The notes under the pieces: model-generated | Seen by the model: the letters and a program-made list of their open reading frames with translations, nothing else | Database searches by the model: none | Told to the model about the DNA's origin: nothing | Part shown: positions 1 through 64,000 of the stretch, in pieces | Numbering within the stretch: the first letter of the stretch is position 1 | How the letters are laid out: the number at the start of each line of letters is the position of its first letter | Translations under genes and position numbers: made by a program | Assembly: GCA_035621235.1 (NCBI GenBank) | Contig: CP141731.1 | Span: forward strand, 1,674,001-1,738,000 | DNA from: Actinomycetaceae bacterium MB13-C1-2 | GTDB taxonomy: Bacteria; Actinomycetota; Actinomycetes; Actinomycetales; Actinomycetaceae | Direction of reading: 5' to 3' | DNA length: 64,000 nucleotides

Positions 1-2
1 AA

Positions 3-848
3 TCAGACCATCAGTCTTGCTGGGGCCCTGCACCTGCAGACAACCTTCGAGTTGGTTCTGGCTCCGTGAGTCCGGCATGGTTGATCGGCCATGATGGTGC
101 ACCGACGCCATTGTCTATGAATACCGTCAGCGGTCTGACTTGTGGAGCTGTAATTCAGGCGGTGGTCAGGGACAGCCTCGGGCGGATAACCCAACTCGGA
201 TCTCCCGCTCGGATTTTTTCGGCGACGCAGCGGAGGGCGATTGCATTGCGTGACGGCGGGTGCGTGATCCCTGGTTGCACGGTTCCAGCATCGTGGTGCG
301 AGGTACACCACGTAATGCCTCATGCGTTCGGTGGGCCGACGCACACGGACAATGGAGTGCTTCTGTGCCGCTTTCACCACTCGACGATTGATAGCAATGG
401 GTGGGAAATCAAGATGAACCACGGAGTTCCATTGGTCCGGCCGCCGAACTGGTTGAAGAGTCTGTATCCAGATGATCCACGGCGAGAATGGATGAATCAA
501 GTACTGGCCGATCAGGCTATACGAATCCGGGAGAAACTTGAGGCTCGAAAGAAACAGCGCGTCCGGAATAATGGGGTTGGTCCTGGGTCTGGTGGCTCGG
601 GTTTCGTTAACCGGAACGTTGTAGACACCGATCTTGTTCACGGCATTGCTGATATTGCCGTTGTGGAGGCGCGCGGCCCTGCCGTTGTAGACACGCTGTC
701 TATTCGCCCCGACGTTGTTGCCGCCCACTTCAGTGATGCTGACTGCGTAACCAGTGGTGATGTCGGTGCGGGCGTTGTTGACTCTGGTATTGCCGATGCT
801 GACTTTCTCAACAGCGGCGATGAGAACTTGAGTCTGGTCGCCGCGTGA
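3..848 (+). CDS. HNH endonuclease of the DUF222 type, 5' end outside window
   Basis: The frame is open from the window edge, so the N-terminal part (normally a DUF222 domain) is missing; an internal GTG at 66 is not believed to be the true start. The HNH core is clear: residues reading CVIPGCTVPA, then CEVHHVMPHAFGGPT and LLCRFHHS, the usual Cys-His metal-site and nuclease arrangement of actinobacterial DUF222-HNH proteins. These proteins are common, often multi-copy, and of unknown biological role. The last ~75 codons are an unusual Val/Asp-rich tail with loosely repeated VVD, DADF and SGD elements and no recognisable domain. The gene is followed directly by 60-bp tandem repeats. Confidence 0.8.
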   Translation, partial: SDHQSCWGPAPADNLRVGSGSVSPAWLIGHDGAPTPLSMNTVSGLTCGAVIQAVVRDSLGRITQLGSPARIFSATQRRAIALRDGGCVIPGCTVPASWCEVHHVMPHAFGGPTHTDNGVLLCRFHHSTIDSNGWEIKMNHGVPLVRPPNWLKSLYPDDPRREWMNQVLADQAIRIREKLEARKKQRVRNNGVGPGSGGSGFVNRNVVDTDLVHGIADIAVVEARGPAVVDTLSIRPDVVAAHFSDADCVTSGDVGAGVVDSGIADADFLNSGDENLSLVAA

Positions 849-860
849 TCGAAAGACCGT

Positions 861-1100
861 TGATAGCTCCGCACAAGTGGCTGGCACGCGGGATCTGCCC
901 CATCTCTATCTCTGATCTAGGGATGGCTCCGCATGTGTGGTGGACACTTCGGATCGGGCCCGTCCTTGTCTCTGATCTAGTTGGATCTTCTCATGGGCGG
1001 TGAACACGTCCTCACCGAGTAGCTCAATAAGACGGCCACACCGGATATCCGCATGGGCGGTGAGCATGTGGTTCCAGACGCTGAGGGACCGTGACGAGGA
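861..1100 (+). repeat. Degenerate tandem repeat, four 60-bp units
   Basis: Four units begin at 861, 921, 981 and 1041 with an exact 60-bp period. The best conserved part of each is a block of the form TCCGCATG-GGYGGTGRRCAC about 8 bases into the unit; units 1 and 2 also share the ending TCTCTGATCTAG. Sixty bases is 20 codons, and open frames cross the repeat on both strands, so it may be a decayed coding repeat. The rest of 849-1263 shows no gene. Confidence 0.7.
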
Positions 1101-1263
1101 AGGTATCAACGTGTACTTGCCCGTGTGGCAGATTGCGTACCGAGACTGCGCAGATCACGAAAGCTATATGGGCCCCTGACTGACACTCTGCGGGTTCTAC
1201 TGTCCCCTCCTTTCACCGTTATGCTCGATCTCAGAGTTTTCCGCACCTACCCGAGAGTTCATC

Positions 1264-4200
1264 ATGCATGACACGTCCGCCATTAGCCTCGGCCGCATTG
1301 ATCGCTTCGTTCGCGAATGGATTGCTCCCGCAGTGGTTCGGGAGACCGAGCCCCTTAGCTTCACATTCTGGGAGGCCCCCGACGAGCCGGTGCACTTTGA
1401 CGAGGCTATGACAGGTCAGTTTATTCCTGGCGAGCTTGGCATGCCCTGGGGCAAACCATGGGGAACAACCTGGTTTCACCTAGAGGGACGGGTTCCGCAG
1501 TCCTGGCCCCTTCCCGGCACCCGCGCCGAACTGCTCATCGACCTCGGGTGGATCGCGGCGCAGGCAGGCTTCCAGGCTGAGGCTGCGGCGTGGAGCCCAC
1601 ACGGAGACCTAATCAAAGGAATCTCGCCGCGGAATCATTTCGTTCCCCTCGCCCCAGTGACCGAAGAGGGCAAGGTCGATCTCTATGTTGAGGGTGCATC
1701 AAACCCCGATGTGCCCGGCGGCGCATGGACTCACCCCACCAAAATGGGGGACAAGGCAACTGCGGGTGATCAGAAGATTTATTCCGTCCGTCAGCTTGAC
1801 GTTGCCCTAATTGACACTGAGGCCGAGGCCCTCGTTGCTGATGCCTTCACACTTCGTAGCCTGGCTGATGTTCTACCTGAGAACTCGCCCCGTCGCGCCG
1901 AGATCATCGTCGCTCTAGAGAACATGTGCGATGCCATCAACCCCGACGATGTTCACGGAACCGCCATCGCAGGACGCGCTCAGCTTGCCGATGCATTAGC
2001 TCGACCGGCAGGAGCTTCGGTGCACGAGGCTTACGCCGTCGGCCACGCCCACATCGACTCTGCCTGGCTTTGGCCGACACGCGAAACCGAACGTAAGGTC
2101 GGGCGCACGGTTGGCAATGTTCTGGCTCTAATGGATGAACTGGATGACTTCAAGTACGCTTTTTCCTCCGCTCAGCAGTACAAGTGGATAAAGGAGAAGT
2201 ACCCATCCCTCTATGAACGCCTCGGGCAGCGCGTCGCCGAGGGTCGCATTGTTCCAGTCGGCGGAATGTGGGTTGAGTCGGATACCAACATGCCTGGAGG
2301 TGAGGCCCTTGCCCGCCAGTTCGTCGCCGGCAAATCCTTCTTCAGGCAGGAGTTCAACCTTGATCCCGCGTCGGTGTGGCTCCCCGACTCATTCGGTTAC
2401 ACGGGTTTCTTGCCGCAGATTGCCCGCCAGGCAGGTATGCGTGACATGCTGACGCAGAAGCTCACCTGGAATGACACTGACATCATGCCCCACTCAACGT
2501 TCTGGTGGGAGGGCATAGACGGCTCCCGCGTCTTCACCCACTTCCCACCGGTCGCAACCTATAACTCGGTTTTGGACTCGCCCGAGATTGAGAAGGCTTC
2601 GCGTGATTTCAACGATAAGGGACTGGCCAACAAGTCCCTCGTCCCCTTCGGCTACGGAGATGGTGGTGGCGGCCCCACTCGCGAGATGGTGTTCCAGGGT
2701 CGCAGACTTGCCAATCTTGACGGCTCACCGAAGGTTCGCATGAGTGATCCGAACGAGTTTTTCGACGACGCCCTCACCCAGTATGGCGAGCATGCTCCCA
2801 CCTGGATCGGCGAGATGTACCTTGAGTATCATCGGGGCACCTACACCTCACAGCACCGTACCAAGCGTGGCAACCGCCGGAGCGAGAATCTGCTTTACGA
2901 GGCGGAACTCTGGGCCAGCGCGGCCACTATTCGCACCGGCGCAGAGTACCCGTATGAGGCGCTGTCGCGAATCTGGGAAGATGTCCTTTTGATGCAGTTC
3001 CATGACATCCTTCCAGGTTCATCGATCGCCTGGGTCCACCGCCAAGCAGAAGAACAGTACGAGGAAATCGAAGCAGAACTCCAGGAGCTCATCGAAACGA
3101 GCCTGAGTAATCTGGTGGCCGGAGGGGGAGTAAAGAGCGAGCTTGTTGCCAACGCATCTCCTCGCCCCCGAAAGGGTGTCCCCGCATTTGGGATTGGCAC
3201 CACCGAGACCGAGTCGCCTGCGACTCTGACCGTGGTGGAGAATGAATGGATACTTAAGAATCCCGCCGTGAAGATCACCGTTGACAGGCAGGGTCTGGTC
3301 ACCTCCATATATGACGTCGCGGAGAAGCGCGAGGTTATCCCTGCCGGTGAGGCAGGGAACCTGCTCCAGTTGTTCCGCGATATCCCCAATAATTGGGAGG
3401 CCTGGGACATCGAGCAGCACTACAAGCGGGTCGCAACCGATCTTAGGGATGTGGACCAGATTGACAGGGTCGAGAGCCCAGACGGAGGACCTGTTCTGCG
3501 CATCCGTCGGTCGTTTTCAAACTCGACGATTGAACAGACGGTGTGGCTAGCTCCGGGCACCGACGCAACTTTACATATTCGCACTGAGGTGGACTGGCAT
3601 GAGAAGCAGAAGTTACTCAAGCTCGCCTTCCCACTGGATTTGGTGACGGAGACTTCTGAGTCCGAGATGCAGTTCGGTTTTGTGCGTCGCCCGACCCACG
3701 ACAACACCTCATGGGACGCAGCGAAGTTCGAGACTGTGGCACACCGCTGGCTCCGCGCCGCAGAATCGGACTACGGCGTCGTCCTGTCCAACGACTGTAC
3801 CTATGGTCACGATGTCACGCGAACGAGAACCAGTTCCGGCGCTGGCACTCTAGTACGCGTCTCGTTGTTGCGTGCTCCTTTGTTCCCGGATCCGGTGGCT
3901 GATCAGGGCAGGCATATCTTCCACCACGCACTCTCCGTCGGTGCCACGGTCCGTGATGCCTATGATCGAGGCTACGAACTGAATCTGCCGCTCCGCCGAG
4001 TGGAGGCATCGAACGAAGCGGAGAAAAACCTCCTCCCGCTTGTGAATGTCGTTGGTGGTGTGGATGTTGCGACGGTCAAGCTGGCAGAGGACCGTAGCGG
4101 CGATGTGATCTTGCGTCTGTTCGAGCCGCGTGGCAATCGTGCCCGTGCTGAGCTGGATTTTGACTTCCCAAATAGGGGAGTCGAGGTTGTCGGTCTGCTG

Positions 4201-4317
4201 GAACAGTCGGGTCTCCATCAAGAGTTCTTGAATCCGGCGGCACTTGATGCTTCCAACGGAACCATCAAAGTGACGCTGAAGCCATTTGAACTGCTAACCC
4301 TGAGAGTGAAGCGCTAG
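1264..4317 (+). CDS. Alpha-mannosidase, glycoside hydrolase family 38
   Basis: This 1017-residue protein should hydrolyse terminal alpha-mannosides of oligosaccharides or glycans in the cytoplasm; there is no signal peptide. The GH38 catalytic domain begins near residue 255 with the zinc-site motif GHAHIDSAWLW, continues with the nucleophile Asp in WLPDSFGYTG (about 375), and has the second metal-site His in QFHDILPGSS (about 580). The C-terminal half matches the mid and beta-sandwich domains of family 38. Length fits bacterial family members. The ATG at 1264 has only a weak ribosome site (CGAGAG). It is transcribed alone; no binding-protein genes are adjacent, and it lacks the LacI palindrome seen in the island at 39-56 kb. 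A role on mannan or lipoarabinomannan mannose is only speculation. Confidence 0.9.
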   Translation: MHDTSAISLGRIDRFVREWIAPAVVRETEPLSFTFWEAPDEPVHFDEAMTGQFIPGELGMPWGKPWGTTWFHLEGRVPQSWPLPGTRAELLIDLGWIAAQAGFQAEAAAWSPHGDLIKGISPRNHFVPLAPVTEEGKVDLYVEGASNPDVPGGAWTHPTKMGDKATAGDQKIYSVRQLDVALIDTEAEALVADAFTLRSLADVLPENSPRRAEIIVALENMCDAINPDDVHGTAIAGRAQLADALARPAGASVHEAYAVGHAHIDSAWLWPTRETERKVGRTVGNVLALMDELDDFKYAFSSAQQYKWIKEKYPSLYERLGQRVAEGRIVPVGGMWVESDTNMPGGEALARQFVAGKSFFRQEFNLDPASVWLPDSFGYTGFLPQIARQAGMRDMLTQKLTWNDTDIMPHSTFWWEGIDGSRVFTHFPPVATYNSVLDSPEIEKASRDFNDKGLANKSLVPFGYGDGGGGPTREMVFQGRRLANLDGSPKVRMSDPNEFFDDALTQYGEHAPTWIGEMYLEYHRGTYTSQHRTKRGNRRSENLLYEAELWASAATIRTGAEYPYEALSRIWEDVLLMQFHDILPGSSIAWVHRQAEEQYEEIEAELQELIETSLSNLVAGGGVKSELVANASPRPRKGVPAFGIGTTETESPATLTVVENEWILKNPAVKITVDRQGLVTSIYDVAEKREVIPAGEAGNLLQLFRDIPNNWEAWDIEQHYKRVATDLRDVDQIDRVESPDGGPVLRIRRSFSNSTIEQTVWLAPGTDATLHIRTEVDWHEKQKLLKLAFPLDLVTETSESEMQFGFVRRPTHDNTSWDAAKFETVAHRWLRAAESDYGVVLSNDCTYGHDVTRTRTSSGAGTLVRVSLLRAPLFPDPVADQGRHIFHHALSVGATVRDAYDRGYELNLPLRRVEASNEAEKNLLPLVNVVGGVDVATVKLAEDRSGDVILRLFEPRGNRARAELDFDFPNRGVEVVGLLEQSGLHQEFLNPAALDASNGTIKVTLKPFELLTLRVKR

Positions 4318-4464
4318 CGGTAGGAAGAACTGGAGCAAGCCGTGAGCCTGCTGCGGGCGGCAACACGGACGTGGGGCTCTTGTGCAGAGCAACTGTTATC
4401 GCAAAGTTGGGCGACGACACCGGGTGACCCAACGGCCGGTTCCTCAGAGCGAACAGACGAAAGT

Positions 4465-5226
4465 TCAGCTATAGGCTGCCGCGAGGATGCTGTCCTTGGC
4501 AACCTCGTAACCGACGGCGGAAGGGTGGAATCCGTCGGAAGCCCAGAAGGCAGGTGGGAGAGGTATATGGGTGACATCGGCAAAAGGAATTCCTCGCTCG
4601 GCGCAGATCGCGACACTTGCCTCGGTCTGTGCGTTGACCTGTTGCTCTAGCGCGTTACGGAGAGTACGCGGCAAGACCGGACTCCTATGCGGTTGGCCCG
4701 AACTACATACCCAGACTCGGTCGCACAGTCCCTGAGCTTCATCAAGAGCTCCCTGCAGGTCATCGGCCCATTCGGCAATACTTCTTCTGGCCATGACATC
4801 GTTGGATCCCGCACAGACAAACAGGATGTCAGGGGTTGAATCTATCTCGGGTAGGAAGCGGTATCTGACTCGTTTCATAGTGGCACCCAACTGCGCGTGA
4901 GTCTCCCAGCTGACTCGTTTTCCCTCTTTCTCTGCTACTCCTACCGCAAGTCTAGGGGTGAGAGAATCCGCTTGGTCCTCGACTCCACATCCGGCGATTA
5001 TCGAGTCGCCGACCGCGACGAGTCGGAGCTCATCACGGCCCTCACCGACCATGCCCGAACGTTCGCCGGGAGGCTCCGCAGCGAGTTTGACGGTCTTTGA
5101 AGCCCATGCGGCCTGAGCCAATACGACCATTCTCTGAGCACCATTCACGGCAAAAAATGATACTTGGTCCGTGAAGACGATGGGGGAGCGTCTCGGACTA
5201 CTCTTGGAAGCACCCGAAAGCGGCAT
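4465..5226 (-). CDS. SGNH/GDSL-family hydrolase
   Basis: Probable esterase or lipase-like hydrolase of the SGNH fold. The block I Ser lies in VAVGDSIIAG, the block III Asn in CAGSNDVMAR, and the block V Asp/His in SDGFHPSA near the C-terminus, so all four signature residues are present. No clear signal peptide is seen. The start is uncertain: the ATG at 5226 lies only 25 bases from the divergent ABC gene and lacks a good ribosome site; an internal ATG at 5130 would give a protein closer to the family's usual N-terminus. Substrate unknown. Confidence 0.8.
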   Translation of the reverse strand: MPLSGASKSSPRRSPIVFTDQVSFFAVNGAQRMVVLAQAAWASKTVKLAAEPPGERSGMVGEGRDELRLVAVGDSIIAGCGVEDQADSLTPRLAVGVAEKEGKRVSWETHAQLGATMKRVRYRFLPEIDSTPDILFVCAGSNDVMARRSIAEWADDLQGALDEAQGLCDRVWVCSSGQPHRSPVLPRTLRNALEQQVNAQTEASVAICAERGIPFADVTHIPLPPAFWASDGFHPSAVGYEVAKDSILAAAYS

Positions 5227-5251
5227 TGATTCCGGATGAAGAGGCCCGTTG

Positions 5252-6244
5252 ATGAGCAGCGAAAACCAATCCGAGACTGAGGTTGCTTCGGCGAGCTATG
5301 ACTTAGTAATCGATATACGTGCACTTACGAAGTTTTACGGCCGGACGCGGGCGCTTAACAAGCTTGATCTACAGGTTCGACGCGGCGAAGTACTTGGGTT
5401 CCTTGGCCCTAACGGCGCGGGCAAGTCCACGACGATGCGGGTACTTCTTGGAATGCTACGTGCAAATGGTGGCAGTGCGCGTGTTCTCGGACAGGATCCC
5501 TGGAAGGATGTCGTTTCACTTCATCGGCGCCTGGCGTACGTTCCCGGCGACGTTTCCCTGTGGCCCGGAATGACCGGAGGAGAGGCCATCGACCTGTTAG
5601 GACATCTGCGGGGCGGACTTGACGAGCGACGCCGGAGTGACCTAATCGAGCGTTTTGAACTTGACCCAACCAAGAAAGGACGGCAGTACTCAAAGGGCAA
5701 CCGACAGAAGGTCGCGATTATCGCTGCTCTCTCTTCTAGGGTTGAGCTGTTGTTACTCGACGAGCCGACGTCGGGTCTTGATCCCCTCATGGCGAGCGTC
5801 TTCCAGGACGTAATTCGAGAAGAGAAGGCCGAGGGAACCTCCGTTCTGCTTAGTAGTCACATCCTTTCGGAAGCAGAGGCGCTCGCAGATCGACTGAGCA
5901 TAATTCGGGACGGATCTGTCGTGGAGACTGGAAACCTCGATCAACTCCGATCTGGGACTAAGTCGCGGATTCAAGCCGATCTGGCCACGAATCCGCCCCG
6001 GACTGTTCTGGTTGAGCTTTCGAACGTTGATGTCCAAACGATCACCGCTGCGCCGAGACACGAATCCAGGATTCGCCTCACGGCCAAGGTTGACTCAAAT
6101 AGGGTCGGTGAAGTGGTTGCGGCACTTGTTCCATGCGGGGTTTTGTCCCTAACAGTCGAGCCGCCCTCACTTGAGTCACTGTTTCTCGATGTCTACGAGG
6201 GAGTGGATCACCGGACCGCAGAGGACGAGGATCACGCCGCATGA
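5252..6244 (+). CDS. ABC-2 type transporter ATP-binding protein
   Basis: ATPase subunit of an exporter of the drug/polyketide or lipid class. Walker A is GPNGAGKST (about residue 50), the signature region reads YSKGNRQKVAIIAAL, Walker B is LLLLDEPTSGLDP, followed by the SSHILSEAEAL switch region. A C-terminal ~90-residue extension typical of this exporter subgroup follows. The ATG at 5252 is preferred over a TTG at 5249. The stop overlaps the start of the permease gene (ATGA), so the two are translationally coupled. Confidence 0.9.
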   Translation: MSSENQSETEVASASYDLVIDIRALTKFYGRTRALNKLDLQVRRGEVLGFLGPNGAGKSTTMRVLLGMLRANGGSARVLGQDPWKDVVSLHRRLAYVPGDVSLWPGMTGGEAIDLLGHLRGGLDERRRSDLIERFELDPTKKGRQYSKGNRQKVAIIAALSSRVELLLLDEPTSGLDPLMASVFQDVIREEKAEGTSVLLSSHILSEAEALADRLSIIRDGSVVETGNLDQLRSGTKSRIQADLATNPPRTVLVELSNVDVQTITAAPRHESRIRLTAKVDSNRVGEVVAALVPCGVLSLTVEPPSLESLFLDVYEGVDHRTAEDEDHAA

Positions 6245-7833
6245 GCGGGCTTCTCACCGGTACTTTGCCGTATCTGCGAAGCACTCTGCGCCAGAACAGA
6301 TTGGCGCTCATGGCATGGTCAGTAGTCGGGGTCGCGCTCTCCGCCTCGGCGGTCGCCGGTTTCGATGTTCTAGTGTCCGGCCCCGAAGACGTGGCATCGA
6401 TTGAGGGTGTGCTTGCGGCAAACCCCGCTATCGGACTGATCCTCGGTCCAGTCGGAGACCTTTCGACCGCAGATGGTTTGAGCGCATGGAGAAACCTAGC
6501 CCTCGGAGGCCTTCTGGTTGGAATCGGCGTGATTCTTCTGGTGACCAAGGCATCGCGGGGACAGGAGGATTCAGGACAGGCTGAGCTCTTCGCCTCGGGT
6601 GTTCTTGGACGGGGAGCACGCCTGACGACAGCCTGTTTGCTGGGTGGAATCGGTTCGGTTCTGGTCGGGCTCGCCTCGGGTCTAGCCGGAGTAGCTACGG
6701 GTGGTAGCTGGAAAACCCAAATGTTGATCGGCGCGACGTTCACGGTTACGGGTTGGATGGCCACCGGTCTCGCGGCCGTTAGCGCACAACTCGGGTCAGA
6801 CCGGCGAAGTGCGAGCACAATCGCTGTGGCGACATTAACTGCGCTCTATGCGCTCAGAGGTTTCAGCTATTCCCTAGTCCTCCCGGAATGGACTTTGTGG
6901 GCCAACCCGCTTGGTTGGATGAGTGAAGTCAATGCTGGTACGTCAGAAGAGCGGTGGTGGCCGCTGCTGCTCGGCATCGCGCTAACCCTGTTTCTACTGA
7001 TTGTTGCTTCGTTGTTGCAGTCTCAGCGCGACTTCGGAGTGGGGATACTTCCACAGCGATCCGGTAGAGCCCGCGGTCGCATTCGCACAGTTTGGGGTTT
7101 GGCCGCGCGTCTCAATCGAAGCACAGTGATTGCGTGGTCGGCTGCGTTCACAGTAATTGGAGTCGTTTTCGGTTACTTCGTCACCGAGGTTCAAGACTCA
7201 TTTTCAGATAACCCGATGATCCAAGCTTTGCTTGGATCGGGCACTGTGAGCGCTGATGATCTCTCGGGTGGAGTCATAACCATGGTGCTCACCATGGTGG
7301 GAATCATCTCGACGGTTGTTGGCGTCCAGATCATCCTCAACTTGAGGTCCGAGGAACTCGAACGTCGCGTTGATCCTGTACTGGGGGCCGCGGTGTCTCG
7401 CCCGCGATTATTTGGTGCTTCTGTCTTGCTTGCTCTTAGCTCAAGCGCGCTGGGAATGTTACTGTCTGCGGGCGTTGTCTCAGCCTTTGTTCAGGGTTCC
7501 GATATCGGCCATTCAGCGGGGGAGGTGTTAATTCAGATGCTCGCGGTGATCCCTGCATCATGGATCGTACTGGCGGTCGCTACGGCACTTGTTGGGGTTC
7601 TGCCCAGGGCTAGCGTTCTTGCCTGGGTTGTCATCGTCGTGTCGGTATTCCTGACGCTGTTCGGTGCGTTGTTTGATCTACCGGAAGCAATGGTTGCTCT
7701 AAACCCGTTCCATCACGTCCCGTCAATCTTTATGGCCGACGCATCATGGACCGGGATTGCCGTGCTTATTGGCATTAGCCTCATTTTGATCATCGTCGGT
7801 TTCGTTGGCTACCGTCGTCGTGACCTGGCGTGA
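6241..7833 (+). CDS. ABC-2 exporter permease
   Basis: This is a 530-residue integral membrane protein with about twelve hydrophobic segments in two halves, as in fused ABC-2 permeases annotated as polyketide-antibiotic exporters. It starts within the stop codon of the ATPase gene, so the pair forms one transporter. The two halves are similar in layout, each opening with a hydrophobic segment after an Arg-rich stretch. Substrate cannot be read from sequence. Transcription probably ends at the small hairpin near 7918. Confidence 0.85.
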   Translation: MSGLLTGTLPYLRSTLRQNRLALMAWSVVGVALSASAVAGFDVLVSGPEDVASIEGVLAANPAIGLILGPVGDLSTADGLSAWRNLALGGLLVGIGVILLVTKASRGQEDSGQAELFASGVLGRGARLTTACLLGGIGSVLVGLASGLAGVATGGSWKTQMLIGATFTVTGWMATGLAAVSAQLGSDRRSASTIAVATLTALYALRGFSYSLVLPEWTLWANPLGWMSEVNAGTSEERWWPLLLGIALTLFLLIVASLLQSQRDFGVGILPQRSGRARGRIRTVWGLAARLNRSTVIAWSAAFTVIGVVFGYFVTEVQDSFSDNPMIQALLGSGTVSADDLSGGVITMVLTMVGIISTVVGVQIILNLRSEELERRVDPVLGAAVSRPRLFGASVLLALSSSALGMLLSAGVVSAFVQGSDIGHSAGEVLIQMLAVIPASWIVLAVATALVGVLPRASVLAWVVIVVSVFLTLFGALFDLPEAMVALNPFHHVPSIFMADASWTGIAVLIGISLILIIVGFVGYRRRDLA

Positions 7834-7917
7834 ACAGATTTACGTCGCTTTGGCGGCATCAGGTCAACTTGCAGCTGTCAGTTAAGACAGAACGGTCGGA
7901 GGATGGGAGACTCGCGC

Positions 7918-7940
7918 CGGACCGGTGTCCGCCTATTTTT
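7918..7940 (+). terminator. Possible intrinsic terminator after the ABC-2 operon
   Basis: A short hairpin CGGAC-CGGT-GTCCG is followed by CCTATTTTT, a U-rich run. The stem is only 5 bp, so this is tentative. Confidence 0.4.
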
Positions 7941-8285
7941 CTAGTCTGTTTCGGAGAAAAGCTTTTCTGCGCGTAGAACGGCTTGCCTTGCGGGTCCGGT
8001 CGCTTCGATGGCAATGCGTAGCCCCATCTTTGCCATTGTGTTCATCATCGGCGCCCCAGCATGGTTGATTACCACGGCCTCGACACTGTGTTCGCGAAGA
8101 AACCGTACGATTCGACCGTGGTGAGTACCGTGCTCGCCCTGATCATGAAGGGCATCCCAGCCGACGTCGAACACTTCCCAAGCGGTGATTGCCCCTTCCT
8201 CGACCTTTGCGAGTGCAACGTTCTTGGCTTTGCCCCAACGAGGGTCAACTTCTTCGTCTGCGGTGACGGGAACTGCAATGATCAT
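7941..8285 (-). CDS. NifX/NifB-type FeMo-cofactor domain protein
   Basis: The 114-residue protein is almost entirely one dinitrogenase iron-molybdenum cofactor (Nitro_FeMo-Co) domain. It opens with MIIAVPVTADEEVDPRWGKA, has the central HG and later VVINHAGAPMMNTMAK, matching the ribonuclease-H-like fold that binds iron-sulfur or FeMo precursors. No nitrogenase genes are in the window; stand-alone copies occur in many non-fixing bacteria, where function is unknown. It is transcribed divergently from the flavoprotein gene across a 193-base gap. Confidence 0.8.
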   Translation of the reverse strand: MIIAVPVTADEEVDPRWGKAKNVALAKVEEGAITAWEVFDVGWDALHDQGEHGTHHGRIVRFLREHSVEAVVINHAGAPMMNTMAKMGLRIAIEATGPARQAVLRAEKLFSETD

Positions 8286-8478
8286 TTCTCAACAATACCT
8301 TCACAGTAAGGGCTCACCGCGGTTGACGAGCTTCAGACTGTTGGTGTTGCGGTGCTGCACCCACGGACTTCAGCAGGTAGCCAAAACCTCGCTTTCCTCA
8401 CGTGATTTTCTGTATCCTGATGCGGACAAGGATGTCCTGTTCGGTGTTGCAGTGCACTAGAGAGGGAGGTAGCGACAA

Positions 8479-10122
8479 ATGTCGAAACCTAAAGAAGAGA
8501 CCTATGACGTTGTAGTTGTTGGATCAGGTGGTGCCGCGTTTGCTGCCGCTTTAGCTGCAGTCGACGAGGGTTTGAGTGTCGTGATGCTCGAGAGTTCTGA
8601 GCAGTGGGGCGGGAATACCTCGATGTCAGGGGGTGGCATGTGGCTGCCAAACAACCCGCTGATGAAGCGCGACGGCGCGGCCGACTCAAGGGAAGAAGCG
8701 CTCGAGTACATGCTCGCGACGATCGGCGAGCCAGGACCCGCGTCCTCAAGGGAGCGTATCGAGGCTTACATCGACAGCGTTGACGACCTCATCGATACTG
8801 CAGAACGACACGGCATGCAGTTCACGAGGGCGCCAAAGTATCCCGACTACTATCCCGAACTACCGGGCGGCAAAGTAGGACGTGCAGTCGAAGGCGGGAT
8901 CTTCGACTCGAAGAAGCTGGGGGACTGGGCGAAAACTCAGCGCGGGGCAATCCCAATTCCCATGCGCACAGACGATACATACCTGCTGAGCCGAGCCTGG
9001 TCCACCCCTGACGGGTTTGTCCGTGGGGCCCAGTTCGTCTTCCGGACACTGGGGGGCTTTGCTACCGGCAAGAAGAAGGTAGGACTCGGAGGCGGATTGG
9101 CGGGTAACTTTGCCTATGCGACCCTGATTAGTGCGGGCGTACCGCTTCTGCTCAACACCCCTGCGGTGGAACTACTTACTGAAGACGATCGGGTTGTCGG
9201 GGTGCGCGCGGAGAGTCCCGAGGGAGGGCGAATCTTCAGGGCTCGACGCGGGGTGATGCTCGGAGCAGGTGGTTTCGAGTCCAACCAGGAGTGGCGCGAG
9301 AAGTATCAGCACGTACATGGCTACTCCTCGGGCTCGCCAAGTAACGTGGGCCTTCCGATCGATTTTGCTGTGCAGATCGGTGCGGCTGTCGACTATATGG
9401 ATGATGCGTGGTGGGGTGCCTCGCTCGCTCCGATTGAGGACGGCCCCAACATGGGGTTCATCGTTGGGGAGCGAGCATTGCCGTACTCGATGATCGTTGA
9501 CTCGCATGGTAAGCGTTTTGCGAACGAGGCTGAGTCATATGTGGACCTCGGCCATCACATGCTTGAACATGACCGTGGCGGCGACTTCTGGATGATCACT
9601 TCGGGTCCCTACAACAAACGCTACTTCCGGACCTTTTCGATAATGCCCGGACTGATGAAGGGCATGGCGGAGAAGGGGTTGTTGCACAAGGCGAAGACCA
9701 TCGAGGAACTTGCTGAAAAGATCGGGGTGCCACCGGAAAACCTGCGTGCTACGGCGGATCGAGTGACTGGATTTGCCAAGACCGGGCGAGATCAGGATTT
9801 CGGCAAGGGAGACTCGCTGTATGACAGGTATTACGGTGACCCAACAGTAACGCCAAACGCCTGCCTTGGAGCGATGGATCAGGGTCCCTACACCGCCTAC
9901 AAGGTTGTGGCGGGCGATCTGGGAACTAAGGGCGGTCTGATTACGGACAAGGATGCTCGCGTATTGCGTGAGGATGGTTCGGTCATTGAGGGTCTGTACG
10001 CGTCAGGCAACACCACGGCTTCGGTCATGGGCCATACATATCCGGGGCCAGGCTCGACTATCGGACCGGCAGCGGTATTTGGATTACGCGGAGTGAGGCA
10101 CATGGCAAAGGTTGGCGGCTAA
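8479..10122 (+). CDS. FAD-dependent dehydrogenase (fumarate reductase / 3-ketosteroid dehydrogenase-like)
   Basis: This 547-residue FAD_binding_2 flavoprotein has the dinucleotide site YDVVVVGSGGAAFAAALAA at the N-terminus. The motif WGGNTSMSGGGMWLPNN follows, the form seen in 3-ketosteroid-delta1-dehydrogenases. The C-terminal FAD motif is GLYASGNTTASVMGHTYPGPGSTIGPA. The likely reaction is alpha,beta-desaturation or its reverse on a cyclic ketone or acid; the substrate cannot be fixed. A strong ribosome site (GGGAGGT) precedes ATG 8479. It heads a same-strand row with the VOC protein, PTS EIIA and Dabb genes. Confidence 0.85.
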   Translation: MSKPKEETYDVVVVGSGGAAFAAALAAVDEGLSVVMLESSEQWGGNTSMSGGGMWLPNNPLMKRDGAADSREEALEYMLATIGEPGPASSRERIEAYIDSVDDLIDTAERHGMQFTRAPKYPDYYPELPGGKVGRAVEGGIFDSKKLGDWAKTQRGAIPIPMRTDDTYLLSRAWSTPDGFVRGAQFVFRTLGGFATGKKKVGLGGGLAGNFAYATLISAGVPLLLNTPAVELLTEDDRVVGVRAESPEGGRIFRARRGVMLGAGGFESNQEWREKYQHVHGYSSGSPSNVGLPIDFAVQIGAAVDYMDDAWWGASLAPIEDGPNMGFIVGERALPYSMIVDSHGKRFANEAESYVDLGHHMLEHDRGGDFWMITSGPYNKRYFRTFSIMPGLMKGMAEKGLLHKAKTIEELAEKIGVPPENLRATADRVTGFAKTGRDQDFGKGDSLYDRYYGDPTVTPNACLGAMDQGPYTAYKVVAGDLGTKGGLITDKDARVLREDGSVIEGLYASGNTTASVMGHTYPGPGSTIGPAAVFGLRGVRHMAKVGG

Positions 10123-10144
10123 GGAGCTAAGCGAGGTTACCGCA

Positions 10145-11167
10145 ATGGTCGGTACGAGTAGCGGCGACAATAGCCATCCGCATGATTCGCTGCTTTCGGT
10201 CTTGTCTGGGGAAGCGGAGAGTAATAAGGAATCCGCGCCCGGCAGAGCGTCGAGTACCGGCCTACCGCGGTGGGCGGTTGGACCCGTTTCCACTAACGGT
10301 GCTGCACCGGATGCGACGCGGTTGGACATAGTTGAGCTTCTGGTGCGGGACCTGGATTTGATGACGCATTTTTACAGTGACGCCCTCACTCTCGATGTAC
10401 TTGATCAATCTGGCCACACAGTAACCTTGGGTAGTGGGCGAGTCCCATCGATTGTATTGAGACATGAGAAGAACTTGCCACCGAGGAGCCAGAACAGTGC
10501 TGGTCTCTACCACACGGCAATCGTGTTCGAGGATTCCCACAGACTTGCCAGCGCTCTCGGATCAATGGCCCAGAAGGCAAGTTCGCTGTATCAAGGTAGT
10601 GCCGACCACTTGGTGAGCGAAGCCTTTTACTTCGCCGATCCGGAGGGAAATGGACTTGAGCTCTATCGTGATCGGGACCGCGACGAGTGGGACGTCAGCG
10701 CCGACGGAACGGTGCGCATGGGCACCGAGTACCTCGATCCCAATGAGTTTCTCGCCCGGTGGTACGACACGGACATGATCGCTTCGACGTCGAATGACTC
10801 GAACGCTTCGGCGATGATCGGACACGTTCATTTGCAGGTTGGTGACATTCCAACCGCGAGGGTGTTTTACGAGGGCATTCTTGGTTTTGACGTCACGCTT
10901 GATATGGGGAGTGCACTCTTCCTATCGGCTGGCGGGTATCATCACCACATCGGAATGAACACTTGGAACAGTGCGGGTGCAGGTCCTCGCGCCGCAAGTC
11001 TCGGCCTCGGGGATGTTCGGATCATGGTTCCAGAGCGCGAGGATGTCGAGGCGCTTGCTGAGCGGCTGAGGTTCCACCAAATCGGTTCAGAGGATGACGG
11101 ACGGACTCTGCGGCTTGTTGACCCCTGGGGAACTAAGTTGGCGGTGTCGCCCCGCGTCTGGAACTGA
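10145..11167 (+). CDS. Two-domain VOC / extradiol dioxygenase-like protein
   Basis: About 340 residues with two vicinal-oxygen-chelate modules. The first begins DIVELLVRDLDLMTHFY and ends in FYFADPEGNGLELYRDRDRDEW; the second begins MIGHVHLQVGDIPTARVFY, contains GGYHHHIGMNTW and ends VDPWGTKLAVSP. This layout is that of CatE/YfiE-type catechol 2,3-dioxygenases; the HIGMNTW segment and Glu in GLELYRD are likely metal ligands. The ATG at 10145 with GAGG upstream is preferred over a TTG at 10112 that would overlap the preceding gene. The first ~55 residues are Ser-rich and not conserved-looking. Ring cleavage is the best guess; glyoxalase-like function is the alternative. Confidence 0.8.
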   Translation: MVGTSSGDNSHPHDSLLSVLSGEAESNKESAPGRASSTGLPRWAVGPVSTNGAAPDATRLDIVELLVRDLDLMTHFYSDALTLDVLDQSGHTVTLGSGRVPSIVLRHEKNLPPRSQNSAGLYHTAIVFEDSHRLASALGSMAQKASSLYQGSADHLVSEAFYFADPEGNGLELYRDRDRDEWDVSADGTVRMGTEYLDPNEFLARWYDTDMIASTSNDSNASAMIGHVHLQVGDIPTARVFYEGILGFDVTLDMGSALFLSAGGYHHHIGMNTWNSAGAGPRAASLGLGDVRIMVPEREDVEALAERLRFHQIGSEDDGRTLRLVDPWGTKLAVSPRVWN

Positions 11168-11180
11168 TTTTGGGGTCCTA

Positions 11181-11705
11181 ATGCCTAAGTTTGATGAAGT
11201 TCCAGTCGGGCGATCCGCGATTAGTTCTATCGATGGTCGGTTGATGGTCAAGGCTCCGATTGACGGTCGAGTCGTGTCACTGGATCGGGTCCCGGATCAG
11301 GTGTTCGCCTCCGGCATGCTCGGAAGTGGCATCGGAATCATTCCCGATGAAGCGCATCAAGGACCCGCACTGGTTCGCTCTCCGGCCTCTGGCACCGTAG
11401 CGGTGGCGTTCCGAACAGGTCATGGGTATGCCATCAAGGCCGACAACGGAGTCGAGGTTCTGCTGCATATTGGCGTCGATACCGTGTCGATGAAGGGTGA
11501 AGGATTCGAGGCCCTGGTGAAGGCGGGCGACATAATCGGTGTAGGTGAACCCCTAGCATCGGTTGATTTTGCAGAGATTATTGGGGCCGGTCTCGATCCA
11601 ACTGTCATTACTCTCATTACCAATACAAGGGATCTGACTTCGGTGATACCCGTTTCCACGGAGCGAGTTGTTGCCGGCGAGACAATCATGACCGTTCGGC
11701 CCTGA
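11181..11705 (+). CDS. PTS glucose-type EIIA component
   Basis: A single-domain PTS_EIIA_1 (Crr-like) protein of 174 residues. The sequence runs from VKAPIDGRVVSLDRVPDQVF through the support-His motif GHGYAIKADNG to the phospho-accepting His in EVLLHIGVDTV, then GEGFEALVKAGD. All family landmarks are present. No EIIB/EIIC is nearby, so it either serves sugar permeases elsewhere in the genome or acts as a regulatory EIIA. The ATG at 11181 was chosen because upstream codons have no family similarity and overlap the VOC gene in another frame. It lies 13 bases after the VOC stop, suggesting co-transcription. Confidence 0.85.
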   Translation: MPKFDEVPVGRSAISSIDGRLMVKAPIDGRVVSLDRVPDQVFASGMLGSGIGIIPDEAHQGPALVRSPASGTVAVAFRTGHGYAIKADNGVEVLLHIGVDTVSMKGEGFEALVKAGDIIGVGEPLASVDFAEIIGAGLDPTVITLITNTRDLTSVIPVSTERVVAGETIMTVRP

Positions 11706-11784
11706 GAGTCCCTTCGACATGACTGGTATGAAGAGCCTATTGTTTTAGTTGGCGGCTCAGCCAAAGCACACCTAAGGGGAACTA

Positions 11785-12087
11785 ATGGCATTTCGACACG
11801 TAGTGGTCTGGCGAATCGGCATTGATGACATCACGTTACGCGAACAGGCAGTAAGAGGTCTCTCTGATCGCCTGGAAGCTCTGGTTGGTGTAGTTCCGGG
11901 GCTGATCGCCGCGACCGCCTCGCCGAACACGGTGGCCGTCGAGGGTAACTGGGACATGGCTCTGGTGGCCGACTTTGTAGACGAGGAAGCGCTGTCAGAG
12001 TACAACGTGGACCCCAATCACCTGGAGGTCGCCAAAGATATCCGTGCTATCTCAACGGCGCGCGCTTCGGCGGACTTCCCGATCTAG
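11785..12087 (+). CDS. Dabb (stress-responsive alpha/beta barrel) domain protein
   Basis: The 100-residue protein is a complete dimeric A/B barrel domain: FRHVVVWRI at the N-terminus, LEALVGVVPGL in the middle, WDMALVADFVDEEALSEY, then PNHLEVAKDI. Dabb proteins are often encoded beside catabolic oxidoreductases and some have cyclase or isomerase roles, which fits the preceding flavoprotein and VOC genes, but the activity is unknown. AAGGGGAACTA precedes ATG 11785. A 95-bp direct repeat follows the gene. Confidence 0.85.
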   Translation: MAFRHVVVWRIGIDDITLREQAVRGLSDRLEALVGVVPGLIAATASPNTVAVEGNWDMALVADFVDEEALSEYNVDPNHLEVAKDIRAISTARASADFPI

Positions 12088-12098
12088 ACCTTTGCGTC

Positions 12099-12285
12099 GG
12101 CCAGATTCCGGGCACCGTCTCATTCCGTAGTTCCAGGTTGGCCGCTCCTCGTCAGCTTCGCTCTCCGACTGGGTGGGGTCCAGTCGCCCGAGGGGCTTGA
12201 ACTTCGGACACCGAGTCATTCGTAGTTCCAGATTGACCACTCCTCGTCAGTGTCGCGCTCCGATTGGGCGGGTGGTCTCTCGGCG
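12099..12285. repeat. Direct repeat, two ~95-bp copies between convergent genes
   Basis: Two diverged copies with a constant offset of 95 bases lie between the stops of the Dabb and BCCT genes. Landmarks are GTAGTTCCAG at 12127 and 12222, and TCCTCGTCAG at 12146 and 12241, each followed by CGCTC-type sequence. No hairpin with a U-run was seen. Confidence 0.65.
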
Positions 12286-12287
12286 GC

Positions 12288-14225
12288 CTAGGTGGTCGAA
12301 ACGTTGGTCCCCGTCCCGCTTGGCGGGGCCTGAGCGTCTGAGTTCTGAACGGCCGTGTCTTGCATATTCGGTTCCTGAGAACTGATCGCGTCGGTGTACC
12401 ACTCGGTCAGTGAAGGATCGTCGCTCTCAAAGTCAGCTCCCGCGCCCTCGTCAGATTCCACATGATCTGTTCCGAAAACGAAGTCATCTCCATGCTCTCC
12501 GATGCCGCGTTCGACACCCTTTTCGATTGCCTGACGCGCGTACTTTCGGCGAATTATGTAGGGGTCTCTGCTCAGATCAATTGACCAGGAGATCATGATT
12601 CCAATGAGGATGATCGCGAAGGGGAGTGAACAGGTCACCATGATTGCCTGCAAGCCGGAGAGCGCGTCGGGTCCTCCGGCGAGTAGAAGGAAGATTGCGA
12701 TCAGGCCGAGTGCCACACCCCAAATGATCGTGATAGCACGGGAGGGAATAGGCCGGCCGTACTGCGACATGGATGCCATTACATTGGTTGCTGAGTCGGC
12801 CGCAGTGACGAAGAAAATTACGACGGCCGCCACTGCAACAACGGACATTACGGTGCCCAGCGGCAGGTTTCCCAGAAGGTCGAACATGACGTTTTCTCCG
12901 GAGTCTTCGATCTCCATGTCCATGCCGTTCTGGTTCATCCAAATCGCGGTTCCACCGAAGATAGTGAACCATGCTGCGATGATGCCTGAGGGGGCCAAAA
13001 TAACGACGGTAACAAACTGGCGAAGTGTCCGTCCCTTTGAGATTTTGGCGATAAACATTCCCACAAAGGGGGACCAAGAAATCCACCAGGCGAAGTAGAG
13101 GACTGTCCAGGTTGAAAGGAATTCTTTCTCATCGGCTCCCTGACTGGCAGTAACCGAAAGCATGTCAGGCAGTGTTCCGACAAAGGTGTAGATGGAAGTC
13201 GGAAGCAGATCCAAGATGAACAGGGTTGGTCCAAACAACAGAACAAATGCGGCCATAACGATTACTAGCAGCATGTTCACATTTGAAAGGAACCGGATTC
13301 CCTTCTTGATTCCGGACACGGCAGAGAAGATGAACAAGACCGTCAAGAACGTCATAGCCACGACAACGAATGTGTTGCCGGACAGGTCTTTTCCGGTGAC
13401 GATGGACGTTCCGGTCCTAATCTGGAGTGCTCCGATTCCCAAAGAAGTTGCGGTACCGAACAGGGTCACCATGACGGCGAAAATGTCGATTATCTTTCCC
13501 AGAATTCGATTGTTCCCGTTAGGAAACACAGGTTCGAAGAGTGAAGAAATAAGGGGCAGGCGTCCGCGCCGGAACGCTGAGTAGGCGATAGCGCCGCCGA
13601 CTAGTGCATAGACTGACCATCCCGAAATTGTCTGGTGCAGGATGGCCTGCGCCATCGCGGGTTGAACTGCCTGTGGCGACCCTGCGACAGCGTCCGTTGC
13701 GGGCGCTGGGTCCAAGAAATGAGTGAGAGGCTCCATGGGCCCGTAGAAGATTAGGGCAATGCCCAACCCGGCGGCGAACAGCATCGAAATCCAAGACGCT
13801 GTGGAGAACTCCGGCTCGCTGTCATCTGCGCCAAGACGGATTTTTCCCGTCGGTCCGTACCCAACAACGAACATGAAGATCAGGATGACAACAACTAGAG
13901 CGGTGAAGAACCACCCGAAGTTCTCTACCACCCAGTCGCGTGAGTCGGTTCCGACGGAATTCAGGCTCTGTGGTGAGAATGCAGCCCACAGAATAACCGC
14001 GGCCGAAATCAGCAGTCCGACGACGAAAACGAGTCTGTTAGTCGGATACTTCTGAGGCGTGTCTTCCACGCTCAATCCAGGAATTAGGCCCGGGTGAATC
14101 GTTCCCTTCGGGAATGACCGCGAAGGATTCATCAACGGATACTTGTTTAGAAGTTTTGATGGCTTTTGAGCCAGATTGTCCATCTTGTTGCTGGACGATC
14201 CGGGCTTGCTGGACGCCGAGTCCAC
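12288..14225 (-). CDS. BCCT-family betaine/carnitine/choline transporter
   Basis: A 645-residue sodium- or proton-coupled uptake protein for quaternary ammonium compounds such as glycine betaine. About twelve membrane segments are seen, with family motifs AAGLGIALIFYGPMEP and the Trp-rich substrate box YFAWWISWSPFVG near the middle. The N-terminal ~60 residues and C-terminal ~75 acidic residues are cytoplasmic tails; in BetP-like carriers such tails sense osmotic stress. GTG start at 14225 with GGGGGAAG upstream. No osmoregulatory partner genes are visible. Confidence 0.92.
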   Translation of the reverse strand: MDSASSKPGSSSNKMDNLAQKPSKLLNKYPLMNPSRSFPKGTIHPGLIPGLSVEDTPQKYPTNRLVFVVGLLISAAVILWAAFSPQSLNSVGTDSRDWVVENFGWFFTALVVVILIFMFVVGYGPTGKIRLGADDSEPEFSTASWISMLFAAGLGIALIFYGPMEPLTHFLDPAPATDAVAGSPQAVQPAMAQAILHQTISGWSVYALVGGAIAYSAFRRGRLPLISSLFEPVFPNGNNRILGKIIDIFAVMVTLFGTATSLGIGALQIRTGTSIVTGKDLSGNTFVVVAMTFLTVLFIFSAVSGIKKGIRFLSNVNMLLVIVMAAFVLLFGPTLFILDLLPTSIYTFVGTLPDMLSVTASQGADEKEFLSTWTVLYFAWWISWSPFVGMFIAKISKGRTLRQFVTVVILAPSGIIAAWFTIFGGTAIWMNQNGMDMEIEDSGENVMFDLLGNLPLGTVMSVVAVAAVVIFFVTAADSATNVMASMSQYGRPIPSRAITIIWGVALGLIAIFLLLAGGPDALSGLQAIMVTCSLPFAIILIGIMISWSIDLSRDPYIIRRKYARQAIEKGVERGIGEHGDDFVFGTDHVESDEGAGADFESDDPSLTEWYTDAISSQEPNMQDTAVQNSDAQAPPSGTGTNVSTT

Positions 14226-14353
14226 AGTAGCTTCCCCCCAAAAGAGGTGGTCAGTGCGCTCGGATGGCGCGGCTCACCCCTGGTTGACTTTAGGATTTAC
14301 ACTCGATCCAGGGTAGCAGTGACGCTCCAAGTTGCGGACAGACCCGAGCTTCC

Positions 14354-15115
14354 TCACATTCGGTGGTACACCGCAAACCTTCCCGACGGCCCGTCGACGA
14401 CGGTCACCGGGGTGCGGAATACCTGGGTTAACACCTCATCCTGAATGATCTGGTCGGGGGTACCGGAGATCACGACTTTTCCCTCGTCCATAGCGACAAT
14501 GTGGTCGCTGTAGGCCGCGGCGAAGTTGATGTCATGAAGAACAATCACGACGGTCCGGCCCAACTCGTCTGCCGCGCGCCTTAGCTGAGTCATCATTTGC
14601 ACGGAGTGCTGGGCGTCCAGGTTATTGAGGGGTTCATCGAGCAACAGGTAGTCCGTGTCCTGCGCCAGGACCATAGCTACGTAGGCTCTTTGGCGCTGAC
14701 CACCGGACATCTGGTCGAGGAAGCGTTGCTCCAGACCGGTCATGTCGAGAAAGTCGATCGCTTCCGAAATCTTCTCCTCGTCCTCTGCGGTGAGTCGTCC
14801 ACCTGAGTACGGGTACCGACCAAACCCGACCAGCTGACGAACCGTCAGACGAGTGACGAAATGATTCTCCTGCCTCAAGATCGACACTTTTCGTGCCACA
14901 TCTCTAGAGGGCGTCTTGTGAACGTCGAGGCCGTCGATCTCCACCGAGCCGGCGGTGGGAGCGAGCAAACGCCCCATCATGGTCAACAGCGTTGATTTGC
15001 CTGCTCCGTTCGGGCCGACCAACCCAATTATCCCACCCTTGGGAAGGTCGAGGGAGACCGGACCTATCAGGGTCCCGTTCCCGTAGCGCTTCTCGAGCTC
15101 ACTCAGCTTGATCAC
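14354..15115 (-). CDS. Iron-siderophore ABC transporter ATP-binding protein
   Basis: FecE/FepC-type ATPase, 253 residues. Walker A GPNGAGKSTLL (about residue 37), signature MSGGQRQRAYVAMVLAQ, Walker B YLLLDEPLNNLDAQH and the switch His in VIVLHDINFAAAYSDH are all intact. It is the last gene of the four-gene operon and overlaps the preceding permease gene by 4 bases. Confidence 0.93.
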   Translation of the reverse strand: MIKLSELEKRYGNGTLIGPVSLDLPKGGIIGLVGPNGAGKSTLLTMMGRLLAPTAGSVEIDGLDVHKTPSRDVARKVSILRQENHFVTRLTVRQLVGFGRYPYSGGRLTAEDEEKISEAIDFLDMTGLEQRFLDQMSGGQRQRAYVAMVLAQDTDYLLLDEPLNNLDAQHSVQMMTQLRRAADELGRTVVIVLHDINFAAAYSDHIVAMDEGKVVISGTPDQIIQDEVLTQVFRTPVTVVDGPSGRFAVYHRM

Positions 15116-16362
15116 AATCGACCTCGTTTCATAATGACGATCAGGAAGGCGAGTCCACCGATTAACTCGACGATTACGGTCACCGCGTCAACCATCGTGA
15201 ACACATGCCGCAGTAGGAAATAGGCTCCGCCGAGGATAACGTAGCCGAGTAGCCACGCCACCGGCAGAATCCGCCGATGATCGTAAGTGTCGACCAGGGA
15301 ATAGGCGAGTGTTGCACAGAGGAACCCGAGGAAGGTCATTGGCCCGATAAGCGAGGTGGACATGGCGGAGAGGATCGCAACCAGAGTCAACATCAACATG
15401 ACCTGCCGCTTATGGTTCAGGCCGAGATTCGTGGAGGTTTCCGCGCCGAGTGAGAGCACATTGAGGCGACGCCCAAGCACCCATATGATGCCTCCCACAA
15501 CTACGCAGATCGGGACAACATAGACCAAAAGACCAGTCTCGGCGTTACCGATGTTGGCGAATAGCCGGGCGCGGAGAACATCGAACTCATTTGGGTCGAG
15601 CATTCTTTGCATGAAGGTTGAGATCGCACCAAGACCAGTGCCGATAACGATTCCGACTAGCAGCATCACGTGCAGACTCCCAAGCCGCCCGGAAAGCAGC
15701 CATGAGTAGAGCCCAACGGCGAACGCAACCATCAGAGTCACCTGCAACGCGAATCGCAAACCAGGGCTTACGGCCAAGACTCCAGTGGTACCAAACAGGT
15801 AAACAATCGAGGTTTGAATCAAAACAAACAGGGAATCGAAGCCCATGATCGACGGAGTGATGATCCGATTGTTGGTGACGGTCTGGAACGTCACCGTAGC
15901 GAAGGACTGGGCGAAGGTAACCACTGCGATAACGACCACTGCTGAGCCGTACATTCGCGCAACCCGCCACCACTTGTCGCCGAAAATCTCGAAATTATTG
16001 CCCCACGTCAGTATCAAGACCGTGACGGCAACAGCGGCCACGAGCAGCGCCGCTATCGTGAGGCGGTATTTGCGTTCATGTTTCACACTGGCGAAGGCAC
16101 CGGAGCGGTTGGGACGGCGGTTGAGCCGATTCTGCTCGGTGGGGCCAGACGATTCGTAGACTTTCGACACCTCGGAGCGGGCAGCGGCCTCTGAGGCGAG
16201 TTCGAGTGGTCCACAGCCGGCACCGAACACAGTCATGTCCGCCAGTTCAAGTTCGTGTTCTGCCCCCTCCACGATCTCTTCGGCGACCTCGGTAACGGCG
16301 GCCTCTCCACGCAACTGTGTGTACGAGGGGTGCTTGTTGGGACCACTAGGCTCAGCTGGCAC
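15112..16362 (-). CDS. Iron-siderophore ABC permease (FecCD), second
   Basis: FecCD-family membrane subunit with about nine hydrophobic helices from residue ~95 on. It has the loop GAETSTNLGLNH, matching the EAA-like coupling loop of this class. The first ~90 residues form an extra hydrophilic, Glu-rich tail not usual in the family. The GTG at 16362 is chosen: AGGAGG stands 5-6 bases upstream and the start overlaps the end of the preceding permease gene; the longer open frame to 16467 lacks a ribosome site and is a shadow. Confidence 0.9.
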   Translation of the reverse strand: MPAEPSGPNKHPSYTQLRGEAAVTEVAEEIVEGAEHELELADMTVFGAGCGPLELASEAAARSEVSKVYESSGPTEQNRLNRRPNRSGAFASVKHERKYRLTIAALLVAAVAVTVLILTWGNNFEIFGDKWWRVARMYGSAVVVIAVVTFAQSFATVTFQTVTNNRIITPSIMGFDSLFVLIQTSIVYLFGTTGVLAVSPGLRFALQVTLMVAFAVGLYSWLLSGRLGSLHVMLLVGIVIGTGLGAISTFMQRMLDPNEFDVLRARLFANIGNAETGLLVYVVPICVVVGGIIWVLGRRLNVLSLGAETSTNLGLNHKRQVMLMLTLVAILSAMSTSLIGPMTFLGFLCATLAYSLVDTYDHRRILPVAWLLGYVILGGAYFLLRHVFTMVDAVTVIVELIGGLAFLIVIMKRGRL

Positions 16363-17389
16363 TGGTCCTCCTCGTACGAAGAAGAAGTCCGATGAACACC
16401 ACTGCGCCGACTGCGCCGAGGACCAGGGAAACTGGTATCTCAAATGGCATGATAATTGTCCGCCCAATCAGGTCACAGATCGTGACTAGCCATATGCCAG
16501 CGAGAAAAACCCAGGGGATGTTCGTTCGCAAGTTGTCGCCGCGTACCAGGGATACCAGGTTCGGAACCACAAGGCCGAGGAAGGGGAGAGCCCCGACCAC
16601 GACAGTGACAACCCCGGTGACGATTGAGACCAGGGCTACTCCCAACAGAACCACTGCCTCGTAGTTGAGGCCGACGTTGGTCGCAACCTCTTTTCCGAGA
16701 CCAGCGACGGTAAACCTATCGGCGAAGATGACCACAAAGGCACATACGAGAAGTGCGATCCACAGTGGTTCGTAGCGACCCACTTCGATGCCCGTGAATC
16801 GGCCGGCAAACCAACTACCCAGAGTTTGAAGCAGGTTGTACCTAATCGCCAAGAATGTACTCAGTGCACCGACGACGGCACCGATCATTAGCCCGACGAT
16901 GGGAACTATTAGTGAGGAGCGAAGTTTGACACGGCTGAGGAACGCGAAGAACACCATGGTTCCCGCGAAGGCAAAGACGATGGCAATGACCATCTTCGTG
17001 AAGATACCCGACGTCGGCATAAAGATGTAGGTGAGCAGTAGACCTAGCCCGGCCCACTCAGTGGTCCCGACTGTAGTTGGTTCGACAAACCTGTTCTGTG
17101 TCAGTAGTTGCATGATGAGGCCGGCAATCGCCATTGACGCACCGGACAGCACTAGGGCGACCGTTCGTGGAACACGGGTGATCCAGAGGAACTCGTGCCC
17201 TCGGCCAGCCGTGTCTGTTATGTCTGCGACCCCGACGAAAAGCGAGAGTACTACCAGCGCAATCGTAAAAACGATTCCCAGCATGATCGGGAGGAACTTG
17301 GGCAGACGATGCTTTTGCGGAATACGTCTGGAAGGACTGGACGCATCAACGTTGGTAATGCGGGGTGCCGGGGCGGCGGGGGAGGCCAA
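16352..17389 (-). CDS. Iron-siderophore ABC permease (FecCD), first
   Basis: A 345-residue FecCD permease with nine to ten membrane segments, containing WITRVPRTVALVLSGASMAIAG (the family's RxPR motif near the N-terminus) and GKEVATNVGLNYEAV for ATPase contact. It starts at a TTG (17389) with AGGAG eight bases upstream. It pairs with the second permease as a heterodimer, as in FepD/FepG or CeuB/CeuC systems. Confidence 0.9.
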   Translation of the reverse strand: MASPAAPAPRITNVDASSPSRRIPQKHRLPKFLPIMLGIVFTIALVVLSLFVGVADITDTAGRGHEFLWITRVPRTVALVLSGASMAIAGLIMQLLTQNRFVEPTTVGTTEWAGLGLLLTYIFMPTSGIFTKMVIAIVFAFAGTMVFFAFLSRVKLRSSLIVPIVGLMIGAVVGALSTFLAIRYNLLQTLGSWFAGRFTGIEVGRYEPLWIALLVCAFVVIFADRFTVAGLGKEVATNVGLNYEAVVLLGVALVSIVTGVVTVVVGALPFLGLVVPNLVSLVRGDNLRTNIPWVFLAGIWLVTICDLIGRTIIMPFEIPVSLVLGAVGAVVFIGLLLRTRRTSAS

Positions 17390-17500
17390 GAATCAGACTC
17401 CTTCTGACTCGAGCAGGTTTCTCACCTACTAAAGCGGAGCGGAGTGCGTCGTGGCAACTGCACGCCTAGACACGACGCACTCCACCGGGATTCGTCTTGG

Positions 17501-18559
17501 CTACTTCTGAGCCTCGAACGCTTGTTTTAGCCCGGAGAGAACGTCCATGTATGCGTAGATGTCCTCGGTCAGGTAGTAGTCGGCGGGCATAATGTATATG
17601 GCTTGGTTAACGACTGCAGGGGTTGCTGCGAGAGATGCGGAACCATTGATCAACTCAAGGGCGGGAGTGGTTTCCTCTCCATCGCTACCGGCGAAGGCCG
17701 CGTCGCGGTCAAGAACCAAGTAGAAGTCGGGGTTCGATTCCGCGATTGCTTCGAGGGAGATATCGTCGCCCTGGTGATTGGTTGAGCCATCCTGATCGAG
17801 TGCGGGCGTTAGTCCCAATAGCGAGAAGTAGATGGACGCGCCGCGACCATCGGTCGGGTTAGAGTAGCGGATCTCGTTGCCGCTTGTGACCAGCCCCATC
17901 ACCGTCATTGCCGGATCGTAGGCCGCTTTGGTCTCCTCCAGCGACGTGTGGAACTGATCTACCAACTCGGTCGCCTTATCCTGCATACAGAAGATTTCGC
18001 CGAGCATCTGTGTGCTTGCCACAGCGTACTCATCCGCCGTCATCTCGTTGTTAGTGGTGTCGATGAAGGCGGCGCCCGGGGCGGCATCCTTCAGTGCGTC
18101 TGCGTGGTCACCGTAGCGGTATCCACTGATGATGACTGTCGGGTCGGCTTCGATCACCTTGGTGAAGTCCGGTTCGCCGTGGGAACCAGTGTCAAGGATT
18201 GAGTCGTCGTCCTTCATCGGGTTGTTGGGACTCATTAGGGTCCGCGGGGCGGCTGTCGGCTGAATACCCCAGTCAGCGATAGTGGCGAACATGCGGTTGT
18301 CAGTCACAACCACGGAGTCAACGCTCTCCACCGTGACTTCGTTGCCAGCCATGTCCGTTACGGTGACGGGATATGTGCACGACTCTGCGGCGGTGTCTTC
18401 GGCTGCTTCCTCGACATCGGAAGTAGCCGACTCCGCGGATGCCTCGGACTCACCCGCAGCCGGGGCGTTGCTGGAACAGCCAGCGGTCAGAACTAGGGCA
18501 GAGACTGCGGCCAGTGTTGCGTAAACGCGCCGCACGGGCAGGCGAGTACTTCTACTCAT
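17501..18559 (-). CDS. Siderophore-binding lipoprotein of iron ABC transporter
   Basis: This 352-residue substrate-binding protein of the FepB/CeuE (TroA-like) fold has a lipoprotein signal ending ALVLTAGCSS, then an acidic Ala/Glu/Ser linker. The binding domain shows VVVTDNRMFATIADWGI, TVIISGYRYG and DFYLVLDRDAA. It would capture a ferric siderophore outside the membrane and pass it to the two FecCD permeases downstream. The ATG at 18559 is preferred (GGAGG eight bases upstream); a longer frame to 18634 has no signal peptide at its start. An IdeR box lies 111 bases upstream. Confidence 0.9.
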   Translation of the reverse strand: MSRSTRLPVRRVYATLAAVSALVLTAGCSSNAPAAGESEASAESATSDVEEAAEDTAAESCTYPVTVTDMAGNEVTVESVDSVVVTDNRMFATIADWGIQPTAAPRTLMSPNNPMKDDDSILDTGSHGEPDFTKVIEADPTVIISGYRYGDHADALKDAAPGAAFIDTTNNEMTADEYAVASTQMLGEIFCMQDKATELVDQFHTSLEETKAAYDPAMTVMGLVTSGNEIRYSNPTDGRGASIYFSLLGLTPALDQDGSTNHQGDDISLEAIAESNPDFYLVLDRDAAFAGSDGEETTPALELINGSASLAATPAVVNQAIYIMPADYYLTEDIYAYMDVLSGLKQAFEAQK

Positions 18560-18669
18560 GTGTAAAGCCTCCAAATTGGATTGTGCGTGGGGCGAGCAGT
18601 GGCCCAGCCCCCGACGGTCGATGAGGGGTTCCAAACAACCAGGTCAGAACCCTGTTCCGTTCGTGGAAC

Positions 18670-18696
18670 TTAGGTAAGCCTAACCTAATAGGTTAG
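18670..18696. promoter_or_regulatory. IdeR/DtxR iron box with overlapping second palindrome
   Basis: TTAGGTAAGCCTAACCTAA at 18670-18688 differs at one position from the 19-bp IdeR/DtxR consensus. A second perfect palindrome, CTAACCTA-A-TAGGTTAG at 18680-18696, overlaps its right half, so two dimers could bind. The site lies between the divergent binding-protein gene and the hypothetical gene at 18773. It should repress siderophore uptake when iron is plentiful. Confidence 0.88.
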
Positions 18697-18772
18697 GTTA
18701 GTTTCAAGAGAATGTGAGATAGGTGGCCCCCCGGCCAGGGTGTTCGAACGCGGACGAGGATAGAGTTGTTCA

Positions 18773-19210
18773 ATGACTACCGACAGCCAGCATTTCGCGC
18801 AGTTGCAAGCAAACGCTGCAAGGCTGAAGCGCCAGATGTTATTGGATGCTCAGGAAGCAGAAAGTGCTAAGGCGGCAGAGTTCTTGCACCAGTTTGTCCA
18901 AAGTGCGGCGGAGAAGGGTCTGATGCCTGAACCGTTGTTTGCTAGAGGATACGGCGGCAAGGGCAGAGCAAAGACACCGCTAAAGGGTTGGTACTTGAAG
19001 AACGACCACTCGCTTGCAGTGGATACTGAGGGAAACTACTACATCTTGACCGCCGATCTCTCGGTGCTAGATCGGCTCCGGGGAATAAGGCCGCAGCCCT
19101 CTCCGCCTCCACTCGTTCTAAGCCAGGGCGGACGCGATGGTGAGTCGATGGACCTGACAGTGAAGCTAAGCGAGATTCTGCCTACTTGGCGACGAGGAGA
19201 GGGCTGCTAG
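18773..19210 (+). CDS. Conserved hypothetical protein
   Basis: A 145-residue soluble protein of unknown function. The N-terminal ~45 residues are a charged Ala/Gln/Glu-rich helix; the middle holds GWYLKNDHSLAVDTEGNYYILTA, a compact beta-rich segment, followed by a Pro-rich stretch. It resembles small actinobacterial hypothetical proteins but no named domain is recognised. Its start is 77 bases from the IdeR box, so iron control is possible. The CapA-like gene follows after 2 bases. Confidence 0.6.
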   Translation: MTTDSQHFAQLQANAARLKRQMLLDAQEAESAKAAEFLHQFVQSAAEKGLMPEPLFARGYGGKGRAKTPLKGWYLKNDHSLAVDTEGNYYILTADLSVLDRLRGIRPQPSPPPLVLSQGGRDGESMDLTVKLSEILPTWRRGEGC

Positions 19211-19212
19211 CG

Positions 19213-20544
19213 ATGCCGACAACAGGGGCGAGACATGCGAGTGTGACTCAGACGAAGTCAGGTGGTTTGCGTCCTCTTTTGATCATCCTGATCGTTGCGT
19301 CGCTTCTGGCCCTCGTCGGAGGCGGAGTCTGGATGCTGTTGCGGGGCGGAGTTGAGACCCAGCCGGACGGGGGGATTGCTGCCACGCAGTCTGGGCAGCA
19401 GTCCGAGGCGGATCCGCTTCCAGAACCACAGTCTGAACCCGCTGTTGCGCCAGAACCCGAGCTGGCACCAGTGGATTTCACCATCGCGGCGGGCGGGGAC
19501 ATCCTGCTACACAACACGGTTTTTTGGGCGTCTCAGGAGGCAGATGGGCGTTACAACCTCTCAAGACTGCTCTCTACGACCGCCGCCTATGTTGAGGGAG
19601 CGGATTTGGCTCTGTGTCAAATGGAAGTTCCGATTGCGCAGGCTGGTCAGGAGCCGTCAAACTACCCGTTGTTCGCCGCGCCGTATGAGACGGCGGAGGA
19701 ACTGAAGGAGGCTGGTTGGGATGGTTGCTCAACCGCCAGCAACCATTCGGTGGACTGGGGTTTTGCGGGTCTTACAAACACTCTCGATCGGTTCGACGAG
19801 GCCGGGTTGGGGCATGCTGGTACGGCGCGCTCGGCCGAGGAGCTTCAAGCCCCTCAGTATTACGAGATCGAGAAGGATGGACAGACCCTGACTGTCGCGC
19901 ACATCTCTTTCGCGAACAATCTTAACGGAATGGAGATTCCCGCCGAAGCTCCGTGGTCGATCAACCTAAATGACATTCAAATGGTCCTCGAACAGGCGAA
20001 GCAGGCCCGAGACGACGGAGCGGACCTAGTTATTGTCTCTTACCACTGTTGCGCAGTTGAGTACACCTCGATTCCCGAAGACCTTCAGGTTTCTACTGCG
20101 CAGGCACTGGGCGAGTCGGGGTTAGTTGACATCATGATTTCGCACCACGCGCACGTTCCCAAACCGATCGATCGGGTGCCTGGTGGGCCGAACGGCGATG
20201 GAATGTGGGTCGCGTACGGTACGGGGAACTTCATCTCTGACCAAGACGAGAACTGCTGTGTTCCCGAGTCCAATGTCGGTGTTCTGGTTTTCTTTGAGGT
20301 TCAAAAGGCCGCCGATGGGGTAGTAACGGTTCCCGACGCATCCTGGTCGGCTGTTATGACCGAGAGGAAGTATGGCTACTACACCCGCGTCATTACAGCC
20401 GACGGTGCCGCTGACAGTCCGGTTCCCCTTGACGAGATCCAGTGGCGCCATCAAATGGTGGCCGACGTGATGAGCGAAGGACTCGGGTCGGAGCGGGGAG
20501 GGCCTCCCGTGGAGCCTGGAGTAACGACCGTCGTGGTCCAATGA
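19213..20544 (+). CDS. CapA-family metallophosphoesterase-like protein
   Basis: About 443 residues. One N-terminal membrane anchor (LLIILIVASLLALVGGGVWM) is followed by a Pro/Glu/Gln-rich spacer and then the CapA (PGA_cap) fold from residue ~85. Its conserved pieces are TIAAGGDILLH, STASNHSVDWGFAGL, VIVSYHCCAVEY, MISHHAHVPKPI and YGTGNFISDQ. CapA/PgsA proteins take part in poly-gamma-glutamate capsule export or related envelope functions; no capB/capC partners are nearby, so the role is open. ATG 19213 is preceded by GAGGAGAGGG; a TTG further upstream is less likely. Confidence 0.82.
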   Translation: MPTTGARHASVTQTKSGGLRPLLIILIVASLLALVGGGVWMLLRGGVETQPDGGIAATQSGQQSEADPLPEPQSEPAVAPEPELAPVDFTIAAGGDILLHNTVFWASQEADGRYNLSRLLSTTAAYVEGADLALCQMEVPIAQAGQEPSNYPLFAAPYETAEELKEAGWDGCSTASNHSVDWGFAGLTNTLDRFDEAGLGHAGTARSAEELQAPQYYEIEKDGQTLTVAHISFANNLNGMEIPAEAPWSINLNDIQMVLEQAKQARDDGADLVIVSYHCCAVEYTSIPEDLQVSTAQALGESGLVDIMISHHAHVPKPIDRVPGGPNGDGMWVAYGTGNFISDQDENCCVPESNVGVLVFFEVQKAADGVVTVPDASWSAVMTERKYGYYTRVITADGAADSPVPLDEIQWRHQMVADVMSEGLGSERGGPPVEPGVTTVVVQ

Positions 20545-20597
20545 GTCTGTTGCTCGCGATTTACCAGGTCCTCCGCGCCTACCCACGTTGCCTTACA

Positions 20598-20638
20598 TTC
20601 TACATCTGTAGTACGGTAGATAAACTACAGATGTAGAA
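20598..20638. promoter_or_regulatory. BlaI-type operator, 15-bp inverted repeat
   Basis: TTCTACATCTGTAGT at 20598-20612 and its perfect complement at 20624-20638 are separated by 11 bases. Each arm contains a TACA..TGTA half-palindrome typical of BlaI/MecI repressor sites. It lies 64 bases before the His-rich secreted protein gene; a related box (22766-22795) precedes blaI itself, suggesting shared control. Confidence 0.75.
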
Positions 20639-20701
20639 CGGTTCAATCCGAGGTGTGATGACTCGGTCGTTCTGCGATTAGTGCGATTAGGAGGTATGGA
20701 A

Positions 20702-21136
20702 ATGGGGAGATTGGGAGGCAGAACCAGCGGACTTGTGGCCGTGGCGCTGTTGGCGTTGGGCGGAACCGTCGGTACAGGCACGGTTGCGAGCGCGACCATG
20801 ATTGATTCTGTGACACCGGCGGTAGTCGCTTGGGAGTGTCCGCGCCAGGATGGAGTGCCGCAAGGAAGCGGTCTGCAAGATGGGACAGGACCGCATCACG
20901 GTAGTGGGCTCCGTGACGGTAGCAGCCCTCATCATGGTCAGGACATCGGACTCCGTGATGGTAGTGGTCGTTACCACAGTAGCGGAACCGCGCAGAGCTC
21001 AAACCTCGGAACGAATCAAGCAACAGGTACATCAGAGACGGGCGAGGTAGCGGTGCAACGGGGCGAGTGTCCCCGAATCTGTCCTAACGTGGGAACCGGG
21101 CTTCATAGAGGCCACCGTCACGCATCCGTTTACTGA
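20702..21136 (+). CDS. Secreted His/Gly-rich repeat protein
   Basis: A 144-residue protein with no recognised family. A Sec signal peptide (GLVAVALLALGGTVGTGTVASA) is followed by a low-complexity core of about three repeats, GSGLQDGTGPHH, GSGLRDGSSPHH and GLRDGSGRYHS, and a C-terminus with ECPRICPN and a final HRGHRHASVY. The paired Cys and many His suggest metal binding, by inference only. ATG 20702 is chosen because AGGAGG is seven bases upstream; an ATG at 20696 is too close. A strong BlaI-like operator lies just upstream, tying it to the adjacent blaI/M56 operon on the opposite strand. Confidence 0.65.
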   Translation: MGRLGGRTSGLVAVALLALGGTVGTGTVASATMIDSVTPAVVAWECPRQDGVPQGSGLQDGTGPHHGSGLRDGSSPHHGQDIGLRDGSGRYHSSGTAQSSNLGTNQATGTSETGEVAVQRGECPRICPNVGTGLHRGHRHASVY

Positions 21137-21150
21137 CGTACTCTGGTTGC

Positions 21151-22383
21151 CTAGTGGGAGCCGTGAGTTCCACTGGCTCCCACTCGATGCTTGTGTTGCC
21201 ACCCATTTGACTCGGAAGATGTGCCGTCATGAGACTCGGGCTCGGTTGTGCCTTCTTCTGCGGGGACAGTGTTGCTCTCGAGAGTGCCAGTGCTCTCCCG
21301 ATCGGGGTTGGCGCCCTCGTCCGCAGTTTCCTCGGTGAGGTTGGATAGGTCGGGCACTTCTGAGTGTCGCGTGGACTCGGTGGTGTCTGTGTCTGAAGCG
21401 TCGAAGACAGTATCCAACGTGGTTTCGGAGCTAGGGGAACTGTCGCCCCAAGCAACTGGAACCCCCAGTCCAGCGAGTAGCACTACCGTGGCGATAACTG
21501 TCTCTCTCCCCACCCGGCGTCCTCGTGTGCCGAGAGCCGATGACACTCGGTTCGCCAGTGCCCGTGACCCTGGCAGTAGGGCGACTGATGTCAAGGGACG
21601 AACGCCGTGGGACGCGGAGGCGGTGACCAAGAGCTGCGCATAGTCACACCTCTGCTCGGTGTTGGCATCCGCTAGAGCTGTCTGGTCGCAGGCAATTTCC
21701 GCTGCCTCAGCAGAGTTCTTGGCTGCCAATCTCAGCAGAGGATTCCACCACTGCAGGGCGACCACCACGTTCAGCGCTAGCCGAGTTAGCGTATCGTGAC
21801 GTCGAATATGTGCTAGTTCGTGGCGAAGCACGAAACGCGAGTGGAATCGGGGATCGGCGGGCAATAGCAGCCGCGGGCGAATGATGCCTACGACCGCGGG
21901 TGAGTCTAGCCCGCAGATCAGTACAACGGAAGGTCGATACGACAGATTCAGGCGGTCCGATTCGCGCTCAATCTGAGTCAGCAGATCTGCACTCGCGGGC
22001 AGTGTCCCCGCCTGGCGCACGTGTCTCCTTAGCCGTAAATGCTGCACCACTAGGATGCCGAGGGCGATCACAGTCCCCGTTGCCCAGAGACCAATCAGTA
22101 GCGGAAGTAGCCACTCGGTCGAAGTGGATGCCGTCATTGAAGCGGAATCCAAGGCAGTTCCCTGAAGTGCTCTCGCTTCGGATGCGGGCAACGCACGCCC
22201 CGGAATAGCTAAGATTTCAGGACGAAAAGGAAAAAGCCACGCCACGGCGATCAGTGTCCAGCTGGTGCTCAGGGCGGCGCCACGGTAGCGTCCTCGCAAT
22301 AGGAAGGTGGCGATGCTCAACGTCAAAGTGAGGGCAGTCATGACAGCTACCCATAGAACCAGACTTTGGACGAGGCTAGTCAT
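21151..22383 (-). CDS. M56-family membrane metallopeptidase (BlaR1-like, sensor domain absent)
   Basis: A 410-residue polytopic protein. Three to four N-terminal membrane helices precede the zinc protease motif HELAHIRRHDTLTRL, then LQWWNPLLRLAAKNSAEAAEIACDQTAL, the M56 signature of BlaR1/MecR1. A last membrane helix (VIATVVLLAGLGVPVAW) precedes a ~95-residue extracellular tail rich in Ser, Thr and Glu. The penicillin-binding sensor domain of true BlaR1 is missing, so the inducer is unlikely to be sensed the same way. Its ATG overlaps the blaI stop; the pair should act as protease and target repressor. Confidence 0.85.
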   Translation of the reverse strand: MTSLVQSLVLWVAVMTALTLTLSIATFLLRGRYRGAALSTSWTLIAVAWLFPFRPEILAIPGRALPASEARALQGTALDSASMTASTSTEWLLPLLIGLWATGTVIALGILVVQHLRLRRHVRQAGTLPASADLLTQIERESDRLNLSYRPSVVLICGLDSPAVVGIIRPRLLLPADPRFHSRFVLRHELAHIRRHDTLTRLALNVVVALQWWNPLLRLAAKNSAEAAEIACDQTALADANTEQRCDYAQLLVTASASHGVRPLTSVALLPGSRALANRVSSALGTRGRRVGRETVIATVVLLAGLGVPVAWGDSSPSSETTLDTVFDASDTDTTESTRHSEVPDLSNLTEETADEGANPDRESTGTLESNTVPAEEGTTEPESHDGTSSESNGWQHKHRVGASGTHGSH

Positions 22384-22756
22384 CTTCCGTTCGCCTCGCC
22401 TCTATCCAGGCTGAAAGCTCGTGGATGTCCCGCTCCGAGACGGTGCCTTGATCTGCGAACGCGGCCACCAGTCCCTTCAGTGAAAATCCTGCGTGCTTCG
22501 AAGCAAAACTGCGGGCTTCAGCACTCATGTATTCGCCGCGGTCCACAATGGCGGCGTAGTTGATCTCTCGTCCGGTACGCGTTTTTGAAACGAATCCGCG
22601 CTCGCAGAGTCGAGTAAGGAAGGTCGAGACTGTTTGGATCTTCCAGACGTGGGAGTCCGAGAGCGCGTTAACGACCTCTCTGGATGTCATGGTCGACCCC
22701 GGCGAGTCCCATAGCACGTTCATGACTTCCAACTCTGCGTCGGGCAGTAGCTCCAT
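22376..22756 (-). CDS. blaI: BlaI/MecI/CopY-family transcriptional repressor
   Basis: The 126-residue protein has the winged-helix domain of the penicillinase-repressor family: ELEVMNVLWDSPGSTMTSREVV at the start and the recognition region VWKIQTVSTFLTRLCERGFV. The second half would form the dimer and cleavage region. It is co-transcribed with the M56 protease gene, an arrangement that lets the protease inactivate it. AGGAG precedes ATG 22756. Likely autoregulated through the box at 22766. Confidence 0.88.
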   Translation of the reverse strand: MELLPDAELEVMNVLWDSPGSTMTSREVVNALSDSHVWKIQTVSTFLTRLCERGFVSKTRTGREINYAAIVDRGEYMSAEARSFASKHAGFSLKGLVAAFADQGTVSERDIHELSAWIEARRTEDD

Positions 22757-22765
22757 CGGCGCTCC

Positions 22766-22795
22766 TTCTACATCTGTCGTACTGTCATGGTAGAA
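22766..22795. promoter_or_regulatory. Probable BlaI operator in front of blaI
   Basis: TTCTACATCTGTCGTAC begins at 22766 and matches the first arm of the operator at 20598 except for one base; GTAGAA at 22790-22795 closes an imperfect palindrome. It lies within 40 bases upstream of the blaI start on the minus strand. Confidence 0.65.
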
Positions 22796-22908
22796 CGCTC
22801 CGCTTCAGAGCACAATGATCATCACGCGCCAAAAGTCGCCGTTTGAAGAGACGCGCCTCGTTTCTGACGCGAATCAATCGGCCAGTAGAGTCAATCACCA
22901 GAGATATC

Positions 22909-22946
22909 AGAAACGGCCGACAACCCCGGGGTCGTCGGCCGTTTCT
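22909..22946 (-). terminator. Terminator downstream of tig
   Basis: A perfect 13-bp stem (AGAAACGGCCGAC / GTCGGCCGTTTCT) encloses a 12-base loop with CCCCGGGG. On the minus strand it stands right after the trigger factor stop and ends in GTTTCT. The U-run is short but the stem is very strong. Confidence 0.75.
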
Positions 22947-22958
22947 ATCCGGTCAGTG

Positions 22959-24320
22959 CTACTTGGACTCCCCGTCCAGGTCGTCAACGTTGAGCGAGAA
23001 GCTTCCGTCATCTTCTACAGCTTCCGCCGCTGCCGCGGCGGCTTCTGCCTCTGCTTGCGCGCGGTCGGTTGTGAAGTCGGTCAGATCAACCTCGTTGCCC
23101 TCGGTGTCCTTCACTTTTGCGTCGGCTAGCACAGACACCAAAGCCTTGGTCCGGGCGAGCTCACCGTACATGTTCTGAACCTGCTGCTGATCAGAGAACA
23201 TCTGGTTCAGGTCGATTCCGAAGTTGCGAGCAGTGGTCATCATGAAGTCGACGAGCTCCTGCTGACCGACCTGGATCTCGCGGTTTTGGGCAAGAGTGTC
23301 GAGGAAGATTTGCTGACGAATATCTTTTTCGATCCCCGCTTTCGTCTCTTCCTTTGCGTCCTCGTCGGCGTCCTCACCTACGCGGTGCTCTACCTCGTGA
23401 TCGACCACGGATGCGGGAAGCAGAATCTCGGTCTGGTCAAGTAGTCTGTCTAGAAGAATGTCGCGAGCCTGCAGCGCCTGAGCTCCGCGCTTGCCCTCTC
23501 GGACCTGTTTCTCGGTGTCCTCGCGCAGTTCCGCAGCGGTATCGAATTCGGAGACCATCTGTGCGAAGTCATCGTCAACCTCGGGGAGTTCGCGCTCTTT
23601 GACGCCATGGACGGTGACATTGATGGTGGCTTCTTTACCCGCGTGCTCTCCGCCAAGGATTGTTGAGGTAAAGGTGATGTCATCGCCAGATTTCGCGCCG
23701 CGCAGTGCCTCGTCCTGGCCTTCAAGCATCGTCCCAGAGCCGAGTTCGTAGGAGACGTCAGCAAGCTGATCGATCTCTTCATCGTCAACCGTTGCGGTGA
23801 TATCGAGAGTTAGGAAATCGCCGTCCTTTGCTTCGCGGTCGAGCGGCTTGAGAGTGGCGAAGCGGGTGCGCAACTCCATCAGTTCGGCATCGATGTCCTC
23901 GTCGGCGACCTCAATGGGATCAACCTCGAGTTCCAAGTCGGCCAAATCGGGAAGATCAAAGTCCGGAACAATATTCAGTATGGCTTCGAACTCTAGTTTG
24001 CCGCCCTGCTCGCCCTCAGTGTTCGGGACCGACTTTACGTCGACCTCGGGTTGAGCAAGGGGGCGCAGGTTGTTTTCGAGGATCGCCTGCGACAGGTACT
24101 CCGGAAGCACCTGATTGACTACCTGCTCGATTACCATTCCGCGACCAAAGCGTTGGTCGATCACACGGGGAGGAACGTGTCCCTGGCGGAAGCCAGGAAT
24201 GTTCACCTGGGATGCGATGTCCTTGTAGGCGGCATCCATTGCAGGCTTTAGCTCGTCATAGTCAACTTCGACAACCAGCTTGGCCTTTGTCGGCTCAAGT
24301 GTCTCTGCGGTGCTTTTCAC
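22959..24320 (-). CDS. tig: Trigger factor, ribosome-associated chaperone
   Basis: A 453-residue cytosolic chaperone and peptidyl-prolyl isomerase that binds nascent chains at the ribosome exit. The ribosome-binding signature is NIPGFRQGHVPPRVIDQRFG near residue 45; the FKBP-like domain spans about 160-250, followed by the long helical C-terminal arms and an Ala/Glu-rich tail. The GTG at 24320 has GGAG upstream; the extra upstream codons do not resemble the family. It precedes the clpP1-clpP2-clpX block in a common actinobacterial order, but on the opposite strand. Confidence 0.95.
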   Translation of the reverse strand: MKSTAETLEPTKAKLVVEVDYDELKPAMDAAYKDIASQVNIPGFRQGHVPPRVIDQRFGRGMVIEQVVNQVLPEYLSQAILENNLRPLAQPEVDVKSVPNTEGEQGGKLEFEAILNIVPDFDLPDLADLELEVDPIEVADEDIDAELMELRTRFATLKPLDREAKDGDFLTLDITATVDDEEIDQLADVSYELGSGTMLEGQDEALRGAKSGDDITFTSTILGGEHAGKEATINVTVHGVKERELPEVDDDFAQMVSEFDTAAELREDTEKQVREGKRGAQALQARDILLDRLLDQTEILLPASVVDHEVEHRVGEDADEDAKEETKAGIEKDIRQQIFLDTLAQNREIQVGQQELVDFMMTTARNFGIDLNQMFSDQQQVQNMYGELARTKALVSVLADAKVKDTEGNEVDLTDFTTDRAQAEAEAAAAAAEAVEDDGSFSLNVDDLDGESK

Positions 24321-24549
24321 GCGAAATACTCCAAGGTCTAGTTCTGTAGGGGCCGGTTTGGGACGGTCCCGCCTCGTGGGCCGCCAGACTTGGCGAGTCC
24401 ACAACCCTCACAATGCTACGGCAGGGTCCAAGTAAACCCCTCACTGATCGAGGCGGCTGTAACGTATTCCTCGCCCGCAACGGGTCCAAGTGGAGTTGCG
24501 CAAGGACGATCAAGCTATAGTATGGAGGTCGTCTCCAAACGGAGCTACT

Positions 24550-24623
24550 GCGGATGTAGCTCAATGGTAGAGCCTCTGCCTTCCAAGCAGATGGTGCGGG
24601 TTCGATTCCCGTCATCCGCTCCA
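24550..24623 (+). tRNA. tRNA-Gly(TCC)
   Basis: Acceptor arms GCGGATG and CATCCGC pair perfectly; the D-loop has AATGGTAGA, the anticodon loop CTTCCAA gives TCC, and the T-loop is GTTCGATTC. CCA is encoded at 24621-24623. A small hairpin CCACCC-AGA-GGGTGG follows. A TATAGT -10 box lies at 24516. Confidence 0.95.
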
Positions 24624-24711
24624 AGTACCTGAGGCCACCCAGAGGGTGGGTGTGCAGTTGTTCAGTGTGACAGTAATCCAATGGGGGAACCGCCGGCCGC
24701 GGCTGCGGTAG

Positions 24712-24744
24712 GGATCCCATCATCTGTTCCAGGTAACTGTGGCC
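24712..24744 (+). repeat. Diverged copy of the tRNA-Gly 3' end and flank
   Basis: This 33-base stretch matches 24604-24636 (tRNA T-arm, acceptor 3' strand, CCA and the flanking bases) at 25 of 33 positions, 108 bases downstream. No full second tRNA can be folded here. The rest of 24624-24916 shows no gene. Confidence 0.5.
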
Positions 24745-24916
24745 CCACCCTGGGTTGTCCCGTTGCCGCGGGCGAGTGCATGCCTATGCGCCTTCGGCGA
24801 AATGATCATCTGAGACGGGCATCCAGCACCCGGTTTGGGCTAGTTTGATTGCAGATACCTTCTCCGAGTATTAAGCGATACCGGACAAGGCCGTATTGGA
24901 AGGAGTCCCGATTCCC

Positions 24917-25528
24917 ATGGATTCACAAATGCGTGCAGCGCAGGGCGAGATCGTTGGTCTGGCCGACAACGTCTACAAGCAACTAATGAAGGAACGCATC
25001 ATCTGGCTTGGTGGGGAGGTACGCGATGACAGCGCCAATGCTGTCTGCGCACAGTTGCTGCTGCTCGCGGCCGAAAGCCCCGACGAGGACATTTATCTCT
25101 ACATCAACAGTCCCGGCGGTTCGGTAACTGCTGGAATGGCCATCTACGACACCATGCAGTACGTGAAGCCCGACGTGGCCACCGTCGGTATGGGCCTTGC
25201 GGCTTCGATGGGTCAGTTCCTGCTGACTGCTGGGACGCCCGGCAAACGTTTTATTACGCCCCATACTCGTGTCCTCATGCATCAACCTCTGGGCGGAGCC
25301 GGAGGTTCCGCAACCGACATCCGCATCAACGCCGACCTCATCCTCCAGATGAAGAAGGAACTCGCGGAGATTATTGCGGAGAACACGGGCAAATCAGTTG
25401 AACAGATTGAGCGAGATTCGGATCGCGACAAGTGGTTCAATGCGCAAGAGGCGCTCGACTATGGATTCGTGGATCATATCGTCACGCAGCCGCAGCTCAT
25501 CGGACGCAAGAACGACTCGGCGGAGTAG
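24917..25528 (+). CDS. clpP1: ATP-dependent Clp protease proteolytic subunit 1
   Basis: Serine protease subunit of 203 residues forming part of the heteromeric ClpP1P2 barrel. The catalytic Ser is in [12 protein letters not shown], His in [10 protein letters not shown], and Asp in the [10 protein letters not shown] segment. The ATG at 24917 follows AAGGAG by 11 bases; an in-frame TTG at 24896 is less likely. clpP2 starts 12 bases after its stop, so the two are co-transcribed. Confidence 0.95.
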
Positions 25529-25540
25529 GGAGGAAACAAA

Positions 25541-26227
25541 GTGACTTCATCAACCCCGTATTTTGAGGGACTGGCACGTCAGCTCCCAGCTGCTGCTGCA
25601 CAGGGACTGGCTGCGGGCCTACCTGAGAACCGCTATGTCTTCCCGACGTTCGAGGAGCGGACTGCTTACGGTTACAAGCGTCAGGATCCCTACGCCAAGC
25701 TCTTTGAAGATCGTATTGTCTTCCTGGGCGTCCAGGTCGATGATGCTTCGGCGGACGACGTAATGGCCCAGCTTCTTGTCCTTGAGTCGATGGATACCGA
25801 CTCACTTATAACCATGTACATCAACAGTCCGGGCGGTTCATTCACTGCCATGACTGCCATTTACGACACCATGCAGTACGTCCGGCCACACATCCAGACG
25901 GTCTGCCTGGGACAGGCCGCTTCGGCAGCAGCCGTGATTCTCGCCGGCGGTCAAAAGGGCAAGAGAATGGCACTACCCAACGCACGAATTCTGATTCATC
26001 AGCCAGCGATGGAGGGTATTCAGGGGCAGGCTTCCGATATCCAGATTGTTGCTGACGAGATTGATCGGATGCGTGAATGGATGGAACAGACCATTTCGGA
26101 GCGCTCGGGTCAGTCTGTCGAACAGGTTCGAAAAGACGTGGAACGTGACAAGATTCTGACGGCCGAGCAGGCGAAAGAGTATGGACTGATTGACCACGTC
26201 CTCACCTCTAGAAAACTTGCTGACTAG
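25541..26227 (+). CDS. clpP2: ATP-dependent Clp protease proteolytic subunit 2
   Basis: Second ClpP subunit, 228 residues, with Ser in LGQAASAAAVIL, His in RILIHQPAMEG and Asp in RKDVERDKIL. In Actinobacteria ClpP1 and ClpP2 combine to make an active protease and both are usually essential. The N-terminal ~45 residues are longer than in ClpP1. A strong terminator separates it from clpX. Confidence 0.95.
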   Translation: MTSSTPYFEGLARQLPAAAAQGLAAGLPENRYVFPTFEERTAYGYKRQDPYAKLFEDRIVFLGVQVDDASADDVMAQLLVLESMDTDSLITMYINSPGGSFTAMTAIYDTMQYVRPHIQTVCLGQAASAAAVILAGGQKGKRMALPNARILIHQPAMEGIQGQASDIQIVADEIDRMREWMEQTISERSGQSVEQVRKDVERDKILTAEQAKEYGLIDHVLTSRKLAD

Positions 26228-26272
26228 AGATCCTAAGGACAGAGGTTCTATCCGCCTGTCCTAATGCGTTTA

Positions 26273-26307
26273 CCACGGGTAGTGCCATAGGCTGGCACTA
26301 CCCGTGG
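26273..26307 (+). terminator. Terminator after clpP2
   Basis: A perfect 15-bp stem (CCACGGGTAGTGCCA / TGGCACTACCCGTGG) with a 5-base loop is followed by CCGTTTTGGG. clpX therefore probably has its own promoter in the 80 bases beyond. Confidence 0.8.
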
Positions 26308-26385
26308 CCGTTTTGGGTGAAAGTGAACCAGACTGGGCGCGGTGGTCGGTGGGAACTCGGGGTTGACCCGTGAGGAAGTGATCGG

Positions 26386-27642
26386 ATGGCTGATCTGCAA
26401 GAGGGAGCAGGCCTGCTGAAGTGCGCCTTCTGCTCCAAGTCACAACGACAGGTTCGCCGCCTAATTGGTGGTTCCGGGGTCTATATCTGCAACGAGTGCG
26501 TTGAACTCTGCAACGACATAGTGCAAGAGGAGTTGCAGGATGACACGCCACCTCGTCAGCTATCGCTCCCCAAACCGAAAGAAATCAACGCGTTCCTTGA
26601 TACCTGGGTAGTGGGTCAAAACGCCGCGAAGAAGGCTCTCTCAGTTGCGGTGTACAACCATTACAAGCGTGTCCGATCAAAGCAGTCGGGGGCGCCCGAA
26701 GACCTTGCTGCAACCAAGTCGAACATACTTCTGCTCGGGCCCACCGGAACAGGGAAAACTCACCTGGCTCGCTCTCTTGCAAGTTTGTTGGATGTGCCCT
26801 TCTGCATTGTTGACGCCACTGCACTGACGGAGGCGGGCTACGTTGGTGAAGACGTAGAGAATATCCTCCTGAAGCTGATCCAAGCCGCCGACGGCGACAT
26901 CAAGAAGGCCGAGCAGGGGATCATCTATGTGGACGAAATCGACAAGATCGGCCGGAAGGGCGAGAACGCTTCGATAACCAGGGATGTCTCGGGTGAGGGT
27001 GTCCAACAGGCCCTCTTGAAGATCATCGAAGGAACCAAAGCCTCAGTTCCCCCGCAAGGGGGACGTAAGCATCCACACCAGCAGTTCCTGGAGATTGACA
27101 CTCAGGGGATCTTGTTCATTGCGGCCGGAGCATTCTCGGGAATTGATGAGATCGTCCGGTCCCGGCTCGGGAGAAGGGCCACTGGCTTTGGCTCTGAACT
27201 ACGTCCTGCGGCCGAGGTCGGAGACTACTACTCTCTGATTACCGCTGAGGACCTCCACAAATATGGGATGATTCCAGAGTTTATCGGGCGTCTGCCCGTC
27301 CTTACCTCGACCACCGCACTGTCGGAGAACGACCTGGTGCGAATCCTTACAGAGCCAACGAACTCCCTGGTCAGCCAATATCAGCACCTGTTTGAACTGG
27401 ACGATGTCGAACTGGAGTTCACCTCAGACGCGCTGGGTGCCATAGCAGCCAAGGCAATGGAACGTGAGTCCGGAGCCCGCGGACTTGCGTCGATCATGGA
27501 AAAGACACTGGCTGACCTAATGTTTGAGATCCCGTCCCGAGACGATGTCGCGCGTGTACGTGTCACCAAAGAGTCCGTCGTTGAGGGAGAGGATGCTGAG
27601 ATCTTCGAGATCGATGGGCAGCAGGTCAAGCGCGCCTCGTAG
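26386..27642 (+). CDS. clpX: ATP-dependent Clp protease ATP-binding subunit ClpX
   Basis: AAA+ unfoldase, 418 residues. An N-terminal C4 zinc domain (CAFCSKSQ ... [10 protein letters not shown]) recruits adaptors; Walker A is [15 protein letters not shown], Walker [12 protein letters not shown], and the sensor region follows. The ClpP-docking IGF-type loop is present as ATGFG in the segment after LGRRATG. It feeds ClpP1P2. GAGGAA precedes ATG 26386. Confidence 0.96.
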
Positions 27643-27719
27643 GGTAGTACCCAGAGTCCCGCTCAGCGGCAAGTTAGGCGTGAGGCTGTGGCTGGAACGT
27701 TTGGTACGAGGGGAGTGTC

Positions 27720-28022
27720 ATGAGCGAGATACCGTCCGAATTGGCGGAAGAGCGCCAGACAATCGACAACATTGATGCCGCGCTGATCCATATTCTTGCG
27801 GAGAGGTTTCGGTGTACTCAGCGGGTCGGGCACATAAAGGCGCGGGAAGGACTGCCGCCGGCTGATCCAGAGCGCGAGCAAAGGCAGGTCCAACGCCTTC
27901 GCGAACTCGCCGAGCAGTCGGGCCTAGACCCCGATTTTGCCGAAACCTTCCTAACCTTCATGGTCAACGAGGTGATTCGTCACCATGAGGTGATTAAGCA
28001 TCAGTACGAGCAGGGAGACTAG
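27720..28022 (+). CDS. Chorismate mutase, AroQ class
   Basis: A 100-residue all-helical AroQ-type enzyme converting chorismate to prephenate for Phe/Tyr synthesis. Signature residues are seen in RQTIDNIDAALIHILAERF, HIKAREGLPPADPEREQ and a C-terminal VNEVIRHHEVIKHQ. No secretion signal, so it is the cytoplasmic type. GAGGGGAGTGTC precedes ATG. Its stop codon overlaps that of the convergent ligase gene. Confidence 0.9.
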   Translation: MSEIPSELAEERQTIDNIDAALIHILAERFRCTQRVGHIKAREGLPPADPEREQRQVQRLRELAEQSGLDPDFAETFLTFMVNEVIRHHEVIKHQYEQGD

Positions 28023-29893
28023 TCCTGCTCCACTGGACCGCCGTACAGAGCATCGATATCGCCGGCGTGCTTCTTTAGCACAGAGCTTCTCTTGACTTTC
28101 ATCGATGGCGTCATCATGCCGTTTGCTTCGGTGAAGGCAGTCGATAGTACCTCGAACTTGCGAATTGATTCAGCCCGGGAGACCCCCTCATTCGCGCGCT
28201 CTATTGCCTGCGCCAGGGAAGCCCTGACCTCCGGATTACGGGCCGCCTCGGCGACAGTCATTGATGGTAAGCCCTTGTTCTTAAGCCAGACCTGCATCAT
28301 CTCGTCGTCCAAAGTGATCAGTGCGCCAATGAAGGGGCGCTTGTCACCGACGACTACAACCTCGCCAATAAGTGGGTGTCCACGGAGCGAGTCCTCAAGC
28401 GTCGACGGGATAACGTTCTTTCCTCCCGCGGTGACAATGACTTCCTTCATACGTCCTGTGATCCGAACGTAGCCATCTTTGTCGATTGATCCGAGGTCCC
28501 CGGTGCGGAACCAGCCATCCTCGTCAAACGCTGCTTCGGTCAGGTCCGGCCGGTCGTGGTAGCCGACGAAAATGGAGGGACCTTTTGCGAGTACTTCGCC
28601 CTCGTCTGAGATCTTCACCCTCATCGGAGCAATCGGAGGTCCAACCGTCCCGATTTTCGTCAGGTGCGGAGTGTTGACCGAGATTGGGCCGGTGGTCTCG
28701 GTGAGCCCGTATCCCTCCATTACGGGCAGACCGATTCCGCGGTAGAAGTGTGCCAAGTGAGTTGATAGGGGGGCGCCGCCGCAGATAATGATTTCGACAT
28801 TGCCGCCGACAAGACCCGTGATTTTCGAGTAGACCAGAGCCTCAAACAGTTTTCTTTGGATGCTTAGCGTTCGCGATGGCCCCTCGGGAGTATCTAGGGA
28901 CTTTGAGTATTCGACCGCCGTGTTGGCAGCAGCGCGGAACAACCGGTTCTTTGCCCCGCTTCCGGTTTGAGCATCTGCTGAGTTGTAGATCTTCTCGAGC
29001 ACCCGAGGAACCACCAGTAGGAATGTCGGCTTGAATGTTCCCAGGTCTGGAAGCAGGTCCTTTAGGTCGGAGGTGTGACCGATGACGCCATCTCCAGTTA
29101 CTACATACACCTGCAGGAAACGGGCCAGAATGTGTGCCAGTGGGAGGAAGAGCAGCATCCGAGACTTGGGGTGGCAAGCCTCGGGCATCCAGATGTGAGA
29201 GTTCGCGTTAATGTCAGCGAAGTTTCCGTGAGTAATTTCTGTGCCCTTGGGAGTACCGGTGGTTCCAGATGTATAGACGATGGTGGCTATCGAGTCGAGG
29301 GTTAGCTGGGTGATCCGCGCGTCAACCTCCTTGACGGGAACCGAGGCTCCCGCGCTCTCAAGAGTGTCCATCGCACCCTGGTCAAGCGAAAGAACGGTTA
29401 CATCCAGGCCGGCGCTTTCAGCCGCTGCGGCGACGAGGTTTGCCATGACAACGGATTCGGCGATTACAAAATGAATGTCGGCATCCTTGAGCATGAACTC
29501 GATCTGTGCCCTGGAGGAGGTCTCATAGATTGGAATGGGGACCAGTCCTGCACTCCAGCACGCGAAATCAAGCACCATCCAGTCGTACCTAGTACGAGAC
29601 ATGATCGCGATTCGATCGCCCATGCCAAGTCCAGAGCCGATCAAGCCCTGAGCGATCTTGGTGACGTAGTCATAGAACTGGCCCGCAGTGACCGTACGCC
29701 AAGTACCAGTCATCGGCTCCTTGACCTCGGCGAGCGCCCTCCGCGGCCCTCTCTGGACTCGTTGCAACAGTTGGTTTGGAATCGTGTCGTGGTCGTCAAC
29801 TCTGGCGAGGACAGGAGCGCTCCACTCAAGCGCCTCTGTTACTACCGGTGTTTCCTCGCCTGTCTCATCTGCCTTTTCTTCTGCCTCGGACAT
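28019..29893 (-). CDS. Long-chain fatty acid-CoA ligase, FadD15-like
   Basis: AMP-forming acyl-CoA synthetase, 624 residues, cytosolic or membrane-associated. The AMP/ATP-binding motif is TIVYTSGTTGTPKGTEITHGN; the A5 motif is VMEGYGLTETTGP; the hinge motif is GWFRTGDLGSIDKDGYVRITGR. It activates long-chain fatty acids for lipid synthesis or breakdown. It is convergent with chorismate mutase, sharing a CTAG at the overlapping stop codons; valS lies upstream on the same strand, 51 bases away. Confidence 0.92.
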   Translation of the reverse strand: MSEAEEKADETGEETPVVTEALEWSAPVLARVDDHDTIPNQLLQRVQRGPRRALAEVKEPMTGTWRTVTAGQFYDYVTKIAQGLIGSGLGMGDRIAIMSRTRYDWMVLDFACWSAGLVPIPIYETSSRAQIEFMLKDADIHFVIAESVVMANLVAAAAESAGLDVTVLSLDQGAMDTLESAGASVPVKEVDARITQLTLDSIATIVYTSGTTGTPKGTEITHGNFADINANSHIWMPEACHPKSRMLLFLPLAHILARFLQVYVVTGDGVIGHTSDLKDLLPDLGTFKPTFLLVVPRVLEKIYNSADAQTGSGAKNRLFRAAANTAVEYSKSLDTPEGPSRTLSIQRKLFEALVYSKITGLVGGNVEIIICGGAPLSTHLAHFYRGIGLPVMEGYGLTETTGPISVNTPHLTKIGTVGPPIAPMRVKISDEGEVLAKGPSIFVGYHDRPDLTEAAFDEDGWFRTGDLGSIDKDGYVRITGRMKEVIVTAGGKNVIPSTLEDSLRGHPLIGEVVVVGDKRPFIGALITLDDEMMQVWLKNKGLPSMTVAEAARNPEVRASLAQAIERANEGVSRAESIRKFEVLSTAFTEANGMMTPSMKVKRSSVLKKHAGDIDALYGGPVEQD

Positions 29894-29944
29894 CAGATTC
29901 CCGTTTCCTTCGGTTGGTGGTGTTGGTGGGGTATGGGGCGACTA

Positions 29945-32620
29945 TTACTTCCGCGGCGGGGCCTGGCCCAACTCAAACGAGTCGATCACGACCTCTCCCT
30001 CGGGTACGTCAGCGATCTTGAGGATCCATTCGCCGGTTACCTTGGCGGCCGCCTTAAGATCGGTCTCGACCTTCGAAAGCTCCCCAACGACGGACTCATC
30101 GGCTATGACAGTCACCGAAAGGTAGGGGGTACGAGGGGAGACTTTGGCCTCGGACTTCACCCTGCGTAGCTGAATCAGTGCGGCCGAGGTGCTTTCAAGA
30201 AGCTCTGGGTCGGAAGCAGTTGAGGTTCTCCGATATGGTTCCGCTGTCGGCCATGGCGCGATGTGGACGGAACCCTCGCGATACCAGGACCAGACCTCTT
30301 CGGCAGTGAATGCCAGGAACGGTGCTAGGAGGCGAACCATCGCATCTATTGCTAAGGCCAGGGTCGAACGGGCCGACTGGGCCTCTTCTTCGCTCCACGC
30401 GCCTTCGGCGTTGTATGCACGTTCCTTGACCAACTCTATGTAGTCATCGCAGAAGGTCCAGAAGAAGGTTTCGGTCACCTCAAGTGCGGTGGAGTGCTCA
30501 TAGTTCTCGAATGCCAAGGTTGCGCGCTCGATGACATCGGCGAGTGTCGCCAGGGTGGAGGCATCCACCGGAACAGTCACCAGGGACGGGTCAAGCCGCA
30601 GTTCGTCGCCTTGCCCGCCCGCCATCGACAGGGCGAACTTCGAAGCATTGAGCAGCTTGATCGCCAGGCGTCGGCCGATCTTGATTTGGCCCACGTCGAA
30701 CGCGGGGTCAGCGCCTAGTCGGGCGGAATCGGCCCAGTAACGAACCGCATCCGAACCGTACTCGTCGAGGATCGCCTTGGGCGTGATGACATTGCCCTTG
30801 GACTTCGACATCTTCTTGTGGTCAGAATCGAGAATCCATCCGGAGATCGCGGCGTTCTTCCACGGTAGAGAATCAAACTCTAGGTTCGAACGCAAAACCG
30901 TGCTGAACAGCCAAGTTCGGAGGATATCCTGGCCCTGGGCGCGAAGATCCATGGGGAATAGCTTGCTGTACAGTTCCTCATCCCTCAGCCAGCCGGTGGG
31001 AATTTGGGGGGTCAGTGACGAGGTCGCCCAGGTGTCCATGATGTCAACTTCGCCGTGGAAGCCGCCAGCGACGTCTCGTTGGTTCTCGGAGTATCCCGGA
31101 GGACAATCGGACGAGGGATCGATAGGAAGCTGTTCAAAGTTCGGAACCAAGACTGCGTCGTAGTTGACTTCACCCGACTCGTCGATCTGATACCAAACGG
31201 GGAGAGGAACACCAAAAAAGCGCTGCCTGGAGACGAGCCAGTCGGAGTTCAGTCCCTTGACCCAGTTGTCGTAACGCACGCGCATAAAGTCTGGATGGAA
31301 GTTCAGTTCGACGCCGCGCTCAATCATCTCGTCGCGCAGGTCGACGGTCGATCCAGTTCGAGTGAAGGCGCGGCCACCGTTTCGGATGTACCACTGCCGG
31401 GAGGTGACAATTTCAAGGGGTTTCTCCCCGCGCTCGTAGAAGCTTGTCATACGCTGGGTGGGCTTCGGATCGCCGGGGCACTCGCCGGTGGCGGACAGGA
31501 CCTCGACGATTTCCTTACGGGCAGAGAACGTGGTCTTGCCCAGGATCTTCTCAAAGAGTTCGCGGCCCTTGGGATCGGTTATCCACTCGGGAACCTCACG
31601 AGTCACGCGCCCGTCTCGGTCCAAGATGGTACGCAGTGGTAGATCGAGTTCGCGCCACCACTGAATGTCGGTCTGGTCGCCGAAGGTGCAGCACATGGCA
31701 ATTCCTGCACCCTTATCCATCTCAGCCATCGGATGTGAGAGCACGGGAACCGCAACGCCGAACCCGGGGGTTATGACCGTGGTGCCAAACAGGTGTTGAT
31801 AGCGCTCATCCTCGGGATGAGCGATCAGCGCGACACACGCCCCAAGTAGCTCGGGTCGTGTGGTCTCTATTGCTACGTCGCTTCCGTCGCTGTGAAAGTT
31901 CAGGGTGTAGTAGTTTCCCGGATACTCGCGTGCCTCGACCTCGGCCTGAGCAACGGCGGTCTGGAACGTGACGTCCCAAAGGCCGGGAGCCTCGGCCATG
32001 TACGCCTCACCGCGTTCTAGGTTCTTAAGGAAGCCAGCCTGGGCGACCAGGCGCGCGTCGTTACCAATAGTCTGGTAGGTGGTTGACCAGTCAACCGACA
32101 GACCAAGATATCGCCAAAGATCCTCAAACTGTGCCTCGTCCCGCTGACTGAGTTGCATACACAGCTCGATGAAATTCTGGCGCGAAACGGAAACCTGGTC
32201 AGAGACTTTGGACGACTTGCCTTCACCGCCTTCATAGGGCGGCTTGAAGTCGGCATCATAGGGTAGAGATGGGTCGCAGCGAACCCCGTAGTAGTTCTGA
32301 ACGCGCCGCTCAGTGGGAAGCCCGTTGTCGTCCCACCCCATCGGGTAGAAGACGTCCTTACCGGTCATTCGCTGGTAGCGAGCCACGGTATCAGTGTGGG
32401 TGTAGCTGAAGCAGTGGCCGACGTGAAGCGAGCCGGAAACCGTGGGAGGAGGCGTGTCGATCGAGTAGATGTTCTCGCGCTCGGCACCGCGATCAAAGCG
32501 ATAGATTCCGGATTCTTCCCACTTTTGGTCCCACTTGGCTTCGAGGCCGTCAGTGGATACTCGGTCCGGCACCGACGGAGAGGGAAGCACTGTTGGAATT
32601 ACCGGTTCGCGGGATGTCAT
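29945..32620 (-). CDS. valS: Valine-tRNA ligase
   Basis: Class I aminoacyl-tRNA synthetase of 891 residues charging tRNA-Val. The HIGH motif appears as SGSLHVGHCFSYTH, and KMSKS as DHKKMSKSKGN; the CP1 editing domain lies between. The C-terminal tRNA-binding region is shortened, without a clear long coiled-coil arm. No T-box leader is seen upstream. A housekeeping gene expected at this place in many actinobacteria. Confidence 0.95.
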   Translation of the reverse strand: MTSREPVIPTVLPSPSVPDRVSTDGLEAKWDQKWEESGIYRFDRGAERENIYSIDTPPPTVSGSLHVGHCFSYTHTDTVARYQRMTGKDVFYPMGWDDNGLPTERRVQNYYGVRCDPSLPYDADFKPPYEGGEGKSSKVSDQVSVSRQNFIELCMQLSQRDEAQFEDLWRYLGLSVDWSTTYQTIGNDARLVAQAGFLKNLERGEAYMAEAPGLWDVTFQTAVAQAEVEAREYPGNYYTLNFHSDGSDVAIETTRPELLGACVALIAHPEDERYQHLFGTTVITPGFGVAVPVLSHPMAEMDKGAGIAMCCTFGDQTDIQWWRELDLPLRTILDRDGRVTREVPEWITDPKGRELFEKILGKTTFSARKEIVEVLSATGECPGDPKPTQRMTSFYERGEKPLEIVTSRQWYIRNGGRAFTRTGSTVDLRDEMIERGVELNFHPDFMRVRYDNWVKGLNSDWLVSRQRFFGVPLPVWYQIDESGEVNYDAVLVPNFEQLPIDPSSDCPPGYSENQRDVAGGFHGEVDIMDTWATSSLTPQIPTGWLRDEELYSKLFPMDLRAQGQDILRTWLFSTVLRSNLEFDSLPWKNAAISGWILDSDHKKMSKSKGNVITPKAILDEYGSDAVRYWADSARLGADPAFDVGQIKIGRRLAIKLLNASKFALSMAGGQGDELRLDPSLVTVPVDASTLATLADVIERATLAFENYEHSTALEVTETFFWTFCDDYIELVKERAYNAEGAWSEEEAQSARSTLALAIDAMVRLLAPFLAFTAEEVWSWYREGSVHIAPWPTAEPYRRTSTASDPELLESTSAALIQLRRVKSEAKVSPRTPYLSVTVIADESVVGELSKVETDLKAAAKVTGEWILKIADVPEGEVVIDSFELGQAPPRK

Positions 32621-32750
32621 CGGGCGTCCTTAGTAGGTCTGTAAAAGTCGTCTGGTCGGTGCGCCTGTGGGCACACCATAGCCAACGCTACTCACCTGAA
32701 ACGACGGTAACAACTGGAGGGCCGGGTACTTGGTCTCTAGTGCGAGGTAT

Positions 32751-33560
32751 CTAACCGGCCAACTCCCGATCTCGCACCACTGCAGCATCGACCGCAGCGT
32801 CCAGGGCCGCAGAGAGTCCAGCTTCTTCGGCCGCGAGCATACCCGCGATTGTGGTTCCTCCGGGTGAGCACACCTGGTCAACCAGGGCCTCAGCATGCCC
32901 CCCGTCCTCGAGTGTCTTTAGGAGCATTGCTGCAGATCCCTCCATCGCGGACACCGCAGCCTTTATTGCCTGAGCTTTGGTCAGTCCCTGCCGTACCCCT
33001 GCTAGTGCCATAGAGTTCGCAATTCTGAAGTACCAGGCTGGGGAGCATCCCGCCATCGCGGTAAACGCTGGGAATAGCTTTTCGGGAATCTCCTGCGTTG
33101 TGCCAACGGAATCAAACAGACTTCGGGCGCTGTCCAGTTGGGGCTCGCTCACTTTCCCGTTGTCGCACACCGCCGTAGTTGCTTTACCGATCATGGCGTT
33201 CACGTTGGGCATCACACGGACGAGGGGAACGGAGCTATGGCCACCTTGCGCAAAGTCGCCATCAATATCATCGGTCGAACGGCCGGCGGCAATCGAGACA
33301 TAGCAGGCGCTGCCCGGCTCTAGCTCTCTGATCACCTGGGCCTGAACCTGTGGTTTGACCGCCAGTATCACTAGCTCGGCTTCTGCCACGGCATCATTTG
33401 CGCTACGGGCGACGGTACCCGCTACGGCTTTTGCCGCGTCTCTCGCTGACTGCTCGTGGGGGTCGAAGAAAACAAAGGACCAGCGATCAGGATCGGAGTC
33501 GTGAGCACCCCTGGATATGGCGCGGCCCATTGCCCCTGCGCCGATGACGGCTACCTTCAT
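32751..33560 (-). CDS. proC: Pyrroline-5-carboxylate reductase
   Basis: This 269-residue NAD(P)H-dependent enzyme makes proline from pyrroline-5-carboxylate. The Rossmann site is AVIGAGAMGRAISRG; NVNAMIGKATTAV and the catalytic-domain signature DQVCSPGGTTIAGM are intact. Length is normal for ProC. Single-gene unit between valS and the competence genes. Confidence 0.93.
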   Translation of the reverse strand: MKVAVIGAGAMGRAISRGAHDSDPDRWSFVFFDPHEQSARDAAKAVAGTVARSANDAVAEAELVILAVKPQVQAQVIRELEPGSACYVSIAAGRSTDDIDGDFAQGGHSSVPLVRVMPNVNAMIGKATTAVCDNGKVSEPQLDSARSLFDSVGTTQEIPEKLFPAFTAMAGCSPAWYFRIANSMALAGVRQGLTKAQAIKAAVSAMEGSAAMLLKTLEDGGHAEALVDQVCSPGGTTIAGMLAAEEAGLSAALDAAVDAAVVRDRELAG

Positions 33561-33728
33561 GTCTTCTCCAACCGACGTCGTGGGTTAACCTCGAACTCGT
33601 TCAGTTTAGGTCGGCTGTCCGACATCTCGCAGAACCTTCTGTCTGTCAACATGATTCAACTTGGGCTTTTTCCACAGGTGGTCCGCTCGGGAGCGGCAAG
33701 AGACAGAAAAAGCTAGGACCATTGCTGG

Positions 33729-34505
33729 ATGGACGATCGTGACTCCCACTGGCTTCCTTCACGCCGAGATCTTCATGGGCTCCAACCCCTACGCGGGAAA
33801 GCGCCCAAAGAGTCTGTGAGAGTCGGGTTGAGTTCCACGGCGGCGATGGTCTTAGTCGGCCTCATCGTCGTGCTTGGAACCGTCGGAATCCTACGGGTAG
33901 TACTCCCGGCCGGGACTGCCAGCTCATCGTTCTACCAGGCAGAACACAGTGAGCAAGCGAATGGCCCATTGAGCATTATTGAGACAGACCAAAGCGCCCG
34001 AGGTGAAGAATCCTCTCTTGGTCGGGACGGATCTGCTTCGGAAGCAGGAAATGATTCTGAACCGCTTATTGTATTCGTAACGGGTGCAGTCAAGCGTTCG
34101 GGAGTGGTGAGTGTACCTGCAGGTTCGCGCTTAGAAGCGGCCATTTTGGAAGCCGGGGGACTAACGGAGCAGGCAGACCTAGTTTCGGTCAATCTCGCGC
34201 GTCTGGTCGAAGACGGCGAACACATCCACGTGCTGGCCGAGGGCGAGCAACAAGCATCTGCATCTACGGCGGGCGGCGCCCGGGACGACGATCCTCTAGC
34301 CCAGGTCGGCGAATGCGTCGATCTGAGCTCTGCGAATCAATCTCAACTGGAGACACTCGACGGTGTGGGGCCGAAGATCGCGCAACGCATAGTGCAGTGG
34401 CGAGAGACCAACGAAGGATTCGCCGCAAACGAAGAACTCTTGGCTGTATCTGGAATCGGAGCGAAGCTCTATGCAAGGATCCTGGTGGGTTTATGTGAAA
34501 GGTGA
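33729..34505 (+). CDS. ComEA-type DNA uptake protein
   Basis: A 258-residue membrane-anchored DNA-binding protein. One N-terminal helix (AMVLVGLIVVLGTVGILRVVL) is followed by an acidic linker, an SLBB domain (VFVTGAVKRSGVVSVPAGSRLEAAILEAGG), and a C-terminal helix-hairpin-helix pair (NQSQLETLDGVGPKIAQRIVQWR ... LLAVSGIGAKLYARI). It would bind incoming DNA at the cell surface. comEC, normally next, is separated by an opposite-strand MFS gene. Confidence 0.9.
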   Translation: MDDRDSHWLPSRRDLHGLQPLRGKAPKESVRVGLSSTAAMVLVGLIVVLGTVGILRVVLPAGTASSSFYQAEHSEQANGPLSIIETDQSARGEESSLGRDGSASEAGNDSEPLIVFVTGAVKRSGVVSVPAGSRLEAAILEAGGLTEQADLVSVNLARLVEDGEHIHVLAEGEQQASASTAGGARDDDPLAQVGECVDLSSANQSQLETLDGVGPKIAQRIVQWRETNEGFAANEELLAVSGIGAKLYARILVGLCER

Positions 34506-34536
34506 CGGTGATGCGCCGATCAAATCCGATAGCTCA

Positions 34537-35976
34537 TTACTCCGCAGATTTTGTGGCCGAGCCGATCGGAACCAAAGCGAGTGCGGTAGCCGCAACTAGG
34601 AACAGAATCACGCAGAAGCCCCACACAGTCATGTATCCGCCGATCCCCGTCATTCCCGCGTCATCATGAAAGTTTGCCAGGATCTTCTTGACTATCGCTC
34701 CACCGAGAGCGCCTCCCACGGCTGAGAATGCCGCATATAGGCCGTTGGCTATTCCCGTCTTGCCAGCGGGAGCTGCCCGCGAAATTAGCACGGGAATGAT
34801 TCCAGAGAGGACGCCTGCCGCAAAGCCACTTAGAACTCCTGAGACCCAAAAACTCGCGAGATAGTGCGGCGCAAGTATCATCACCAGTTGTCCTAGCGCG
34901 CCGAGCAGTGAGGCCCCAATCAAGGTCGTTTTCATTCCTATTTTTGCGGCGATGAATGACGAGGAGAAGGCGCCGATCATCGCGAAGATTAGTAGCGCAG
35001 CGATCAACAGGGAAATGGTCTGCGTCGATGAGGAGAAGCCGTATCCGAACTCCCCGGGATCGGTGCTCATATATGCGGCCATATTGGGCGGTGCATCAGT
35101 AGACAGAACGCCGATTACGAACGCTGTTAGGTAGAGCGGACCCATTGATCGAGATACGACGAGGTTTATTTCGACCGCCGGATTCTCAACACGTTGCTCC
35201 CAGAGAATCCAGCCGACCAGCACGACCCCGGTGATGAACAGCAGAAGTAGCGACAGGTTCAGATGCTTGTATCCCATGTGACCAACGCTGTAGATAACAG
35301 CTACCATCACCAGGCCGAGGCCCGTGAAACCGATCCAATCAACCTTGCCGGAGCCGGGCGTGGAGTCCTCCGGAAGCTTGAAGAAGACGCTGTACGCTCC
35401 GATTAAGACGACCAAAGACGGGACCAGCAGAGTAATGACTAGGTTTGATGAGAGTGCGAAGGTCAAGCCGGATGCAACGGTTCCAATGACTATGCCCCCG
35501 GTAAGCGCGCCGGTCATGATCGTTATCGCACGGGCTGAGCTCTTTTGTGACATGCGGATATAGACGATGGCTATCGCCAGTGGTAGCCACACCCCGATCG
35601 GCCCCTGCAAGACTCTCCCCAAGAGGATTGCCGGGAACGAGGGAACCAGAGCAATAATCAGGGTCCCTACAAAAACGGATATCACTGCGACGCGAAGAAT
35701 CCTCCTCGACCCGATCAGGTCTCCGAGTCGGGACAGGAGCGGTACCAGAACCACTGCCGCCATTGCCTGGGAAGTTTGAAACCAGTTCATTGCCTCCACG
35801 GAGACGCCCACGTATCGAGAGAGGTCTGGTAACAGAGGAGTATAGAAACCCTGAACGAACCCGCTCGCCACTTGGAGGACGATCAACCACGTCAGCAGCG
35901 AGCCGCCGCTCTTCAGTGTCGTGTCTGATTGGTGGGTGACGTCTCGGGAGGGATTCTTCGATGCCTTTACGCTCAT
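34537..35976 (-). CDS. MFS transporter
   Basis: A 479-residue major facilitator protein with 12-14 membrane segments. The loop 2-3 motif is RLGDLIGSRRILR and the later GLYAAFSAVGGALGGA-type region matches the DHA2-like drug/solute exporters. Substrate unknown. It is transcribed against comEA and comEC and sits between them, which suggests later insertion into a formerly contiguous competence operon. Confidence 0.85.
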   Translation of the reverse strand: MSVKASKNPSRDVTHQSDTTLKSGGSLLTWLIVLQVASGFVQGFYTPLLPDLSRYVGVSVEAMNWFQTSQAMAAVVLVPLLSRLGDLIGSRRILRVAVISVFVGTLIIALVPSFPAILLGRVLQGPIGVWLPLAIAIVYIRMSQKSSARAITIMTGALTGGIVIGTVASGLTFALSSNLVITLLVPSLVVLIGAYSVFFKLPEDSTPGSGKVDWIGFTGLGLVMVAVIYSVGHMGYKHLNLSLLLLFITGVVLVGWILWEQRVENPAVEINLVVSRSMGPLYLTAFVIGVLSTDAPPNMAAYMSTDPGEFGYGFSSSTQTISLLIAALLIFAMIGAFSSSFIAAKIGMKTTLIGASLLGALGQLVMILAPHYLASFWVSGVLSGFAAGVLSGIIPVLISRAAPAGKTGIANGLYAAFSAVGGALGGAIVKKILANFHDDAGMTGIGGYMTVWGFCVILFLVAATALALVPIGSATKSAE

Positions 35977-36098
35977 ACGTCGATGCTATTTGTCTATGAC
36001 CCACAGTGAGAGGTGAACAAGGTTGCAATCTGGATGTTTTCCACCAATCGCGTCGGACCAGGTAGCATCGACACTCCCTGTGCCTCACAGTTTCCCGC

Positions 36099-37670
36099 AT
36101 GAGCGACGACCAGAAACTGAGACCTACTCCGAAAGGGGTGGATCTCCGCGTCGTTGTCGTCGCCTGCAGTGCGTGGCTTGGAACTCTGCTTGGCCTCAGA
36201 CTAGGTCCTATTGAAAGTCCGGTTTTGGGATCCCGAGTCTCGGTAATGTTTGCAATAGCGACCGTTGTCGCCTTCGTCATTTCTAAAGGAATCCTTGGTC
36301 TAGACGTTGCTTTGCTGATCGGGGCGTCTGTCGTAGCGGCCTGGATATCGGTCTTGGTGGCCGGGAGCACGGCGTCCATGTTTGAGGGCGATCCGATTCA
36401 AAATGTCGCGGCAGAACAGGCATATGTGCGTGCTCTGGTAGTCGTTATCGGTCAGCCTGGACCTGCAAGTTCGTCGTGGTCGACAGACACGCTGGTAGTT
36501 GAGTTACGGACTCGGGCTGTCTGCACTTCAAATGTGGAGGACGGGTCAACCGAGTGTGGTGTTCCCAGCTCGGTCAGGCTCTGGGGCGAGGTTTCGGGTG
36601 GAGCCAGCCTTGTCGATGCCCTGATCCCGGGGTCTACGCTTCTTGTTGGGGGGATTTCCTCGAAGGAGGACTGGCTGTCTCCACCTATCGCGGCCAGATT
36701 CAAAGTTACTAGCTACTCTGTCGTGGAGGGCGCTCCCAGATCTCAGCTATGGGCAGCTTCGCTACGCCGGTCGATGCGAGAGGCCACGACCGCCACGGGA
36801 GTGGCCGGTCCGTTGATCAGTGGAATGGCAATCGGTGACGATGCCCTGATGTCCGCAGAGCTAAGGGAATCGATGCTGATCTCGTCGCTGACTCATCTCA
36901 CCGCGGTGTCGGGAAGTCACATCGCAATCTCTTTAGCCCTCGTGAGCAGAATTCTCCGGGGAAGACGCAGACTCCAGGCGACCGCAGTGTGCAGCTTTCT
37001 TGTCCTTGTCATCATTGTCGTCGGCCCTGAACCAAGCGTTGTCCGCTCGGTATCAATGAGTGGCCTCGCGGTCTGGGGAACGGTTAGACGAAGACCTTCT
37101 CAACCGCTCGGTTTACTGGCGGTAGTCGCTCTTGCCTCTGTCCTCATTGATCCTTGGCTAGCAATATCTATTGGCTTTGCGCTCTCGGTCTCGGCGACTG
37201 CCGCGATCATTGTTGTTGCTGGACCACTGGAGCGTGCTCTTGTTCAGTCTTTGCCAGAGGAGGGCGTGACAAACAAGATGGGTTCCCTGGTCGCAGGCAC
37301 CGTATCTGTTGCAGTGAGTGCATCATCGGCTACGGTGCCGATCCTCGCACTGCTCAACCCCTGGCTCCCGCTCTGGGGAATCGTAGCGAATCTGTTGGTG
37401 GCGCCGGTCGTTGCTCCTCTGACTCTACTTGGGCTTGGTGCCGCGCTCGCGTCTCTTTTCGCGCCGAATCTGGCGGGATTCTTGGTGAAATGTGCTGAGC
37501 CGTTTGCCGACTGGTTGGTGATCGTGGCCACTAGGACTGCCACCTTGCCGCTAGCGAAGTTGCCATGGCCTCAAGGAATAGGAGGGCTGTTTCTGTCGGT
37601 GGCTGTAACGATCGTGGCCTGGGGCGCGGTCATCGCCCTCTATCGCCGCCTCACCAACCGAACGGCATAG
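36099..37670 (+). CDS. ComEC/Rec2-family DNA uptake channel, membrane part only
   Basis: A 523-residue polytopic protein. The competence domain signature is LISGMAIGDDALMSAELRESM ... SSLTHLTAVSGSHIAISLAL, followed by many hydrophobic helices. The chain ends soon after the last helix; the C-terminal metallo-beta-lactamase-like domain of longer ComEC proteins is absent. Short ComEC forms are found in other actinobacteria. It should form the cytoplasmic-membrane pore for single-stranded DNA. No clear ribosome site at ATG 36099. Confidence 0.88.
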   Translation: MSDDQKLRPTPKGVDLRVVVVACSAWLGTLLGLRLGPIESPVLGSRVSVMFAIATVVAFVISKGILGLDVALLIGASVVAAWISVLVAGSTASMFEGDPIQNVAAEQAYVRALVVVIGQPGPASSSWSTDTLVVELRTRAVCTSNVEDGSTECGVPSSVRLWGEVSGGASLVDALIPGSTLLVGGISSKEDWLSPPIAARFKVTSYSVVEGAPRSQLWAASLRRSMREATTATGVAGPLISGMAIGDDALMSAELRESMLISSLTHLTAVSGSHIAISLALVSRILRGRRRLQATAVCSFLVLVIIVVGPEPSVVRSVSMSGLAVWGTVRRRPSQPLGLLAVVALASVLIDPWLAISIGFALSVSATAAIIVVAGPLERALVQSLPEEGVTNKMGSLVAGTVSVAVSASSATVPILALLNPWLPLWGIVANLLVAPVVAPLTLLGLGAALASLFAPNLAGFLVKCAEPFADWLVIVATRTATLPLAKLPWPQGIGGLFLSVAVTIVAWGAVIALYRRLTNRTA

Positions 37671-37800
37671 ACAGAGGTTCGTGCAAAGGTGAGAGTGATT
37701 CACTGGTTGAGGATTGGGGTCTCTCGCTAGACGAAGTCCAATCTGTCGGGAGTCTGGTCGATAATGGAGAGGCCCCACGGCCGCCTCCGAAGGAGATCAA

Positions 37801-38769
37801 ATGGCATCCCGCGAGATACCCGCCCCGGCTCCAGTCCAACTGGTAAGCGGGAAGGAACAGGAGCTAGCTGACCGCGCGGTACGGTCGATCCTTAAGGAGA
37901 TCACAGCGTTCGCTCCTGAGGCTGAAGTGGGTGAGGCAAGCGCCGAAAAGTTTCAGAAGGGGGACCTAGCGGAGCTCCTGACTACCTCTTTGTTCGCAGA
38001 ATCACAGATCCTGGTCATAACTGATGCAGACAAGCCTTCGGATGCGTTCGTTGACGAGATTACCGCCTACATCAAGGACCCCCTACAAGACGCATGGGTG
38101 GTAATTCGCCACGGTGGGGGCACCCGGGGGACCGGGGTGACCAACGCCATTAAGAAAGCTGGATTTCCAGTGCTTAAGTGCGAACTCGAGAAGGGGCAAC
38201 GAGGTATCCAGCAAAAGCTAGACCTGGTCCGGGAAGACGTCCGCTTGGCTGGTGGAGCGATTGATCCACCGGCCGCTGAGGATCTGGTCAATGCGCTAGG
38301 GGACAGTCTGGGTGAGTTACTTGCAGTCGCTAGACAACTGAGCGATGACTCGGGTGGACACATTACCAAGGACACCGTACACGCCTACTTTCGGGGACGC
38401 GTAGAAACAGGTCCGTACGAGGCGGCTAACGCCCTGGTCGAGGGTGAGGGGGCAACTGCGTTGTTGCTTGCTCGAAGGGCCACGGCAACAGGAGTTCCGC
38501 CGGTCGTGTTAGTCGCTGTGCTTGCACAGACCTTTAGAGCAGTCGCCAAAGTGGGGGTTCCAGGCGTTTCCTCGTCAGATCTGGGGATGGCTCCCTGGCA
38601 GGCCGATAGGGCACGCAAGCAATCACGCAAGTGGACTGACGAGGCACTTGGCTATGCGATCACTCGCATTGCCGAGGCCGACTCGGCAGTAAAGGGACTC
38701 TCAAAGGATCCAGAGGCCTCCATCGAACTGTGCATTATGGACATAAATCGCGCTTATCAGTCCCTGTAG
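37801..38769 (+). CDS. holA: DNA polymerase III subunit delta
   Basis: The 322-residue clamp-loader wrench subunit, matched along the AAA-like N-terminal half (VQLVSGKEQELADRAV, ILVITDADKPSD, WVVIRHGG) and the helical C-terminal domain (WTDEALGYAITRIAEADSAVKG). In most actinobacteria rpsT follows directly; here 18.5 kb intervenes. It probably belongs to the late-competence operon with comEC, 130 bases upstream. Confidence 0.92.
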   Translation: MASREIPAPAPVQLVSGKEQELADRAVRSILKEITAFAPEAEVGEASAEKFQKGDLAELLTTSLFAESQILVITDADKPSDAFVDEITAYIKDPLQDAWVVIRHGGGTRGTGVTNAIKKAGFPVLKCELEKGQRGIQQKLDLVREDVRLAGGAIDPPAAEDLVNALGDSLGELLAVARQLSDDSGGHITKDTVHAYFRGRVETGPYEAANALVEGEGATALLLARRATATGVPPVVLVAVLAQTFRAVAKVGVPGVSSSDLGMAPWQADRARKQSRKWTDEALGYAITRIAEADSAVKGLSKDPEASIELCIMDINRAYQSL

Positions 38770-39014
38770 TCCATTCACCTAATGTACTTTCTGCGCTAGC
38801 GCACGTAATTTCCTTCCGTTGCCGAAGGACCGGGTGGACCAAACGTTTCCAAATAGTGCCGACTAGAACCGATCTCTGGATAATCGATTACTCTAATAAA
38901 CAGTTCAGTTCTTCGTTCTGAGATCAAATCGCAACCGAACATTTCTTCTGTAGATTGCAGATATAGTCATTGACCCCAACATTCAGGCGAAAACGCCCTG
39001 AACCCCTCCTGGAC

Positions 39015-39058
39015 TTGACTCCAAGTGCAAATCGGAAATATTGTAGAAATCGATTTCT
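39015..39058 (+). promoter_or_regulatory. Promoter and LacI operator of the SIS-PfkB-lacI-fucU unit
   Basis: TTGACT (39015) and TATTGT (39039) are spaced 18 bases. The perfect palindrome AGAAATCGATTTCT at 39045-39058 follows directly, 27 bases before the ATG. A weaker palindrome TAATCGATTA stands at 38881. The rest of 38770-39085 is AT-rich and without a gene. Confidence 0.8.
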
Positions 39059-39085
39059 CAGACAGAGTGGTTGAGGGGATAGGTA

Positions 39086-39694
39086 ATGAACAGGAGTAGT
39101 CGCTTAGACGAGGCGGTTGTAGCATCGACCAAGGCTATTGAAGATGAAATAGTCGCGCTCTCGTCGGCAACGCAGGGAATCGATGATGAGCTGGCCGCCG
39201 CGCTGACAGTCCTTAGCGGGACTACGGGCAAAATTGTCGTCTCCGGCATTGGAAAGCCGGGGCACATAGGCAAAAAGATTGCAGCCACACTCGCCTCAAC
39301 CGGATCGCCTGCGTTCTTTATTCATTCGACTGAAGCCTTACATGGCGATTCGGGCATGGTGAGACCGGGAGACACCGCGTTGCTGATGTCAAACTCCGGA
39401 ACCACCGCCGAAGTCTGTGCATTTGCGGCAATGCTAAAGGAATGGGGTATTCCCATCGTCGCTATGACAAGAAGCGCTCAATCGCCTTTAGGGCAGCTAG
39501 CGGATGCGACCATAGAACTCAGGATTCCGCGAGAGGCGGACCCGCTGGGTCTCGCGCCTACCAGTTCTACCACGCTCAAGCTCGTGCTCGGAGACGCGCT
39601 TGCTATTGGCCTAATGTCGCTCAGCGGTTTCACGGCCGAGGATTTCGCAAAACACCACCCGGGCGGCGCACTGGGCGTACAACTGAAGGGTTGA
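39086..39694 (+). CDS. SIS-domain sugar-phosphate isomerase, KdsD/KpsF-like (arabinose-5-phosphate isomerase)
   Basis: A 202-residue single SIS domain resembling arabinose-5-phosphate isomerases. Family landmarks are KIVVSGIGKPGHIGKKIAATLASTG, AFFIHSTEALHGDSGM, LLMSNSGTTAEV, LAPTSSTTLKLVLGDALA and DFAKHHPGGALG. KdsD-type enzymes interconvert D-arabinose 5-phosphate and D-ribulose 5-phosphate; the two C-terminal CBS domains of E. coli KdsD are absent. There is no sign of lipopolysaccharide Kdo synthesis in an actinobacterium, so a catabolic role is inferred: feeding D-arabinose from the neighbouring D-arabinan enzymes into the pentose phosphate pathway. First gene after a LacI operator. Confidence 0.85.
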   Translation: MNRSSRLDEAVVASTKAIEDEIVALSSATQGIDDELAAALTVLSGTTGKIVVSGIGKPGHIGKKIAATLASTGSPAFFIHSTEALHGDSGMVRPGDTALLMSNSGTTAEVCAFAAMLKEWGIPIVAMTRSAQSPLGQLADATIELRIPREADPLGLAPTSSTTLKLVLGDALAIGLMSLSGFTAEDFAKHHPGGALGVQLKG

Positions 39695-39756
39695 ACGATG
39701 CACAGCGAATCCGAACGAAATATTTACCATCGACGATCAGAACTTGAGGCATACAG

Positions 39757-40656
39757 GTGAAAACGGTAGCCGTTGTTGGCACATTCATGATGGATCTCGT
39801 TGCGCGAGCTCCTCGTCGGCCATTGCCGGGCGAAACGATCGTCGGCTCAGACTTCTATGTGTCTGAGGGAGGTAAGGGATTCAACCAGGCCGTTGCTGCG
39901 GCGCGCGCCGGGGCACCTACCGCGATGATCGGAGCGCTCGGCGAAGATGACTATGGACGCCAGTTCTTGTCATTTCTTGAACGAGAGGGAATCGACACGG
40001 AAGGGGTTCTAGTTACCGGAACGGGGACAGGTGTTGGACTTCCGGTGATAGTCAATGACGGCGGCAATTCCATTGTGATCGTCCGACGGGCGAACGAGGC
40101 AGTAACCGCTGAGATGGTGCGTGAGTCTTTAGATGCGCTAGACGACGTGGGTGTTGTAGTTGGGCAGCTCGAACTAGATGTTCTGACCAGTACGGCAGCA
40201 GCCGAGTGGGCAGCACAGCACGGGGCGATATTCCTGCTAAATCCCGCTCCGATGTGCCCAATCCCTCCTGAACTGTTGAGAAACACCTCAGTCCTTACGC
40301 CGAACGAGGTTGAGCTTGAGGAGCTTTCTCGGCAGGTCTTTGGTGAGGTACTGGGTACCGAAGATACTGTCAGTCGACTCGCGAGCGAGTTCGAAGTGTC
40401 GGTGGTGGCAACGCTAGGGTCAAAGGGTGCGTTGGTGGCCGAGCGAAATGCCCCCGCGGTTCTGGTAGAGGCCCCAGTCGTTAAGGCAGTGGACACCGTT
40501 GGTGCGGGCGATACCTTCTGCGGCTATCTCGCGGCGGGTCTAGCACGAGGCGAGAGCCTGTCTGAAGCCGCTCCTCGCGCCTGTGCGGCAGCCTCATTGT
40601 CCGTGACGCGACAGGGAAGTGCGGTATCGGTACCGCGCCTTGATGAGCTGCTCTAG
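39757..40656 (+). CDS. PfkB-family sugar kinase (ribokinase-like)
   Basis: A 299-residue cytoplasmic kinase. The substrate motif GGKGFNQAVAAARAG near residue 43 and the ATP/catalytic motif KAVDTVGAGDTFCGYLAAG near 250, with its catalytic Asp, are typical of ribokinase. Ribokinases phosphorylate the 5-hydroxyl of furanose sugars; here D-arabinose is the inferred substrate, giving D-arabinose 5-phosphate for the adjacent isomerase. D-ribose remains the plain alternative. GTG start with GAGG upstream, 62 bases after the isomerase gene. Confidence 0.88.
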   Translation: MKTVAVVGTFMMDLVARAPRRPLPGETIVGSDFYVSEGGKGFNQAVAAARAGAPTAMIGALGEDDYGRQFLSFLEREGIDTEGVLVTGTGTGVGLPVIVNDGGNSIVIVRRANEAVTAEMVRESLDALDDVGVVVGQLELDVLTSTAAAEWAAQHGAIFLLNPAPMCPIPPELLRNTSVLTPNEVELEELSRQVFGEVLGTEDTVSRLASEFEVSVVATLGSKGALVAERNAPAVLVEAPVVKAVDTVGAGDTFCGYLAAGLARGESLSEAAPRACAAASLSVTRQGSAVSVPRLDELL

Positions 40657-40731
40657 TGAGATACTTCAAGATGATGTAGATCCATAGACTCCGGTGATGC
40701 CGAGGGTCCAAGACGAGTCAGGAACTATCAC

Positions 40732-41730
40732 ATGGGAGATCGGATCACTGTCCAGGACGTTGCAAGGCGGGCGAAGGTGTCTGCGGCTACAGTCTCGCGA
40801 GTCTTCAATGGGGTCTCGAGTGTTGACTCCGACATGGCAAAGAGAGTACGCAAGGCCGCTTCTGACCTTTCATACGTGCCGAATCCGTATGGACGAGCCC
40901 TCAGACGCCAGCAAAGCGACATCTGGACCGTCATCGTCTCCGACCTTCAGAATCCGTTCTATACGAGGCTGGTAGCGGACATAGAGTCGATCGGAAAAGA
41001 GCAGGGGTTTTCGGTCATGCTCGCTACTTCTGACGAGGATCTTGAGAAAGAGCGTCGCCATATCGAGGTCGCCCTTTCTCAGCAGATGGCGGGGGTGGTC
41101 ATCTCTCCGTCGTCTGAGTCTCAGACCGACCTGACCGCGCTTATGAACGCTGGAATCCCGGTGGTGGTCGTTGACCGCCATATCTCCGGGTACACCGGCG
41201 CGTCAGTTATGGTCGACAACGTTCAGGTGGGAACCTTGGCGGCTGAGCATTTGCTTGAGTGCGGCTACACGACCCCCGCGGTCATAACCTCTTCCAAGGA
41301 TGTCTCCTCGGCACACGATAGAAGCAGAGGGTTCGTTGATACTCTGCGGGCGGCGGGAGTTCCGGTTCCGAGTGAGAGGATCTACACCACCGATCTTCGC
41401 TACGATTCTGGGCGCGAAACCATGCTTCGGATGTTGGAAGAGCATCCGGAGATCGATTCGCTCTTCACAGTCAATGGCCCCCTGACTGCGGCGGCTTTCA
41501 CGGTATTCAAGGATGAGAAAATTGCAGTTCCAGAGTCCGTCGCGCTCGTTGGCGTTGATGACGATCAATGGACTGCGATGGTCACGCCAGCAGTGACTGT
41601 TGTTCGGCAACCGGTCTCGGATGTGGGCCGCATCGCCGGAGAACTATTGAGTCAAGCTAACGGGCTGAAAAGCCTCGCCGGCGCAAAGGTTGTGCTCAGT
41701 CCCGAGTTGGTCGTCAGAGAGTCCATGTAG
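40732..41730 (+). CDS. LacI-family transcriptional regulator (first of two)
   Basis: A 332-residue repressor with the N-terminal helix-turn-helix ITVQDVARRAKVSAATVSRVFNG, hinge helix region NPYGRALRRQQ, and periplasmic-binding-like effector domain ending TVVRQPVSDVGRIAGELL. It is embedded in the sugar-catabolism genes and most likely senses an arabinan-derived sugar. One or both LacI proteins of the island should bind the ATCGAT-centred palindromes. Confidence 0.92.
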   Translation: MGDRITVQDVARRAKVSAATVSRVFNGVSSVDSDMAKRVRKAASDLSYVPNPYGRALRRQQSDIWTVIVSDLQNPFYTRLVADIESIGKEQGFSVMLATSDEDLEKERRHIEVALSQQMAGVVISPSSESQTDLTALMNAGIPVVVVDRHISGYTGASVMVDNVQVGTLAAEHLLECGYTTPAVITSSKDVSSAHDRSRGFVDTLRAAGVPVPSERIYTTDLRYDSGRETMLRMLEEHPEIDSLFTVNGPLTAAAFTVFKDEKIAVPESVALVGVDDDQWTAMVTPAVTVVRQPVSDVGRIAGELLSQANGLKSLAGAKVVLSPELVVRESM

Positions 41731-41774
41731 ACGGATTCCATGGCGATAATTCCGGTGAACAAGAAAAGGTGGAA

Positions 41775-42194
41775 ATGCTAAAGGGAATAAATCCGCTTAT
41801 AGGACCCGATCTGCTCCAAGCTCTTGCAGCCATGGGGCATGGCGACCAGATAGTCATCGCAGATAGGAACTTTCCGTCTCATCGGATAGGAGAGCGCGTT
41901 GTAGAACTGCGCGGTCATGATGCGCCCACTGTGGTGGCAGCGATATGCGAACTGTTGCCGTTGGACCTGAGCGTCAAGCAACCCGTTCTCCGAATGAAGA
42001 CAGCTGATGGTGGTACTCCCGAGGTTCATGCTGAGGTGGTGGAGCTGGTGGATGCGCTTCTTGAAGAGGGTCAGAGCGTCGGTGAAGTCGAACGCTTTGA
42101 CTTCTATGATCAGGCTGAACAGGCCTACCTTGTTGTAGTTACTGGCGAAACCCGTCCGTATGGAGACTTCATTCTGACAAAGGGCGTCATCTAG
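41775..42194 (+). CDS. FucU/RbsD-family sugar mutarotase, FucU type
   Basis: A 139-residue RbsD/FucU protein very like E. coli FucU: MLKGINPLIGPDLLQALAAMGHGDQI carries the catalytic His in MGHGD, and the C-terminus has FYDQAEQAYLVVVTGE and YGDFILTKGV. FucU interconverts anomers of L-fucose; D-arabinose shares the L-fucose ring configuration, so it fits as substrate. The protein would supply the ring form needed by the PfkB kinase, as RbsD does for ribokinase. ATG 41775 follows AGGTGG closely; a GTG at 41769 is the alternative. Confidence 0.88.
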   Translation: MLKGINPLIGPDLLQALAAMGHGDQIVIADRNFPSHRIGERVVELRGHDAPTVVAAICELLPLDLSVKQPVLRMKTADGGTPEVHAEVVELVDALLEEGQSVGEVERFDFYDQAEQAYLVVVTGETRPYGDFILTKGVI

Positions 42195-42411
42195 CTCAGA
42201 TGCGTCTTGCTGTGGCCGTTCCGCTCGCACCGACCGCAGCCAAACTCCTGCCTTTCAGTCTTCAGGACTCTCATTGTGACCTTCCACTCGGGTCGACTCA
42301 GAATGCCCTGCAACCGATTACTCGAAGAGGACTGTGCTCTCTGGGGATTGTCAGGATTCAGGTTTGGAAAAGCGGACCAAATTCCGTAATCAAAACGTAA
42401 TCTTTAGTTCT

Positions 42412-42434
42412 TAGAGGGGGCGAAATCCCCTCTA
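42412..42434 (+). terminator. Possible terminator after fucU-like gene
   Basis: An 8-bp stem TAGAGGGG / CCCCTCTA with a 7-base loop, followed by TTACG. The surrounding 42195-42646 holds no gene; its second half carries the next operator. Confidence 0.5.
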
Positions 42435-42510
42435 TTACGCGAGTTTACTCCAGCGCTGTCGCCAAAGCGGTTGAGAGGGTAGTGTGTACAACAAAGATCG
42501 CTGTTGCGCG

Positions 42511-42524
42511 GGAAATCGATTTCC
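42511..42524. promoter_or_regulatory. LacI operator before the binding-protein/permease operon
   Basis: GGAAATCGATTTCC is a perfect 14-bp palindrome, sharing the GAAATCGATTTC core with six other sites in the island. It lies 122 bases upstream of the binding-protein start. Confidence 0.8.
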
Positions 42525-42646
42525 GATAGTCTCGAAATATCCGGGCGGGACCATCCGCTCCGGCCGTCGAAGGGGACGATAATATCGGACCTTCGCACGG
42601 AGTCCGCAGCGATTCACAGGAGAGTCGAGCCCTATAGGAGGGATTA

Positions 42647-44026
42647 ATGCAAACAGGAAAGCGCCGATTCGCTTCGGTGGCAGCGGTGGCTTCAGTCACG
42701 GCATTGCTACTGAGCGCGTGTAGTGGTGGAAGTGGTGGTCAGTCCCAGTCGACCGACGAGGGGACCGCTGCTCCTGACAGTGGTGACAAGGTAACCATTG
42801 AGTTCTGGCATCGCACGTTTACCCCCGTTGAAAACGAGTGGTACACGCAGATCGTTGAGGACTTCAATAACTCACAAGACGAAATTTTCGTAAATGACAC
42901 TGAGATCCCTGCCGATGCTTGGGATCAACGCATGAAGGCTGCCCAGGCTGCAGGTAATGCTCCCGACGTCTACACACATGCTGGTTCCATACAGGATGCG
43001 GTAAATGCGGGACAGCTTCATGAACTGAACGGTATTGTTTCTGACGATGCTCTGGGTCAAATCATTGACTCGGCTCTGCCGGTTTCTGCTATCGGAGACA
43101 AGTTCTATGCCTATCCGCTCTTGCTTGAGCCTCAGACCGTCTTGTTCTGGAACAAGGACATGCTTGAAGCGGCTGGGCTTGACCCGGAGGTTGGGCCCTC
43201 GACCTGGCAGGATCTGATGGACGCTTGCGCGGCCATCAAGCCGACGCTCGCCGCGGGCCAGTTCTGTATTTCGCCCGCCGGTGATGCACCGACATTCGCT
43301 TGGTCAACTGTCGGACAGCAATACAATTTCTCTGGTCACACCGCTCTGAATGACACATGGACAGAGCCGAACATCAACGATCAGGGTTACAAGGATCTCA
43401 TGGACTCATACAAGGCTCTTTGGGACAACGACTATATGCCGAAGCAGCCGCTTGGACCGTACGTTGAGGGACGCGAGTTCGGCGAAGAGAAGGTAGCTTT
43501 CAAGGTATCTGGGTCGTGGATGATGTCTGAGATCGGATCGGACTTCCCGGATGTGCTTGGTCGCACAGGCATCGGAGCCTTCCCGAACTCACCGAATGCT
43601 GACGGTCGTACCGCCACAACTATGGGCAACTTCAAGTGGGTTGTGGATGCGAAAGCTAAGAATGCCGAAGCAGCCGGAAAATTCCTAGAATGGGCGATTG
43701 CCGGCGATCCCGCTAATCTGGTTCCGTTCTTCGTGGAGACTCAGTTCACCAAGGTCCCGGTTCGTATGTCGGTGCAGGAGGCAGTATCTGCGGATGCGGC
43801 AGCTGATGATGCTCCATGGTCCGCAATCGTCATGAATGACATTGCGCCAACCGCTATTCCCGAACCAAGTTACCCATGGGATGTCTCGCTTGCAGTGGGA
43901 ACTGCGATCGAGAAGGTAATGAAGGGTGCAGCTTCGACAGACGAAGCGATCAAGACCGCTGAGGACGAGATCCGCGTGGTGATTGAACGCGAAAACCTGC
44001 CGGAGAAGGCGCCGTCAGAAGGTTAG
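42647..44026 (+). CDS. Sugar ABC transporter substrate-binding lipoprotein (first)
   Basis: A 459-residue family-1 solute-binding protein with lipobox LLLSACSGG, then a Ser/Gly/Gln linker. The domain shows VTIEFWHRTFTPVENEWY, RMKAAQAAGNAPDVYTHAG and the C-terminal YPWDVSLAVGTAIEKV. AGGAGGGATTA precedes the ATG. It should present an oligosaccharide, here inferred to be an arabino-oligosaccharide, to the two permeases downstream. Confidence 0.92.
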   Translation: MQTGKRRFASVAAVASVTALLLSACSGGSGGQSQSTDEGTAAPDSGDKVTIEFWHRTFTPVENEWYTQIVEDFNNSQDEIFVNDTEIPADAWDQRMKAAQAAGNAPDVYTHAGSIQDAVNAGQLHELNGIVSDDALGQIIDSALPVSAIGDKFYAYPLLLEPQTVLFWNKDMLEAAGLDPEVGPSTWQDLMDACAAIKPTLAAGQFCISPAGDAPTFAWSTVGQQYNFSGHTALNDTWTEPNINDQGYKDLMDSYKALWDNDYMPKQPLGPYVEGREFGEEKVAFKVSGSWMMSEIGSDFPDVLGRTGIGAFPNSPNADGRTATTMGNFKWVVDAKAKNAEAAGKFLEWAIAGDPANLVPFFVETQFTKVPVRMSVQEAVSADAAADDAPWSAIVMNDIAPTAIPEPSYPWDVSLAVGTAIEKVMKGAASTDEAIKTAEDEIRVVIERENLPEKAPSEG

Positions 44027-44090
44027 TTAGTGGGGTCCGGGGTGCGAATCGCCCCGGACCCTTCCTTCTGCCAACACGAGGAGAGCAAGG

Positions 44091-45056
44091 GTGAGCACTA
44101 GAGACGTCATGACTCTCGAGCAAGAGGGCATAATCGGCACGATGGAGAAGCCGCCAAAAGCCGGTCGAAAAATGAAAAGATCCAAGGCACGATCATCTGG
44201 GGTTATGCCTTATCTGATGGTCTTGCCAGCACTGGTAATGCTAGGAATCTTCGTGATCTGGCCAGCCGTCTATGCGGGCTTCTTATCGTTCCACGACTGG
44301 AGTTTCTATAAGGACCCCGCGTTCGTGGGCTTTAGGAACTACGCAAACGTTCTCAAGGACCCACTGTTCTGGGCGGCTGTGCGCAGAGGCTTCATTTTTG
44401 TTGCCATGACGGTACCAGTAATGCTGGTGCTTGCTTTCCTGTTCTCGTCGTTGGTGGTTAGTGTCTCTCGTCGCTTCGCCTCGGTCCTAAAGGTGAGCAT
44501 ATATATACCGACAATCATCTCTGCAGTTATCGCCTCGATAATCTTCGTCCTTATTTACGATTACTCTGGTGGTCTTCTAAATGCGCTACTGGGAGTTTTC
44601 GGAGTGGATCCGGTCGCGTGGATCGGAGATCCACGCTGGGCCCTCTTCGCGATAGCTGTTCCGGCCATCTGGCTCGGTATGGGGTTAACGTCCTTGATCA
44701 TGGTTGCCGGAATGATCGACATCCCACAAGAGTTCTACGAAGCGGCTTCGATGGAGGGTGCCAACTGGTGGCAAAAGACCTTCTATATAACCCTTCCCCA
44801 GATGAAAAACATACTTCTTTATCTGCTGATCACGGGATTCGTTTCGGCCATCCAGCAGTATGAGCTTCCGCTGGTTATGACCGGAGGAGGTCCACTGGAC
44901 TCCACGACGACACCGAACCTGTTTATCTTCAACCACTTCCGCAATGACATGAACGTCGGCTACTCGATAGCCGCAGCCCTGTTGTTGTTCGTCGTTTTGG
45001 GCAGTATCTCGGCGCTGGTATTCAAGTTCGTCAACTCGGAAAGGTTGGTTGATTAG
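44091..45056 (+). CDS. Sugar ABC transporter permease (MalF-like)
   Basis: A 321-residue inner-membrane subunit with about six helices after a ~35-residue cytoplasmic tail. The EAA coupling loop is YEAASMEGANWWQKTFYITLP. GTG start at 44091 with GAGGAG upstream, 64 bases after the binding-protein stop. No ATPase is encoded in the island, so a shared MsmK/UgpC-type ATPase elsewhere is expected. Confidence 0.92.
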   Translation: MSTRDVMTLEQEGIIGTMEKPPKAGRKMKRSKARSSGVMPYLMVLPALVMLGIFVIWPAVYAGFLSFHDWSFYKDPAFVGFRNYANVLKDPLFWAAVRRGFIFVAMTVPVMLVLAFLFSSLVVSVSRRFASVLKVSIYIPTIISAVIASIIFVLIYDYSGGLLNALLGVFGVDPVAWIGDPRWALFAIAVPAIWLGMGLTSLIMVAGMIDIPQEFYEAASMEGANWWQKTFYITLPQMKNILLYLLITGFVSAIQQYELPLVMTGGGPLDSTTTPNLFIFNHFRNDMNVGYSIAAALLLFVVLGSISALVFKFVNSERLVD

Positions 45057-45057
45057 C

Positions 45058-45948
45058 ATGGCGCAGACAACGCTTCCGCCCAGTGCGGACCTTGAGAACA
45101 CATCCGCGAAGACGAAACATGACCGTGGTGGGGCCTGGTGGTTCTACACGATTGGCAAGGCCTTCTTTGGCTCAGTCTTTGTGGTCGTGGCGCTTTTTCC
45201 ACTGGCCTGGATGGTCATAGCAGGATTCAAATCGAAGACAGAGGTCATATCTACCCCGTTTCAGTTCTTCCCGGAAGTGTGGAAGTGGGAGAACTACACC
45301 CAGATTCTCTCTGATCCGACGTTTATGAAGACGATGGGATGGACCTTCATGGGTGCGATCCTGTTTACTCTGCTGGCGCTTACAATCAACTCATTGGCTG
45401 CGTATGCTTTTGCTCGCCTCGATTTTAGGTTCAAGAGTGCTCTCTGGGTCATTGTCATCACGACGATGTTTATTCCCGGAATGACCATTCTATTGACTAG
45501 CTTCGTGGTGGTCTCCGACCTAGGAATGCTGGATTCATTGGCAGTACTGGTCCTTCCGGGTGCTGCCAGCGCGGCAACAATATTCTTTATCAGGCAGTTC
45601 TATCTGAGCATTCCCTCGTCTCTAGAAGAGGCGGCGATGCTAGATGGTTGTAGCCGTTTCCAGATTTTCTGGCGATTGTTCCTTCCACTGTCGAAAGCCC
45701 CGTTCGTCGTTATGGGAATTACCACTTTCCTTGCGTACTGGAACTCGTACGTCTGGCCCATCATGACGATCACCAATCCAGATATGTACGTGGTACAGCA
45801 GTATCTAGCGACCTTCCGATCCGAACGTTCAACAGAACTCGGCCTGCTGATGGCTGGATCTGTGCTCGCAGCCGCGCCGGTAATCATCCTGTTCTTAATC
45901 TTCCAGAAGCAGATCATTGGAAATATCAAGATGGCCGGATTGAAGTAA
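45058..45948 (+). CDS. Sugar ABC transporter permease (MalG-like)
   Basis: A 296-residue membrane subunit with six helices and the EAA loop LEEAAMLDGCSRFQIFWRLFLP, followed by SKAPFVVMGITTFLAYWNSYVWP. The ATG at 45058 is one base after the first permease's stop; a TTG at 45049 is possible. It forms the translocation pore with the preceding protein. A perfect hairpin terminator follows. Confidence 0.92.
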   Translation: MAQTTLPPSADLENTSAKTKHDRGGAWWFYTIGKAFFGSVFVVVALFPLAWMVIAGFKSKTEVISTPFQFFPEVWKWENYTQILSDPTFMKTMGWTFMGAILFTLLALTINSLAAYAFARLDFRFKSALWVIVITTMFIPGMTILLTSFVVVSDLGMLDSLAVLVLPGAASAATIFFIRQFYLSIPSSLEEAAMLDGCSRFQIFWRLFLPLSKAPFVVMGITTFLAYWNSYVWPIMTITNPDMYVVQQYLATFRSERSTELGLLMAGSVLAAAPVIILFLIFQKQIIGNIKMAGLK

Positions 45949-45974
45949 CGCTTAGCCAAGAACTTGGTGGGTCC

Positions 45975-46010
45975 TCGAGGCAGTTATCTGGTCGCAGATA
46001 ACTGCCTCGA
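45975..46010. terminator. Terminator after the ABC transporter operon
   Basis: A perfect 16-bp stem TCGAGGCAGTTATCTG / CAGATAACTGCCTCGA with a 4-base loop GTCG, 26 bases after the permease stop. The U-run is lacking but the hairpin is very stable. Nothing else is seen in 46011-46139. Confidence 0.8.
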
Positions 46011-46139
46011 AGCTGATTGGGACGGGCTTAGTCTGTCTATCGAATGATCCGAGGTTTGCCGCCGGGGCCGAAGAAATTCCTGCAGATTCCTTCGGCCTGG
46101 ACGTTCGCCTTTCCCCAAAATAGTTCACGCGGTGAAGGA

Positions 46140-46406
46140 CTAGGCATCCATTAGCAGTCCTTGGGTGAGTGCTTGGCGTGCGTGTTCACTGGTACCGGCC
46201 CCGTGTTCTCGGGCCTGTTTTTCTACTAGCTCCTATAGTGAGTTTGGTACCCGCAGGCTCTTAGTGGTCATTGGTTCGTTCTTGCGCCAGGATGGGGTCT
46301 CGCGGGTGAGGACAGAGTCCGGGAACCCGGCCTCGGCTTCATCAGTCCAACGCATCACGTCTTCATCGGTGAACTCGACGCCGTTTGCACCAACATAAGT
46401 CTTCAT
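46140..46406 (-). pseudogene. Ribbon-helix-helix antitoxin gene with in-frame stop
   Basis: An 89-codon frame starts at ATG 46406, overlapping the toxin stop (ATGA). It reads MKTYVGANGVEFTDEDVMRW, later TTKSLRVPNSL, then TAG at 46233-46235, then ELVEKQAREHGAGTSEHARQ to a second stop at 46140. RHH antitoxins usually have Trp at this spot (LRVPNSLW-E), so TGG to TAG is the simplest explanation. The halves before and after the stop keep the same frame. The DNA-binding strand remains but the helices after it would be lost. Confidence 0.65.
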
Positions 46407-46669
46407 CTTGCCTCCCTCGTTTCCTTCTCGAATCCTGCCGTTAGATAGTTCGCGTGGATAATCATTACTTCGTCATCAGCTAGCTCCACTGCCACCAGTT
46501 CTAAGGCTCGCCCTGTTGGGTCGAAACAGATGCTTCCCCATCGGGATGGTTCTCTGTCCACGTCGCGTTCACGGATCCGCGTCACCAGTCTTGCTTCTAG
46601 GAGCGAATACCGAAGAGCTTCCTCGGTGAACCCTCGCTTCAAACCGTTCGGGTGAAAAGAGATCCGCAC
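46403..46669 (-). CDS. Small BrnT/toxin-like protein of a toxin-antitoxin pair
   Basis: An 88-residue protein with the feel of small actinobacterial toxins encoded ahead of an RHH antitoxin: an N-terminal FTEEALRYSLLEARLV helix region, then SICFDPTGRALELVAVELADDEVMIIHANYLTA, a beta-sheet segment ending in the IHA motif. GTG start, no strong ribosome site. The adjoining antitoxin gene carries an in-frame stop. An inverted repeat at 46682 upstream fits autoregulation. Family assignment is tentative. Confidence 0.55.
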   Translation of the reverse strand: MRISFHPNGLKRGFTEEALRYSLLEARLVTRIRERDVDREPSRWGSICFDPTGRALELVAVELADDEVMIIHANYLTAGFEKETREAR

Positions 46670-46681
46670 ACACTCGCTCTA

Positions 46682-46718
46682 ACGCAATACGTAAACGTAA
46701 TACATGCCCGTATTGCGT
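46682..46718. promoter_or_regulatory. Inverted repeat upstream of the toxin gene
   Basis: ACGCAATAC (46682-46690) and GTATTGCGT (46710-46718) form a perfect 9-bp inverted repeat around an inner GTAAACGTAATAC. Position just before the toxin start fits a toxin-antitoxin operator. Confidence 0.45.
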
Positions 46719-46719
46719 G

Positions 46720-46950
46720 TTAGCTGAATTGTCGTTTCCAGAACCCCGGTTTTTGGTCTTCAGGAGCCAACCTCCCGGCAGGATTATCCGAGTGGATTGG
46801 AGTGGCTTCCATTTCCTGGACGCGAGAGAGCTTTGCGGCGATGACCGCGCGAGCTCAAGCCTCACACCCGATCATTGGAACCCGCTGTTTCACCGGGTTC
46901 CAACCGAGGGTTCGGACCTGTTCGATTCGCCGAGCTGCAATGGTGGTCAT
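46720..46950 (-). pseudogene. Interrupted small open frame, unknown protein
   Basis: From ATG 46950 a 77-codon frame runs to TAA at 46720 with one in-frame TGA after 31 codons. Before the stop it reads TTIAARRIEQVRTLGWNPV; after it, ARAVIAAKLSRVQEMEATPI and a Trp-containing end PGFWKRQFS. Both parts have protein-like composition but no family is recognised. A 10-bp hairpin, TTGGAACCCG / CGGGTTCCAA at 46875-46903, lies in its first part and might instead serve as terminator of the hydrolase operon. Could be chance. Confidence 0.3.
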
Positions 46951-47000
46951 AAGGGACCAGAGTCAGTGCCAGGAGTGCCGACAGGTAGATTGACCAGTGT

Positions 47001-48638
47001 TTAGCTACCTGTATGGTCTAGCCAGACCTCCAGTTCAGTCACCGACGTGAACTGAGCGTCCCCTCCCGGCTCTCCGATGATTCGGACTGCATCGGCACAG
47101 ACTCTTGGGAACCGAAACTCGTACTCATCCCACTCCAGAGCCGTGTAGTCATTCGGGTAAGAGGGGGAGACGCTCACGTCGTCGATTGTTCTCCACTGTC
47201 CGTCCGTGCGTATTTCGACTTGAGGACCTGTTCTAAACCAGCCACCCTGTGAGTCCTGAGGTCCCGGACAATAAATGATCCGATCGAAACAGCGCGGAGT
47301 CGGCCACTGGTATCCCCAGTAGTGAGAACCGTTGTTTGGGCCGTATGCAGAATCTTCACCGATGTCGCGACGACCGTCATTTAGCACTACAGTCTGACCT
47401 TCCCGAACCCGCGCGACCAACGGGTACGTGTCGGCATCGAGCGCAACATTGCGGGGGACGAAAGAAGACGGTCCTACATCATTCCCCAAGTCCTGCTTCA
47501 AAATGACTTTGCGCATCCCGTACGAATACGCCCGTCCACCCCTGGTAGAAGCAGGGGCGAACCAGTTGCTTTGCATCCACATCACGGTGCCGTCATCCGA
47601 GATGAACTTGGAGGGGATAGTGGGCGCATAACCACCGTGTTTGGCAATGGGAGATTTCGGACCTTGCCACGGAATGTGACCGTAATCGATAGAACCGATG
47701 TGATTCCATGGTCCCCACGGTCGTGGAGCTTCGTAGAACTCGTGTGTGAACTCACTCCACGAGCTATAGATATACCGCTGAAGGCCGGGGTTCCAAACCA
47801 CGCCACCTTGCGCGACGCGCGTGTGGTCGCCACGACCACCGAAGCCGAGTGGCTCGGGGTACATGCGGGTCTGGTCCGTAAGCACGGGCATCTTGTCTTC
47901 TATGGATGAAGACCAAATCGGCTGGTCGCCGCTATCCCCGGCATAGAACTGCCACTTGCTACGATCTTGGATGGAATCAATCGGGACTTTTGCAAGGAAG
48001 AGCTCGGTTGGATCCGGTTGGATGCGAGAGTGAGAGGTTCTCCAGTTACCGTCCAGGCCGTATGCGTATGCCCACCTGTTCCCACGGTTTGACTGGCCCA
48101 GGTCTAGAAACATGATTGTTGTGAACCTGTGGTCGGTGAACATGGGTGTTTCGGCCCAGGACCATGTCTTACCGTAGTCATCGGAGCGCACGATCGTGGC
48201 CGTGGGTGCCTCGTCGAAAGCGTTGCCGACATCAGGACGCCGCAGGTCTTGGACCGCCAGATAGAGCTCGTCCTTTCCGTTTCCATCCCCGTCAGCCGCC
48301 AGCATTCCAGTAGGTTTCCTGTTGAATGAGACTGAGTCCCAAGTGGGGGCGATATCCTCGCCATCACTTAGTCGCTCTCCACTCAGGTCCGTTTCTGGAC
48401 TACCGTCAATCCGATTCATGACGATATCGCTCCAACCGTGCCTAGCGAAGCCCGTGCCGTCGCCACATGCGGAATACAGGGCGCCGTCATCAGCCCAGGC
48501 CGATGGCCAGAGGTCTCCGTCGCTGTTGCTTGACACCGAGTTTGCCTGCTCGACGTGGAGAACTCTTACCTGCAGTGGAGAGTCATCGGGCGATACTGGG
48601 ACCGAGTCAGACTCTAGGTCGCTAAAGGAGCTCATCAT
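47001..48638 (-). CDS. DUF4185 / GH183 endo-D-arabinanase-like protein with C-terminal beta-sandwich, cytoplasmic
   Basis: A 545-residue protein without signal peptide. Residues ~40-390 are a DUF4185 five-bladed-propeller-type domain. Its landmarks, DGDLWPSAWADDGALYSACGDG, FNRKPTGML, AYGLDGNWRTS, PDPTELFLAKVPIDSIQDR and FYEAPRPWGPW, recur in the lipoprotein at 54685. The last ~150 residues resemble a discoidin/F5-8C carbohydrate-binding domain (FTSVTELEVW). DUF4185 is now GH183, with reported endo-D-arabinanase activity on mycobacterial D-arabinan. Here it probably cuts imported oligosaccharides. It follows the GH172 gene by 17 bases. Confidence 0.85.
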   Translation of the reverse strand: MMSSFSDLESDSVPVSPDDSPLQVRVLHVEQANSVSSNSDGDLWPSAWADDGALYSACGDGTGFARHGWSDIVMNRIDGSPETDLSGERLSDGEDIAPTWDSVSFNRKPTGMLAADGDGNGKDELYLAVQDLRRPDVGNAFDEAPTATIVRSDDYGKTWSWAETPMFTDHRFTTIMFLDLGQSNRGNRWAYAYGLDGNWRTSHSRIQPDPTELFLAKVPIDSIQDRSKWQFYAGDSGDQPIWSSSIEDKMPVLTDQTRMYPEPLGFGGRGDHTRVAQGGVVWNPGLQRYIYSSWSEFTHEFYEAPRPWGPWNHIGSIDYGHIPWQGPKSPIAKHGGYAPTIPSKFISDDGTVMWMQSNWFAPASTRGGRAYSYGMRKVILKQDLGNDVGPSSFVPRNVALDADTYPLVARVREGQTVVLNDGRRDIGEDSAYGPNNGSHYWGYQWPTPRCFDRIIYCPGPQDSQGGWFRTGPQVEIRTDGQWRTIDDVSVSPSYPNDYTALEWDEYEFRFPRVCADAVRIIGEPGGDAQFTSVTELEVWLDHTGS

Positions 48639-48655
48639 TAGGCTTTCTGGCGCCG

Positions 48656-49792
48656 TTACGATTGCGGCTCGCGTGGGGGAGTCGCCCCAACATCGGGTAC
48701 GGGTCCGGCACCTAAATGGACCTCCAAGTCGTCGGCGCTGGGCGTTCTTGGGCGTCGAGCCGTCGGTCGGTCTAAATAGAACATTGCAGTCGAGGCGATG
48801 TCGTCCCTAAGCGGCAAGTACCTCCAGCCACTACGCCAGCCAAGTGCCTGAATGTCGACCCTTGGGACTCCCTTTGAGAAGTTGATCGGATCCTGGATGT
48901 GGAAACGGTACATACCGAATCGTTGTTGGGATACGTACAGGCCGTCCGGTCGGATGACCTGAGGCATACCCAGATACGGAGTAGAGAAGGTTGTGTAGCC
49001 GTCCCCAGGAACATCGAAGTTCCAGGCGCCTCCGAAGTAGTCCTCTGTTCCAGTCCCACAAATTGTTGGATAGTCGGTGTCATCGTCGAGGTAGAACTTG
49101 ATCTCGCCTTCGCCCCACCAACCGTTGGAGTTGCTACCCCACGCAATGTAGGTGCCGACATACTGCCCGTGCCCCTCTACACCTTCGAGAATCACATGGG
49201 GAGTCAACTCCTCTAACGGATTCGACCGACGCCACTGGGAGTGGAAATACCCCTCGTTCGAGTAGTCGCCTCCCAGTTCGTATGTGATTTGATAGTAAAT
49301 CCGAACGTCCACTGTCGATGTGTTCTCGATCGTCAACCGTGCGCTCTCTTGAAAAGGCATGGGCCAATACGAGTTGAATCCACCGTTTGGGTTGGCCGCA
49401 ATCGGCTGCGAGTCCACTTGAGCAAAGACGCCCCATCCGTTGCAGAAAAAGTCGCCGTAGGGAACCTCTACAGCGGGTTCACTTGCTCCGTCCCAGAATG
49501 CCCGAAGAATAAGTGTGCGCCAGTTGTCGGTGTGGGTGGTCATCCAGATGTGGGTGATCTTGCCGGCAGTCGTAATATTGGCCAGTTCGAATGTCTCTCC
49601 AGGCTTGATATCCACGCTAGGAGAGATCTTCCAACCGGTCCCAAGATCGCGGGCACAATCAGCTCCGGTTCCTTCGGTCGCCATCCCCCCTTTTCCGGGG
49701 GACCCGTCGAAGTTCTCGGGCGAAATCGAGCGCGTCTGCACATTTCGAAGCGCACTGATAGCCGACAAACCGCTTCCAAGAGGTTCTGCCAT
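48656..49792 (-). CDS. DUF2961 / GH172 exo-D-arabinofuranosidase-like enzyme, cytoplasmic
   Basis: A 378-residue DUF2961 protein without signal peptide. The two segments expected to carry the catalytic glutamates are present: WWGEGEIKFYLDDD and ICGTGTEDYFGGAWNF; the N-terminal ISPENFDGSPGKGG and DFFCNGWG match the family. GH172 members include alpha-D-fructofuranosidases and exo-alpha-D-arabinofuranosidases; with two GH183 genes nearby the latter is inferred. The ATG at 49792 sits nine bases after AGAAGG; one at 49798 is only three bases away. It heads a two-gene unit with the GH183 gene and faces the GH116 gene across a 237-base region with two LacI sites. Confidence 0.85.
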   Translation of the reverse strand: MAEPLGSGLSAISALRNVQTRSISPENFDGSPGKGGMATEGTGADCARDLGTGWKISPSVDIKPGETFELANITTAGKITHIWMTTHTDNWRTLILRAFWDGASEPAVEVPYGDFFCNGWGVFAQVDSQPIAANPNGGFNSYWPMPFQESARLTIENTSTVDVRIYYQITYELGGDYSNEGYFHSQWRRSNPLEELTPHVILEGVEGHGQYVGTYIAWGSNSNGWWGEGEIKFYLDDDTDYPTICGTGTEDYFGGAWNFDVPGDGYTTFSTPYLGMPQVIRPDGLYVSQQRFGMYRFHIQDPINFSKGVPRVDIQALGWRSGWRYLPLRDDIASTAMFYLDRPTARRPRTPSADDLEVHLGAGPVPDVGATPPREPQS

Positions 49793-49865
49793 AGTCATAT
49801 ACCTTCTACTAGTCGGAGCACATCTCTGTGCTTATTTCGATGCGAAAGCAGACCCACAAAAGGTG

Positions 49866-49879
49866 GGTAATCGATTTCA
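49866..49879. promoter_or_regulatory. LacI operator between GH172 and GH116 genes (near GH172)
   Basis: GGTAATCGATTTCA keeps the ATCGATTTC half of the consensus. It continues AATAAGTTATCAT, almost the same as after the operator at 56002, so a shared promoter layout is likely. Confidence 0.65.
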
Positions 49880-49963
49880 ATAAGTTATCATCGACTTCAG
49901 ATAGGTGTCAAAGGTCCTGACAGCTAAAGAAGGCTTCGGGACATAATCGTCGGCTCATATATG

Positions 49964-49977
49964 AGAAATCGATTTCT
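49964..49977. promoter_or_regulatory. LacI operator before the GH116 gene
   Basis: AGAAATCGATTTCT is a perfect palindrome identical to the site at 39045, 52 bases before the GTG start at 50030. Confidence 0.82.
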
Positions 49978-50029
49978 ATTACTACCAATTAAGATAGTGT
50001 TCTCTTCAACGTTCAGGAGGGTTTCAACG

Positions 50030-52615
50030 GTGGACAATCACGAGCCATATTCCGATGTTTATAGCACCAGTAGCAAGAGCGACACAGATACGTGGCGGGT
50101 TCGGCGCCGTTCCAGGGGAATTCCACATACCAGCGAAGCTACCGCGTTTCCTCTCGGAGGCATTGGGACCGGGAACGTGTCGATCGGAGCGCGAGGCGAA
50201 TTGCGTGACTGGGAGCTCGAGAATCACCAGGACAAGGGGCGCGATAACCCGTATAGTTTTTTCTCAATTTTCGTAAAACCGGAAGGGGAACAACCGATCA
50301 CCCGGGTGTTGGAGGCCCGTCGAACCGGTCGGCTAGATCGTGACATCGGATTCTCATTTGATCAGACGGCAGGACTCCCACGTTTGGAGTCAGCGACGCT
50401 TTTTGGTGAGTATCCAGTTGTTGAGGTCGACTTTGACGACGATGAACTTCCCGTGATTGTTACTCTGCGCGCGTTTACTCCTTTGGTGCCACTTGATGCC
50501 GACCGTTCGGGCGTTCCGGGCGCGGTTCTGAGATATTCAGTCACGAATCCGGGGCGGCTCCCTGTTGACGTTACGGTTGCTGGCTCGATGAGCCACACGG
50601 CGGGACGCGGGGATGGACCGTTTGGCATGCGTGCCAAACAGAGTGTCAGGTTTCGGGAACAAGGCAATATTCGCGGGCTAGATTTCGGAGTCGACTTGCC
50701 CGAGGATGATTTTGGGTATGGAACACTGAGCCTTACCACCACCGCGGACGAAATAACGGTTAAGCCGCAGTGGGTTACGGGCTTTTGGCCCGATGGTTCT
50801 CGGCTGTTCTGGGATGACCTCAGCGATGATGGGATGTTGGATGCGGAACCCAGGCTGACACTTGAGGACAGGCCAAGAGGTCTGTTTGGAGCTAACGTGC
50901 CCCCAGGGCCGATGTCGGAAGAAGACCTGTTCGATCATCTTCCGCGTATCCGTACTGGATCTCTTGGGATTCCAAAACGGCTTCTTCCGGGAGAGACAGC
51001 CGAGTTTGAATTTGTGCTCTCCTGGTGTTTCCCGAACAGGCATCGCGCTTGGCAAGGACACATGGGCCTTGAGAACACGAATGAGAACCAGGTGGTCAAG
51101 AACCACTACGCGACGCTCTGGCCCGAGGCATGGGCGGCGTCCGAGTATCTGCACGAGAATCTGGCAGAACTTGAGTCCATAACTGACAGCTACGTTGATT
51201 CGTTGTATGACTCAACGCTAGATCCCGCGATCATTGATGCCATCGGTGCAAACGTCGCGGCGCTTCGTTCCACCACCTGTTTCGTCGTCGAGAGTCCTAA
51301 TCCCCAGATTGGGACGGGGCCGGTCTTTGCGGCGTGGGAGGGATCGTTCGATCACGGAGGCGCGTGTGAGGGAACGTGCACCCACGTGTGGTCATATGCT
51401 CAAACAGCCGCGTACCTGTTCCCGAGTCTCGAGCGTTCAGCGCGCCGAGTCGAGTTTTTACTTGAGACAGACGGTGAAGGGGCGCAGAAGTTTCGGACGA
51501 ATCGCGTCTTCGGTGGACCGCCCTGGTATATGACTCCGGCTGTTGATGGGCAGTTGGGAACGTTCCTCCGGTTGTATCGCGAGTGGAAGTTCAGCGGGGA
51601 TGACGACTTCCTTAAGGAACTTTGGCCGGCCGCCGTTTCGAGTCTTGAGTATGCGACCACCACGTGGGATAGAAATGGTGATGGTTTGCTGGACGGCGAG
51701 TTGCACAACACCTACGACATAGAGTTTTACGGTATCGATCCGCTCGCAAACGGAATTTACCTGGCGGCGCTGCGATCCGGTGAGCAGATGGCCGGATACC
51801 TTGGGGAGCGGGAGCTTGCAGCACGGTGGCACTCGCTCGCGGCAACGGTTGCCGAGCAGATGGATACCGTGCTCTGGAATGGAGCTTGGTATCGGCAAGT
51901 TCTGGATGACGTCGACGAACACAGATATCAGTACGGCGAAGGAGTCCTATCTGACCAACTCCTGGGGCAGTACCATGCCTATGTCACCGGGCTAGGCGAG
52001 ATCCTTCCTAGGGAACGTGTGCGATCGGCTCTTCGCTCGATCTTCCAGCACAACTTCCGCACGGACCTCAGTCACCATGAGAGTACACAACGCGTTTACG
52101 CTCTTAACGATGAGGGCGGGTTGCTTTTGGCGTCCTGGCCGACAGGTGGACGTCCAAGAATTCCCTTCATCTACTCCGATGAAGTATGGACCGGTATCGA
52201 ACACCAAGTCGCTGCGTCACTCGCCTTTGCTGACTTGACGGACGAAGCCGTGAAGATCGAGCAATCCTTGCGCGCAAGATACGACGGGAGCTCGCGTAGT
52301 CCGTGGTGCGAGATTGAGTGGGGGAATCATTACGCGCGGTCGTTGGCGTCTTGGTCTTTGCTCCTCGCATTCACGGGAACCCAGTGGGATGCTCCAAGCA
52401 AAACTCTCAGTTTTGATCCCCGTGTCCCCCTCCCAATGAAGGCACTCTTCACGACGGGAGATGGTTGGGGAAGTGTCACTATTGAGGAGAATCGTCTCAT
52501 TGTCCGCTTGCTTGGGGGCAGATTGGACGTGAAGGATGTCCGATTCCGAGGTAGTCGAGCAGGGGGACCACTAGTACTAGAGGAGGGAGACGAGGCCGTT
52601 ATCGATCTCGCATAG
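50030..52615 (+). CDS. GH116-family glycoside hydrolase, cytoplasmic
   Basis: An 861-residue protein with the two-domain GH116 (GBA2-like) layout. The N-terminal beta-sandwich opens AFPLGGIGTGNVSIGARGEL; the (alpha/alpha)6 catalytic domain has HGGACEGTCTHVWSY near residue 445 (probable nucleophile Glu) and GELHNTYDIEFYGIDPLANG near 560 (probable acid/base Asp). No signal peptide. GH116 covers beta-glucosidases and beta-xylosidases, and also an exo-beta-D-arabinofuranosidase reported to act with GH172 and GH183 on mycobacterial D-arabinan; that role is inferred here. The GTG at 50030 has AGGAGGG eight bases upstream; the longer frame from 49961 would run through the operator. Confidence 0.86.
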   Translation: MDNHEPYSDVYSTSSKSDTDTWRVRRRSRGIPHTSEATAFPLGGIGTGNVSIGARGELRDWELENHQDKGRDNPYSFFSIFVKPEGEQPITRVLEARRTGRLDRDIGFSFDQTAGLPRLESATLFGEYPVVEVDFDDDELPVIVTLRAFTPLVPLDADRSGVPGAVLRYSVTNPGRLPVDVTVAGSMSHTAGRGDGPFGMRAKQSVRFREQGNIRGLDFGVDLPEDDFGYGTLSLTTTADEITVKPQWVTGFWPDGSRLFWDDLSDDGMLDAEPRLTLEDRPRGLFGANVPPGPMSEEDLFDHLPRIRTGSLGIPKRLLPGETAEFEFVLSWCFPNRHRAWQGHMGLENTNENQVVKNHYATLWPEAWAASEYLHENLAELESITDSYVDSLYDSTLDPAIIDAIGANVAALRSTTCFVVESPNPQIGTGPVFAAWEGSFDHGGACEGTCTHVWSYAQTAAYLFPSLERSARRVEFLLETDGEGAQKFRTNRVFGGPPWYMTPAVDGQLGTFLRLYREWKFSGDDDFLKELWPAAVSSLEYATTTWDRNGDGLLDGELHNTYDIEFYGIDPLANGIYLAALRSGEQMAGYLGERELAARWHSLAATVAEQMDTVLWNGAWYRQVLDDVDEHRYQYGEGVLSDQLLGQYHAYVTGLGEILPRERVRSALRSIFQHNFRTDLSHHESTQRVYALNDEGGLLLASWPTGGRPRIPFIYSDEVWTGIEHQVAASLAFADLTDEAVKIEQSLRARYDGSSRSPWCEIEWGNHYARSLASWSLLLAFTGTQWDAPSKTLSFDPRVPLPMKALFTTGDGWGSVTIEENRLIVRLLGGRLDVKDVRFRGSRAGGPLVLEEGDEAVIDLA

Positions 52616-52913
52616 GGCAACCTAGAGGTCCGCTATCTGGGCACATCACAATGACGCGTCACTCTCGAGCCTTGGACCGCCGTGGTAAGGCTGCTACTTG
52701 TCCGCACCATAGTGTTACGGCCGTCGGATGTCGGATCGTCGGTTCGGGCACGAAGCGGTTTTGGGTTTTCTTCGCAGCGAATATGGGAGAAGGCACAGGG
52801 GCCGGCAGCTGCGAACGAACTGGCGGGTTAGACATATCCTCCCGCTACGTAGATTGAGGGTTGCCTGATCTTCTGTTGTGTATCAGCGTGCCCGGCGACT
52901 CGCCATCAACCTC

Positions 52914-52927
52914 TGAAATTGATTTCA
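52914..52927. promoter_or_regulatory. LacI operator, distal, before second binding-protein gene
   Basis: TGAAATTGATTTCA differs from the consensus by one central base. It is 121 bases from the next site (53035), a spacing that would allow looping. 52616-52913 shows no gene. Confidence 0.7.
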
Positions 52928-53034
52928 CAGAAATGCCAGAAAAGCGCATCTACGAGCTGCGATCGTTACATTATTGATACGGGAAAACAGCTTGGATCCC
53001 TTGATCGTTAGCATGACCTGCCTCATACTCAGAG

Positions 53035-53048
53035 TGAAATCGATTTCG
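53035..53048. promoter_or_regulatory. LacI operator, proximal, before second binding-protein gene
   Basis: TGAAATCGATTTCG, one base from a perfect palindrome, 75 bases upstream of the binding-protein ATG. Confidence 0.78.
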
Positions 53049-53123
53049 CATATCGCGAGTCGGTTGTCAACGGTGACGTCTAACAAGAGCATCGCCAGTC
53101 CTAGAAACAAATGAGGAAATCTA

Positions 53124-54491
53124 GTGAAAAATACGATCACACGAATATCCCTTGCAAGTGCGGCGGCTTTGACATTGCTTCTCATGTCGGCCTGCGGATC
53201 GAGCCCCAGTCAGTCGGGAGAAACCGGAGAGAGTTCATCTGAGTCCGGCACCGATGGTTCAGGAGCCGCTTGCGACACCGTAAGTTTCTGGCAAAACCAG
53301 TTCCAGCCGGAAGACAATGCGTGGTTCAAGGAGGCGGTTGACAAGTACAACGCCTCACAGGATCAGATAAAGGTGGAACTCACCGTTGTCCCAGGCGACG
53401 CGTGGGAGCAGAAGCTGAAAGCAGCCCAGGCTGCCGGAAGCGCACCAGACATGTACACAATGAACTATTCGGCAGTGCCAATGAACGCACGAAACGGTGC
53501 ACTGGCTCCTATTACGGAGTACATCTCAGAGGATTCTTGGGCCGACCTCGACACCAGGTTCCTGGATGCGGTTACTGTGGGCGACTCACAGTTTGCCTAC
53601 CCGCTCTACTACGAGCCAAGTGCACTTTATATGTACAGAACGGACCTCTTTGAGAAGGCGGGCCTGGGCCCTGATTCTGTGCCCACGACATATGACGAAC
53701 TGATCGAGACGGGCCGAACCCTCAAAGATGAACTCCCAGGGGTGGTTCCTTACCAGATGGCTCAAAACGCAACTGAGTTGGCCTGGTCAACTTGGGGTGC
53801 ACAACAAGGTAACGCCGGCCATCTACCGATATCTGAGGATTGGTCAGAGGCGCTTGCAAACGACCCCGCCTATCTTCCGTTGTTCGACTTACTCCAGACA
53901 ATGTATTCAGACGGTACGTTGGCAAAGCAGGCCTTGTCCGCGTACGGAGATCTGACCCCGCTTGCCGAGGGGAAGCTTGCGAGTATGACAACAGGTTCAT
54001 GGGCGCTCAACCAGTTGCTTGTCGACTACCCAGATCAGGTGAAGAACATAGCGGTTACCCCGATGGCTACCGTCGATGGCGATCCGGCCCGCACGACTGC
54101 GACTCTCGGCGGTTGGACGGTAGGCGTCGACTCAAAGTCTGAATGCGTGGCGGAAGCCGCCGAGGCTATTGGCTACATGCTGGGTGGAGATCCGAGTCTG
54201 GCAAAGGATTACTTCGTTAAGACTAAGTACACAAAGCTCTCACCCAGGACCAGCGTTTCGGAAGACTTAGCCGATGACCCAGAACGGTCTGAGAATCCCT
54301 TCTACGATGTACTCGCCGGATCGACCAAGACCGCCATTCTGGAGCCAACCTATGACTGGCAGGTATCCATGGCATTTGGTACTGCGCTTGAAAAAGCCAT
54401 GTTTGGCGAGGATTCTGTGAACGCTCAGAACCAGGCACAAACAGAGATCGAACGGCTCATTAAGGATCTGGATCTTCCAGCCACGCGCTAG
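53124..54491 (+). CDS. Sugar ABC transporter substrate-binding lipoprotein (second)
   Basis: A 455-residue paralogue of the protein at 42647. The lipobox is LLLMSACGSS, followed by a Ser/Glu/Gly linker; DTVSFWQNQFQPEDNAW, KLKAAQAAGSAPDMYTMNY and YDWQVSMAFGTALEKA align with the first copy. No permease genes follow, so it may share the permeases at 44-46 kb and widen the range of imported oligosaccharides. Monocistronic: two LacI operators in front and a 19-bp terminator behind. The ATG at 53145 is not used, the GTG at 53124 reading VKNTITRI gives a proper signal peptide. Confidence 0.9.
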   Translation: MKNTITRISLASAAALTLLLMSACGSSPSQSGETGESSSESGTDGSGAACDTVSFWQNQFQPEDNAWFKEAVDKYNASQDQIKVELTVVPGDAWEQKLKAAQAAGSAPDMYTMNYSAVPMNARNGALAPITEYISEDSWADLDTRFLDAVTVGDSQFAYPLYYEPSALYMYRTDLFEKAGLGPDSVPTTYDELIETGRTLKDELPGVVPYQMAQNATELAWSTWGAQQGNAGHLPISEDWSEALANDPAYLPLFDLLQTMYSDGTLAKQALSAYGDLTPLAEGKLASMTTGSWALNQLLVDYPDQVKNIAVTPMATVDGDPARTTATLGGWTVGVDSKSECVAEAAEAIGYMLGGDPSLAKDYFVKTKYTKLSPRTSVSEDLADDPERSENPFYDVLAGSTKTAILEPTYDWQVSMAFGTALEKAMFGEDSVNAQNQAQTEIERLIKDLDLPATR

Positions 54492-54533
54492 CTTTTGGAT
54501 TGCTCGCTGCGAGTCCGAACTACCTAACACACT

Positions 54534-54572
54534 GATTGGGTGGCGGTTCTAAGTTAGAACCGCCACCCAATC
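54534..54572. terminator. Bidirectional terminator between convergent genes
   Basis: A perfect 19-bp inverted repeat (GATTGGGTGGCGGTTCTAA and complement) around a single G, between the binding-protein stop and the GH183 stop on the other strand. Confidence 0.85.
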
Positions 54573-54684
54573 TGGTTTCAGCTATTGCGCCGGGGCAGTG
54601 AAGGTGTTTCATGCCTTTAGGCGTGGTCCAAAGAAGCAGTAGGCACCTTTCACCGCGCCTCAGAACGGAGAGGCGGGTGAGGGC

Positions 54685-55812
54685 CTAGTCGATGGATAGA
54701 GTCACTGGTCTTAGGCCAAACCAATATGAGGACATTCCTGCGGGCGCACATGGGCAGACGTTGGACTGAATCCAAATGTCTAGGCCGTCCTCTGACATGA
54801 ACTTTGAAGGAGCAGTTACCCCATACCCGCCGTAGCTATCTGTTGTCCACGGGTATAGGCCGAAGTCTTCTGATTGGAATAGAGTCCACGGACCCCAGGG
54901 TTCGGGTGCCTCATAGAACTCAAACGTATGTTCCGTCCAAGACGTATAGAGGTAGCGGTCTAGTGCTGGAAGGTAAAGGACTCCTCCCTGCGACAGCACT
55001 GACATTCCGTTTCCTGCGTCTCCCTGGTGGACTCTTCGTTCGTCTACCAGAACCGGCCGCTTTTCGTTGATGTCCGAGGTCCAGGTGGGCTCCTTCGCTC
55101 CGGCTTCGCCGGCAAAAAACTCCCATTTGGCCCTGTCCTGTACGGAATCTACCGGGACCCGTGCGAGGAAAAGCTCGGTTGGATCCGGCACGATCTCGGT
55201 ATATGAGGTTCGCCAGTTTCCGTCAAGGCCGAAGGCGTAGGCGTATTCGGAATCTGGGGCATTCGTGGAATCCTGACCGTAGTCCGCAAACCAAATTGTG
55301 GTGAATGTGTGGTCGTCAAACATCGGAGTGGACGTGTCCCAACTCCACGTCTCACCGTGGTCATCGCTGCGTGCAATCGTGGCGGCAGGAGCTTCATTGA
55401 AGTCGAGTGCCAGGTCCTCGACTGCCACATATATGGATCCATTCACGCAGAGCATGCCAGTTGGCTTCCGCGTATAGTCGCCGCCACTCCAAACCTGGCT
55501 CAGTTGATCGCCAACGGCCAGCGTTTCACCGGAGAGATTGTTCTCCTCGGGAGACCCGGTAATCCGATTCATTACGACATCGGCGGTCTGGAATCCGAAT
55601 CCCGCCCCATCGCCGTTGGCGGCGTAAAGGTTTCCATCGTCCGACCAACAATTGGCCCACAGATCGCCGTCAGACACGCCGACTTCGGTAACGACTGGCG
55701 CAATTTCCGCGGAGGTAAGGGCGTGCGTAGACGTTGAAGAACATCCTGTTAGTCCGGCAATAACTATGCAGGAGATAGCTGCCACTACCTGATTCTCGCG
55801 TGTTGTTCTCAC
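54685..55812 (-). CDS. DUF4185 / GH183 endo-D-arabinanase-like surface lipoprotein
   Basis: A 375-residue lipoprotein with signal VVAAISCIVIAGLTGCSS, then a DUF4185 domain over the rest of the chain. It shares DGDLW, YTRKPTGML, AFGLDGNWRTS, PDPTELFLARVPVDSVQDR and FYEAPEPWGPW with the cytoplasmic GH183 protein at 47001 but lacks the C-terminal beta-sandwich. As the only exported hydrolase of the locus it should make the first endo-cuts in extracellular D-arabinan. The GTG at 55812 is chosen (GGAGG eight bases upstream) over an ATG at 55827. It is divergent from the second lacI gene. Confidence 0.86.
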   Translation of the reverse strand: MRTTRENQVVAAISCIVIAGLTGCSSTSTHALTSAEIAPVVTEVGVSDGDLWANCWSDDGNLYAANGDGAGFGFQTADVVMNRITGSPEENNLSGETLAVGDQLSQVWSGGDYTRKPTGMLCVNGSIYVAVEDLALDFNEAPAATIARSDDHGETWSWDTSTPMFDDHTFTTIWFADYGQDSTNAPDSEYAYAFGLDGNWRTSYTEIVPDPTELFLARVPVDSVQDRAKWEFFAGEAGAKEPTWTSDINEKRPVLVDERRVHQGDAGNGMSVLSQGGVLYLPALDRYLYTSWTEHTFEFYEAPEPWGPWTLFQSEDFGLYPWTTDSYGGYGVTAPSKFMSEDGLDIWIQSNVCPCAPAGMSSYWFGLRPVTLSID

Positions 55813-56001
55813 TATGCCGTCCTCCATTGGCTAGGCGTTTACCCCACTAGTTGCTAGGAGGCAGAAAGCGATCTCCAGTCCCACAGATTTCAGTGGCGAA
55901 CACGCCACTGCGATTCACTCGGGTCGATAACTACGACAATGACTATCGACAGCGGCATGGTTTTGTCGTCATTGCAGGCGGTGAACCCCATTTGCAGATG
56001 A

Positions 56002-56015
56002 TGAAATCGATTTCA
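56002..56015. promoter_or_regulatory. LacI operator between GH183 lipoprotein and second lacI genes
   Basis: TGAAATCGATTTCA is a perfect palindrome 55 bases before the lacI ATG. A -10-like TAACAT follows at 56022. It could serve both divergent genes and autoregulate lacI. Confidence 0.8.
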
Positions 56016-56070
56016 ATAAGCTAACATTAGGCGCAGCCCATGTCAATGATCTCAAGGCAAGGCGGTTCGC

Positions 56071-57069
56071 ATGGCCACCATTTATGATGTCGCTCGTCTT
56101 GCTAAGGTCTCACCGGCCACGGTTTCGCGGGTCTTTAACGGGATCGGGGCGTCCAAAGAAAAGACTGATGCTGTTCGTAAAGCGGCAAAAGAACTCCGAT
56201 TCACCCCAAACCGCTCAGCACGTTCCCTGCGGCGGCAGAAATCAGAGATTCTTACTCTGGTCATCCCAGACATCGAGAATCCCTACTTTACTGAAGTTGC
56301 CCGAGGCGTTGAGGATGTTGCGCAGGAGGCGGGTTATTCATTGATGTTGTGCAACACGGATGGCGACCCGGAGAAAGAGGAACGGTACCTGCAAGTAGCC
56401 ATTTCCGAACACATCGCGGGTGTGATTATTGCCTGTGCCGGTCCGATGACGAACCTTGACGACGCTCTTGCTGCGGGACGTCAGATCGTGGCTGTTGACC
56501 GTGGTAGCTCTTACGACATTGATGAGGTCATCATGGCGAATACCAAAGCGGGTAGAGTCGCCACCGAAGACCTTGTGAGAAAGGGCTGCAAACGTATTGC
56601 TTGTATTACGGGGCCGCGCGAGCTGGATACGGCGTACGAACGTGCTGAGGGATGGAAGGCTGTAATGGGGCAGCATTTCCCTGACCTAGATCTCGACCCT
56701 CTGCTGCACTATTCGACTTTCCGCGTTGCCGATGGGAGGCGTTGTGCCGAGTTGCTAATGGCAATGCCGGAACCTCCAGATGCGATAGTCGCGGCAAATA
56801 ACCTTCTTGGGGTTGGGGCCATCCAGGTCTTGAGCGAGATGGGAATGGCCCCGCCAAAGATTGGCGTCTCAGTTATAGGTACCCTTCCGTTCACTACCCT
56901 GTCTCCAAGCGCCGTCACCGTTGTCAGACTTCCTGGTCGACAGATGGGAGAGACGGCGGCCAAGATGTTGCTGGAGCGAATCTCCGGAGACCGGCAACCT
57001 GCGCGCACAGTTGTGCTCCGTAACGAGGTCAAATCTGCAGGTCGACCAATAAATGGCACGAGTGGATGA
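56071..57069 (+). CDS. LacI-family transcriptional regulator (second of two)
   Basis: A 332-residue repressor: ATIYDVARLAKVSPATVSRVFNG forms the helix-turn-helix, TPNRSARSLRRQ the hinge; the effector domain ends SPSAVTVVRLPGRQMGETAAKMLLERI. Same length and layout as the regulator at 40732. It stands at the right edge of the island and is preceded by the shared palindrome, so it is the stronger candidate for regulating it. The ~180 bases after it contain only a weak direct repeat. Confidence 0.92.
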   Translation: MATIYDVARLAKVSPATVSRVFNGIGASKEKTDAVRKAAKELRFTPNRSARSLRRQKSEILTLVIPDIENPYFTEVARGVEDVAQEAGYSLMLCNTDGDPEKEERYLQVAISEHIAGVIIACAGPMTNLDDALAAGRQIVAVDRGSSYDIDEVIMANTKAGRVATEDLVRKGCKRIACITGPRELDTAYERAEGWKAVMGQHFPDLDLDPLLHYSTFRVADGRRCAELLMAMPEPPDAIVAANNLLGVGAIQVLSEMGMAPPKIGVSVIGTLPFTTLSPSAVTVVRLPGRQMGETAAKMLLERISGDRQPARTVVLRNEVKSAGRPINGTSG

Positions 57070-57246
57070 TAGACGTAAGCGGAGCAGCATAGGGGGCGTC
57101 GTAGAAGCCCTGTCCGAGGCCCCTGGTGTCTTATTGGCCCAAACCGAGACTTCGTTGAAAACACGGGACAGAAATGCCATCCCGGCAACGCCCGGTGTCC
57201 TATATGCCCAGGATCCCGCATCGTCGGAGTTCATTCGCAATTGCAA

Positions 57247-57288
57247 AAGCTCCCGCACCTTTACTCATAGAGTTCTGTGCGGGAGCTT
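57247..57288. terminator. Terminator between lacI and rpsT
   Basis: A 12-bp stem AAGCTCCCGCAC / GTGCGGGAGCTT with an 18-base loop; read on the minus strand it follows rpsT and ends in GCTTTTGC. Confidence 0.7.
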
Positions 57289-57323
57289 CTGAACACTTCA
57301 GAATGCGCGGTGTTACCGTTGCA

Positions 57324-57584
57324 CTACATTGCGTTGACGCGCTTAGCCAGCTTCGACTTACGGTTGGCCGCCTGGTTCCTGTGAATAACACCCTTAGAAA
57401 CCGCGACATCTAGCTTGCGAGAGGTCTTCTTCAGACTCTCCTCAGCCAGTTCCTTGTCGCCAGCCTGGGCTGCTTCACGGGTCTTACGGACCATTGTCTT
57501 CAGTTCAGACTTAACCGCCTGGTTGCGCACACGACGCTTCTCGTTCGTCTTGATGCGCTTCTTCTGTGACTTGATGTTCGCCAC
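57324..57584 (-). CDS. rpsT: 30S ribosomal protein S20
   Basis: An 86-residue basic helical protein, [20 protein letters not shown] at the start and [19 protein letters not shown] at the end, the full S20 pattern. It normally lies beside holA in actinobacteria. The 350 bases upstream (57585-57937) hold the divergent rpsT and lepA promoters and a small hairpin CCACGC/GCGTGG at 57684, and no gene. Confidence 0.96.
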
Positions 57585-57937
57585 TCAGACTCTCCTCATA
57601 AATATGCAAATAACGGGTCGATGAGGGGTTAGGTTCAGCCAGGACTAGGCGTGGGGACACCCGCAAACGGCTTTAGCCTGACACCACGCTCGACCGGGCG
57701 TGGAGTCCAATGGTCAAGAGTAGCAGGGAGACTAATGCCCTCGGAGGCCGAAAGTTGCCAAATCGTGTGCGTTTCGACTCACGGCAACCATATTCTCCCC
57801 GGACGACCCGCAGTTCAGACCCCATCCCATCAGTGTTACGCCCGGTCAGACCAGTGATGGCGGCGCCGGTAACTGTGAAGCCGCCGACCAGCTTTCGAAA
57901 ACCCGTACTGATCGTGGCAAACTTGCAAGGTTGAAAC

Positions 57938-59806
57938 ATGTTGGAGGTCCCCTTGTCTGCATCCCAGGTAACGCCCGGAGTAAACCTACCCGGAAACACG
58001 CCTGAAACGAGCATTCGTAACTTCAGCATCATTGCCCATATTGACCACGGCAAGTCGACGCTAGCTGATCGAATGCTCCAGTTGACCGGAATCGTGGGCT
58101 CGCGTGAGATGCGCGCGCAGTACCTAGACCGTATGGACATTGAGCGCGAACGAGGAATCACCATCAAAAGCCAGGCTGTTCGCATGCCCTGGACCGTGGA
58201 CGGCGAGACGTACGTCCTCAACATGATCGACACGCCGGGCCACGTCGACTTCACGTACGAGGTGTCCCGTTCCCTCGCCGCCTGCGAAGGCGCGGTTCTT
58301 TTGGTTGATGCAGCGCAGGGGATCGAGGCTCAGACCTTGGCGAACCTCTACCTTGCGATGGAAAACGATCTGGTAGTCGTTCCGGTCCTGAACAAGATTG
58401 ACCTTCCCGGGGCGCAGCCCGAGAAGTTTGCCGAAGAAATTGCTTCACTGATCGGGGTGGAACCGGAGGACATTCTCAGAGTCTCTGGAAAGACCGGCGA
58501 CGGAGTTCCTGAGCTTCTCGACCGACTGGTTCGAGAGATCCCCGCGCCGTCGGGCGAGCCCGACGGTCCTGCTCGCGCTGAGATCTTTGATTCCGTCTAT
58601 GACTCTTACCGCGGAGTCGTCACCTATGTTCGTGTGGTCGATGGTCACCTCAGTAAACGTGAGCGCGTCAAAATGATGTCTTCAGGCGCCTCGTACGAAC
58701 TCCTTGAACTCGGAGTGATGTCGCCGGAACCGACCCCGGCCGATGGTCTCGGTGCCGGGGAGGTAGGTTACCTAATCACCGGCGTCAAGGACGTCCGCAA
58801 GTCGCGTGTTGGTGACACAGTAACCACCACGGTCCATTCGGCCACTGAGGCTCTTCCCGGATATCGTGACCCCCAGCCGATGGTGTTCTCGGGTGTCTAC
58901 CCTGTTGATGGGTCGGATTTTCCCGATCTGCGCGAAGCCCTAACCAAGCTTCAACTGAACGACGCTGCACTCACTTTCGAACCGGAGACTTCTGTCGCCC
59001 TGGGGTTCGGATTTCGTTGCGGTTTCCTTGGCTTGCTTCACCTCGAAATCGTCCGTGAGCGACTTGAGCGCGAGTTCAACCTTGATCTAATTGCTACCGC
59101 CCCGAACGTTGTCTATCACGTGCAGAGCGAGGACGGTACCATCAGGCGGGTCGACAATCCCTCTGAGTTCCCCGACGGAAAGATAAAGGAAGTTCGCGAG
59201 CCGGTTGTTTCCGCGACCATCTTGACGCCGACCGACTATGTCGGTTCTGTCATGGAACTGTGCCAAGAACGTCGCGGCACAATGCTGGGAATGGACTACC
59301 TTTCCACCGACCGTGTCGAGTTGCGCTACACGCTTCCCCTCGCCGAGATTGTTTTCGACTTCTTCGATCACCTGAAGTCACGTACTAGGGGGTACGCCTC
59401 TCTCGACTACCACGAGTCTGGTGACCAGGCGGCAGACCTGGTGAAGGTCGACGTGCTGTTGAACGGTGAACAAGTAGACGCCTTCTCCGCCATCGTGCAC
59501 AAGGATGCTGCATACGCATACGGCGTGCGGATGACAAAACGGCTAAAGGAACTGATTCCAAGACAACAGTTCGAAATCCCGGTTCAAGCGGCAGTTGGTT
59601 CAAGGATCATTGCCCGCGAGACTATTAAGGCGCTTCGCAAGGACATGCTGGCAAAATGCTACGGCGGCGACATAACTCGTAAGAGGAAACTGCTCGAAAA
59701 GCAGAAGGAAGGTAAAAAACGGATGAAGTCAATCGGCCGGGTTGACGTTCCGCAGGAAGCCTTCATCGCCGCGCTGACGGCGGACGCTCCGACGGGAAAG
59801 AAGTGA
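57938..59806 (+). CDS. lepA: Elongation factor 4 (LepA), ribosomal GTPase
   Basis: A 622-residue translational GTPase that back-translocates or remodels stalled ribosomes. The G1 motif is [14 protein letters not shown]3 [14 protein letters not shown]4 NKIDLP; the LepA-specific C-terminal domain ends [22 protein letters not shown]. The stop overlaps the trmB start by 4 bases. Confidence 0.96.
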
Positions 59807-60702
59807 GCGAACACAGTAGTGACGAACAAAGTCAGGGGAGCGAAGGAGTCGAGTTCAGGAACGCTGAGTTTATGGCTCGAACCAAGTCATTCACCCGGCG
59901 CTCGCGGGACCTGAAGCCTGCACTGGAACGCGCTTTCGCGAAGCACAGGGATAAGTACGTAATCGAGGTTCCTCGTGACGTCGGTCTGACGACCGCTCAC
60001 CCTGACTTCAGATTGAGTCCGACTGAAGTGTTCGGTCGTGAAGCACCCCTCGTGGTCGAGGTCGGGTCGGGTCGTGGAGAGCAGATGCTCACCGCTGCGG
60101 CATCAAATCCCGAGCGAGACTATCTGGCATTCGAGGTTTGGGTTCCCGGCTTGGCTCGGCTTACCGCAAAGGCTGGGGAAGCCGGACTCACGAACATCCG
60201 GGTGATTGAGGCAGACGCTCAACTTGCCCTGAAATCGATATTGGATGAGGCAACTGTTAGTGAACTATGGACCTTCTTCCCCGACCCCTGGCGAAAATCC
60301 CGCCACCACAAGCGTCGACTGGTCTCGGATGACTTCGCCGAGACGGTGGCCCGAGTTCTGGAGGATGGCGGCCTGTGGAGACTGGCCACGGACTGGGAGA
60401 ACTACGCAGGCCAGATGCTCGGGGTGCTAAGCCGCGCAGAGGAACTCGAGAACCCGTACGAGCTTGAATCTGTCGCACTTCAGGACGCGGTGCGAGAGGC
60501 TGGGCATTCAATCGGGCAGTCAACTGGGATCGATAGAACACAGTGCGCGGCTCAGGGCACAGTCCAGGTTCCGGCCCCGCAGACCGGCGGATTCTCTCCC
60601 CGATTCGATGGGCGGGTATTCACCCATTTTGAGGAGCGCGGGGCCAAGGCAGGTCGTCCCGCGTGGGATTTGGTCGCCGTTCGACTGCCCAGGACGCCGT
60701 AG
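59803..60702 (+). CDS. trmB: tRNA (guanine-N7-)-methyltransferase
   Basis: A 299-residue SAM-dependent enzyme forming m7G46 in tRNA. The SAM site is [16 protein letters not shown] and the TrmB signature [17 protein letters not shown] is complete. An N-terminal ~60-residue extension (SFTRRSRDL) is common in actinobacteria. GTG start in GTGA overlap with lepA; hemW follows after 9 bases. Confidence 0.94.
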
Positions 60703-60711
60703 GAGCCGGAG

Positions 60712-61929
60712 ATGGCAGCCTTTCCTGAAGGCAGTACGTGGCCCCTCGACGGGTCGCTTGACCTCGACCTGGCTGAACCGGTCGCGCACCGCCCGTTTGC
60801 TGTCTACGTTCACGTCCCGTTTTGTACCGTCCGTTGCGGGTACTGTGATTTCAACACCTATACCAAAGACTTCGGGCCGGGAGCCGACAGAGCCTCGTAC
60901 ACCGACTCTGTGGCAGCGGAGATCGAGATCTCCAGGCGAGTTCTCACTGAGGCTGAACTTCTTCCCAGGCCGATTGAGAGTATTTTCTTTGGCGGCGGGA
61001 CTCCCTCCCTGCTAGAGCCTTCAGCGATCGGTGAGATAATCACCCGCCTTGATGACACCTTCGGTGTCACTGCCGGTGCCGAGATCACCCTCGAGGTCAA
61101 CCCCGAGACCGCGACTTATTCGCGTATGACGGGGTTCCAATCTGCCGGGGTGAATCGAGTGTCCGTCGGAATGCAATCGTCCGTCCCCAGGGTGCTGGAC
61201 GTCCTCGACCGACAGCATCATCCCGCGAAAGTGACCGAGACGATTCAGATCTCGAAGGACTTAGGGCTGCGGAACTCAGTTGACCTCATCTACGGGGCAC
61301 CAACCGAAACACTCGAAGAGTGGAAGAGGTCGGTCGAAGACGCCCTGACCTTGGAGCCGGACCACCTCAGTGCATACTCACTGATCGTTGAGCAGGGAAC
61401 CAAGATGGCCGCCATGATCACCCGCGGAGAACTACCGCAGACCGACCCGGACCTGGACGCTGACAAGTACCGTTTGGCTGATCAAACATTGGCGACAGCA
61501 GGCTACCAGTGGTATGAAATCTCCAACTTCGCAAAGACCCCGAGTGACCGCTCCGTACACAACCTGGCCTACTGGCGTGACTGGGACTGGTGGGGGTACG
61601 GGCCGGGAGCACACTCCCATGTTGGGCGACAACGGTGGTGGAACGTCAAGCACCCCCTGGCGTATGCAGCCCGACTCGCCGAGGGCACCTCTCCCGGGCT
61701 AGAAGGGGAAGCTCTCACCGAGGAGGACCGCCGTACAGAACGCGTAATGCTCGGAATTAGGACCCTCGAGGGCTTGCCCGCCGGAGGAGTTCCTGCCGAG
61801 GTCGCGCATTCGCTCGTGGACGATGGATTGGTAGAAGCGGATCAACTTGAGCGCGGACGCCTCGTACTAACGTTGAACGGACGCCTACTTGCCGACCATG
61901 TGACGCGAATGATCCTGGGATGGCCGTAG
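60712..61929 (+). CDS. hemW: HemW-type radical SAM heme chaperone
   Basis: A 405-residue radical SAM protein. The cluster motif is YVHVPFCTVRCGYCDFNTY, with CxxxCxxC followed by Asp-Phe rather than a fourth Cys, which marks HemW rather than the oxidase HemN. Other family blocks are FFGGGTPSLL and HNLAYWRDWDWWGYGPGAHS. HemW binds and delivers heme. AGGAG precedes ATG 60712. Frequently annotated as HemN. Confidence 0.9.
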   Translation: MAAFPEGSTWPLDGSLDLDLAEPVAHRPFAVYVHVPFCTVRCGYCDFNTYTKDFGPGADRASYTDSVAAEIEISRRVLTEAELLPRPIESIFFGGGTPSLLEPSAIGEIITRLDDTFGVTAGAEITLEVNPETATYSRMTGFQSAGVNRVSVGMQSSVPRVLDVLDRQHHPAKVTETIQISKDLGLRNSVDLIYGAPTETLEEWKRSVEDALTLEPDHLSAYSLIVEQGTKMAAMITRGELPQTDPDLDADKYRLADQTLATAGYQWYEISNFAKTPSDRSVHNLAYWRDWDWWGYGPGAHSHVGRQRWWNVKHPLAYAARLAEGTSPGLEGEALTEEDRRTERVMLGIRTLEGLPAGGVPAEVAHSLVDDGLVEADQLERGRLVLTLNGRLLADHVTRMILGWP

Positions 61930-61951
61930 CCAGGTTGTAGACTCGTAGTGC

Positions 61952-61976
61952 TGGCACTCGCGGGCTTCGAGTGCCA
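61952..61976 (+). promoter_or_regulatory. CIRCE element of hrcA-dnaJ
   Basis: TGGCACTC-N9-GAGTGCCA fits the CIRCE inverted repeat (consensus TTAGCACTC-N9-GAGTGCTAA) with a G in place of A in each arm. It lies 50 bases before hrcA, so HrcA likely represses its own operon. Confidence 0.8.
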
Positions 61977-62025
61977 CTGAGCCGTTTTGTACACGCACGA
62001 TTTGATCGTCGAGGGGGTGAATCCG

Positions 62026-63099
62026 ATGTCCGCAAGTGATCGCAGACTGCACGTTTTGCAGGCAATTGTCGTCGAGCACGTTCAGACCAACGAACCGGTT
62101 AGCTCCAAGGCTGTCGCTGAAGGGCACGTGACGGGAGTCTCTTCTGCCACGATCCGTGCCGATATGAGCGCACTTGAGCGCGATGGGTTCATCCAGCAGC
62201 CGCATACTTCTGCTGGGCGTGTTCCAACGGATGCCGGTTACCGCCGTTTTGTCGACGAGCTTCACGCTCCTGGGCCAATCAGCGAACAGTCCAGACGGCG
62301 TATTGAAAAGAACCTCGGTGAGGTGGACGCATACGAGGAACTGGTCGGGCGGGCAGTGCGACTCTTAGCCAGGCTAACTGGGCAAGCTGCTATCGCGGAG
62401 TATCCGGACCTCTCACTTGCAGGTATCCGTCAGATAGAGGTTATCGACCTGCTTGCCAGCCGACTTCTAGTTCTGGTGATCTCGACGACGGGGCGAATTG
62501 CCAAGCGGCAGATCGACCTGGGAGCCGACGTGGCCCTGACCGATGACTTAGTATCGGAGGTTTCCACGGCCCTGACCGAACTGAGCGAGGGGAAAACCGT
62601 CCGTGAAGTACGCGAAGAGCTAGAGCGCGTGGTCGACGTTGCAAGGCCTGAGTTGCGCGCGATCCTGGCGCCGGTTGCTGAGTCGGTGCGGGACATCCTT
62701 AGGCCGCTCGCTGTCTCCCGGTTCGCTACTTCAGGGGCCTCAAACCTGGCACGTGTTAGTGGAGGCTTCACAGACGTTGCCTCCGTTCTCGAGGTTCTTG
62801 AAGATCAGGCTTCCCTAGTAAGAGTGCTCGGCGAGGTTCACACAGAACCGCTGGACGTATCGATCGGAGCTGAAAACCGAGATGACCACCTTCACGAGGC
62901 ATCGCTCGTCTCGGCTACTTATGAGGTGCCGGAGACAACTACAGTCCACGTCGGAATCCTCGGACCGACGCGCATGGACTATCCGCGTTCGCTGGCGGCT
63001 GTACAAGCTGTGTCGGAGCGGTTGACCGAACTACTGTTAGGGAAGCCGCAGTCTGAAGAACCGCAAGAAGAAGAGCCATCGAAAGAGGAAACCGCGTGA
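62026..63099 (+). CDS. hrcA: Heat-inducible transcription repressor HrcA
   Basis: A 357-residue repressor of heat-shock genes that binds CIRCE. The winged helix is VSSATIRADMSALERDGFIQQPHTSAGRVPTDAGYR; the GAF-like core follows and the C-terminus has GPTRMDYPRSLAAVQAVSERL. ATG 62026 has GAGGGGG eight bases upstream; a TTG at 61987 is rejected. The last 15 residues are Glu-rich. The stop overlaps dnaJ. Confidence 0.94.
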   Translation: MSASDRRLHVLQAIVVEHVQTNEPVSSKAVAEGHVTGVSSATIRADMSALERDGFIQQPHTSAGRVPTDAGYRRFVDELHAPGPISEQSRRRIEKNLGEVDAYEELVGRAVRLLARLTGQAAIAEYPDLSLAGIRQIEVIDLLASRLLVLVISTTGRIAKRQIDLGADVALTDDLVSEVSTALTELSEGKTVREVREELERVVDVARPELRAILAPVAESVRDILRPLAVSRFATSGASNLARVSGGFTDVASVLEVLEDQASLVRVLGEVHTEPLDVSIGAENRDDHLHEASLVSATYEVPETTTVHVGILGPTRMDYPRSLAAVQAVSERLTELLLGKPQSEEPQEEEPSKEETA

Positions 63100-64000
63100 G
63101 GGACTACTACGAGGTCCTGGGCGTAAGTCGTGACGCGACCGTCGAGGAAATCCGTCGGTCATACCGTAAGAAGGCACGCGAACTGCACCCTGACTATGCC
63201 GGACCTGAGTCTGAGGAAGCGTTTAAAGAGCTCTCAGTCGCATACGAAACACTGTCCGATCCGAAGAAACGCCAGATGTACGATTTGCGTGGACCTGGTT
63301 CCTTCAATGGCGGAGGCGGAGGCGATCCGTTCGGTGGATCTTTCGGCTTCGCTGACCTTTTCGATGCGATGTTCTCGGGGAGCGGGTTTACTTCTGCGAT
63401 GCCGCAACCCGCGACCGGCAGGCCGGGACGTGACACCAAGGTAGCGGTCGAGATCACCCTCGAGGAAGTAGTCTTCGGCACCGAGAAGCAGGTTATCTTG
63501 GACACCGCGATGGTCTGCGGTACCTGCAACGGCACCTGCTGTGCTCCCGGAACCTCGCCGATCATGTGTACCCAGTGCAACGGCACCGGTTCTGTTACCC
63601 GTATGCAGTCCTCCCTTCTAGGACCGATTCGGATGGCGGTTCCCTGCAGCAACTGTGATGGTCGAGGTCGTCTTATTCAGACTCCGTGTCCAGAGTGCTC
63701 GGGAGAGGGAAGAGTTCGCGCCACCAGAACCATCTCTGTTTCTGTTCCCTCCGGGGTCGAGAACGGAAGTCGAATCAAGCTTCGAGGACAGGGCGAGGCC
63801 GGTGCCCAGGGCGGCTCGAGCGGAGACCTCTACGTCGAGATCAGGGTAAAGTCCGACAAGCTGTTTTCGCGCCAGGGATTTGACCTGCACACCAGTGTCA
63901 CCGTTCCAGTAACAACGGCCGCGCTCGGGGTTGTGTTCCCGCTGAGCACCTTCGACGGAGACCGCGACGTCGAGATTCATCCCGGCATCCAGCCCGGTGA
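63096..64000 (+). CDS. dnaJ: Chaperone DnaJ, 3' end outside window
   Basis: At least 300 codons are seen. The J-domain has RRSYRKKARELHPDYAG with the HPD motif; a Gly/Phe-rich stretch (GGGGGDPFGGSFGF) and the zinc domain with CxxCxGxG-type repeats (CGTCNGTC, CTQCNGTG, CSNCDGRG, CPECSGEG) follow, then the client-binding domain. The first zinc motif ends in Cys instead of Gly. GTG start at 63096 overlaps hrcA by 4 bases. It is the HrcA-linked DnaJ2 type that stimulates DnaK. Confidence 0.92.
   Translation, partial: MRDYYEVLGVSRDATVEEIRRSYRKKARELHPDYAGPESEEAFKELSVAYETLSDPKKRQMYDLRGPGSFNGGGGGDPFGGSFGFADLFDAMFSGSGFTSAMPQPATGRPGRDTKVAVEITLEEVVFGTEKQVILDTAMVCGTCNGTCCAPGTSPIMCTQCNGTGSVTRMQSSLLGPIRMAVPCSNCDGRGRLIQTPCPECSGEGRVRATRTISVSVPSGVENGSRIKLRGQGEAGAQGGSSGDLYVEIRVKSDKLFSRQGFDLHTSVTVPVTTAALGVVFPLSTFDGDRDVEIHPGIQPG

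Follow-up and report, generated by a model that had tools for sequence, protein, structure and literature searches.

Organization of the locus

The stretch of DNA analysed here (the window, 64 kb; all positions are window coordinates unless stated) contains a cassette of three genes, located between a PGA_cap-family gene (19213-20544, + strand) and the trigger factor gene (22959-24320, - strand). The first gene of the cassette (20702..21136, +) encodes a secreted repeat protein of 144 aa. The second (21151..22383, -) encodes an M56 (BlaR1-type) membrane metalloprotease of 410 aa, which matches PF05569 with an E value of 2.5e-34. The third (22376..22756, -) encodes a BlaI-family repressor of 126 aa, which matches PF03965 with 94.6 bits (cutoff 22.6, E 6.5e-27). 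The secreted gene faces the other two in a convergent arrangement, and the blaI ORF overlaps the start of the M56 ORF by eight bases. No description of this cassette was found in the literature searched, the search being limited in depth.

The genome of the window probably belongs to the genus Scrofimicrobium. The gene order without the cassette is seen in genome G003, where PGA_cap is followed by tRNA-Gly, tig, clpP1, clpP2, and clpX. The segment with tig and tRNA-Gly (22959-24623) is inverted in the window relative to clpP1-clpP2-clpX; in other Scrofimicrobium genomes, tig is co-directional with clpP1. Elsewhere in the window, siderophore-type ABC uptake genes occupy positions 14354-18559, and ahead of them, near 18660-18700, lies a TTAGGTAAGCCTAACCTAA-like palindrome, which we take to resemble a DtxR/iron box.

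Operators and putative promoters

Upstream of the secreted gene lies TTCTACATCTGTAGTACGGTAGATAAACTACAGATGTAGAA (20598-20638). Its arms, TTCTACATCTGTAGT (20598-20612) and ACTACAGATGTAGAA (20624-20638), are complementary at 15 of 15 positions and are separated by 11 nt. A preliminary description of this DNA had regarded the site as a BlaI-type operator with 15-bp arms. The site itself was confirmed, but its anatomy had to be revised. Each 15-nt arm holds a complete dyad (CTACA-NN-TGTAG), for which reason a single operator with long arms was rejected and the box is read as a mirror-image pair of two complete operators. The first, O1 (CTACATCTGTAG, 20600..20611), is a perfect BlaI-type dyad, and the second, O2 (CTACAGATGTAG, 20625..20636), is its mirror image, with 25 bp between their starts. 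A third operator, O3 (CTACATCTGTCG, 22768..22779), is a single dyad in the promoter/RBS region of blaI, 11 bp ahead of the start codon, and resembles the dyads of Scrofimicrobium canadense and G414. The same description had stated that the first arm recurs ahead of blaI, which holds: positions 22766-22785 are 90% identical to it over 20 nt, with 14 of 15 identities within the arm. Dyads of the TACANNTGTA type are therefore present, as far as the sequence tells, at both the repressor's own promoter and that of the putative target.

A consensus promoter scan reported no sigma-70 site, and the hexamers were assigned by reading the sequence. For the secreted gene, a putative -35 element, TTGCCT (20589..20594, +), precedes the box, and a putative -10 element, TACGGT (20613..20618, +), follows directly after the TGTAG of O1. 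The TTGC is kept in S. canadense (TTGCGT) at an equal distance from the box. For blaI, the putative -35 TTGTGC (22810-22815, -) and -10 TACCAT (22787..22792, -) are separated by 17 nt; the corresponding place in S. canadense reads TTGCTT-17-TAGCAT.

Perfect inverted repeats with arms of at least 12 and loops of 3-30 were found 25 times in the window, as nested versions of seven places. Twenty first-order Markov copies of the window yielded one such repeat in total, and none with arms of at least 15. Two other places, at 45975-46010 and 54534-54572, carry perfect inverted repeats of 16 and 18 bp with short loops, possibly terminators. The O1-O2 box is the sole mirror pair in the window under a dyad-pair rule that demands two dyads with at most three mismatches each, one of them with at most two, spaced 23-28 bp apart, a rule like that used for the other blaI promoters described below. 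In the genome of 2.58 Mb, CTACANNTGTNGTA has two exact matches, both inside the cassette. The looser TACANNTGTA occurs at eight places, two of them in the cassette, and its reversed control at 17. The remaining six, examined in a search for further regulon members, comprise four within called ORFs and two intergenic places beside other regulators.

Conservation in Scrofimicrobium canadense

The same three genes are carried, at a different locus, by S. canadense (G004; contig NZ_VULO01000015.1). Identity between the two species amounts to 40-41% for M56, 67% for BlaI, and 42% for the secreted protein. The box ahead of the S. canadense secreted gene, TTCTACGTCTGTAGTACGGTTGACTTACTACAGACGTAGAA, has equal length and equal 25-bp spacing, and its counterparts of O1 and O2 are CTACGTCTGTAG and CTACAGACGTAG. 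It differs by one change per arm (A>G/T>C); since the change in one arm mirrors that in the other, the arms stay complementary. At the DNA level, the 44-bp operator block matches separately (86%); the secreted gene shows no DNA match of its own, and the flanks of the box align poorly. The TACGGT next to the stem is conserved as well as the stem itself.

The blaI boxes of the two cassettes are CTACATCTGTCGTA and CTACAACTGTCGTA. With CTACRNCTGTNGTA, a pattern derived from the sites already seen, all exact matches lie in the cassette in both the S. canadense genome (3/3) and the window genome (2/2). The four genomes of the genus without the cassette contain 0, 1, 1, and 0 matches. PF03965 is found over its cutoff in two of six genus genomes, exactly those with the cassette, which was found in these two species only.

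BlaI promoters in other bacteria

Comparison loci were chosen from blaI genes picked by protein sequence only, N-terminal patterns being used to keep 80 of 155 BlaI relatives. S. canadense (L035) was left out, and the other 79 loci (L036-L114) were compared; they come mostly from related Clostridia of the Oscillospiraceae type and therefore do not represent 79 independent events. A mirror dyad pair lies upstream of blaI in 59 of them, and in 56 of these the dyads are 23-28 bp apart. Among 3950 first-order Markov copies, 16 contained such a pair. The motif KACANNTGTM was found within 120 nt upstream of blaI at 20 of the 79 loci and in 6 of 1432 random windows. In many of these blaI promoters, the first dyad has TATAAT or a similar -10 after its inner TGTAG. 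In G414, TACGTT occupies the -10 place held by TACGGT in the window.

The paired pattern was also detected in 17 of 394 genomes of the class, the window genome included. In the other 16 (L125-L140), a CTACRNNTGTAG dyad pair, closely resembling the BlaI double operator, adjoins a FAD-monooxygenase-like gene, with a TetR-like ORF in 14 of the 16; both names come from reading the translations. The shape of the box alone was consequently rejected as proof of BlaI. Because the same mirror pairs occur at independently chosen blaI promoters, the box is concluded, on sequence grounds, to be a standard BlaI double operator ahead of a new target. Repression by BlaI of both its own operon and the secreted gene is very probable, given that the operators are unique to the cassette and conserved with it, and that mirror pairs stand at other blaI promoters.

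The preliminary description had proposed that the regulatory pair controls the adjacent exported protein instead of a beta-lactamase. Such control is supported by S. canadense, where the operators, their order, and their geometry are conserved along with the three genes. As to the beta-lactamase, the sole Beta-lactamase2 gene found in the genome (G000:C1:1930208-1930762) encodes a class-A-beta-lactamase-like serine hydrolase, with STYK and SDN motifs recognized by inspection, and no BlaI-type box was present in its 3.4-kb locus. The boxed neighbour in the cassette is the secreted protein, and not a beta-lactamase or PBP2a gene.

The three proteins

The M56 protein has the zinc site of its family, HExxH and ExxxD, formed by H188, E189, H192, E229, and D233. 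Neither these residues nor D197 and Y248 vary among the 24 M56 sequences aligned, and all of them agree with those named for BlaR1 in PMC9834060. Pfam gave no match to a penicillin-binding sensor domain on this protein. Instead, it ends in a tail of about 99 aa, acidic, rich in Ser/Thr, predicted to be disordered, and with a His-containing end. An AlphaFold2 model built on the 24-row alignment has a mean pLDDT of 74; most of the membrane/protease part is modelled with confidence, and residues 315-410 are almost wholly below 50. Below 0.001, a Foldseek search with this model matched nothing but BlaR1 (five entries, six chains); relative to the query, the TM-scores were modest (0.36-0.46). The last 60 residues contain five His in the window protein and six in that of S. 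canadense, and the His residues of the tail end are common to both species. By the same measure, His reaches no more than 5% in the 74 M56 ORFs found in 72 of the 79 other loci, though most of these end without such a tail.

The BlaI protein matches the structures of MecI and BlaI by sequence. The site at which MecI is cut has been given as N101-F102 (PMC3305447) and aligns to A99-F100 of BlaI, with the Phe kept and the Asn replaced by Ala. The Cys-X-Cys motif of CopY is absent from BlaI, whose single Cys (LCERG) is lacking in the S. canadense protein.

The N-terminus encoded by the secreted ORF is hydrophobic, and the best start is the ATG at 20702, 7 nt after GGAGG. Behind the signal peptide, the window protein contains three units of 12-14 aa, such as GLQDGTGPHHGS, two Cys-Pro-Arg elements, and a His-containing C-terminus. 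The S. canadense protein is longer (242 aa) and has seven units. His accounts for 8 of 144 residues in the former and 10 of 242 in the latter. Neither Pfam nor NCBIfam families matched the secreted protein. Among 396 genomes of the order, plasmids, and viral contigs, no credible relative was found outside the two species, a search limited by low complexity. Weak matches were obtained at nine loci, where the one open frame that passed the repeat filter proved to be a Gly-Ser-rich stretch without relation to it. When the 80 blaI loci were screened for small secreted Gly/His ORFs, 18 raw candidates emerged, none with this repeat; this negative is weak because the screen also overlooked the S. canadense gene already known in L035. 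That the secreted ORF is a spurious gene call is extremely unlikely: its low complexity and missing family match would allow it, but the frame, signal peptide, and repeats recur in S. canadense, and the well-placed GGAGG and a dedicated double operator precede it.

Relation to known systems

The bla divergon of Bacillus licheniformis 749/I and Staphylococcus aureus likewise combines BlaI and an M56 protein in one operon, and PMC3305447 places both the target and blaI under BlaI-type operators, three in number (OP1-OP3), as here. The divergon differs in that its target is a beta-lactamase; the present cassette has a secreted repeat protein in this position, convergent genes, and an M56 protein without the sensor domain. 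A BlaI-family regulator and a BlaR1-family protease also control a target unrelated to beta-lactams in Synechocystis, where they are named PetR and PetP; PetP has been proposed to be copper-dependent (PMC7896320; PMC12292863). PetR-PetP controls plastocyanin and cytochrome c6, and PetR also activates. The proposed link to copper concerns PetR-PetP.

The copper repressors CopY/CopR have the protein family and the TACANNTGTA core in common with this BlaI, with two sites in E. hirae (PMC7253601). They differ from it in that BlaI is without the CxC metal motif and has a partner protease. Furthermore, their extended consensus, RNYKACANNTGTMRNY, is missed at the outer positions of O1 and O2. An actinobacterial pair of BlaI and a BlaR1 homologue exists in Mycobacterium tuberculosis, presumably Rv1846c/Rv1845c. 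As in the window, its M56 protein is described without a sensor domain in PMC9834060. There, the genes under BlaI control are blaC and one linked to ATP synthase (PMC12565901), in contrast to the local secreted target proposed here. The cassette appears to put a switch of a known kind to use for a secreted protein.

Proposed mechanism and signal

The cassette would act as a switch built from a repressor (BlaI) and a protease (M56), with the secreted repeat protein as its main output. At rest, BlaI dimers would occupy O1 and O2, bracketing the putative -10 of the secreted gene, as well as O3, and both units would be off, as suggested by the geometry and conservation of the operators. An extracellular signal would then reach M56, with its intact gluzincin site, its flexible tail ending in histidines, and no beta-lactam sensor. 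Activated M56 would inactivate BlaI, probably through a cut close to A99-F100, the equivalent of N101-F102 in MecI. Upon loss of BlaI, the blaI-M56 operon would be expressed together with the secreted gene. The exported product is most likely a disordered His/Gly-containing repeat protein that may bind something at the cell surface.

The preliminary description had named envelope stress or metal as conceivable triggers. The leading guess, made with low confidence, is that a transition metal is sensed by the M56 tail and bound by the secreted product. The His-ended tail and the HH repeats are the reason for leaning to a metal; this step is drawn from amino-acid composition only, and the high probability given to BlaI control does not extend to it. 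PetR-PetP of Synechocystis offers a precedent for a BlaI/BlaR1-type pair with a proposed response to copper (PMC7896320). The complete form of this idea, a mobile metal-homeostasis cassette in which the tail reads extracellular metal, M56 cuts BlaI, and the secreted protein is released, is accordingly put forward as a rather improbable one.

It is possible, albeit doubtful, that the switch is instead triggered by cell-wall damage, through beta-lactams or peptidoglycan fragments as in B. licheniformis, and that the secreted protein serves to protect or modify the envelope. The homology to BlaI/BlaR1 speaks for such a trigger, as does the sensor-less M56 of M. tuberculosis (PMC9834060), and a peptidoglycan dipeptide is reported in PMC3305447 to free BlaI and MecI from their operators. 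However, this M56 is without a penicillin-binding domain, the beta-lactamase-like gene has no box, and no enzyme or wall-binding domain was recognized by Pfam in the secreted protein.

Another explanation, which appears unlikely, considers the cassette a phage-borne accessory set, with a secreted protein for competition or host interaction that BlaI/M56 silences until an envelope signal arrives. In S. canadense, the cassette (L024:5042-8138) lies among matches to a phage helicase, HNH, terminase-small-subunit, and a phage metK-like/methylase pair. To its left is a diverged duplicate, of about 75 bp, of the right-hand flank, which is the start of the phage metK-like gene (score 32; shuffled sequences reached at most 16). 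The patchy presence of the cassette, whose M56 occurs in 2 of 213 genomes of the family, points in the same direction. Against this, no phage genes flank the cassette in the window, no relative of it was found among the viral contigs, and plasmids contain no relative of the secreted protein. Partial M56 matches were seen in seven plasmid records, and BlaI relatives in plasmids and phages only under 60% identity.

The preferred reading, a BlaI-controlled switch, also has to be weighed against the long inverted repeat being the operator of another regulator, e.g., TetR, or an RNA hairpin, with blaI as a bystander. This is very unlikely. The paired pattern does stand beside FAD-monooxygenase/TetR-like genes in the 16 further genomes of the class, and RNA folding of a 15-bp stem is conceivable. 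Nevertheless, both species have the box again at blaI, all strong copies in the genome lie in the cassette, and the geometry is shared by the 59 blaI promoters. For the hairpin in particular, no Rfam element matched the box, no terminator-like site was called at 20598-20638, and the TACGGT beside the stem is equally conserved.

Significance

In other bacteria, a BlaI-type switch turns on penicillin resistance, and BlaI/M56 pairs, which are widespread, are usually labelled as antibiotic-resistance regulators. The target defined by the operators at this locus would be a secreted protein instead of a resistance gene. Mirror-image dyads 23-28 bp apart around a -10 offer a usable search rule for the targets of BlaI-type repressors. 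The M56 receptor would have to sense its signal via an unstructured tail and not through a penicillin-binding domain. If the metal guess is true, the HH-Gly-Ser repeats, which resemble the tail, would bind the same metal, and a negative feedback loop would be closed outside the cell. With three genes and three operators, the cassette may provide a small, self-contained system for asking what sensor-less M56 proteases detect.

Follow-up and report, generated by a model that had tools for sequence, protein, structure and literature searches.

A branch of DUF4185 proteins may have moved once from the cell surface to the cytoplasm, have been kept across many actinobacterial genera and, with an altered active site, process imported fragments of branched D-arabinan; in Actinomycetaceae bacterium MB13-C1-2 it would be accompanied by an undescribed D-arabinose-5-phosphate route using a natural A98G ribokinase, and we regard these two proposals, taken jointly, as evenly poised. 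Mycobacterial and corynebacterial walls have D-arabinan as their signature polymer, and there is demand for D-arabinan-degrading enzymes as analytical tools. The genes concerned probably constitute a LacI-controlled D-arabinan utilisation set in an organism that uses the polymer and shows no sign of synthesising its own.

As delimited by its operators, the locus spans positions 39046-57069 of the window (the whole 64,000-nucleotide stretch analysed), and is wider than the interval of the original prediction. The four hydrolase genes of that interval were confirmed at their predicted coordinates from open reading frames and Pfam matches, with DUF2961 (GH172) on 48656-49798 and two GH116 domains on 49961-52615; 17 bases separate the end of GH172 from the start of GH183b. 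To these the regulon adds an ABC importer, a second binding protein, a SIS isomerase, a PfkB kinase and an RbsD/FucU mutarotase (Table 1). A palindrome, TGAAATCGATTTCA, and its variants lie upstream of the transcription units, with eight matches at three or fewer mismatches against 2.35 expected. The window contains every perfect copy of GAAATCGATTTC in the genome, five in all, together with two one-mismatch copies (49867 and 52915); three other one-mismatch copies lie elsewhere in the genome. The same operator lies beside orthologous LacI2 genes in Microbacterium loci. On this sequence evidence the hydrolases, importer and sugar catabolism genes form one regulon under a putative LacI operator, to which a LacI repressor would bind. 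No ATPase gene for the importer was located within the locus, and the ATPase is presumed to be shared with another system. Recent horizontal arrival, judged by base composition, was unsupported (G+C approximately 0.55 in the locus and 0.57-0.59 in its flanks); loci with the same genes elsewhere mostly have a G+C of approximately 0.70.

Table 1. Genes and predicted operators of the D-arabinan utilisation locus, in window coordinates.
Feature	Coordinates	Strand	Description
Operator	39046..39057		Perfect GAAATCGATTTC; before SIS/PfkB/LacI1/RbsD
SIS isomerase	39086..39694	+	SIS-domain arabinose-5-phosphate isomerase homologue, KpsF/GutQ/KdsD type, no CBS domains
PfkB kinase	39757..40656	+	Ribokinase-type; proposed D-arabinose kinase; Gly at the E. 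coli RbsK Ala98 position
LacI1	40732..41730	+	Regulator
RbsD/FucU	41769..42194	+	Mutarotase
Operator	42512..42523		Perfect; before SBP1 and permeases
SBP1	42647..44026	+	Lipoprotein sugar-binding protein of the ABC importer
Permease 1	44091..45056	+	ABC permease
Permease 2	45049..45948	+	ABC permease
GH183b	47001..48638	-	DUF4185 five-bladed propeller with C-terminal CBM32-like sandwich; signal-less; 545 aa
GH172	48656..49798	-	Probable cytoplasmic exo-alpha-D-arabinofuranosidase; 776 bits to ExoMA1 (8IC8)
Operator	49867..49878		One mismatch; GH172/GH116 intergenic region
Operator	49965..49976		Perfect; before GH116
GH116	50030..52615	+	Probable cytoplasmic exo-beta-D-arabinofuranosidase; 861 aa; 1251 bits to ExoMA2 (8IC6)
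Operator	52915..52926		One mismatch; before SBP2
Operator	53036..53047		Perfect; before SBP2
SBP2	53124..54491	+	Lipoprotein sugar-binding protein without its own permeases; SBP_bac_1; lipobox MSA↓C
GH183a	54685..55827	-	Lipoprotein DUF4185 propeller; C-terminal sandwich absent
Operator	56003..56014		Perfect; between GH183a and LacI2
LacI2	56071..57069	+	Regulator; adjoins GH172 in Microbacterium loci too

The two exo-enzymes are of established types, GH172 resembling ExoMA1 and GH116 resembling ExoMA2, with the next solved proteins reaching 111 and 108 bits, respectively. D-arabinofuranose is the predicted substrate mainly on the grounds of these two homologies. The original prediction that GH183b, GH172 and GH116 lack signal peptides was borne out by a manual reading of hydropathy, charge, lipoboxes and start codons, a procedure distinct from a SignalP-type prediction. 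At the N-terminus of GH183a, a basic n-region and a hydrophobic stretch accompany the lipobox LTG↓C (VVAAISCIVIAGLTG↓C), and the best 11-residue hydropathy near the N-terminus was 3.02 for GH183a, 1.48 for GH172 and 0.35 for GH183b. GH172 aligned with the signal-less ExoMA1 from near its N-terminus, and ExoMA2, matched by GH116, is likewise signal-less. A longer reading of GH116 (884 aa, from 49961) begins at the operator copy preceding the gene; the GTG at 50030 is preceded by AGGAGGG and is likely to be the true start, and with this start the false hydrophobic N-terminus disappears. That stretch was rejected as a signal because it precedes a strong ribosome site and overlaps the operator. 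Upstream of GH183b, 56 in-frame codons contain no ATG, GTG or TTG and no hydrophobic stretch, and this frame overlaps GH172. A miscalled GH183b start was rejected on the empty upstream frame together with the signal absence in the 17 nearest relatives.

Those relatives were placed in a quick, unrooted tree of 56 catalytic domains, with signal classes assigned by hand because the automatic detector overlooked Tat-like signals. It was found that 18 signal-less proteins, GH183b included, formed one clade (SH-aLRT 99) covering at least seven genera, and that the 17 relatives of GH183b lack a signal despite several different gene arrangements. The nearest of these originate from Microbacterium, Occultella, Ruania, Pseudactinotalea, Jiangella, Phytoactinopolyspora and a Bifidobacteriaceae MAG. 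The neighbouring sister group comprises five lipoproteins (support 98), and GH183a sits in a separate clade of seven lipoproteins (support 97); Pseudactinotalea suaedae encodes one protein of either kind (L068 and L069). A nineteenth signal-less protein, Microlunatus L078, fell outside the clade. The simplest reading of the GH183b clade would be one ancient loss of export.

A third DUF4185 protein is encoded at genome position 2383563, approximately 650 kb from the locus on the single 2.58 Mb contig. Its 759 aa include a signal peptide and, at the C-terminus, an LPNTG motif, and of the three proteins it is the closest to the characterised EndoMA1 (405 bits). Its neighbourhood contained no locus genes and no near-perfect operator copy, and this EndoMA1-type gene thus falls outside the operator-defined regulon. 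With this third protein exported, GH183a is not the single exported DUF4185 of the genome; the claim that the GH183 at 54685 is the lone exported enzyme consequently stands for the hydrolases of the locus and fails genome-wide.

GH183a and GH183b are, from sequence and predicted structure, a divergent DUF4185 branch that is GH183-like in its fold and catalytic pair. Against a Pfam cut-off of 39.5 bits, GH183a scored 48.6 bits and GH183b 31 bits, and profile-profile alignment with canonical DUF4185 proteins gave 98.5%. Neither paralogue matched EndoMA1 (8HHV) in phmmer searches of a PDB set containing that entry, nor did a joint GH183a/b profile at E-values up to 10. The best PDB fold for both AlphaFold models (pTM 0.77 for GH183b and 0.85 for GH183a) was nonetheless the five-bladed propeller of EndoMA1 (8ic1/8hhv), with AraH2 of M. 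tuberculosis ranking lower. By hhalign the acid/base Asp51 of EndoMA1 corresponds to Asp60 of GH183b, and by motif the nucleophile Asp33 corresponds to Asp42, with an identical 18-residue spacing; both have equivalents in GH183a, and the sugar-holding Arg198 aligns with Arg200 of GH183b in the profile-profile comparison. Glu243 of EndoMA1 is replaced by Gln277 in GH183b and Gln280 in GH183a, and Gln is invariant at this position in both alignments of relatives (A1 and A2), such that the third carboxylate is missing. In EndoMA1, E243A and E243Q nearly abolished activity (PMC10509167). Endo-D-arabinanase activity of the two paralogues is hence putative, because this essential Glu is replaced.

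The paralogues do differ, as had been proposed, by an added C-terminal beta-sandwich that is present in GH183b and lacking in GH183a; by fold it matched CBM32 modules, and Pfam gave no match to this domain alone. The C-terminal domain of EndoMA1 has been described as CBM4/61-like (PMC10509167). GH183b was rejected as an EndoMA1 orthologue recognised through a shared sandwich, there being no sequence match and the sandwich being CBM32-like rather than CBM4/61-like. The Glu243 to Gln replacement, the GH183b score below the Pfam cut-off and the position of the EndoMA1-type gene outside the regulon each count against our overall reading of the locus.

The isomerase scored 202.1 bits, just below the cut-off of 203.7, with only the SIS half aligned and no CBS half. 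It shares 46% identity with KdsD over 199 aligned positions, and the active-site positions K59, H88, E111, E152 and H193 of E. coli KdsD are all conserved; unlike KdsD and GutQ, it lacks CBS domains and is placed in a catabolic locus. Strong homologues were present in 14 of 396 genomes, 11 of them among the 20 with GH183a/b relatives (p 7e-14, uncorrected for kinship), and in other genomes the isomerase and kinase adjoin GH172, GH116 and DUF4185 genes. The kinase is ribokinase-like, yet differs from E. coli ribokinase in carrying Gly98 and Pro100 (E. coli RbsK numbering). The E. coli enzyme is poor on D-arabinose, and A98G raises its kcat 15-fold (PMC9604405). Gly98 occurs in 12 of 15 isomerase-linked kinases versus none of 27 other ribokinases from relatives (25 Ala, 2 Thr), and Pro100 in 14 of 15 versus none of 27, with Fisher p values of 4e-8 and 3e-10, respectively, both overstated by shared ancestry; three control-list entries that were themselves linked kinases had been left out of the 27. 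These features suggest that D-arabinose is converted via D-arabinose-5-phosphate to ribulose-5-phosphate. Microbacterium-type loci have an FGGY kinase in place of the kinase/isomerase pair, and the two occurred together in none of the D-arabinan loci compared. The two best-matched relatives, both Microbacterium, use this different kinase, which also counts against the overall reading. The published Microbacterium scheme reaches ribulose-5-phosphate by an isomerase and a kinase (PMC10509167). A fucose-isomerase route was rejected, the gene being absent from the genome, which does encode one AraA-type isomerase, three distant FGGY kinases and a second ribokinase homologue (position 493471). No D-arabinose-5-phosphate route in D-arabinan users was found in the open-access library searched, which takes in few subscription journals.

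No Emb arabinosyltransferase C-terminal domain was detected in the genome (98.5% complete), for which the Corynebacterium glutamicum control gave a match, hence the arabinan presumably originates from neighbouring Mycobacteriales. Relatives of GH183a/b were found in none of five congeners, and the sampled family gave one weak match; in another genus of the family (L153), however, GH172, GH116 and a canonical DUF4185 accompany an isomerase 74% identical to this one in a related locus. The surface lipoprotein GH183a would cut the arabinan of these neighbours, perhaps assisted by the sortase-anchored EndoMA1-type GH183 encoded elsewhere, and oligosaccharides would enter through SBP1 or SBP2 with the single permease pair. 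In the cytoplasm GH183b may shorten them, with GH172 removing alpha-linked and GH116 beta-linked D-arabinofuranose, and the released D-arabinose would pass through the ribokinase-type kinase and arabinose-5-phosphate isomerase to ribulose-5-phosphate. The original prediction of surface cutting, import and internal trimming remains the best reading, given that the importer (42647-45948) and SBP2 share the operator of the enzymes, with the amendment that GH183a is not the sole exported GH183.

Much of this layout is already known. An exported endo-enzyme, an ABC importer and cytoplasmic exo-enzymes were published for Microbacterium arabinogalactanolyticum (Shimokawa et al. 2023, PMC10509167), where GH183/DUF4185, GH172 and GH116 likewise occur together with the importer, GH172 and GH116 being close homologues of those described here, and where related loci of the genus have the operator and LacI2. 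The present locus differs in its signal-less, predicted intracellular GH183-like enzyme, in a regulon without the EndoMA1-type gene, and in having a ribokinase-type kinase and KpsF-type isomerase rather than the FGGY kinase of Microbacterium relatives. For the epibiont M. amalyticus, a lipoprotein DUF4185 and a non-secreted GH172 have been discussed (PMC10115798), a similar model of surface endo-enzyme and intracellular exo-enzyme, whilst here there is a full regulon with importer, GH116, second and putatively intracellular DUF4185 and sugar catabolism. Three things set the locus apart from these precedents: a conserved GH183-like enzyme of predicted cytoplasmic location, an active site that has diverged, and the module of kinase and isomerase; the first and the last look new. 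The designation of the uptake as 'selfish' is putative, adding a claim about leakage to the published layout.

GH183a and GH183b may instead act otherwise than as endo-D-arabinanases, as a DUF4185 branch that cleaves, for instance, in exo mode or at the branched beta-capped ends left by EndoMA1, so that endo-cutting would fall to the sortase-anchored EndoMA1 relative. This is a tentative possibility, to which the missing sequence match to EndoMA1, the invariant Gln and the exported, EndoMA1-like third GH183 all lend weight, as do the Microbacterium loci that have a GH183a/b pair besides EndoMA1-type genes and the branched heptasaccharide that EndoMA1 leaves (PMC10509167). Both catalytic Asp residues, the sugar-holding Arg and the EndoMA1-like fold are nevertheless retained, and with the EndoMA1-type gene outside it, the regulon would have no surface endo-enzyme of its own. 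That GH183b is exported, whether from an overlooked start or by non-classical secretion, and that most cutting takes place outside the cell, is very improbable: M. tuberculosis Rv3707c was once deemed signal-less through a misannotated start (PMC10115798), and exported relatives exist outside the signal-less clade, but the upstream frame, lacking a usual start or hydrophobic stretch and overlapping GH172, and the 17 likewise signal-less relatives in several gene arrangements argue against it.

We consider it unlikely that the kinase/isomerase pair works on ribose or on some other sugar, with D-arabinose entering by an isomerase-first route (an AraA- or fucose-isomerase type with an FGGY kinase) encoded elsewhere. 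RbsD and ribokinase homologues commonly act in ribose use, an isomerase and a kinase are named in the published pathway (PMC10509167), the genome has the AraA-type gene and FGGY kinases, and one relative (L152) carries the kinase/isomerase pair without any hydrolases. Against this stand the operator shared with the hydrolases, the recurrent linkage to GH172 and GH116 and the mutual exclusion with the Microbacterium-type FGGY kinase in the loci compared, the Gly98 signature, the separate ribokinase homologue and the lack of a fucose isomerase. Recycling of the organism's own wall polymer, for which the action of mycobacterial DUF4185 proteins on their own wall (PMC10115798) offers a precedent, is scarcely credible and was rejected on the absence of the Emb C-terminal domain.

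The preferred reading, of D-arabinan taken from neighbours and degraded partly inside the cell, points to a conserved, uncharacterised DUF4185-type enzyme pair of which one member would be intracellular. The proposed sugar route is testable, and its kinase mirrors a ribokinase engineered in the laboratory.

The second lipoprotein binding protein, SBP2, is 33% identical (149/450) to SBP1, the binding protein of the ABC importer, and has no permeases of its own; one permease pair may be common to both. Between the importer and GH183b, the signal-less DUF4185 enzyme, lie short stop-interrupted frames which, read by eye, look like remnants of a small toxin-antitoxin pair. In four Pseudonocardiales relatives of GH183b (L082, L083, L084 and L095), a long additional N-terminal segment is encoded in the same open frame.

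Elsewhere in the genome, a third GH183 and a further GH172-family gene were identified, the latter approximately 12 kb from an AraA-type isomerase gene. The window also encodes a GH38 alpha-mannosidase, 36 kb from the D-arabinan locus and without the operator; lipoarabinomannan can bear mannose caps.

Features and their positions
Feature	Location	Remarks
Isomerase, kinase, LacI and mutarotase module	window 39086-42194	
Stop-interrupted frames	window 46150-46700 (-)	
SBP2	window 53124-54491	
GH38	window 1264-4317	
Third GH183	L001 1294-3573; genome ~2383563	EndoMA1-type, 759 aa, sortase-anchored (LPNTG), beyond operator regulon
Further GH172-family gene	L184; genome 690474-691220	
AraA-type isomerase	genome 678026	
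Related locus, different genus	L153 1-17949	
Isomerase-kinase pair, 1.5-Mb relative	L152 9493-15868	

A related locus in a different genus of the same family encodes GH172, GH116, an importer, LacI1, a kinase, a mutarotase, a canonical DUF4185 protein and an isomerase with 74% identity to that of the window. In the 1.5-Mb relative, an isomerase-kinase pair is accompanied by an ABC importer as well as by a distant FGGY kinase, with no arabinan hydrolases alongside the pair in that stretch, and the kinase of the pair retains Ala98 (E. coli ribokinase position). In the window, the module of isomerase, kinase, LacI and mutarotase suggests a D-arabinose-5-phosphate route.
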